NCBI GenBank assembly: GCA_017856815.1
Contig: JAFMEI010000006.1
Location: 1-34,045 of the forward strand
DNA length: 34,045 bases
Direction of reading: 5' to 3'
From: Ilumatobacteraceae bacterium
GTDB lineage: Bacteria > Actinomycetota > Acidimicrobiia > Acidimicrobiales > Ilumatobacteraceae
The position numbers were made by a program, and so were the translations under genes. Shown one piece after another: positions 1 through 34,045 of this stretch (positions are counted from its first letter, which is position 1; every line of letters starts with the position of its first letter). The notes beneath the pieces were generated by a model, which ran no database searches, was not told the DNA's origin, and saw only the letters and a list, made by a program, of their open reading frames with translations.

Positions 1-869
1 GGCGCCGGGTTCCATGGTGGTGATGAAACCACCCACGTAATACCAATATCTTCAAGCCGCTTAACTTCGTCGCGGATGGCACGTGCATTTGATTTGGGAT
101 CTGCATCTAGGCCACGCGGCATTGCGATGACGAACTCAAGAGATTCTGCTCGCGGGCCAGCCATGGACTTCACTTCGGCGATCTCGCGACCTAGGTTCTC
201 GATCGCGGGAGTGCGGGTGGTGTTCATCAAGGTCGGATCTCCAAGTAATGGCATCCATCCCTCGGCGCGTTCGGCTACGCGACGTTTAGTTAGCTTGGCA
301 TTACCACCGATCCAGATCGGGATATCGCGCCGTGGCGGCGCAGGTAGCGCAAGGATTTCGCGAGCACTGAAATGAATTCCATCGTGGCTGAATGGCTCGC
401 CCTTCCAGTACTTACGCATTGCGTCAATTGACTCATCAAATAATGCATTGCGCTCGTCAAAGTTGACACCGACTGCGTGATATTCACCTTTCAAATATCC
501 AGCACCAACACCGAGCACGAAGCGTCCATTTGAAATGAGGTCAACTGTGGCGGCCGCCTTTGCAGTGATGAAAGGGTTTCTGTAGGGGAGAACAACTAAG
601 TACGGAACCAAAAGGATCTTTGAGGTAACAGCCGCAACGGCGGTTAATGCAACAAACGGATCTAAAGATTGGTGCCCTCCACTACTTAGCCAGCGTGCAC
701 CGGGCGCCGGGTGATCGGTGAAAGAAAACGCACCCCAACCACTTTGTTCACAGGCAACGGCTAGTTCCTGAATCGGGCCGGCGTCTAGCAGTGACCCAAC
801 TGGACCAATCAAGTCCGGGTATTGAAAGAAATATTTCATAGACACGCCAAACCTACTCGCTTGGCTCAT
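1..869 (-). CDS. LLM class F420-dependent oxidoreductase (luciferase-like), truncated by the left window edge
   Basis: Not in the ORF track because it runs off the edge. Manual reverse-strand reading from ATG at 869: MSQASRFGVSMKYFFQYPDLIGPVGSLLDAGPIQELAVACEQSGWGAFSFTDHPAPGARWL...ALTAVAAVTSKILLVPYLVVLPYRNPFITAKAAATVDLISNGRFVLGVGAGYLKGEY..., typical of LLM F420 enzymes. The frame stays open to position 1 (...ITWVVSSPPWNPA). Confidence 0.85.
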   Translation of the reverse strand, partial: MSQASRFGVSMKYFFQYPDLIGPVGSLLDAGPIQELAVACEQSGWGAFSFTDHPAPGARWLSSGGHQSLDPFVALTAVAAVTSKILLVPYLVVLPYRNPFITAKAAATVDLISNGRFVLGVGAGYLKGEYHAVGVNFDERNALFDESIDAMRKYWKGEPFSHDGIHFSAREILALPAPPRRDIPIWIGGNAKLTKRRVAERAEGWMPLLGDPTLMNTTRTPAIENLGREIAEVKSMAGPRAESLEFVIAMPRGLDADPKSNARAIRDEVKRLEDIGITWVVSSPPWNPA

Positions 870-940
870 GACTCGGCTCCCGCGATTGGGCGTTATTGTT
901 TGGCATCGCATCTATTGCAAGACGTGACATCGGGGGGTGC

Positions 941-1378
941 ATGGAAATCTGGGAAGTAATCGCACGCGAAGAAATTCGTGATTTGGTAACCAGGTATAAC
1001 TCGAACAGCGACACGGGGCGCTTTCCTCAGCTACTCGAACTTTTTGATGACACATCAGTGATGACAATTGACGGCGGAATGCCCTATTCAGGTACATCAG
1101 AGATCATCAATATCTTCACTAACGCAAAGGGCCGTTTGGACTCAGTTGATGTGCCTAAATACATTCGTCACTACGTTGCTACACACCAGATTGATATTGA
1201 AAGCGAGACCGCCGCACGTGGTCGTTGTTACTTCGCAGTGCTCACACATATCGGGCTGGACCACTGGGGTCGTTACATAGATACGTACAAGAAAGTGAAT
1301 GGCAAGTGGCTCTTTGATACGCGAAAAGTATTCGTGGACGGGACAAGTGCCGGCTCAACGTTCGTAGCTAAGAAATAG
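941..1378 (+). CDS. SnoaL-like / nuclear transport factor 2 family protein
   Basis: ORF 896..1378, likely starting at the internal ATG at 941: MEIWEVIAREEIRDLVTRYNSNSDTGRFPQLLELFDDTSVMTIDGG..., the NTF2-like SnoaL pattern. Confidence 0.75.
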   Translation: MEIWEVIAREEIRDLVTRYNSNSDTGRFPQLLELFDDTSVMTIDGGMPYSGTSEIINIFTNAKGRLDSVDVPKYIRHYVATHQIDIESETAARGRCYFAVLTHIGLDHWGRYIDTYKKVNGKWLFDTRKVFVDGTSAGSTFVAKK

Positions 1379-1388
1379 GGGGAGCACT

Positions 1389-2162
1389 ATGGATCTTGGT
1401 CTCGCAGGTAAAGGTGTAGTGATCGTTGGCGGCACATCCGGCATGGGGTTTGCAGCGGCAGAGACACTGGTGGGTGAAGGTGCAAACGTTGTGATCGTGG
1501 GCCGTGACCCACAAAAAACTGCCGATGTTGCTGCACGCATAGGCGCTACAGGTGTCGCGGGCGATGTGTCGGCAACAGGTGGTGCCGCTGATGTCATGGC
1601 GCGTGCGCAAGCGGCATTGGGTGAAATTCACGGTGTCGGAATCACCACTGGAATCATCGGCCACTCGCCAATTGAGATCAGTGATGAGGAATGGACTGAT
1701 GTCTTTCGCGATGTGCTTTTGGGTGTCACTCGAAGCGTTGAAGCATCTCTCCCGTATCTGATTGCTACTAAGGGTGCGCTAGTCACCACCGCGGCGTATT
1801 CAATTCGAGCACCTGAAATCGCACGCCTTCCTTATGCATCACTGAAGTCCGCGGTTGCCGTATTTACAAAGGGCATCGCCAAGACCTACGGGCGACAAGG
1901 GGTCCGTGCGAACTGTATTGCACCAGGTGCTATTGAGACCGAAGCCCTTCAGATGCTGCGCAAGATGCTCTCGGAGCAGCGTGGCCTGCCGCCCGAGGGC
2001 TTACTCGAGCAGGTGATGGTGGAGGAGTGGCATCTCGATGTGTCGTTGCAAAGACCAGGGCAACCCAAAGAAGTTGGTGAGCTCATCGCATTTTTGCTGT
2101 CGAAGCGCGCTGGCTATTTGACCGGGGCGTTGATCAATATTGACGGCGGTACGAGTTTTTAG
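1389..2162 (+). CDS. SDR family oxidoreductase
   Basis: GGTSGMGFA nucleotide-binding motif, YASLK catalytic YxxxK, C-terminal YLTGALINIDGGTSF. Purine-rich SD (ggggag) upstream of the ATG. Confidence 0.9.
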   Translation: MDLGLAGKGVVIVGGTSGMGFAAAETLVGEGANVVIVGRDPQKTADVAARIGATGVAGDVSATGGAADVMARAQAALGEIHGVGITTGIIGHSPIEISDEEWTDVFRDVLLGVTRSVEASLPYLIATKGALVTTAAYSIRAPEIARLPYASLKSAVAVFTKGIAKTYGRQGVRANCIAPGAIETEALQMLRKMLSEQRGLPPEGLLEQVMVEEWHLDVSLQRPGQPKEVGELIAFLLSKRAGYLTGALINIDGGTSF

Positions 2163-2163
2163 T

Positions 2164-4161
2164 TCAGTCCAGTGTGATATTGACAGTCTTTACCTTGCTT
2201 CGCGCCGAAGCACCATTGGCATTCACGGTGCGAACATAAAAGTAATGATCACCAGCAGGTGCTGAAATTACCTTCGTGCGAACACCAGCAGCAAAACATC
2301 CCTGGCGCTCATTATCTAGGTAAACACACCACTTTGTAATTGCAGGTGACGATGGATTCCAATTTACGTTTATCGTTGCGGATTCAATGCCACCTTGAAC
2401 GGTGATTATCGGCCGGCTTGCGGTGCGGATCACAGTGAAGCTGATGTTCTCATCCGGTGAAGATTCGGTGTTGTTGAAATTTTTGCCAACGATTCGATAG
2501 GTCACGGTGCCCGTAAAGGTTGCGCGTTCTTGGTCTACAAAGGTCGTTGACTGCAAGGCATTTCTGATCCGCGTACCGTTTCTAAATACGAAGTAGTGAT
2601 CAGCATTTGGGCTGGCCCGGAAACTAATCCGAAGATCTGTGTTGCTCACCACAACTGATGGAGCGCTGACTGGTGTGATATTGCCGATTGCTCCCCATGC
2701 GTCAAGAAGTGACTCGCCACATCTACGTGTGGAGTTGTTGCAGTCGAGATTTGTAGTTGTTGCTACCGGAAAGCCCCGTCCAGATTCCTGGAGTTGCTGC
2801 TCCACTTGCGCGGGGGTTAGCGATGGGTTTTCGCCCATGATGATCGCGGCAACCGCCGAAACTACTGGTGTAGCCATTGATGTGCCCGACATCATTCGAT
2901 ATTCGTCGCCGCCGGGCGCAGGTGAGGGAATTGGTGATGTGAGTCCATCGTTGAGGGTGTTCAAGATGTACGCACCTGGTGCAGCGACATCAACTATTGA
3001 TCCGTAGTTGGAAAACGCCGCGCGAGTGCCACGGTTATTTACTGCTCCAACCACCACAACGTTGTTGCAATTCGCTGGTGTTGCATTCGAAGCATTTTCA
3101 TTGTCGTTGCCAGCGGCAACAACAACCACGGCGCCTGAGGCAACTGCGTAATCAATTGCACCTTGTGCCTCCTCGCCGCATGCTCCATAACCGCCGAGGC
3201 TCAGGTTGATCACGTCGGCAGGGTTGGGATTGTCAGCCAATCCTGGAACCGAACCACCGGCTGCCCAACGAACGCCATCGGCGATATCAGTGTCGTAGCC
3301 ACCGCATTTGCCGAGTACGCGCACCTGGAGGAGCTTTGTATTCCAGTTGATACCCGCGACACCTTTTGAGTTGTTTGCAGTTGCTCCGATGATGCCTGAC
3401 ACGTGGGTGCCGTGCCAGCTTGAATCCTCAGTGCCACAACCGCCGCCAAACTGCTCATCATCTGCTGAAGTCACCCAATCACCAGGGTCATGGGCATCAG
3501 TATCGCGTCCATCACCATCATTTGCGGAGAGAAAAACTTCTTCACCGTCGATCACATCGGCACTGATCAAATCGGCTTGACCAATTATGCGGGCAGGATC
3601 GAGATCTTCATGGTCGGTGTAGCCAGTATCGAGAATTGCAACCACGGTGTCATTTGACCCCGTTGTTTCGCTCCACAGTGCTTCAGCGTTAATTGCGCCT
3701 GGGACATCGTCGGACTTCCGTAGGTACCACTGCCCGTTTGTTGCGGGATCAGTGGCAAATAACGGATCATTTGGAATTACCGAAGCACGGAGTCGGATTG
3801 AAGGCTCTACTGCGATCACTCCAGGGAGATCTTCAATCTCGGCGATTGCGTCAGACAATGAATCGCCAGTCAATACCTCGTCAAAGTTGACAATTGTTCG
3901 CGCAGCATCCGAGGTTTCTGATCTATGCGCTTCAAGTTCGGTTGCGGTTGCGATTGCGTTGACTGATGGGCCCGAACGAGGAGCGTGATAGACAACAACT
4001 CGACTAGTTGAAATTGGTTGTGTTCCTTCGGCGGGGACAGAGTCGGTTGCGCGCACTGGACTCATCGGTTGGATTAAAAAGACTCCAAATGTCGCAACTG
4101 CGGATAGCAAGATCAAAAAACGGCGCATATACAAGCGTAACCGAATTGGGGTCGACATCAA
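2164..4161 (-). CDS. Secreted S8 (subtilisin-like) serine peptidase with C-terminal Ig/Fn3-like region
   Basis: Catalytic triad motifs AILDTGYTDHED, SWHGTHVSGIIGA and MSGTSMATPVVSA. Hydrophobic N-terminal signal MRRFLILLSAVATFGVFLIQP (true start may be the ATG near 4128). Beta-rich C-terminus. Confidence 0.93.
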   Translation of the reverse strand: MMSTPIRLRLYMRRFLILLSAVATFGVFLIQPMSPVRATDSVPAEGTQPISTSRVVVYHAPRSGPSVNAIATATELEAHRSETSDAARTIVNFDEVLTGDSLSDAIAEIEDLPGVIAVEPSIRLRASVIPNDPLFATDPATNGQWYLRKSDDVPGAINAEALWSETTGSNDTVVAILDTGYTDHEDLDPARIIGQADLISADVIDGEEVFLSANDGDGRDTDAHDPGDWVTSADDEQFGGGCGTEDSSWHGTHVSGIIGATANNSKGVAGINWNTKLLQVRVLGKCGGYDTDIADGVRWAAGGSVPGLADNPNPADVINLSLGGYGACGEEAQGAIDYAVASGAVVVVAAGNDNENASNATPANCNNVVVVGAVNNRGTRAAFSNYGSIVDVAAPGAYILNTLNDGLTSPIPSPAPGGDEYRMMSGTSMATPVVSAVAAIIMGENPSLTPAQVEQQLQESGRGFPVATTTNLDCNNSTRRCGESLLDAWGAIGNITPVSAPSVVVSNTDLRISFRASPNADHYFVFRNGTRIRNALQSTTFVDQERATFTGTVTYRIVGKNFNNTESSPDENISFTVIRTASRPIITVQGGIESATINVNWNPSSPAITKWCVYLDNERQGCFAAGVRTKVISAPAGDHYFYVRTVNANGASARSKVKTVNITLD

Positions 4162-4163
4162 TT

Positions 4164-4970
4164 TCAGCCCACTCTGTATGAGGTCATTGACATTGAACCG
4201 AGGTCGTAGCCTTCACAAATCGTGGTCACTTTGCGCCCAGATGCGACTGCGATGCCCGCCGTATATAGAAGTGGGATGAAGTGATCAGGTGTTGGAACTG
4301 AATATCGGAAATCGCGGTGGGTAACCACAGATGGCAGCTTCCCTGGATCAGTCAGCATTATTTGTCTTACGTGATCATCAAAGCTGTGCGCCCAATCAAA
4401 GCCTTTGTCGGGGAGACCCCAGTTAACTTTGCTCAGATTGTGCACCACATTGCCAGATGAGATCACCATCACACCCTCATTACTTAAGGCAGCAAGCTCG
4501 GTGCCAATTTTGAAGTGGTAGTCAAAAGATTCATGACCGTTTAATGAGAGTTGGACAACGGGTATGGATGCATCGGGGTACATGTAGAGGAGAGGCGACC
4601 ATGTTCCGTGGTCAAGACCCCATTCGTCCTTCTCCAAACTCACACGAGTGGAGTTGACGATCTCGACGACACGTTCAGCAAGTGGTGGGCTACCTGGAGC
4701 TGGATATTGAATTTGGTACATCGCATCGGGGAATCCATAGAAGTCATGAATCGTGCGCGGGTGCTCCATCGCCGTGACCGCGGTGGCTTGAATGAACCAA
4801 TGTGCCGATATTGCAAGGATTGCTTTGGGGCGCTCAACTTGTGCGGCAAATTCACCCCAAGCCGCGCTAAATCGATTCGGTTCAATTGCAGTCACGGGAT
4901 TCCCATGACCAATGAAAACCGCAGAAGTTGAAACCATACATTTACGATAACTACCGTCAGCGTTAGTCAT
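4164..4970 (-). CDS. Class III extradiol ring-cleavage dioxygenase, 4,5-DOPA-extradiol-dioxygenase-like
   Basis: AVFIGHGNPVTAIEPNRFSAAWGEFAAQVERPKAILAISAHWF...HGTWSPLLYMYPDASIPVVQLSLN...GNVVHNLSKVNW...HFIPLLYTAGIA. The ORF extends to 5138, but that overlaps the divergent gene; likely start is 4970 or 4937. Confidence 0.85.
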   Translation of the reverse strand: MTNADGSYRKCMVSTSAVFIGHGNPVTAIEPNRFSAAWGEFAAQVERPKAILAISAHWFIQATAVTAMEHPRTIHDFYGFPDAMYQIQYPAPGSPPLAERVVEIVNSTRVSLEKDEWGLDHGTWSPLLYMYPDASIPVVQLSLNGHESFDYHFKIGTELAALSNEGVMVISSGNVVHNLSKVNWGLPDKGFDWAHSFDDHVRQIMLTDPGKLPSVVTHRDFRYSVPTPDHFIPLLYTAGIAVASGRKVTTICEGYDLGSMSMTSYRVG

Positions 4971-4985
4971 CGACAGGAGCGCCAA

Positions 4986-5987
4986 GTGACACAGAACAAT
5001 TACGAGTACCCAACATTCGGGCCCGATGATGATGACTTCCATGATCATGTATTGAGCGACCGTTGGTGGGAGACCGAGACGAACTGGTTTTCGTGGTGTG
5101 TCCCTGAACGCAAGTTGAGTGGCTGGACATATTGCCAAGCGCGACCGAATGCGAGCATCTGCAACGGTGGTGCTTGGGTATGGGATGACTCGTCACCGTT
5201 TGAGTGGGGATTGCCATATCACGCGAATTACAGCGGGCTTCAGCTACCACCGCGCAGTGAGCGTGACATGCGCGATTTTGAGTGGCCCAATGGAGTGCAT
5301 ACCAAGACTCTGGAGCCCTTGAAGAAGTATCAGATTCGTTATTCCGATCCTGGAGCATTCGAGTTGGACATCGTGTTTGACGCGATCATGCCCCCGAATC
5401 CACATCCCATCGGAGTGGCACCTTTCTACAAGGGTGTCCACTTTGATCAAGCGGGACGCGTTACTGGCTCAATGATTTTGCATGGTGAGTCAATTGCGAT
5501 TGATTGTTTTGCGGTACGCGACCGATCCTGGGGCCCACGCCCACAAGGGCGCCCAAAAAAGCGCAAAAGTACCGACCATGACCAGCTATCTGGCACCGGT
5601 GGCATCGGTTACTCGTACGGCACTTTGAATGAACGCGAGGCATTCCTCGTCTACACCGTTCCAACTCTGGACTCGGATCAGGTTGTGACCGGATTCCTCA
5701 TCCGAGATGGCGTTTATGCGCACATTATCGGCGGCGAACGCAAGGTCGCGGTGGACCCCGAACACGGTTGGGTGCGCACAATTGACGTTGAAGCACACGA
5801 TGACCTGGGTCGCACAATCAAAGCCCATGGTGAAGCTCAGAGTTGGTTCTTCAAGGGCAATCCTGGCGACTGTCAGATGTGGTGGTGGTGGGACGGTGTG
5901 GACCGTGCAGTTGGCGAGGACCAGTCGTATGTCTCGAAGCGGGTCCGAGAGAAATGGATCAGTGACGCCCGCGCGGCGCGAGGCTGA
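4986..5987 (+). CDS. Uncharacterised Trp-rich protein, possibly DUF7064/DUF7065-type (CrtC/lipocalin-like beta fold)
   Basis: GTG start with upstream aggag. FAVRDRSWGPR motif, W-rich strands and a WWWWDG run near the C-terminus. Family name is from memory. Confidence 0.5.
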   Translation: MTQNNYEYPTFGPDDDDFHDHVLSDRWWETETNWFSWCVPERKLSGWTYCQARPNASICNGGAWVWDDSSPFEWGLPYHANYSGLQLPPRSERDMRDFEWPNGVHTKTLEPLKKYQIRYSDPGAFELDIVFDAIMPPNPHPIGVAPFYKGVHFDQAGRVTGSMILHGESIAIDCFAVRDRSWGPRPQGRPKKRKSTDHDQLSGTGGIGYSYGTLNEREAFLVYTVPTLDSDQVVTGFLIRDGVYAHIIGGERKVAVDPEHGWVRTIDVEAHDDLGRTIKAHGEAQSWFFKGNPGDCQMWWWWDGVDRAVGEDQSYVSKRVREKWISDARAARG

Positions 5988-6044
5988 CAATTCGTAAATT
6001 CTTATTGCCCCAAATTTGCCATCTCGCCTAGGTTGCAAGGGGTA

Positions 6045-8834
6045 ATGCGAGATCGTATTGGGACGATTGAAAATCGAATTTCCATCAGGTCAATCGCTAC
6101 TGACCCACGAGCCAAAGCCGCGGTTCATTCATCAAAGACGCTGCAGGTCAAGGGCGTTGAGAATGTTGAAATCAGCGATCTCATCTGGTTCGATCCACCG
6201 CTTGATGACGAAGCGCGTGCAACGATCGCTCAATTCCTTGTTGATCCATTGCTTCAGCGAGCCACTTGGGGCATCGAGAGTTCATCGGCATCCCACACGG
6301 TCGAGATTGCCTTTCTGCCTGGAGTGACTGATTCCGAGGCACGCGAGGTGCAACGCGCAGCATCAGTCCTCGGTATTGATGTCAAAGCTGTTGCGACTGG
6401 TCGGCGATATGAAATTCATGGCCCAGTTACTGCTGAGGGTGTTGCGATGTTGACACGGCGCTTGCTTGCTAATTCAGTGGTGGAGAGGTGGGCGATAAAT
6501 GATTTCGTGGATCCTCCGATTGGTGTGCTGGCCAGTGTGCCCGATCCCGTGGCGCGGATTCCCCTTGGTGATGATGCTGCACTTGACGCTTTGAATCGTG
6601 AACGCGCGATGGCACTTGATGCCGAAGAGCTGCGAGTGATCCGTGATTATTTTTCATCTTTGGGACGAGATCCGTCAGATGTTGAATTAGAGATGATTGC
6701 TCAAACCTGGAGCGAGCACTGCGCACACAAAACATTCCGTGCTCGATTGTTTGACGAACACGGCAATGAACTCAAATCGCTGCTAGGTCGCATCAAAGAA
6801 GCCACTGAAAAGATCGATGCTGAATATGTTCTTTCTGCATTTGTAGGTAATGCAGGGATCATTTCATACGACGGTGAATACACACTGGCGTTGAAATGCG
6901 AGACCCATAACCATCCAAGCGCCGTCGAGCCTTTTGGTGGGGCGAATACCGGAGTGGGAGGTGTGATTCGAGACATTCTTGGAGCGGCACACGATCCAAT
7001 TGCATGCACCGACATCTTGTGTTTTGGTCCCCAGAATCTTCATGTCGACCAACTCCCCGAAGGTTCTTTGCATCCACAGCGGATTCACGACGGAGTAATT
7101 GCTGGTGTTGCAGATTATGGAAACAAGATTGGCCTGCCAACCATCGCAGGTGCAGTTCTTTACGATCCCGGTTATGTTGCTAATCCACTTGTGTTTGCAG
7201 GATGCATTGGGCGGTCAACGCTCTCGGCACCTTCACTTAGTGGGCCAAATGTTGGTGATGCTGTAGTTGTTATCGGTGGACGCACTGGGCGCGACGGTAT
7301 ACGTGGCGCAACATTTTCGTCTTTAACAATGGATGCAAGCACTGGCGAAATCGCTGGTGCGAGTGTGCAAATTGGTGATCCACTAACAGAACGACTCGTA
7401 ATGGAAGTACTGAGTGAAGCACGCGGCCTTTATACGGCAATAACTGACTGTGGCGCTGGTGGTTTGTCTTCAGCAGTCGGGGAGATGGCTGAAGGTATCG
7501 GAGCGCGTTGTGAATTGGACCTCGTTCCCCTCAAGTATTCAGGGCTAGCAGCTTGGGAAATTTGGCTCAGTGAGTCCCAAGAACGAATGGTTCTAGCAGC
7601 AACGAATCCGGAACCACTAAGGCAACTTTGCCTCGAAAAGGGCGTGGATTTCGCTGTCATAGGCACATTCACCGGTGACAACAAACTGATTGTGACTGCT
7701 TCGGGTGAGGTGGTCATTGATCTCGACATGAATTTCCTTCACGACGGGAGACCTCAGCGCCAAATGGAATTTGTTGCCCCCCTGGCTCGTGGTCGAGAAG
7801 ATGTTCCTAAATTGAAGTCTTCAATAGTTGAAACATTGCTTCAACTCTTGCAACATCCAAATATTGCGTCAAAGGCTTCGGTGGTTCACCGATATGACCA
7901 CGAAATTGGTGGGGCCACCGTTGTGCGACCACTGTCGGGCAGCGAACTTGACGGCCACAGTGATGGCACAGTGTGGATTGATCCACGACGAGAAGCTGGT
8001 TTTGCAATCGGAATAGGTGTGAACCCTTGGTTTGGCTTGGGCGACCCGGAAGCGATGGGTTGGCTCGTTGTGGACGAGGCGATCCGTAACTCGGTATGTG
8101 CAGGCGCAAACCCGAAGAAGTGTTCGCTACTAGATAACTTCTCGTGGGGTGATCCACGTGATCCGATTGTGCTTGGGCAACTCTCATCCACCGTGGATGG
8201 AATGTGCGCGGCGTCTCTGGCGTTCAATGCACCTTTTGTCTCAGGTAAAGATTCATTGAACAATGCATGGACTGAAGCGGATGGATCACGCAGTGCCATA
8301 CCGCCGACACTTGTGGTCACAGCTGTTTCTGAGATTGAGGCAAGAAATGTGGTGACTTCAGGTCTGAAGACGCCTGGCAATGTTTTGGTTCTCATCGGCT
8401 CAACACATGCAGAATTCGGTGGGAGTCACCTGGGGATGATCCTTGAAGATCCACGCGGTGTGGTGCCAAGGATTGATGAAGCTGCTCCCTCTCGTTACAA
8501 CAGATTTCATGATGCAATCACCAAGGGATTGGTCAGGTCTGCCCATGACTGTGCTGAGGGCGGACTCGGAGTTTCGATTGCGGAGATGTGCATTGGTGGG
8601 CGCCTCGGTGCTGATATCACGATGTTGCCAACACCTGATTCCGTAATCGGATGGTTTTCTGAATCAACTGGCCGCATCGTGGTGGAAGTTGAACCCAAAG
8701 ACCTAAGAGAGTTTCAAGACACCATGGGTGAATCGGTATTGGTTATTGGAACCGTGATTTCCGACCCAACTTTGAAACTCCTAAACGATGGCTCGGTGGC
8801 GATCGCCGACTTGTTAGCTGCGTGGCAGTCATGA
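6045..8834 (+). CDS. purL: Phosphoribosylformylglycinamidine synthase PurSL: tandem PurS-like domains fused to PurL
   Basis: PurL core: TWSEHCAHKTFRAR, CETHNHPSAVEPFGGANTGVGGVIRD, DCGAGGLSSAVGEMAEG, SGKDSLNN, AHDCAEGGLGVSIAEM. N-terminal ~200 aa contains two PurS-like segments (RISIRSIATDPRAKAAVHSSKTL...FLVDPLLQ and HTVEIAFLPGVTDSEAREVQRAASVLGIDVKAVATGRRYEI...RRLLANSVVERW). ATG at 6045 preferred over TTG at 6033 (aagggg SD). Confidence 0.93.
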   Translation: MRDRIGTIENRISIRSIATDPRAKAAVHSSKTLQVKGVENVEISDLIWFDPPLDDEARATIAQFLVDPLLQRATWGIESSSASHTVEIAFLPGVTDSEAREVQRAASVLGIDVKAVATGRRYEIHGPVTAEGVAMLTRRLLANSVVERWAINDFVDPPIGVLASVPDPVARIPLGDDAALDALNRERAMALDAEELRVIRDYFSSLGRDPSDVELEMIAQTWSEHCAHKTFRARLFDEHGNELKSLLGRIKEATEKIDAEYVLSAFVGNAGIISYDGEYTLALKCETHNHPSAVEPFGGANTGVGGVIRDILGAAHDPIACTDILCFGPQNLHVDQLPEGSLHPQRIHDGVIAGVADYGNKIGLPTIAGAVLYDPGYVANPLVFAGCIGRSTLSAPSLSGPNVGDAVVVIGGRTGRDGIRGATFSSLTMDASTGEIAGASVQIGDPLTERLVMEVLSEARGLYTAITDCGAGGLSSAVGEMAEGIGARCELDLVPLKYSGLAAWEIWLSESQERMVLAATNPEPLRQLCLEKGVDFAVIGTFTGDNKLIVTASGEVVIDLDMNFLHDGRPQRQMEFVAPLARGREDVPKLKSSIVETLLQLLQHPNIASKASVVHRYDHEIGGATVVRPLSGSELDGHSDGTVWIDPRREAGFAIGIGVNPWFGLGDPEAMGWLVVDEAIRNSVCAGANPKKCSLLDNFSWGDPRDPIVLGQLSSTVDGMCAASLAFNAPFVSGKDSLNNAWTEADGSRSAIPPTLVVTAVSEIEARNVVTSGLKTPGNVLVLIGSTHAEFGGSHLGMILEDPRGVVPRIDEAAPSRYNRFHDAITKGLVRSAHDCAEGGLGVSIAEMCIGGRLGADITMLPTPDSVIGWFSESTGRIVVEVEPKDLREFQDTMGESVLVIGTVISDPTLKLLNDGSVAIADLLAAWQS

Positions 8835-9556
8835 AGTCCCCCAAAGCATTGGTGGTGGCAGCCCCCGGAACGAATCGTGATGCTGACGTTGCTCTGGCAC
8901 TTGAACTAGCTGGAGCCACACCACAACGCGTGACCCCAACGGAGCTTGAAAGCAACCCGCGGTTGCTTGTCGAAGCCGAGATTCTTGTACTTGCTGGTGG
9001 ATTTAGTTACGGCGACAACACGGGTGCGGGTCGCCTGTTCGCATTGGGCCTTGAGACGCACGCAGGTGAAAAATTGCGTGACTTCATTGCATCCGGCAAG
9101 CCGGTGATTGGTATCTGTAATGGCTTTCAAGCATTGGTGCGTGCGGGTTTATTGCCAGGGAGTCAGGGTCGAGCGGCACTTGGACACAACACATCTGGCA
9201 CTTTTGATTGTCGATGGGTGGAGCTCAAGCCAATCTCTAAAAAGTGCGTGTGGACACGCAACCTCACTGCAAACATCGAATGCCCAATTGCACACGGTGA
9301 GGGACGTTTCGTTTGTGACGAGGACACGGTGGCAATTCTGCGCGCCGCTGACTCAATTGCGTTCACTTATGTTGGCCAGAACCCGAATGGCTCCGTTGGA
9401 GATATTGCGGGCATATGCGATGAGTCAGGTGTAGTTCTCGGATTAATGCCGCACCCCGAGAATCATGTTCTAGTGCGCCAAAACCCTCGTGGTCGGACGA
9501 CGGGGCTTGGCCTTGACCTATTTCGTTCAGGTGTTCGATATGCGACGGAGCGTTAA
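8831..9556 (+). CDS. purQ: Phosphoribosylformylglycinamidine synthase glutaminase subunit PurQ
   Basis: AGGFSYGDNTGAGRLFALG, GICNGFQALVRAGLLPG (nucleophile Cys), MPHPENHV. ATGA 4-nt overlap with purSL. Confidence 0.95.
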   Translation: MKSPKALVVAAPGTNRDADVALALELAGATPQRVTPTELESNPRLLVEAEILVLAGGFSYGDNTGAGRLFALGLETHAGEKLRDFIASGKPVIGICNGFQALVRAGLLPGSQGRAALGHNTSGTFDCRWVELKPISKKCVWTRNLTANIECPIAHGEGRFVCDEDTVAILRAADSIAFTYVGQNPNGSVGDIAGICDESGVVLGLMPHPENHVLVRQNPRGRTTGLGLDLFRSGVRYATER

Positions 9557-10519
9557 GTGGCCAGGATGATTCCAACCGTTACGCATCCATTCACGGATTT
9601 GTCACTCGAACTCGCCGATCGTCGTGAGGGCAAAGTGCGCGTTTCATACGCTTTACCCAATCGGCGACGCTTGTTGGTGACCACTGATCGACTCTCCGCA
9701 CTTGATCGGGTTGTTACTGCCGTGCCCTACAAAGGCCAAGTTCTTAATCAACTTGCCGCGTGGTGGTTTGCGAAAACTCAAAGCATCATTGCCAATCATG
9801 TGATTGCGGTACCAGATCCAAATGTTCTCATTGCAGTGGATGCCACACCGCTACCAGTTGAAGTAGTCGTAAGAGGTGCGATCACCGGTAACACCTCGAC
9901 GTCTTTGTGGAGACAGTATGCGAATGGTGCCCGTGTGATTTATGGCCATCGCTTTGAAGATGGCTTAGAACGTGACTCTTTGTTGCCTGAGCCGTTGGTG
10001 ACACCCACCACAAAAGGTGTTTCAGGTTTGCATGACGAACCAATTAGCGAGAGCGAAGTGGTGAGTCGTGGGTTGGTAGACGCATCAACATGGGAGTCGG
10101 TCCGAACCGCCGCACTCTCTTTGTTCACTTTTGGTCAGCAGATTGCCAACCAAGCGGATTTGATTCTTGCGGACACCAAGTATGAATTCGGCTATGACCA
10201 AGATGGCCAATTGATTCTGATCGACGAAATGCACACTCCTGATTCATCGCGATTCTGGGAACGCTCTACTTATGAGACACGTGTTGCTGAGGGCGCTGAT
10301 CCTGAAAGCCTTGATAAGGAACCAATTCGACGCGCTCTTGCTGGTCTTGGTTACACGGGTGATGGTCCACCACCAGATCTTGGCGTAGGTGTCATTGAAG
10401 CGACATCTACTCGTTACATCAAAGCTTTTGAACGCATAACAGGAGATGAGTTCCTACCGGGACAATATCCAGTGGGTGACCGAATCAAATCTGCGCTGAA
10501 ATCCAAGGGAGTCCTGTGA
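9557..10519 (+). CDS. purC: SAICAR synthase (long form)
   Basis: GKVRVSYALPNRRRLLVTTDRLSALDRVVTAVPYKGQVLNQLAAWWF, PVEVVVRGAITGNTSTSLW, LILADTKYEFG, IDEMHTPDSSRFW. Confidence 0.94.
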   Translation: MARMIPTVTHPFTDLSLELADRREGKVRVSYALPNRRRLLVTTDRLSALDRVVTAVPYKGQVLNQLAAWWFAKTQSIIANHVIAVPDPNVLIAVDATPLPVEVVVRGAITGNTSTSLWRQYANGARVIYGHRFEDGLERDSLLPEPLVTPTTKGVSGLHDEPISESEVVSRGLVDASTWESVRTAALSLFTFGQQIANQADLILADTKYEFGYDQDGQLILIDEMHTPDSSRFWERSTYETRVAEGADPESLDKEPIRRALAGLGYTGDGPPPDLGVGVIEATSTRYIKAFERITGDEFLPGQYPVGDRIKSALKSKGVL

Positions 10520-11946
10520 ACCATCAACTGAATCCATTCGATGATTCACCGCGAGAAGAGTGCGGTGTTCTTGCGATCTCAACTCCTACTGGTGACGGTG
10601 TTGCACAAATGTCATTCTTCGGACTCTTTGCCCTCCAACATCGCGGTCAAGAAGCCGCTGGTATCGCCGTCTCCGATGGACAGCGTGCAAGGATCCACAA
10701 AGAAAGTGGATTGGTCTCACAGGTATTCACCCCCGAGGCACTTGCGCCATTAGTTGGCTATCACTCAATTGGGCACACACGGTATTCCACCACAGGTGGT
10801 AGTAACGCACGCAACGCACAGCCCTTCTTGGTTGAGACCATGAATGGTCCACTTGCGGTTGCGCACAACGGCAACCTTGTCAATGCTGGTGCGTTACGTG
10901 AGGAACTTCTTGCCCGCGGCTTCGGCTTGACTGCATCATCGGATACTGAAGTCATCACTTTGATGCTGGCAGCAGCAGGTGGTTCGACATGGGAGGAGCG
11001 CCTTGAGCGCACTTTGCCAGCGTGGAAGGGCGCCTATTCATTAGTTGTTCTAACCGCAGATCGCGTGATGGCAGTGCGTGACCCATGGGGTTTTCGCCCA
11101 CTCAGTGTCGGCAAACTTCCAGGTGGGGGGCACGCTGTCGCTTCAGAGACTTGCGCACTTGAAACACTCGGTTGCACCGGTATTTCTGAAGTCGAGCCAG
11201 GAGAGATAGTCACACTCCACGGTGAAGTAATGGCGCGTCGTCAAGTCATGGCACCAGCTCCCCAGCAGGCGCGCTGTTCGTTTGAGTTCGTGTATTTCTC
11301 GCGTCCAGATTCAACCTGGGATGACCGCAGTGTGCATGCAGTGCGTCAAAATCTCGGCGTTGAACTCGCCAAAGAACATCCAGTTGACGCCGACATAGTA
11401 ATTCCAGTACCCGACTCATCAATCCCTGCAGCCGTTGGATATTCACGCGAGTCGGGCCTTGAGTTCAATGATGGATTAATCAAGAACCGATACATCGGAC
11501 GCACGTTCATTGAGCCAACACAATCAATGCGTGAACGCGGAGTTGCCATCAAGTTCAATGCGCTGAATTCAAATCTCGCAGGAAAACGAGTGGTGATGAT
11601 TGATGACTCGCTAGTTCGCGGTACGACTGCTGGTCCCTTGGTCAAGCTCGTACGCGACGCAGGGGCGACTGAAGTTCATCTGCGACTTACGTGTCCACCA
11701 ATTGTCAATGCTTGTCACTTTGGCGTGGATATGGGACACAACGAGGACCTGATTGCAGCACGTCTCGATCTTGAGCAACTGCGAGAGCACATTGGATGTG
11801 ATTCAATCGGATTTCTGAGTCGAGATGGGATGTTGAGGGCAATTGGTCGTGAGCAGGGATACTGTACGGCCTGTTTCACAGGGGAATACCCAGTACAAAT
11901 AAGTCCCACGAACGGCAAAGCAGCCTTTGAAGGTGCCATCGGATGA
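10516..11946 (+). CDS. purF: Amidophosphoribosyltransferase
   Basis: Short propeptide followed by the CGVLAIS nucleophile Cys, FALQHRGQEAAGI, GHTRYSTTGG, VVMIDDSLVRGTTAGPLV. Conserved Cys in CPPIVNACHFG and YCTACF, as in Fe-S-type PurF. GTGA overlap with purC. Confidence 0.95.
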   Translation: MNHQLNPFDDSPREECGVLAISTPTGDGVAQMSFFGLFALQHRGQEAAGIAVSDGQRARIHKESGLVSQVFTPEALAPLVGYHSIGHTRYSTTGGSNARNAQPFLVETMNGPLAVAHNGNLVNAGALREELLARGFGLTASSDTEVITLMLAAAGGSTWEERLERTLPAWKGAYSLVVLTADRVMAVRDPWGFRPLSVGKLPGGGHAVASETCALETLGCTGISEVEPGEIVTLHGEVMARRQVMAPAPQQARCSFEFVYFSRPDSTWDDRSVHAVRQNLGVELAKEHPVDADIVIPVPDSSIPAAVGYSRESGLEFNDGLIKNRYIGRTFIEPTQSMRERGVAIKFNALNSNLAGKRVVMIDDSLVRGTTAGPLVKLVRDAGATEVHLRLTCPPIVNACHFGVDMGHNEDLIAARLDLEQLREHIGCDSIGFLSRDGMLRAIGREQGYCTACFTGEYPVQISPTNGKAAFEGAIG

Positions 11947-14216
11947 CGCGGTCGTTGTTGAGAGTCATGGTGGTCGGTGCTGGTGCCCGTGAGCATGCAC
12001 TCGCCGAAGCAATAAGTAAGTCACCGAATTGTGCAGCACTTTTTGTGGCCCCAGGCAGTGATGCCATGCCCGGAATTCGCATTGATGCTCAGCCTGATGA
12101 CCTCAACGGAATTCGCCATGCCTGCCGATCCAACGACATCAAACTTGTTGTGATTGGTCCTGAAGCTGCTTTGGCAGCTGGTCTTGCTGACACACTGATC
12201 GAAGATGGAGTAGCGGTATTTGGCCCGACGCGATCGTGCGCGCGTCTTGAGTGGTCAAAGGCGTACACGCGTGAGGTGGCGGATCGACTCGGTATCCCAT
12301 CGCCGAGGTCGAAAACTTTCGCTAAAGGTGAAGTTGATGCAGCCATGAAATGGTGGCGTGATCTCGCCGTGCCGGTTGTTGTCAAAGCGTCGGGTCTCGC
12401 TGCTGGCAAAGGTGTTTTAGTGCCGCAAACCGATGTAGAGATCGAGGCTGCCATCAAGCAGATGGTGCACGACACTGAAACGGTGCTCGAAGAGCGATTG
12501 ACTGGTGCTGAATACTCACTGATTGCAATGTGTGATGGCACTCGCGCCGTAGCCTTCCCGCTGAGTCAGGATCACAAGCGAATTGCTGAGGGCGATCGCG
12601 GCCCGAATACGGGTGGGATGGGTGCGTATGCGCCCGCGCCTGCACCCGGGATGCCCACACTCGATGATCTGGTTCGTGTTTTCATCCAGCCAATTCTTGA
12701 TCACATGAACTCTCTTGGCACTCCGTACCGAGGTGCTTTGTACGCAGGTCTCATGCACACAACAGATGGCCCAAAGCTGATTGAGTACAACTGTCGCTTT
12801 GGTGATCCAGAGGCCCAAGTTCTGTTGCCGTTGCTGCAAGAGGATCTATTGCCGATTCTTTATGCATGCGCCAAAGGAAATGTTGCAAGTGATCTCAAGC
12901 CAAAGATGTTTGGCGCGGCATTTGGAATTGTGCTGGCAAGTGAGGGCTATCCGGAAAAGCCAAAGACAGGAAAGATCATCAAGGGCCTTGACGAGATCGA
13001 CAGAAAGAATTCATTTGCGTACCACGCAGGTACCCAAAAGGTTGGAAATGAATTCAAAACCGCAGGTGGTCGGGTGTTGACCGTGGTTGGCACAGGTGTT
13101 GATCTTGTGTCTGCTCGGGCCGCGGCATATGCGGCTGTTGACAAAATAAGTTTTGAACGAATGCAATTTCGGCGTGATATCGGGTGGCGAGCTCGTGGCG
13201 CAATGCTCACTAGCTATGCAGCTACTGGAGTGGATATTGATGAAGGTACAAAAGCAGTAGACAAAATGAAGGCTGCCGTCGAAGCCACGCATGGGCCAAA
13301 TGTGCTGCGTGGGGTTGGCTCATTCGGTGGCTCCATTGATGTCAGTGTCCTCAAGGACTACGACCATCCCGTTCTGGTTGCTTCAACAGACGGAGTGGGC
13401 ACCAAAGTCGAAATTGCAGCGCGGACGGGTCGGTATCGCGGAGTCGGTGCGGACATTGTTAATCACTGCATCAACGACGTGCTCGTCCAAGGCGCAAAGC
13501 CGTTGTTCTTCCTTGATTATGTTGCTTCATCAAAGTTGCGCAGTGAGATGGTTGCTGAGATTGTGGAAGGAATGGCTTCCGCATGCAAAGTTGCGGAGTG
13601 CGCCTTGCTCGGTGGTGAAACAGCAGAGATGCCAGGGGTCTACAACGATGGCGCCTTTGACATCGCAGGCACTTTGGTCGGTGTGGTTGATCGGGCAAAG
13701 CTACTGCCGTCATCCCCGCCGCGCCCCGGGGATGTCCTCATCGGCATCGCGTCAAATGGCCCACACACAAATGGCTATTCGTTGCTCCGCAAAGCTTTTG
13801 AATGGATGCCGTTGGAGACCGTAGTTGCTCCACTAGAGGTATCTCTGGCGGACGCATTACTGGAGCCACATCGTAACTACCTACCAGTACTTGAACGTGT
13901 GTTGCGTGAGGATTTGGCACGTGCATTGGTGCATATCACTGGCGGTGGCCTGCCAGACAACTTGCCGCGAGTGCTTCCAGAAAATGTGTGTGCTGTAGTT
14001 GAAGTGGACTCGTGGCCTGTTCCACCACTATTCCGACTTGTTCGTGAAATCTTGGCAATGGATAAAGAAGAGCTCTATCGCACCCTCAACATGGGAATCG
14101 GAATGGTTGTAGTCGCCAGTCCAGATCAAACCGATGACGTTCGTAATGCAATTCGTGAACAGACCTGGATCATTGGTCGCCTTGAGGCGGGACAACGCGG
14201 AGTTGTGTTGCGGTGA
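11943..14216 (+). CDS. purD-purM: Bifunctional GAR synthetase (PurD) / AIR synthetase (PurM) fusion
   Basis: Single 757-aa frame. aa 1-420 is PurD (VVGAGAREHALA, GPEAALAAGLADTL, VVKASGLAAGKGVLVP, RGPNTGGMGAYAPAP, YNCRFGDPEAQ, FRRDIGWRA). From aa ~421 is PurM (MLTSYAATGVDIDEGTKAVDKMK, VASTDGVGTKVEIAARTGRYRGVGADIVNHCINDVLVQGAKPLFFLDY, GGETAEMPGVY, ITGGGLPDNLPRVLP, NMGIGM). Confidence 0.95.
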   Translation: MTRSLLRVMVVGAGAREHALAEAISKSPNCAALFVAPGSDAMPGIRIDAQPDDLNGIRHACRSNDIKLVVIGPEAALAAGLADTLIEDGVAVFGPTRSCARLEWSKAYTREVADRLGIPSPRSKTFAKGEVDAAMKWWRDLAVPVVVKASGLAAGKGVLVPQTDVEIEAAIKQMVHDTETVLEERLTGAEYSLIAMCDGTRAVAFPLSQDHKRIAEGDRGPNTGGMGAYAPAPAPGMPTLDDLVRVFIQPILDHMNSLGTPYRGALYAGLMHTTDGPKLIEYNCRFGDPEAQVLLPLLQEDLLPILYACAKGNVASDLKPKMFGAAFGIVLASEGYPEKPKTGKIIKGLDEIDRKNSFAYHAGTQKVGNEFKTAGGRVLTVVGTGVDLVSARAAAYAAVDKISFERMQFRRDIGWRARGAMLTSYAATGVDIDEGTKAVDKMKAAVEATHGPNVLRGVGSFGGSIDVSVLKDYDHPVLVASTDGVGTKVEIAARTGRYRGVGADIVNHCINDVLVQGAKPLFFLDYVASSKLRSEMVAEIVEGMASACKVAECALLGGETAEMPGVYNDGAFDIAGTLVGVVDRAKLLPSSPPRPGDVLIGIASNGPHTNGYSLLRKAFEWMPLETVVAPLEVSLADALLEPHRNYLPVLERVLREDLARALVHITGGGLPDNLPRVLPENVCAVVEVDSWPVPPLFRLVREILAMDKEELYRTLNMGIGMVVVASPDQTDDVRNAIREQTWIIGRLEAGQRGVVLR

Positions 14217-14794
14217 CTGGACGTCTCGTTGTTCTGGCATCCGGAACCGGGACAAATCTGCAAGCAATCATGGATGCTTGTAGCACCAATGTGCTTGCCG
14301 CTGATGTTGTTGCCGTGATCTCAAATAACGGCGATGCTCGCGCTCTCCAGCGCGCACGTGACGCAGGTATCGAGGCAGTGTGTTTAGAAAAAGAGCAAGG
14401 TGAGCTGCGGCGCGATTACGACACGCGTCTTGCCGCGTGCGTTGCACAGTATGTGCCTGATTATGTGGTGCTGGCCGGCTGGATGTTGTTGCTCTCGGCT
14501 AACTTTCTCGATCATGTTGGCAGTCCAGTGATCAACCTTCATCCCGCTCTGCCCGGTGAGCTCCCGGGAGTCAACTCAATTGAGCGTGCCCATGCCGAGG
14601 CAGTTCTTGGCGAGCGAGTTCGCAGCGGTGCGATGGTTCATTTCGTACCCGATGAAGGCGTGGACACTGGGCCCGTGATTGCCAGCGTGGAGATCGCGGT
14701 ATCGGCCCAAGATTCTCTTGAAGAATTCACTAAACGCGTACACGAAGCCGAGCACAAATTGCTCGTAGATGCTCTTATTCAACTTTGCAACTAG
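14213..14794 (+). CDS. purN: GAR transformylase PurN
   Basis: [72 protein letters not shown] overlap with purDM. Confidence 0.95.
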
Positions 14795-14804
14795 GAGGCA
14801 ACAA

Positions 14805-16295
14805 ATGAAAACCAGTGAACTGTTCCGTGAAGACGAGGGTCTGACCTTTGACGATGTTGTTCTGGTGCCAGCTTGGAGTGACGTCTTGCCGTCCGATGTT
14901 GATACGTCCGCCACTTTCGCCGCTGATATCAGACTCGCCGTCCCACTTGTTTCCGCCGCAATGGATAAGGTCACCGAATCCCGCATGGCAACCGCGCTCG
15001 CGCGGCAGGGAGGAATCGGGGTTTTGCACAGGAACATGTCAATTGCCGACCAAGCCGGTGAGGTTGTCAAGGTGAAGCGCTCACAAAGCGGAATGATCAC
15101 CGATCCCGTAACGTTGCCGATTTCAGCAACACTCGGAGAAGCCGAGGCAATGATGGCGAAGTTCAAATTTTCCGGAGTCCCGATCACGGATGAGAACCGC
15201 AAACTTTTGGGGATTCTCACAAATCGTGATGTGCGGTTTTGTAATCCGAGTGACATGAGTAAATCGGTCTCTGAATTCATGACCGCTGCTCCGTTAGTAA
15301 CTGCACCCGAAGGAACAACGCTTGACGAAGCGCGGTCACTTTTGCAGAAGCACAGAATTGAAAAACTTCCACTTGTAGACAAAGAAGGCAAACTCTGTGG
15401 GCTCATTACGGTCAAGGATTTACTAAAAAAACTGGAACACCCAAACTCAACTCAGGATTCAAGTGGGCGCTTAAGGGTTGCCGCCGCAGTCGGTGTCGGG
15501 CCAGATCTCGAAGCTCGAGTAGCCGCCTTGGTAGCAGCAGGAGTTGATGCGATTGTCATTGACACTGCGCATGGTCATTCAGGGGGAGTAGTGCGCGCCA
15601 TTGCACGAATCCGAAGCCTTTATAAGGATCTACCAATCGTGGCTGGCAATGTAGTGACTCCAGAAGGAGTAGAGGACTTAGTTAAAGCTGGCGCCAATGC
15701 TGTGAAAGTTGGAATTGGTGCTGGATCTATTTGCACCACTCGGGTAATCGCGGGCTCGGGGATGCCCCAGTTATCTGCGATATTCCACTCTGCACAACGT
15801 GCGCGTCAACTCGGGGTGCCAGTAATCGGCGATGGTGGTATCACTTATTCCGGTGACATAGTCAAGGCAATTGCTGCAGGATCAGAAACTGTGATGCTCG
15901 GAAGCATTCTTGCTGGCACCGACGAAGCACCAGGACAACTGGAACTCTATGCAGGGCGCCAATACAAGTCGTACCGTGGCATGGGTTCACTCGGAGCAAT
16001 GGAGGGATTCGGCGCTGATCGATATGCAACGGCTCAAGATGAAGCCGAGTCGGGTTCACGCAAGCTTGTTCCTGAGGGCATCGAAGGACGTGTCCCTTAC
16101 GCTGGCTTCTTGGCGGATGTTGTTTATCAACTAGTTGGCGGTCTCCGCTCGGGTATGGGATATGCCGGTGCCGCATCGTTGGAAGATCTGAGGACAAAAT
16201 CCCGACTCATGAAAGTCACAGCCGCGGGTCGGGCTGAAAGCCACCCTCACGATGTGACCATCACAAAAGAAGCGCCCAACTACCACACGAGCTGA
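14805..16295 (+). CDS. guaB: IMP dehydrogenase with CBS pair
   Basis: [87 protein letters not shown] at 14805 preceded by aggaggcaacaa (strong SD), preferred over 14769. Confidence 0.95.
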
Positions 16296-16298
16296 AAT

Positions 16299-17579
16299 TC
16301 AGTCAGCAAAGATAAACAGAATCGGTAGGACGGCAATTGTTAACGCAGCAATTGCGACTAGAACCTGAGACATCGCGTTGCTGCGCCTTGCACCCAAAAC
16401 ATCGTTCCTGCGAGCGAGTAACCAAATCACAAGAATTAACGGTGGCGCTGCAAGACCATTAAGGATTGCAGCGAAATAGAGAGTTCGCACGGAGTCAATT
16501 CCAACGAGATTCATTGCGAGGCCAGCAAGCATTGATGCAGTGATCACAGCGTAGAACGCCTTTGCTTGATTCATCCGCAGACTCAGACCTTCACGCCATC
16601 CAAATGTTTCACTCAATGCGTATGCGGTTGAACCAGCAAGCACAGGAATTGCCAGTAGCCCGGTTCCAACGATGCCGAGTGTGAAAACAAGGCTTGTGAA
16701 TCTTCCTGCCAATGGCTCCAGCGCAGCAGCAGCTTGCTCGGCTGTCGTTATGGTGGCGCTGCCTTTGCTGCCAATAGTGGTTCCCGCAGTAACCATGATT
16801 GCAAACATCACCACTACGCCAGAACTCATACCGACAAACACATCACCTCTCATCGCCGACAACTCAGCTCGGTGCACGGTTGTGTCGCCATCTCGGTGAC
16901 GATCTTTATGCTCTTCCACTTCTTCACTTGTCTGCCAGAAGAAGAGATATGGAGAGATGGTTGTGCCAAATATTGCGATTAGAGCCGCAATTGTCGTTCG
17001 GTCGAAGGTCATATTCGGAATGAATGTGTTCTTGGCAACATCACCCCAGCTCACTTCAACTACGAAAAGCACAAGTATGTAAGAGAGGATCGAGAGACAC
17101 AGCCACTTGAGTACACGCGCGTACTGGTGATAAGGCACGAAGATCTCAAGTACGGCCATGCCGACTGCAAATCCAATCAACAACACCGGAGTTGGTATAG
17201 GAATCAATAACTTGGTAGCAGCTGCCATTGAACCCAGATCGGCACCGATATTGAAGGTGTTTGCTGCAGTCACCAGAGTGACCATGAGCCATAAAACCCA
17301 ACGCCTGTAATGTTCGCGAATAATCGCCGCAAGGCCTTTGCCTGTTACGAGTCCGAGGCGTGCCGTGGTTTCTTGTACTGCAGCTGCCAAAGGAAGTGCA
17401 AGAAGGGCCGTCCAGAGCAATTGGAATTGAAATGATGCGCCAATTTGTGAGTAGGTACCAATTCCACTCGGGTCATCATCTGCTGCACCGGTAACGAGGC
17501 CAGGGCCGAGACGTCGAAAGTAGCCACGACCATGGATGGTGTCACGATGTCGGTGGTGGCGCTTGTTGCTGTCAGTCAT
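16299..17579 (-). CDS. Nramp-family divalent metal transporter, non-canonical metal-site motifs
   Basis: RLGPGLVTGAADDDPSGIGTYSQIG (TM1), FGTTISPYLFFWQTSEEVEEHK (TM6), many hydrophobic TM segments. Start at 17579 gives an ATGA overlap with the upstream gene. Confidence 0.88.
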   Translation of the reverse strand: MTDSNKRHHRHRDTIHGRGYFRRLGPGLVTGAADDDPSGIGTYSQIGASFQFQLLWTALLALPLAAAVQETTARLGLVTGKGLAAIIREHYRRWVLWLMVTLVTAANTFNIGADLGSMAAATKLLIPIPTPVLLIGFAVGMAVLEIFVPYHQYARVLKWLCLSILSYILVLFVVEVSWGDVAKNTFIPNMTFDRTTIAALIAIFGTTISPYLFFWQTSEEVEEHKDRHRDGDTTVHRAELSAMRGDVFVGMSSGVVVMFAIMVTAGTTIGSKGSATITTAEQAAAALEPLAGRFTSLVFTLGIVGTGLLAIPVLAGSTAYALSETFGWREGLSLRMNQAKAFYAVITASMLAGLAMNLVGIDSVRTLYFAAILNGLAAPPLILVIWLLARRNDVLGARRSNAMSQVLVAIAALTIAVLPILFIFAD

Positions 17580-18202
17580 GCCCAACTACGCCGCAGTTCT
17601 CGTAAGGCGCGCGCTTTGACGTCATTCCATTGTCCCGCTTGATTGCGAATTGTCCCAGCTGATGGCCGTTTTGTTGCAGGATCGCTCGCTGACCACTTCG
17701 CATAAGACTCAATTGATGCTGAGTCCGACGCAAGCAGAAACTCAGCCATGAAGTGCACCAGTTCATCTTCGGTCCAACTACGTGAATAATCATCCCGCGG
17801 GGTGTGGCCAATTGAAAGGCCAGCGAGTGCACATGCGTTTGCCCACGAACCAAAGACCTGGATTACCCGCGGCAATGTAGGTCCTTGAATGGCTCCTTCG
17901 GCTACGAGGTCGGCGTAATGCCCGCCTGAAAGCATTTCTGAACCGTTGGCAGCTTCACGGAGAGCTTGCAGGATCTTGTCGTTTGTCCAGATGGTCTGGT
18001 ACCCACCACGATTTTTGGTCTCTGACTCGAGATCGGTCACCAGATGCCGCACCCGCCTAGTTGTTAATTTGCGCGCATCCTCAGTGTGGATTCCAATTCC
18101 CAACGCAAGTTCTGTGTACGTAGCTCCCGGGTGCTCACGGAGCCACGATTCAATCTGCTCGACAACAATTCGCCGTTGTTCCGGCGAGCGCCGAGCTCTC
18201 AC
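17576..18202 (-). CDS. Standalone protein with homing-endonuclease-associated (HNH_repeat-like) repeats; putative DNA-binding
   Basis: MLSGGHYADLVAEGAIQGPTLPRVIQVFGSWANACALAGL and SIESYAKWSASDPATKRPSAGTIRNQAGQWNDVKARAL resemble the PT..i...fgsW..A...AGL repeat. N-terminal HTH-like segment. No HNH or LAGLIDADG nuclease motif. GTGA overlap with P450. Confidence 0.6.
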   Translation of the reverse strand: MRARRSPEQRRIVVEQIESWLREHPGATYTELALGIGIHTEDARKLTTRRVRHLVTDLESETKNRGGYQTIWTNDKILQALREAANGSEMLSGGHYADLVAEGAIQGPTLPRVIQVFGSWANACALAGLSIGHTPRDDYSRSWTEDELVHFMAEFLLASDSASIESYAKWSASDPATKRPSAGTIRNQAGQWNDVKARALRELRRSWA

Positions 18203-19446
18203 TTCAGAGAATATGTGACTGGAAGTCGCTTCAGCCCACCGACAAAAGTGGTGTGAATATGGGCGTAATCGCCGGCGAGTTCCATGGTTTTGATGCGAGG
18301 GATCAACTCGTTGAAGAACGTACGCATCTCCATGCGCGCGAGCATTGCACCAAGGCAGTAGTGAATACCGAAACCAAAAGCAAGGTGTCGGTTTGGTGTG
18401 CGACCAACATCAAACTTGAACGGGTCAGTGAAGGTGTCCTCGTCACGGTTACCAGATGGATAAGAGAGAAGAACTGACTCACCAGCCTTGATGGTGGTAT
18501 TGCGGATTGTGTAATCCTCGGTTGCGGTGCGCATGAAGTGAGTTACGGGAGAAACCCAACGGATCATCTCATCAACCGCTGTGGGGAGTAGAGACATGTC
18601 GTCTTGTAGCCGCTTCAGCTGATCTGGATTCTGCAACAGAGAAAGCATTCCACCTGCGATTGCCGCACTAGTGGTGTCGTGCCCTGCGGTTGCAGTGATT
18701 ATGTAATACGAGATCATCTCAACATCACCAAGTGGCTTGTCATACACCTCACCATTGGCGATCGTTGATGCAAGATCGTGAGTCGGGGTTGACTTGCGTG
18801 ATGCACTCAATTCACTGAAGTAGATGAAAAAGTCATTGATTACTTGAGTCAAATCTTCAATGGTGGTGCCACGCTGAAGATCAGGGTCTGCGTTGCCGAA
18901 CATTTCCTGGGTAAGCATGAGCATGCGCTGGTAGTCGGTCTCTGGCAATCCGAGAATCGCGAGAATCACTTGTAGTGGGTACTGCAATGCGATGTCGCGT
19001 GAGAAATCGCATTTGCCACCCAGATCAGCCATCTTGTCGACGGATTGTTTTGCGAGTTCGCTCATGCGGGCGTCTAGCCGCGCAAGGTTTTTGGGCAAAA
19101 ACCAATCAGCTGCCACCTTGCGATACTCGGCGTGGTCGGGATCATCCATGTGAATGAGGGTGCGAAGCATGTTCCCGTTGTTGCGAGTGTGATCGTCGGC
19201 TTCGGCATTGGCAAGAATCGGACGCGGCTCGTTCAAGAAGATATTGCTCTTGGCCTCGATCTCGAAGATGTCGGCATTTTTTGTAAGCAACCAGAAAGGG
19301 TAGTGATCTGGGGCATTCACAAGGTGAACGGGATCATGTTTGCGTAGCAAAGCGAGCTTGGCATGAAACTCATCAAACGTGCCCCAGGATGCGGGCACGG
19401 TGATCATGTTTCCAGCTTCTTCAAGTTGTGCTTGTAGATCTGACAT
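18199..19446 (-). CDS. Cytochrome P450
   Basis: ITATAGHDTTSAAIAGG (I-helix), DEMIRWVSPVTHFMR (ExxR), AFGFGIHYCLGAMLARMEMR (heme-binding Cys loop). Confidence 0.95.
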   Translation of the reverse strand: MSDLQAQLEEAGNMITVPASWGTFDEFHAKLALLRKHDPVHLVNAPDHYPFWLLTKNADIFEIEAKSNIFLNEPRPILANAEADDHTRNNGNMLRTLIHMDDPDHAEYRKVAADWFLPKNLARLDARMSELAKQSVDKMADLGGKCDFSRDIALQYPLQVILAILGLPETDYQRMLMLTQEMFGNADPDLQRGTTIEDLTQVINDFFIYFSELSASRKSTPTHDLASTIANGEVYDKPLGDVEMISYYIITATAGHDTTSAAIAGGMLSLLQNPDQLKRLQDDMSLLPTAVDEMIRWVSPVTHFMRTATEDYTIRNTTIKAGESVLLSYPSGNRDEDTFTDPFKFDVGRTPNRHLAFGFGIHYCLGAMLARMEMRTFFNELIPRIKTMELAGDYAHIHTTFVGGLKRLPVTYSLK

Positions 19447-19456
19447 GCGTGGGCTC

Positions 19457-20857
19457 CTATACCGCTTTACGAATTAGTTTCATCTTCTTTTCAGTGTAAG
19501 GCGGATAGGCGATGGAAGGATCAACCTTGGTGCTCTTACGAAGCACCGGCTTGCGGTGCTGGAAGATGTCAATGCTTGATTTGCCGTGATACGCACCCAT
19601 GCCACTTTCACCGACACCACCAAAAGGCAGATTCGGATTCGAGATATGGAGGATTGTGCCATTCACAGTGACACCACCTGCTGTAGTGCGTTCGATTACT
19701 GCATCAATCGCACGGTCGTCTTCACTGAATACGTAGAGAGCAAGTGGGTGTGGCTTTGAATTGATAAACGCGATCGCTTCAGCCACGTTGTCAATCTCAA
19801 CCATTGGAAGAATCGGCCCAAAGATCTCATCCTGCATCACAGGCGCGGAGACGTTCACATCGGCGAGCACGGTTGGGGCGATGTACTTGGTGTTGGCATC
19901 GGTTTCGCCGCCTATAACCACAGAGCCGCTCTCGAGCATCGATGTGAGTCGGTTGAAGTGATGACCATTGACAATTCGTGCGTAGTCCCCACTTTGTTTG
20001 GGGTCATCACCGTAGAACTCTTTGATCGCAGCACGAAGCTCTCCAATGAAGGTAGATGCCACTTTCTTGTCAACAAGTAGGTAGTCAGGCGCAATGCAGG
20101 TTTGTCCCGCATTCAAGAATTTGCCCCACGCGATTCGACGCGCTGCAACGCGAAGGTTTGCGGTTGCGTCAACAATGGTTGGGCTCTTGCCACCTAGTTC
20201 AAGTGTCACTGGCGTGAGGTGTTTAGCTGCTGCTTCCATTACGACTCGGCCGATGCGACCATTGCCTGTATAGAAGATGTGGTCAAATCTTTGTGCGAGT
20301 AGTTCGGTAGTTTCGGCGACACCACCTTCAATCACTTGGACTGCGTCAGGGTCCAAATAGCGTTGGATGAGCTCGGTGATCACTGTTGAAGTGTGTGGAG
20401 CAATCTCGCTCGGCTTCAAGACCACTGAGTTGCCCGCGGCAATTGCGCCGGCTGCTGGAGATAGCAACAACTGAATTGGATAGTTCCATGGCGAGATGAT
20501 CGCAACCACACCAAGTGGCTCAGCTACGCGGTGACTCGAACCGGGGAGCGCCACAATTGGAGTCGAAACACGCTCTGGGCGAGTCCACTTACGGAGATTT
20601 TTTTGCAGCAACTTGATCTCGCCAATTGTGAAACCGATGTCTGTGACCCAACCCTCGGCAGCGGGCTTACCTAGGTCTGCGGCCAGTGCGGCAAGTAGTT
20701 GCTCTGAGTTGTCCTCAAGCAGTTTGCGCATGCCATCAAGTTGTGCTCGGCGCCATGAGAGCGGTCGCGTGCGTCCCGAATCAAAGGCATCACGGGCACG
20801 CTGAACGATTGCGGGGATCGTTGCCACCGCAGTAGGGGTGAAGTCGGCAATAGTCAT
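19457..20857 (-). CDS. Aldehyde dehydrogenase family protein (class 3 / coniferyl-aldehyde-type)
   Basis: ISPWNYPIQLLLSPAAGAIAAGNSVVLKPSE, LELGGKSPTIVD, GKFLNAGQTCIAPDYLLV, PFGGVGESGMGAYHGKSSIDIFQH. Confidence 0.93.
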   Translation of the reverse strand: MTIADFTPTAVATIPAIVQRARDAFDSGRTRPLSWRRAQLDGMRKLLEDNSEQLLAALAADLGKPAAEGWVTDIGFTIGEIKLLQKNLRKWTRPERVSTPIVALPGSSHRVAEPLGVVAIISPWNYPIQLLLSPAAGAIAAGNSVVLKPSEIAPHTSTVITELIQRYLDPDAVQVIEGGVAETTELLAQRFDHIFYTGNGRIGRVVMEAAAKHLTPVTLELGGKSPTIVDATANLRVAARRIAWGKFLNAGQTCIAPDYLLVDKKVASTFIGELRAAIKEFYGDDPKQSGDYARIVNGHHFNRLTSMLESGSVVIGGETDANTKYIAPTVLADVNVSAPVMQDEIFGPILPMVEIDNVAEAIAFINSKPHPLALYVFSEDDRAIDAVIERTTAGGVTVNGTILHISNPNLPFGGVGESGMGAYHGKSSIDIFQHRKPVLRKSTKVDPSIAYPPYTEKKMKLIRKAV

Positions 20858-20911
20858 TTGAAAAGTGTTGCAGGTTCTCAGGCCATTTCCTCACGGCGTA
20901 CCCTTGAATGC

Positions 20912-21793
20912 ATGACTCAAGGCTCGTCTGTCACTGTGGCAGCCATACAAATGGCTATGGAGGCCGATTCTGCTGCGAATATTGCCCGCGCAGAAGGCCT
21001 TGTGCGGGAAGCCTCAGCCGCTGGCGCCCAGGTAATTCTCCTACCCGAACTCTTCGAAGGGCACTATTTCTGCAAAGACCAACACCCTGAATTCCTCAAG
21101 CTGGCGGTACCCGTTGAGGAAAATCCAGCCTTGGCGCGAATGTGCGAGGTAGCAGCAGAACTAAAAGTCGTGCTCCCGATCAGCATCTACGAGCGTGCGA
21201 ACCAAGCACTCTTTAACACCGTGGTCATTGTGGATGCCGATGGTCGCAAGATTGGCAAATACCGCAAAAGCCACATTCCAGATGGCCCCGGTTACACGGA
21301 AAAGTATTACTTCAGTCCCGGTGACACCGGATTCAAAGTATGGCCAACTGCATATGCGCAGATTGGTGTTGGAATTTGTTGGGATCAATGGTTTCCAGAA
21401 GCGGCGCGATGCATGGCTCTTGCGGGAGCCGAACTCCTGCTCTATCCAACGGCGATCGGGAGTGAGCCACCGAATCCTGAATGGGATTCAGCGGGGCATT
21501 GGCAACGCGCGATGCAAGGACACGCAGCATCAAATCTTGTGCCCGTGGTAGCGGCAAACCGTGTTGGGCACGAAGTAGGTATTGCCAACAGCATTACCTT
21601 CTATGGTTCGTCATTTATCAGTGATGCGACGGGCGAAAAAGTTCAAGAGCTAGATCGCATTAGCGAAGGATTCATCATCCAGTCTTTTGATCTTCAAGTA
21701 CAGGAAAGCATGCGCAATAGTTGGGGTCTTTTCCGTGACCGGCGCCCAGATTTATATCGCAATTTGACCACCCTTGACGGTGAACCTGAGTGA
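20912..21793 (+). CDS. aguB: N-carbamoylputrescine amidase
   Basis: Nitrilase superfamily: LLPELFEGHYFCKDQ, GKYRKSHIPDGPGYTEKYYFSPGDTGFKVW, GVGICWDQWFPEAARCMALAGAELLLYPTAIGSEP. Likely ATG at 20912. Confidence 0.92.
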   Translation: MTQGSSVTVAAIQMAMEADSAANIARAEGLVREASAAGAQVILLPELFEGHYFCKDQHPEFLKLAVPVEENPALARMCEVAAELKVVLPISIYERANQALFNTVVIVDADGRKIGKYRKSHIPDGPGYTEKYYFSPGDTGFKVWPTAYAQIGVGICWDQWFPEAARCMALAGAELLLYPTAIGSEPPNPEWDSAGHWQRAMQGHAASNLVPVVAANRVGHEVGIANSITFYGSSFISDATGEKVQELDRISEGFIIQSFDLQVQESMRNSWGLFRDRRPDLYRNLTTLDGEPE

Positions 21794-22800
21794 CACGAAT
21801 TCTTCCAGGTGAATTCGAAGCACATGCGGAGACCATCATGTGCTGGCCGGCACGTGAGTCGATCTACAAAGGGCACATAGCTGATGCCGAGAAAGCCCAT
21901 GCAGCCGTTGCGAATACCATCGCAGCGTTTGAACCACTAACTCTGCTGGTGCCACCCGAATCAGTTGCTTCAGCACGGAAACTCTGCAGTTCTTCCGTGG
22001 AATTAATCACGCTGGACATGGATGATGCGTGGTTTCGGGATACGGGACCGATTTACACAAAGGATTACTACCCCAGTGGAGAGGTGGAAGTTGTTGCCAC
22101 CGATTGGGAATTCAACGGATGGGGCGAGAAGTTTCGTCCCTTCGATCGCGACGCTTCGCTTGCTCGACGTTTTGCAGAGCTTCGTAGCCACAAACTTGAG
22201 CCAGTGCCAGTTGTTCTTGAAGGCGGATCAATCACGGGAAATGGCGCAGGGCTGTTAGTCACTACTGAGCAATGCCTCTTGAATCCGAATCGCAATCCAG
22301 GCTTGACACGTGCAGAACTAGAAAGCACCTTGCTTGATCGGCTTGGAGCCGAGCTGATGCTTTGGTTGCCTCATGGATTAGCGCTTGACTTTGATACCGA
22401 TGGACACGTCGACAATGTTGCAGCGTTTGTTAATCAGGGAACCCTCATGTTGCAGATGTGCAGTGACAGCTCTGAACCCGATCATGTGCGCTTGATTGAA
22501 AATCGGACAATTGCAGAAAACTTCATCGATGCGAACAAGTTGCAGATTGAAATTGTGGAAATTCCCGTACTGCCGTTCATTGGGAGTGGCGCGGATCGTT
22601 TGGTGGTGCCGTATCTGAATTTCTATATCGGAAACGGTTTTGTTCTCGTTCCGGTCGCCGGACAACGCACTGATGACGCAATGCTTGGAATCATTAGGCA
22701 GGTATTCACGGATCGTGAAGTAATCGGTCTCGAGGTGGGAGAGATTCTTGCGGTGGGTGGCGGTGGCATCCACTGCATCACGCAGCAAATACCGGCGTGA
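21790..22800 (+). CDS. aguA: Agmatine deiminase
   Basis: CWPARESIYKG, DMDDAWFRDTGPIY, NGWGEKFRPFDRD, LEGGSITGNGAGLLVTTEQCLLNPNRNPGLT, DFDTDGHVDNVAAF, GGGGIHCITQQIP. GTGA overlap with aguB. Confidence 0.94.
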   Translation: MTRILPGEFEAHAETIMCWPARESIYKGHIADAEKAHAAVANTIAAFEPLTLLVPPESVASARKLCSSSVELITLDMDDAWFRDTGPIYTKDYYPSGEVEVVATDWEFNGWGEKFRPFDRDASLARRFAELRSHKLEPVPVVLEGGSITGNGAGLLVTTEQCLLNPNRNPGLTRAELESTLLDRLGAELMLWLPHGLALDFDTDGHVDNVAAFVNQGTLMLQMCSDSSEPDHVRLIENRTIAENFIDANKLQIEIVEIPVLPFIGSGADRLVVPYLNFYIGNGFVLVPVAGQRTDDAMLGIIRQVFTDREVIGLEVGEILAVGGGGIHCITQQIPA

Positions 22801-24372
22801 TCAGACAGGTGCGTCACACTCGCGAAGTGGAAGTTGACGCGGTGGTTGCGAGGCCCATAGCGCTGCAATGAGATCGTCACGAGTTGCTTTGTGTGCGGGA
22901 GCATCAAAAAGGTTTTCGCGCTGCAGCGGATCATTCTGAAGGTTGTAGAGCTCACCTTCGGTGCCGTCATGCATCGTTCCTTTGCCGTACACCGAGCAAA
23001 CCCAGCCATCGCGGAGAATTGTCCGCTGGCTGACAATTTTGCCGAACATCACGCTGTCCCATTCCGTGAGAGTTTGCTCATGTCCAAGCGCGTTCGCATC
23101 TCCGCTACTTACAGGAAGCCGAGAGGCTTCGACATATTCAGGTCGCTCGAGGCCAGCGATGTCGGCAAAGGTTGCTGCGAGCGAGACAAGGCCAACTGGA
23201 TTGTCCACCACCTGAGGGGCGATCTGGGCGCTTGGTGCTGGGCGCCAAATAAGAGGAAGTCGCATCAACGAGTCCACGTGGTAGGGCCCCTTGAAAAGCA
23301 AGTTGAAATCTCCTTGGAATTCACCATGATCTGTAGTGAAGATGACATCAACATCATCGCCCCATCCGCGTTCGTCAATTTTGCTCAGCACTGATGCAAT
23401 TGCTTCGTCAATCATTTCGTTCATGATGTGGGCCATCGCATTGACTTCACGAGTTTGGTCAGCAGTCAGTGTTGACGGGACCCAGCGACGTGGCGGTTCA
23501 AAATTTGAATAGAACTTGCCCTCCCACCATGCTTTCCAATGCCGTGGCTTGTTCTCAAGTACGCGTTCGAGTTCACTTCGGTCTTCGATAAATCCTGCTG
23601 GCAAATCGAGGTCACGCCAATTAACACGATGCAACTCGCTCTGCGGGGGATCCCAAGGATGATGTGGATCGGGAAAGCTCATCCAACAGAACCAATCGGC
23701 GTCGGATTCCAATGACGCAAGCCAGTCCTTGGTGCGCTCGGCAACCCATGTGGTGTGGTACCAGTCGCGTGGAATTGGGTTGACCTTGACTTGAGGCGCA
23801 TTGGTATCACCACCGCCAGTTGCATTGACCTGCATTTCGGCACCGTCAAGCACTTGGTAATACATCTGCACAGCTTCTGGATGGTTGTTGGCGAGCCATC
23901 GTGCGTAGTGAAAAGGCCCAGCTCCACCATGAGTGCTTAAAGCAAGATGTTCAAAGCCGCGATGCGGCACTTCAGTGCCATTCTCATCACGGGTGTACTC
24001 AGTTGCGCGCTCATCGCGACCAAGGCGATTCTCTGCGAAGCGAAGAAATGGATCAAGGAAGGGTTCAAAATGAGCCTTGCCAATCAAGGCAGTTCGATAT
24101 CCAGAGCGCCAAAGATCCTCAGCGATGCTCGGGGCATCAATCGGCAGCGGAACACCATTCATCCAAACTCCATGTGTGGACGGGTGCTGTCCGGTGAGCA
24201 TTGTCGAACGACTCGGCATGCAAACCACGTTCTGGGGCTGCGCGCGCGTGTAGCGGATCCCAGAATGAGCGAGTGCATCGATTGTTGGCGTACGAGCCAC
24301 TGTGCCGCCATTGCATCCAAGTGAATCGAATCGTTGTTGATCGGTCGTAATGAAAAGAATCTTGCGTCCCAT
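22801..24372 (-). CDS. Cys-type sulfatase family hydrolase
   Basis: ILFITTDQQRFDSLGCNGG, VCMPSRSTMLTGQHPSTHG (C-x-P-S-R formylglycine motif), VIFTTDHGEFQGD. Confidence 0.93.
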   Translation of the reverse strand: MGRKILFITTDQQRFDSLGCNGGTVARTPTIDALAHSGIRYTRAQPQNVVCMPSRSTMLTGQHPSTHGVWMNGVPLPIDAPSIAEDLWRSGYRTALIGKAHFEPFLDPFLRFAENRLGRDERATEYTRDENGTEVPHRGFEHLALSTHGGAGPFHYARWLANNHPEAVQMYYQVLDGAEMQVNATGGGDTNAPQVKVNPIPRDWYHTTWVAERTKDWLASLESDADWFCWMSFPDPHHPWDPPQSELHRVNWRDLDLPAGFIEDRSELERVLENKPRHWKAWWEGKFYSNFEPPRRWVPSTLTADQTREVNAMAHIMNEMIDEAIASVLSKIDERGWGDDVDVIFTTDHGEFQGDFNLLFKGPYHVDSLMRLPLIWRPAPSAQIAPQVVDNPVGLVSLAATFADIAGLERPEYVEASRLPVSSGDANALGHEQTLTEWDSVMFGKIVSQRTILRDGWVCSVYGKGTMHDGTEGELYNLQNDPLQRENLFDAPAHKATRDDLIAALWASQPPRQLPLRECDAPV

Positions 24373-24759
24373 TTATGACTCCATCAACTGCTTGAGCTTC
24401 TGCAACCCGGCACCGGCAGCACCGCCGACCATCAACCCGAGTACCTCTGGTTCCATCTCGGTGCTGTAGATCACAACGCAGCCGCCATGTGGATCATCAA
24501 TGACATCAACCGTGCCTAGATGAGAGGTGATGATTGAGTTATTCACAATCTTGTATTGAAAGCGACGCAACGCATGGTCAAGCGTCACGATGTCTTCTTC
24601 AAACGTGATCCCAGAGGCCAGATAGATCCATCGTTTGTCGCCTTCAAGTTTGGTGCCAGTGGTCGGAAACCATTCGTGAAGCAATTCGGGCCGACCAACT
24701 AGCGCCCACACATCTTCAGCGGGTCTGTCAATAAAGATGTGGCGGCGGATTGTTGCCAT
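24373..24759 (-). CDS. SRPBCC family protein (polyketide cyclase/START-like)
   Basis: RRHIFIDRPAEDVWALVGRPELLHEWFP... and C-terminal small-residue helix, typical of SRPBCC. Confidence 0.8.
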   Translation of the reverse strand: MATIRRHIFIDRPAEDVWALVGRPELLHEWFPTTGTKLEGDKRWIYLASGITFEEDIVTLDHALRRFQYKIVNNSIITSHLGTVDVIDDPHGGCVVIYSTEMEPEVLGLMVGGAAGAGLQKLKQLMES

Positions 24760-24768
24760 TACTGAAAC

Positions 24769-25443
24769 CTACTCAATTTCCCAATCTATTGGCGGAACGC
24801 CCGCCAATTTCAGATATTCATTGGCTCGCGAAAACGGTTTGTGGCCGAAGAACCCGTTATGTGCCGAAAGAGGAGATGGATGCACCGATTCAATTACTTC
24901 GTGAATTGGGTTAGTAATGAGAGATCTCTTTTTCTTGGCACTGGCGCCCCACAATATGAATACAACACGCGTCTGCTTCTCGTTAACTACTTCAAGCACT
25001 CGATCGGTGAATAATTCCCATCCGCGACCAAAGTGTGATCCTGCTGATGCTTCGCGCACGGTGAGGGTTGTATTGAGAAGCAGAACACCTTCTCGCGCCC
25101 ATTTGTCGAGACAGCCGTGAGCGGGGATCGGATGTCCAAGATCATCGCGTAGCTCTTTATAAATGTTTTGTAGCGATGGAGGGACACGCACCCCGGGTCG
25201 TACCGAAAAGCAAAGTCCATGTGCTTGGCCCGGCTGATGGTACGGGTCTTGTCCAAGTAAGACCACCTTGGTTGAGGCAAGGGGAGTTTCGTGCAACGCA
25301 CGAAAGACCTCATCGTGGGGTGGATAAATGTTGTGATGCTTACGCTCGTTTTGGATGAACTCCTGAAGTGGCTGCCAGTAGGGCTTTTCAAATTCAGCCC
25401 TCAGAACCGGGTTCCAATCCGTAGTGGCACGGGCACCTGTCAT
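24769..25443 (-). CDS. ung: Uracil-DNA glycosylase, family 1
   Basis: VVLLGQDPYHQPGQAHGLCFSV, LLLNTTLTVREASAGSH, VHPSPLSAHNGFFGHKPFSRANEYL. Confidence 0.97.
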   Translation of the reverse strand: MTGARATTDWNPVLRAEFEKPYWQPLQEFIQNERKHHNIYPPHDEVFRALHETPLASTKVVLLGQDPYHQPGQAHGLCFSVRPGVRVPPSLQNIYKELRDDLGHPIPAHGCLDKWAREGVLLLNTTLTVREASAGSHFGRGWELFTDRVLEVVNEKQTRVVFILWGASAKKKRSLITNPIHEVIESVHPSPLSAHNGFFGHKPFSRANEYLKLAGVPPIDWEIE

Positions 25444-25575
25444 GCCCTGAATCTAGGCAAATGCGGGCGATTAAGTGTCACTGAGTAGGAATTAAATACA
25501 GTGCCTTAAATTCCTCTGCGCGTGTCTGGGTTTTACGATTTAGGGCATTCCGCAATCCCCAGGCGTCACACATCC

Positions 25576-26469
25576 ATGAATCTTTCAGTTGCAGTTGACA
25601 TCGGTGGCACCAAATTCGCTGCTGGTCTCGTCGACAAAAGCGGGCGCATAGTTGATCGGGTTGCAACTCGGGTGCCTAATCGGGCAAATGCCGAAGAGCT
25701 TTTTGAACTCGTGGCTGAGATTGTCTCACAGCAAATTGACCGCGCCACCAATCACCATGGAGGCCAGCCACTCGTCGTCGGGGTGGGTTCTGCCGGGCCA
25801 ATTACCCGCAACGTCGAGAGCATTTCACCGCTCAATCTGCTTGGATGGCGAGACTTTCCATTGCGCCAGCGACTCGTTGATCTCACTGGATTGCCAGTGT
25901 TCGGCGATGGTGATGCAAAGGCACTTGCTCTCGCCGAAGGTTGGCGCGGTGCAGCCAAGGGATACAACAGTTTTATTGCGATGGTCGTCTCCACCGGGGT
26001 TGGCGGCGGGATCGTCTTGAATGGCCGCTTGCTTGACGGCGAGACCGGAAATGCTGGCCACATTGGCCATGTGATTGTGGAACCCGATGGTCGTCGCTGC
26101 GACTGTGGTGCACGGGGCTGCTTGGAGGCTGAAGCGTCGGGGCCCGCCATTGAAGCAATCACGGGTCGACCGCCCACGCAGCCAACCTACGAAATCATGC
26201 AACGCACTGGTCGTTTGGTTGGGCGTGCCGTAGCGTCCGTCGTCAATTTGCTGGACCTTCCACTTGCAGTGGTCGGCGGCGGAGTGGCACTTGGTTTTGG
26301 TGCGACTTTTTTCCAGGCAGCACAAGATGAACTCGATGAACTCTGTGGACTTCAATTCGCCCGCGGGGCACGCATTGTGCCCGCAAAACTCGGTGATGCG
26401 GGACCGCTTGTTGGTGCAGGAGCAATTGGTTGGCGAGGCATGCGTCGCGCCGGAATATCAATCGACTAA
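25576..26469 (+). CDS. ROK family sugar kinase (glucokinase-like)
   Basis: MNLSVAVDIGGTKFAAGLVD, GETGNAGHIGHVIVEPDGRRCDCGARGCLEAEASG (CxCGxxGCxE). Confidence 0.92.
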   Translation: MNLSVAVDIGGTKFAAGLVDKSGRIVDRVATRVPNRANAEELFELVAEIVSQQIDRATNHHGGQPLVVGVGSAGPITRNVESISPLNLLGWRDFPLRQRLVDLTGLPVFGDGDAKALALAEGWRGAAKGYNSFIAMVVSTGVGGGIVLNGRLLDGETGNAGHIGHVIVEPDGRRCDCGARGCLEAEASGPAIEAITGRPPTQPTYEIMQRTGRLVGRAVASVVNLLDLPLAVVGGGVALGFGATFFQAAQDELDELCGLQFARGARIVPAKLGDAGPLVGAGAIGWRGMRRAGISID

Positions 26470-26485
26470 ATCAGATCGTCAGGAG

Positions 26486-27469
26486 CTAGAAAGAGGTTGC
26501 AGATACCCACTGCAATTCATCTGGGCTAGTTGTAACCAGTGGGCGCTGCACATCAATCCAATCGCCAACTTCAGGCAATGGATCACCTTCAGGCACAAAC
26601 ACCATTGATGTGTGCATGTGTGGCTTTTCAACCATGGCCATGCGGCGGCGTGCAAAATGAAATGGGCTTCTGCCTTCTGCAAGCTCCGCAACTCCTTGCG
26701 CAGTGCCAACGCCGAGGGAGAGCACGTGACCATCTTCTTTGATCAGACTGCGGTGATAGCCAACCCGATCCCCAGCTTTGACCGAGTGCACCGAAAGCAC
26801 ATCAGTGCTCAATTGCATCTGTGATTTATCGGCATGCCAAAGCGCCGTACCCACGCGAATGCTCATGGTCATACCATCAAACTCCGTCTGAAGATCATTG
26901 CAAGATTGCGGTGACAGATGGCTGAGAAACACATTTGAGTTTGGTGGGATGCGACGCAAAAAGTCGCGCACTTCTTCGCTGTTGTCTTCTTCGTCGGAGA
27001 TCAAAGGTGGATGAAAAGAAATTCCGATTACTCGCAGCCCACTTGCATTGGCGTGTGCAATCAGATCGGACATCTCCGACTTGCGCACCCCGTGACGGCG
27101 CATTGATGACCGCACCTTCACCACAACTGGGCAATCCCAGTTCTGCCGCGCAAGGGCATCAACATGTGCCACAGAACCAACTGTCAGCACGGTGTCACGC
27201 GAGAGAGTGACAGGAAGGTCATCCAAATGTGGTGTGAGCACCATGGCAGTGCAGTCGTCGGGCACATCGGCTGCTTCGAATACGGTGCCAACCGCGATCA
27301 GGCCGTCGCCGTATTCGTTAGCCAAACGTGCAGCCATAGGCATCAGTGCGGACCGACCAAATCCGTAGCCGGTTCCCTTCACAACAGGCACCACAGAACC
27401 AAATTCAGCAGCCACTCTCGCGGTGGTTGATTCCCACGCGGATTGGACCACGCGCAGACGCAAAGTCAT
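26486..27469 (-). CDS. Alanine racemase-like fold-type III PLP protein, divergent
   Basis: VVPVVKGTGYGFGRSALMPMA (PLP Lys region), VKVRSSMRRHGVRKSEM, SHLSPQ, MSIRVGTALWHAD, VKAGDRVGYHRSLIKEDGHVLSLGVGTAQGV. Short C-terminal beta domain. Confidence 0.7.
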   Translation of the reverse strand: MTLRLRVVQSAWESTTARVAAEFGSVVPVVKGTGYGFGRSALMPMAARLANEYGDGLIAVGTVFEAADVPDDCTAMVLTPHLDDLPVTLSRDTVLTVGSVAHVDALARQNWDCPVVVKVRSSMRRHGVRKSEMSDLIAHANASGLRVIGISFHPPLISDEEDNSEEVRDFLRRIPPNSNVFLSHLSPQSCNDLQTEFDGMTMSIRVGTALWHADKSQMQLSTDVLSVHSVKAGDRVGYHRSLIKEDGHVLSLGVGTAQGVAELAEGRSPFHFARRRMAMVEKPHMHTSMVFVPEGDPLPEVGDWIDVQRPLVTTSPDELQWVSATSF

Positions 27470-27576
27470 GCTTTGACCGTAGTGCCCGAGCTATCAATCC
27501 TTTGTGCCATATGGATTCAGCCCGCGAACTAAAAGTTGAGTTGTTTGGTCGGGTTTAGGTCGCTAGTTTCGAAGGC

Positions 27577-28077
27577 ATGGCAATTCGCTTTGACTTCCCA
27601 AACCCCGTCAACGAGACCTCGGCACGACTCGTAGCCACGGGCGTAGTTGCAATGGGTGTCGCCTTCGTGGCGTTGCAAAGCGGTTGGATTCTGATTGCGC
27701 TTACATATGGGTTTCTCGCACGAGTTCTGTTTGGTCCACGGTTCAGCCCGCTTGGTCGATTTGTTACCGACGTCATCACGCCGCGTTTGAACTTGCGTCA
27801 TCGTTTGTCACCAGGTCAACCAAAGCGCTTTGCACAAGGCATTGGACTCTTGTTCTCTGTAGTTGCATCAGTGGCGTGGATATTTGGCGCGCACACAGTG
27901 GCAACGGTTGTAATCATCATGTTGATCGCAGCAGCATCACTGGAAGCTTTTGTTGGGTTTTGTCTTGGATGCGCAATCTTCAAAGTGTTGATGCGCGTTG
28001 GGGTCATTCCAGAATCAGTGTGCTTTGAATGCGCTGATATCTCGCGCCGTATCGAAGAAGGCACCGTCAGGGCTTAG
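27577..28077 (+). CDS. DUF4395 family membrane protein
   Basis: FDFPNPVNETSARLVATGVVAMG...YGFLARVLFGPRFSPLGRFVTDVITPRL, GFCLGCAIF. Matches the DUF4395 pattern. Confidence 0.85.
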   Translation: MAIRFDFPNPVNETSARLVATGVVAMGVAFVALQSGWILIALTYGFLARVLFGPRFSPLGRFVTDVITPRLNLRHRLSPGQPKRFAQGIGLLFSVVASVAWIFGAHTVATVVIIMLIAAASLEAFVGFCLGCAIFKVLMRVGVIPESVCFECADISRRIEEGTVRA

Positions 28078-29446
28078 AAATTCTCGGCGCCAGCGGCGCT
28101 GGTGTGCGCTCGGTTGCGCATCCCTCCCAGACACCAGTTGCATATGCAGCATCGTCAATGGCCCGCAAAGACACGTATCGGATTGGGTCCAGCCTGGGTC
28201 GTTTTCGCAACCAGTCAACAAATGCCGGAAGAAGAGAAGAGGCTACCAATATGCGACGTGCAGTTCGTGAGAAGACCGCTGCACCAAGTGCAAGAGGTAA
28301 CCAAACTCGTGTTATCGCGCGGGCAATAGAAACCCCGGCATGCCAGTGGCCGAGCATTGCGAGTCGAGTTGCTTCAAACCAACGATTCGGCAACGACGGC
28401 AATTTACGAGCTAACGACACTGCGGTGTAGACCACAATCGGAATTGCAAGCCAGCGTCTTTTTGTCCCAAGCAACGCAACGATTGCCACACTCCAGAAGT
28501 TGGCGACAACAGGCGCCAACGCACCAGGGTGACGCGTAGCCAATGAAGCGGCAGCTCGGCCATAACCGCGCCGTTGATCTACCCAAGACCAAAAATCAGA
28601 TCTCGCATCGTGTGTGACTTCAACTGCACTCTCATAGAGCACCCAATGAAGTGGAGAGTCAAGTCGCCAAACGAGGTCAACATCCTCACCCGTGGAAAGT
28701 TCAGGATCAAACCCGCCTTCGTCGCGCACCGCCGCAGTACGCGCTACAAGGCAGGCAGTGGGTACATAACTAACTCGTGTGCCCGCCCTTACTCTCGCTG
28801 GTCGCTTTCCAAGATCCAGCGGACTGTCAGTCTCCTCAAATCGACCAAAGATTGAGTTGGTGTTCGGAGTGCCGATTATCCGAGGTGCTGTTGCAACGAT
28901 TGATTGGTTCTGAAGGTGCGAAGCAAGCATGAGCAAGTCATGAACTTCTAGGTGGACATCAGAATCGACAAATGCGATCAATTCGGTCTCTGTTGCTGCG
29001 AGCCCGGCGTTACGGGCACCTGCGGGCCCAGTGTTCCATTCATTACGCATTATTTGACAGTTCGATGGAACTGCGAACGCACCAGAGATCGGATGAGGGG
29101 AATGGTCGTCGACAATGATTAGGGAGCGGCACTCGGAGAGTTTGAACACAAGCGATTCCAGAGCGTCAACATCACGTTTCTCGCGTGCATAAACAGGAAT
29201 CACAACGGTGATTTCATGTAGGAGGGAACGGTCAGCGGGTTCAAGCATCGGTACCACTGCACCCGCGTCCAAGAAACGATTCGCAAGAGCCATCTCAGTA
29301 GCGGAAATCTCTTCTCGGTGTTCTATTCGCTCAGCAACTACGCGTCCCTTGTCGGTCAGGTTGAAGAGCTTTATTGGTGATCCGGCAATGACTGTGGATC
29401 CATTCATCGGTCGACGCCAGGTCTTATCGGCTCGAAATCGGGTCAT
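28067..29446 (-). CDS. mftF: Mycofactocin-system glycosyltransferase (GT2)
   Basis: TVVIPVYAREKRDVDALESLV, LIIVDDHSPHP, NTGPAGARNAGLAAT, FVDSDVH, DSPLDLGKRPARVRAGTRVSYVPTACLVART, GGFDPELSTGEDVDLVWRL. Adjacent to mftE. Confidence 0.87.
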   Translation of the reverse strand: MTRFRADKTWRRPMNGSTVIAGSPIKLFNLTDKGRVVAERIEHREEISATEMALANRFLDAGAVVPMLEPADRSLLHEITVVIPVYAREKRDVDALESLVFKLSECRSLIIVDDHSPHPISGAFAVPSNCQIMRNEWNTGPAGARNAGLAATETELIAFVDSDVHLEVHDLLMLASHLQNQSIVATAPRIIGTPNTNSIFGRFEETDSPLDLGKRPARVRAGTRVSYVPTACLVARTAAVRDEGGFDPELSTGEDVDLVWRLDSPLHWVLYESAVEVTHDARSDFWSWVDQRRGYGRAAASLATRHPGALAPVVANFWSVAIVALLGTKRRWLAIPIVVYTAVSLARKLPSLPNRWFEATRLAMLGHWHAGVSIARAITRVWLPLALGAAVFSRTARRILVASSLLPAFVDWLRKRPRLDPIRYVSLRAIDDAAYATGVWEGCATERTPAPLAPRISKP

Positions 29447-30069
29447 CGCATCCAGTTTTTCACGGCGATAACCAGGTCATTGACCAGCATCTTTAGGATT
29501 TCATTACCCGCTTCGACACTTGAACCGCTCGGATCACCGAGCACTCCGTTGGGGCTCACCGCAGCGATTCCGCCGGCAATTATCTGGGGCAAAATCGAAC
29601 CAATTGGCTGGGTGTTTCCAATCTCGGCCCGCGCGAGGTCAACCTGTTCTGGCGCAATGGCGAGCATGATCGAAGTCTCAGTGTGCCCAGCATGCGCATC
29701 ACCTCCTGGGACCTGCGGCCACCACGACATTGCGCGCCGCTTTTCGTACGCGGTCACTTCCATGGCTTTGGTAATTGCCTGCAGATTGCCGCCGTGGCCA
29801 TTCACCAAGACAACACCATCAGACCAATCTGCTGATCTAATCATCTCAACGACAATCTGAGTGACTGCCTCATTGCCGATTGACAATGTGTTGGCAAACC
29901 CACTGTGTTCGCCGCTTGAAGATACCGTGATTGCTGGTCCAAGCATCATGCCAGGGAGTGAACGCACTAATTCGCGCGCAAGGTGGTTGGCAATTCGTGT
30001 GTCGGTGTCCGACGGCAAATGCGGACCGTGTTGTTCGAAGGAGCCGACGGGTATTACTACGACACTCAC
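29443..30069 (-). CDS. mftE: Mycofactocin precursor peptide peptidase, creatininase family
   Basis: IPVGSFEQHGPHLPSDTDTRIANHLA, VLVNGHGGNLQAI, GGDAHAGHTETSIMLAI, VSPNGVLGDPSGSS. GTG at 30069 gives a 4-nt GTGA overlap with the upstream gene. Confidence 0.87.
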   Translation of the reverse strand: MSVVVIPVGSFEQHGPHLPSDTDTRIANHLARELVRSLPGMMLGPAITVSSSGEHSGFANTLSIGNEAVTQIVVEMIRSADWSDGVVLVNGHGGNLQAITKAMEVTAYEKRRAMSWWPQVPGGDAHAGHTETSIMLAIAPEQVDLARAEIGNTQPIGSILPQIIAGGIAAVSPNGVLGDPSGSSVEAGNEILKMLVNDLVIAVKNWMR

Positions 30070-30875
30070 GAAGTTAGATAGCCCCACTCGCGCATCGCCT
30101 GAATGATTCGCTCAGCTGCTTCAGATGGTGAGAGTGTCACGAGTTCGCCACGACTCTTGGCCGCTGTTGAATCAGTAAGAGCCCGAATACGGTCTATCGC
30201 TTGGTTGCCTTTGGGCGGCGCAACGATTCGAGTTGGTGGCCGATAGCGGGTGATTTCACCGTTGAGGTCAGCATTGATCCCCGCATTTGCCGTAGGTATG
30301 TTGGCACTACGGGCAGCCAAGGTACCTGCAAGGGATGCGCGACGAAGTTTTGCAACAGATCCTTCGACAGAAATAACCGCCGGCGAATTAGAACTTGGAG
30401 CAACTCGTACAACTTCGCGGCGGCCACCATCGAGACGGCGCACACATTCCAAGTTTGTGCCTTTGCGTTCTACAGCAACCAAGCCGAGAGCTTGTGAGGC
30501 GCCAAGTTGCGCAGCCAGAAATGCAGGAACGCTGCCGCTGCCGCGGTCGGCTGAATAGTCCCCGCAAACAATTAACTCACAACCACCCAGATGTTGCGCC
30601 AATGAAACTGCAACATCGCGGGAACTTGGCTGCGCGCCACAGGCAACGAACTGAACAGCGGTAGCGCCAACCGCTAGGGAATCTCGAAGTGCAGCAACCG
30701 CTGCTTCGGGACCGATACAAACAACTTTGACTTGGTCACCAATACTGAGCGCTACTTCGAGTGCCGCCTGATCCGCCAATGAGACGCCCCCAAATCGGTC
30801 ATCAGTCAGGACTGATCCAGACGTGTCCACTTCGGGCCGACCTGGGGTCCATTTGATGCAAACTCCAACCAACAT
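30066..30875 (-). CDS. Electron transfer flavoprotein beta subunit, FixA-like
   Basis: MLVGVCIKWTPGRPEVDTSGSVLTDDRFGGVSLADQAALEVALSIGDQVKVVCIGPEAA...ELIVCGDYSADRGSGSVPAFLAAQLGASQALGLVAVE. ATG at 30875, since the longer ORF to 30977 overlaps the ferredoxin gene. Confidence 0.88.
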   Translation of the reverse strand: MLVGVCIKWTPGRPEVDTSGSVLTDDRFGGVSLADQAALEVALSIGDQVKVVCIGPEAAVAALRDSLAVGATAVQFVACGAQPSSRDVAVSLAQHLGGCELIVCGDYSADRGSGSVPAFLAAQLGASQALGLVAVERKGTNLECVRRLDGGRREVVRVAPSSNSPAVISVEGSVAKLRRASLAGTLAARSANIPTANAGINADLNGEITRYRPPTRIVAPPKGNQAIDRIRALTDSTAAKSRGELVTLSPSEAAERIIQAMREWGYLTS

Positions 30876-30883
30876 CTGGGTGC

Positions 30884-31174
30884 TCAGGTGCGTTGGAACA
30901 CGATTCCGTGCCCGCCCTCGGGGTAACTCCAACTGATCGCACCTTCTTTGTTGCAGACGAGATAACAAGTCCCGCACTCAAAGCACTGTTCATAGTTGAA
31001 GACAATTCCGCCAGCTGCAGTAGGCACAAACAAATTTGCGGGACACGCTGTGACGCATTCAGTGGTTGAGCATTCAGCACAAACCTTGCCATCCACCACG
31101 ATGTGAGCGCGCTCGTGCACACGAAATTCCGAGTGTGCCATCCGCTCTTCGAATGAAATCTGTTGCTGACTCAT
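30884..31174 (-). CDS. FixX-like ferredoxin family protein
   Basis: KVCAECSTTECVTACPANLF...EQCFECGTCYLVCNKEGAISWSYPEGGHGIVFQ, the FixX pattern ending W-YP-GG-G. Confidence 0.92.
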   Translation of the reverse strand: MSQQQISFEERMAHSEFRVHERAHIVVDGKVCAECSTTECVTACPANLFVPTAAGGIVFNYEQCFECGTCYLVCNKEGAISWSYPEGGHGIVFQRT

Positions 31175-32475
31175 CCAAAGCTCCTAAATCCGGTCCATCC
31201 ATCTCGCGCAAGATCCGACAGTTTCACACCGGCTCGCTTGCGCTCCTGTTTCAGGATACGACGAATACCAGGCTTTGGCTTGGGGTTGTCAACGGTGAAC
31301 ATGCGTTCAACAAGATTGGCAACCATCTGTGGGTACAAGTGCTGCACGCGATCGGACAACACCAGATGTGGGGCGTGCCTCAGTTTCTTGTGGTCCTGGA
31401 GCACAAAGGTGTTCTCGAGCCGTTTGCGGTATCCAGCGAGGCCCGATGCGTTGCAGTTTCCTGACTCAATTGCTTCCACGGCAGCTTCACCGGCGTACAT
31501 TCCTGATGCCATCGCAAAGTTGACACCTTCCAGCCAGATTCCTGCCGCTAGACACATTGCTGCGGCATCCCCGGCAACCATCAGACCGTCGGCGGTCAAC
31601 TTGGGCATCATTTCATAGCCAGCTTCTGGAATCACGTGAGCTGAGTACTCCTTGATTTCGCCGCCTTTGATTAATGGAGCGATCGCCGGGTGTGCTTTTA
31701 GTTTCGCAAGTATTTGTTCGGGCCGAGTTTTTTGAGCAGCAAGCTTCGAAAGTTTGAGTACAACACCGACCGCGACGGTATCGAGTTGGGTATATACAAA
31801 GCCCCCACCATTAACCCCATTGGTTCCGCCCAGAATTTCAATGTCAACACCTTCACGATCGGTCACAGCAAAACGCTCATCAATCGTTTCTTTTGGCAAA
31901 GAGATTGTCTCTTTTACACCGAGTGTGTAATTGTCAGCATCAACATCGGGATATAGACCGGCTTCTTTCGCTAGAAAACTGTTCACTCCATCGCAGGCGA
32001 TGACGATAGGTGCAGTTAAATCACCATCGGGTCGGTCAGTATGCACTCCGGTGACCGCACCGTTTGTGTGGCGTATGAGCCCGGTCACGGTGGTTGAGGT
32101 AACCAGCACTGCGCCAGCTGCGACTGCATGGTCAGCGAGCCACGCATCAAAGTCCGGTCGATATGCGGTTGCGCCGTTGTACGGCGGCGCCCCCCAATTT
32201 TGTGAGCGAAAGTCAATCGTGAGTGCCTGTGTGTCTGTTAGCAACATTGTTGAGCGCCGAGTGACCCAGCGCTGAATTGGCGCCTCTTCCCACCAATTCG
32301 GGATCAACTCGTCAAGAATGCGCGGGTACACAACTCCGCCGTACATGTTTTTTGATCCAGCGAAGGGTCCGCGTTCAATCAGCGCTACTCGTTTTCCTGC
32401 GCGCGCTAAAACAATTGCCGCACACGAACCCGCCGGGCCAGCACCAACAACAATGGCGTCAAAGTCCGTACTCAT
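31171..32475 (-). CDS. FixC-like FAD-dependent oxidoreductase (ETF:quinone oxidoreductase family)
   Basis: DAIVVGAGPAGSCAAIVLARAGKRVALIERGPFAGSKNMYGGVVYPRILDELIPNW, VIACDGVNSFLAKEAGL, LMVAGDAAAMCL, WLEGVNFAMASGMYAGEAAVEAI. Confidence 0.93.
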   Translation of the reverse strand: MSTDFDAIVVGAGPAGSCAAIVLARAGKRVALIERGPFAGSKNMYGGVVYPRILDELIPNWWEEAPIQRWVTRRSTMLLTDTQALTIDFRSQNWGAPPYNGATAYRPDFDAWLADHAVAAGAVLVTSTTVTGLIRHTNGAVTGVHTDRPDGDLTAPIVIACDGVNSFLAKEAGLYPDVDADNYTLGVKETISLPKETIDERFAVTDREGVDIEILGGTNGVNGGGFVYTQLDTVAVGVVLKLSKLAAQKTRPEQILAKLKAHPAIAPLIKGGEIKEYSAHVIPEAGYEMMPKLTADGLMVAGDAAAMCLAAGIWLEGVNFAMASGMYAGEAAVEAIESGNCNASGLAGYRKRLENTFVLQDHKKLRHAPHLVLSDRVQHLYPQMVANLVERMFTVDNPKPKPGIRRILKQERKRAGVKLSDLARDGWTGFRSFG

Positions 32476-33392
32476 GCTGCACCAGCGTTTCTGCCAAGTC
32501 GTTGTTCTAGTTCTGCAACTACAGCATTTGCATCACAAACAATCGCAAGATCCGACATTTGCATCATCGGGCAATGCGGATCGGTATTCACACTGATCAC
32601 ATGATCGGGTTGACCGAGTCCACTGGTGTGTTGAACAGCACCAGAAACTCCAAAGGCAATGTACAAATCTGGATCAACAACAACGCCGGTGGTACCAATT
32701 TGGCGTGAGTGACCCACCCAGCCTCGGTCCGTCACCACACGTGTGGCCCCCATAGAGGCTCCAAGTTCAGCAGCGATGTTTCCGAGTTGGCCAAACACCG
32801 ATTCATCGAGGAGTCCTGCGCCGCCCCCGAAAATCCGTTTTGCTTCGGCAAGATCCATCGTGGCTGCGTCAGGCTCGCGTTCTTCAATAAACGCGACATC
32901 ATTTCCATTACCGAGGTGTAACTCAACCGCCGTTATCTGTAGTGGACCATCTACCGAGACAGGGGAGTGGAGCCCTGGCATCACACTCGCTACACAGTGA
33001 CCAGATGTTCGAACGAGTTCCATCGCGAGCCCACCCCAACGCGCCATCTGAATTTCAAGTTCACCATCTTGGTTTTTGATCTCTGCCACTGAGCCGAAGT
33101 AGGCGCAGCCGCTTGCAGCCGCTATCCGCGGGGCAAGGTCGCGACCATCAGGACATCCAGGTAGAACGATGATCTCCTCACCGATGTGTCCATGGAGCGC
33201 AGTACTCCATGCATCGGGGCGAAACTTTCCAACTTCTGCACAGCTAACTTCATTAGCCAAACCAGCAAGTTCTTGTGCCGCGGCTTGGGTGCCTTCCCCA
33301 ATCAGCAGAATGCCACCCTGGCCATATTCGGAGGCGACTTCAGCGCCGCCAGCGGGCAACCTTCCACCCCGAACAGGTACAACTACGAACAC
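32472..33392 (-). CDS. Electron transfer flavoprotein alpha subunit, FixB-like
   Basis: C-terminal FAD domain TRVVTDRGWVGHSRQIGTTGVVVDPDLYIAFGVSGAVQHTSGLGQPDHVISVNTDPHCPMMQMSDLAIVCD. Confidence 0.92.
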   Translation of the reverse strand: MFVVVPVRGGRLPAGGAEVASEYGQGGILLIGEGTQAAAQELAGLANEVSCAEVGKFRPDAWSTALHGHIGEEIIVLPGCPDGRDLAPRIAAASGCAYFGSVAEIKNQDGELEIQMARWGGLAMELVRTSGHCVASVMPGLHSPVSVDGPLQITAVELHLGNGNDVAFIEEREPDAATMDLAEAKRIFGGGAGLLDESVFGQLGNIAAELGASMGATRVVTDRGWVGHSRQIGTTGVVVDPDLYIAFGVSGAVQHTSGLGQPDHVISVNTDPHCPMMQMSDLAIVCDANAVVAELEQRLGRNAGAA

Positions 33393-33430
33393 ACCTCAAC
33401 GCTAGTAGGCAAGGCACGAAATGCCCGAGG

Positions 33431-34045
33431 TCAACGGGGTCGGTTGTGGCGGATGTATCGGATGACCTCGATAATTACGGTTATCGATATGGCGGTCAGG
33501 AAAGCGACGATAAATGCAAGTGTGTGGTTGTCCTCAAAGGCTTTGCCACCGAAGTACCCAAGTGTTGCGGCGTAACTCGCCCAAATCACCGACGCCACGC
33601 CGATCCATCGAGCAAACCAACGATGTTCCTGTTCGGTCGTTCCACAACTGATCGTGAGAATCGTGCGTCCACCTGGAATGAAGCGCCCAGTTATGAGCAG
33701 CAAGCCTCCGCGTTGTTCGATCTGGTTATGAGCCCATTGAAGACGTTGTCGCCCCTTCTCAGTTCGGTCGTAGCGACGGTGGATGCGTTCACTAAATGAA
33801 CGGCCAATGAGATATGCGATGTTGTCGCCAGAGAAGGCGCCACATGCGCCTGCAGCAATTACCAACGGGAGAAAAAGCTTTCCATCCTCTGCGCCACCTG
33901 CACCAGCAGCGACACCTCCGATGATCACCATTGTTTCGCTGGGTACGACTGGGAGAACGGCATCCAACAAAGCAATAGAAAAGATGATCAGGTAGAAGGT
34001 TGGATCGGATGAAAACTCCTTCAGCCAATCGAAGAAGTCATTAAC
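33431..34045 (-). CDS. DedA family (VTT-domain) membrane protein, N-terminus truncated by the right window edge
   Basis: Track ORF starts at an internal TTG at 33970, but the frame continues upstream to the edge: VNDFFDWLKEFSSDPTFYLIIFSIALLDAVLPVVPSETMVIIGGVAAGAGG...GAFSGDNIAYLIGRSFSERIHRR...RFIPGGRTILTISCGTTEQEHRWFARW. Confidence 0.88.
   Translation of the reverse strand, partial: VNDFFDWLKEFSSDPTFYLIIFSIALLDAVLPVVPSETMVIIGGVAAGAGGAEDGKLFLPLVIAAGACGAFSGDNIAYLIGRSFSERIHRRYDRTEKGRQRLQWAHNQIEQRGGLLLITGRFIPGGRTILTISCGTTEQEHRWFARWIGVASVIWASYAATLGYFGGKAFEDNHTLAFIVAFLTAISITVIIEVIRYIRHNRPR

Follow-up and report, generated by a model that had tools for sequence, protein, structure and literature searches.

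What does a complete electron-transfer gene set do when it runs directly into two late genes of mycofactocin biosynthesis, and which enzymes finish the cofactor in an organism with such an arrangement? The window analysed here is the entire 34,045-nt contig G000:C143 of an Ilumatobacteraceae bacterium. Its minus strand carries six consecutive genes for EtfA, a FixC-type ETF:quinone oxidoreductase (ETF:QO), FixX, EtfB, MftE and MftF, and the names and coordinates given to them in an earlier note on this DNA were confirmed (Table 1). The same holds for the 4-nt overlaps at etfA/fixC (32475/32472), fixC/fixX (31174/31171), etfB/mftE (30069/30066) and mftE/mftF (29446/29443), and for the gap of about 8 nt between fixX and fixA, as the ATG start of EtfB at 30875 leaves 8 nt after fixX. 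The start of mftE is GTG 30069, with a longer ORF reaching 30087. MftE and MftF both score above the cut-offs of their mycofactocin models. The best PDB match of the FixC-like protein is EtfC/FixC of T. maritima (7koe_C, E 3.5e-75, 256 bits), and the cysteines of FixX fit two [4Fe-4S] clusters (C32,35,40,44 and C64,67,70,74); both proteins match the E. coli-type FixC/FixX models of NCBIfam with scores below cut-off.

Table 1. Features of the 34,045-nt window, numbered from its first base.
Feature	Position	Strand	Evidence
DUF4395 gene, convergent with mftF	27577..28077	+	PF14340
mftF, mycofactocin glycosyltransferase	28067..29446	-	TIGR03965, 366 bits (cut-off 280)
mftE, creatininase-family peptidase	29443..30069	-	TIGR03964, 258 bits (cut-off 172)
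etfB (FixA-like), mycofactocin-associated ETF beta subunit	30066..30875	-	TIGR04503 mft_etfB, 204 bits (cut-off 200)
fixX, ferredoxin	30884..31174	-	Fer4 families; cysteine positions
fixC-like ETF:quinone oxidoreductase (FAD)	31171..32475	-	PDB 7koe_C match; ETFQO_UQ-bd PF21162
etfA (FixB-like), mycofactocin-associated ETF alpha subunit	32472..33392	-	NF038209 mft_etfA, 327 bits (cut-off 240)
dedA-like membrane protein (VTT domain), truncated by contig end	33431..34045	-	PF09335
55-bp exact overlap with right end of contig G000:C25	33991..34045	.	Suffix/prefix comparison

The earlier note regarded the mycofactocin locus as split, with mftA, mftB, mftC and mftD all missing from the window. For the first three genes, this reflects the end of the contig. 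The final 55 bases of contig G000:C25 match the start of reverse-complemented C143 base for base, an overlap typical of an assembly graph, and C25 carries an NDMA-dependent alcohol dehydrogenase gene, mftA (...EELLVEEISIDGMCGVY), mftB and mftC (the latter three at 16.4-17.9 kb), OYE1, plsY and OYE2. The 800-bp join of the two contigs aligns to a contig of a sister genome (L109) in a colinear and gapless manner over 788 bp, and the joined gene order is found on one contig both there and in a genome of the same family (L065). The overlap and the colinear relatives together make the mft genes contiguous, and a split locus as a biological feature was therefore rejected: the window holds the right-hand half of a single MftD-less mycofactocin cluster, broken by a contig end. 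Both mftA and mftC, whose absence from the genome had been named as evidence against a mycofactocin role, are present on C25. In L065 and at many named loci of relatives, the dedA-like gene that the contig end truncates here is flanked by OYE2 and etfA.

The radical SAM maturase MftC on C25 scores 617.7 bits (curated cut-off 265) and MftB scores 100.8 bits with TIGR03967 (cut-off 33), and MftA was identified by its C-terminus, ...SIDGMCGVY, which fits the (G)xCGVY pattern. In contrast, MftD, the premycofactocin synthase, is absent from the whole genome (96.6% complete), in which the best match to its model reaches 31 bits versus a cut-off of 470.85, so that this part of the earlier observation stood. 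Presence and absence across genomes are based on profile searches throughout. MftG (TIGR03970) was over cut-off in 0 of the 30 mftC+ genomes of the class and in no ETF-type genome searched, and the positive control of this search was provided by 12 genomes over cut-off, all of family f60. The canonical mftABCDEF(G) cluster of mycobacteria, as laid out in Haft 2011 (PMC3023750) and, for MftG, in PMC11778925, shares mftA, mftB, mftC, mftE and mftF with the present cluster, in which the NDMA-dependent alcohol dehydrogenase gene adjoins mftA. However, neither mftD nor mftG is over cut-off here, and OYE1, OYE2, EtfA, FixC, FixX and EtfB are found instead. Haft 2011 (PMC3023750) noted that the majority of mycofactocin species, though not every one, have MftD, and its sections available name no substitute.

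EtfA and EtfB of the window and OYE1 and OYE2 of C25 exceed the curated cut-offs of mft_etfA (NF038209), mft_etfB (TIGR04503), mycofact_OYE_1 (TIGR03996) and mycofact_OYE_2 (TIGR03997), respectively. Mycofactocin-named ETF families exist in NCBIfam, as the earlier note had indicated, but these names record association only. In the genomes surveyed, mft_etfA was over cut-off in 8 of 148 members of the class and in 8 of 378 members of the phylum, always together with mftC (Fisher p about 1e-6 and 1e-7, respectively). This supports the view that the ETF/ETF:QO set belongs specifically to the mycofactocin system, in agreement with the earlier note. What is already known are the NCBIfam names for the ETF and OYE parts, while the absence of MftD from the genome and its tracking of the module are new; a partial literature search returned no paper combining mycofactocin with an electron transfer flavoprotein and none describing a swap of MftD for this module.

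The four parts A, B, C and X, with FixX cysteines for two [4Fe-4S] clusters, are shared with the bifurcating FixABCX/EtfABCX systems (T. maritima, 7KOE), and bifurcating signatures had been raised for this locus. However, those systems keep two residues that are missing from the window ETF. At the position of Gly 123 of A. fermentans EtfB, a mark of bifurcation (PMC12630350), the EtfB of the window carries Arg, as do 55 of 58 relatives. In the alpha subunit, the Arg of the RPxFGG motif, essential for bifurcation (PMC10734219), is replaced by Met in the EtfA of the window and is missing from 68 of 69 relatives. A bifurcating ETF was rejected on these two tests, and the ETF is predicted to be canonical and non-bifurcating. 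A third motif, GxxSPTxV, aligned poorly and was dropped.

The strongest pattern in the data is a mutual exclusion between the module and MftD. Among 60 mftC+ genomes of Actinomycetota, 47 have MftD over cut-off, 11 have OYE2 over cut-off and none has both (Fisher p 2e-10, uncorrected for phylogeny). OYE2-type and ETF/Fix genes, mostly beside mft genes, are present in 12 of the 13 MftD-less genomes (EtfA was not separately resolved in G318), and for the thirteenth (G306) a 2.6-kb contig with mftC is all that is available. Among 50 further OYE2+ genomes that an independent scan brought up, 49 lack MftD; the single MftD over cut-off comes from a 6.4-Mb MAG, where its contig measures 5.3 kb. Two isolates, Amycolatopsis xylanica and Frankia sp. 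CIT1, possess the module, and MftD does not reach cut-off in either. At some OYE2 loci, the flanks contain no ETF genes, which may be due to contig ends or to a position of OYE2 away from the mft genes, as in G019 and G051.

The same complementarity is seen in all 12 plasmid-borne mftC loci, of which 4 have MftD and the other 8 the OYE/ETF/Fix set; on plasmids, this set fills the slot that mftD occupies in Streptomyces NBC_00080. Two of these 8 loci are haloarchaeal, from Haloterrigena turkmenica and Halolamina sp. CBA1230, where the absence of MftD was scored for the plasmid cluster. Conversely, G039, from the same family as the window, has the same chromosomal locus without OYE1, OYE2, dedA and the ETF/Fix genes, and its MftD is encoded elsewhere in the genome. 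In the MftC tree, 9 changes of type are required, at least 5 of them on well-supported branches, and MftD and the module run opposite ways in 5 of 5 independent pairs, a number for which the p value of a sign test cannot fall below 0.06. Exclusion would, however, also be expected if the module and MftD were simply markers of two cluster lineages, each spreading as a whole. Combined, an OYE and ETF module is found almost exactly where MftD is missing, in bacteria and haloarchaea, which suggests a second, quinone-linked finishing route and speaks for a substitute at the MftD step no less than for recycling of the cofactor.

We put a probability of roughly 60% on the reading, drawn from sequence comparison, that an OYE-family Fe-S flavoenzyme with a canonical ETF and ETF:QO replaces the O2-linked MftD and passes electrons to quinone. 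Two steps established in mycobacteria are assumed here, namely that the Val-Tyr end of MftA is cyclised by MftC and that AHDP is then set free by MftE. An FMN/[4Fe-4S] flavoenzyme of the OYE family, most likely OYE2 (TIGR03997), would then oxidise AHDP in place of MftD to the keto-amide premycofactocin, and its electrons would move through the dedicated EtfA/EtfB, FixX and FixC to menaquinone, after which MftF would glycosylate the product. The data show the gene content, the contiguity of the cluster, the lack of MftD, its mutual exclusion with the module and the canonical ETF residues; AHDP as substrate, the choice of OYE enzyme, the direction in which electrons flow and the quinone are inferred. 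MftD deaminates AHDP (PMC11778925) in a step described as aerobic (PMC8406134); since electrons would leave through ETF, FixX and FixC to quinone, maturation of the cofactor would become independent of this oxygen-linked reaction. That MftD and a quinone-coupled OYE/ETF/ETF:QO relay, which would need no oxygen, are two alternative routes to the keto-amide, exchanged repeatedly in Actinomycetota, with the relay also in haloarchaea, appears slightly better than an even bet.

A precedent for such a relay is trimethylamine dehydrogenase (TMADH), a relative of OYE2 in which the oxidation of an amine is coupled, via its [4Fe-4S] centre, to the reduction of ETF (PMC8097209). With TMADH and histamine dehydrogenase, considered together with ETF and ETF:QO, OYE2 has in common the OYE-type FMN barrel, the [4Fe-4S] site (cysteines 342/345/349/361, conserved in 11 of 12 sequences) and the nucleotide-binding domains; the exit to ETF is shared with TMADH. 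However, OYE2 lacks the cysteine of 6-S-cysteinyl-FMN, with Leu27 at this position invariant in 12 actinobacterial sequences, and it also lacks the active-site residues Tyr169 and Asp267 of TMADH. Furthermore, the solved proteins closest to it are two reductases, naphthoyl-CoA reductase (272 bits) and dienoyl-CoA reductase (236); histamine dehydrogenase (194) and TMADH (181) come after them, and BaiCD gives the next best score after the OYE_2 model itself. Both the missing residues and the proximity to reductases argue against replacement.

The main alternative, close to the reading of the earlier note, is that OYE2 (or OYE1) acts as a mycofactocinol dehydrogenase and re-oxidises reduced mycofactocin, its electrons reaching menaquinone through ETF and ETF:QO, so that the module would take the role of mycobacterial MftG. 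This transfer would be downhill, from -255 to -74 mV, MftG is missing from about 25% of the genomes with MftC, for which no substitute is known (both PMC11778925), and the lack of MftG over cut-off in every ETF-type genome searched fits as well. However, recycling does not predict the exclusion of MftD and leaves the deamination of AHDP without an enzyme. Moreover, 35 MftD+ genomes without MftG over cut-off also lack the ETF module, so that the module does not track the absence of MftG, which weakens it as a plain MftG substitute. We consider recycling alone unlikely, and as an account of the module it is incomplete, since the exclusion of MftD indicates a biosynthetic replacement at least equally. 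Somewhat less probable again is a double function, in which one OYE paralogue performs the MftD step, the other re-oxidises the cofactor and both share the ETF/ETF:QO exit to quinone. Most clusters do contain two OYE paralogues, with neither MftD nor MftG, but G318, G475 and the two haloarchaeal clusters hold only an OYE2-like gene, and nevertheless MftD is missing from the genomes of G318 and G475 and from the clusters of the haloarchaea.

It is very improbable that the module instead installs a chemical change leading to a different mycofactocin. The literature searched reports no metabolite from these organisms, yet their MftA C-termini keep the same GVY core, MftE and MftF are retained, and so are the nicotinoprotein partners, whether NDMA-type or SDR. 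Least credible of all is a generic ETF that became a neighbour by mere gene clustering, with a genome rearrangement splitting the locus: ETFs are common, and a second, general EtfA is encoded on contig C53 of the same genome, but the split is an assembly break, which refutes that part, and chance clustering was rejected because mft_etfA is confined to mftC+ genomes.

Replacement of MftD would bear on two published gaps, namely the reason for the lack of MftD in some mycofactocin organisms and the means by which the cofactor is re-oxidised in the ~25% of genomes that have no MftG; one compact gene set is a candidate answer to the former and possibly to both. If true, the maturation of a ribosomal peptide cofactor could use quinone instead of oxygen as electron sink, which would suit low-oxygen habitats. 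As the module is found in isolates of Streptomyces, such as NBC_00564 and NBC_00334, of Amycolatopsis xylanica and of Frankia, it is open to gene deletion and metabolite measurement. Beyond mftF, the DUF4395 gene is a conserved right border of the cluster and lies outside the pathway, as the same border is seen both in the ETF-type locus L065 and in the MftD-type locus L103.

We checked the coordinates of the minus-strand run etfA-fixC-fixX-etfB-mftE-mftF, and all six ORFs and their junctions were as the earlier note had described. Four of the six (MftF, MftE, mft_etfA and mft_etfB; the latter two NF038209 and TIGR04503) score over the cut-off of curated NCBIfam mycofactocin models. FixC (ETF:QO) matched the EtfC/FixC chain of T. 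maritima 7KOE, and FixX has eight cysteines arranged as two [4Fe-4S] patterns. A general EtfA, separate from mft_etfA, is encoded on contig C53 of the same genome.

The earlier note took the locus to be split, with mftA/B/C/D missing from the window; the split was not borne out. The window is the whole of contig C143 in a 1.83-Mb genome of 171 contigs (96.6% complete). Contig C25 of this genome carries mftC (618 bits), mftB and mftA (...SIDGMCGVY), then the flavoenzyme gene OYE1 (TIGR03996), plsY and a second flavoenzyme gene, OYE2 (TIGR03997), with an NDMA-dependent alcohol dehydrogenase (ADH) divergent from mftA. Thus mftA and mftC are present, while the genome is among those lacking MftD. 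In a suffix/prefix comparison, 55 bases at the right end of C25 were identical to the start of the reverse-complemented C143. The sister genome Loclat_bin-05774 (L109) has the order ADH-mftB-mftC-OYE1-plsY-OYE2-dedA-etfA-fixC on a single contig, and 788 bp of the 800-bp C25/C143 join aligned to it without gaps at 90% identity. Furthermore, the same-family genome G071 shows the entire order through mftF, DUF4395 and an alanine-racemase-like gene on a single contig. The split is therefore an assembly break, and was rejected as a biological feature.

The ETF/Fix module belongs to the mycofactocin system. The co-occurrence with mftC raised previously was confirmed, as every mft_etfA genome found is mftC-positive: mft_etfA is over its cut-off in 8/148 genomes of the class (30 with mftC) and 8/378 of the phylum (56 with mftC), each time all eight with mftC. 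The names mft_etfA, mft_etfB, OYE_1 and OYE_2 are already in NCBIfam. No paper treating mycofactocin together with an electron transfer flavoprotein was found in the literature searched, which was partial; the exclusion of MftD, the swap of the two at one position and the archaeal form of the module, all set out below, appear to be undescribed in that part.

MftD (premycofactocin synthase) is known not to be universal in mycofactocin species (Haft 2011), and in our data MftD and the module exclude each other. In 60 mftC-positive genomes, mostly MAGs with presence set by score cut-offs, MftD was found in 47, OYE2 in 11 and both in none. The 13 MftD-less genomes comprise nine with mft_etfA, three (G130, G318 and G475) with diverged forms of the module gene set adjoining mftC, and G306, known from a 2.6-kb fragment; MftD is present in G365, a relative of G306 in the same genus. 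Eight of the nine mft_etfA genomes pass the OYE1 cut-off, and the ninth (G095) has OYE1 as a contig-end fragment. A scan for OYE2 relatives across 85,462 species gave 80 named loci, many with the order OYE1-OYE2-(dedA)-etfA-fixC-fixX-etfB-mftE-mftF, and MftD was over cut-off in one of 50 of the genomes carrying them. This genome, G533 (contig C179, L211), is the sole one with OYE2 and MftD both over cut-off; its MftD lies on a 5.3-kb contig in a 6.4-Mb MAG and is possibly contamination.

The 12 mftC loci on complete plasmids allow the pattern to be checked independently: four have MftD (Streptomyces NBC_00080, Mycolicibacterium chubuense, Thermomicrobium roseum and Tsukamurella), and eight (six Streptomyces, Haloterrigena turkmenica and Halolamina) have the OYE/ETF/Fix set without MftD on the plasmid. 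The slot between mftC and mftE that holds mftD in NBC_00080 is filled by OYE1-OYE2-etfA-fixC-fixX-etfB in Streptomyces NBC_00564. The haloarchaeal set is minimal, with EtfA, FixC, FixX, EtfB and one OYE2-like enzyme (36-38% identity to OYE2, 29-30% to OYE1). These haloarchaeal genes are annotated by general names only; after them come VWA/AAA-ATPase genes and a number of SDRs of the mycofactocin-coupled kind. Four ETF-type clusters (L214, L222, L223 and L224) lie on large linear Streptomyces plasmids near polyketide synthase and regulator genes.

A maximum-likelihood tree of 53 MftC sequences, which may include transfer of whole clusters, shows 9 type changes in the best tree, at least 5 of them on well-supported branches. 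In five independent pairs, gain of one type coincides with lack of the other (5/5); because a sign test on so few pairs cannot give p below 0.05, this supports the exclusion without proving it. The closest neighbour of the window genome is the MftD-type G039, a pairing that is not firm given an SH-aLRT of 53 beside an ultrafast bootstrap of 97. The G039 locus (L103) keeps the valS to ung order without OYE1, OYE2, dedA and ETF/Fix, and its MftD lies elsewhere. In G039 the genes beyond mftF hold their positions, so this flank is older than the exchange.

Bifurcating EtfB proteins possess an invariant glycine (PMC12630350), at which position the window protein and 55/58 relatives have Arg. The Arg of the alpha-subunit RPxFGG motif, required for bifurcation (PMC10734219), is replaced by Met in the window protein, and 68/69 relatives have lost it. 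With these bifurcating signatures absent, a canonical ETF feeding FixX/FixC is expected. OYE2 keeps its [4Fe-4S] cysteines in 11/12 sequences, and aligns an active-site His to His172 of TMADH. The Cys that binds FMN covalently is missing, and Ser stands where dienoyl-CoA reductase has its Tyr. TMADH hands electrons to ETF via its [4Fe-4S] centre (PMC8097209), and MftD deaminates the MftE-released intermediate AHDP to premycofactocin (PMC11778925) in a step described as aerobic (PMC8406134). We infer that OYE2 performs the MftD step and that the electrons exit via ETF and then ETF:QO to quinone. Re-oxidation of reduced mycofactocin by the module, as proposed in the earlier note, is thermodynamically sound (-255 to -74 mV). 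However, such recycling gives no prediction of MftD loss, and 35 MftD-positive genomes have neither the module nor MftG, the mycofactocin dehydrogenase of mycobacteria; it is therefore less favoured than a role of OYE2 in the MftD step.

In many clusters of the Ilumatobacteraceae type (e.g. L065, L113-L150), the DedA/VTT protein separates OYE2 from etfA; it was not seen at this position in Microthrixaceae or Streptomyces clusters.

Coordinates of the module, its flanks and other genes in the window, and of two haloarchaeal plasmid loci
Sequence	Position	Strand	Feature
Window	28067-33392	minus	etfA, fixC, fixX, etfB, mftE, mftF
Window	33431-34045		DedA/VTT membrane protein
Window	22801-28077		Far side of mftF: sulfatase, SRPBCC-like, ung, alanine-racemase-like, DUF4395
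L217 (Haloterrigena)	17486-23184		OYE2-like, EtfA, FixC, FixX, EtfB
L218 (Halolamina)	16491-22723		OYE2-like, EtfA, FixC, FixX, EtfB
Window	18199-22800	minus	P450, aldehyde dehydrogenase
Window	18199-22800	plus	Adjoining pair: carbon-nitrogen hydrolase, agmatine-deiminase-type (PAD_porph)
Window	6033-14216	plus	Purine biosynthesis: PurL/PurS-like, PurC, PurF-type amidotransferase, 757-aa ORF with PurD and AIRS (PurM-like) domains
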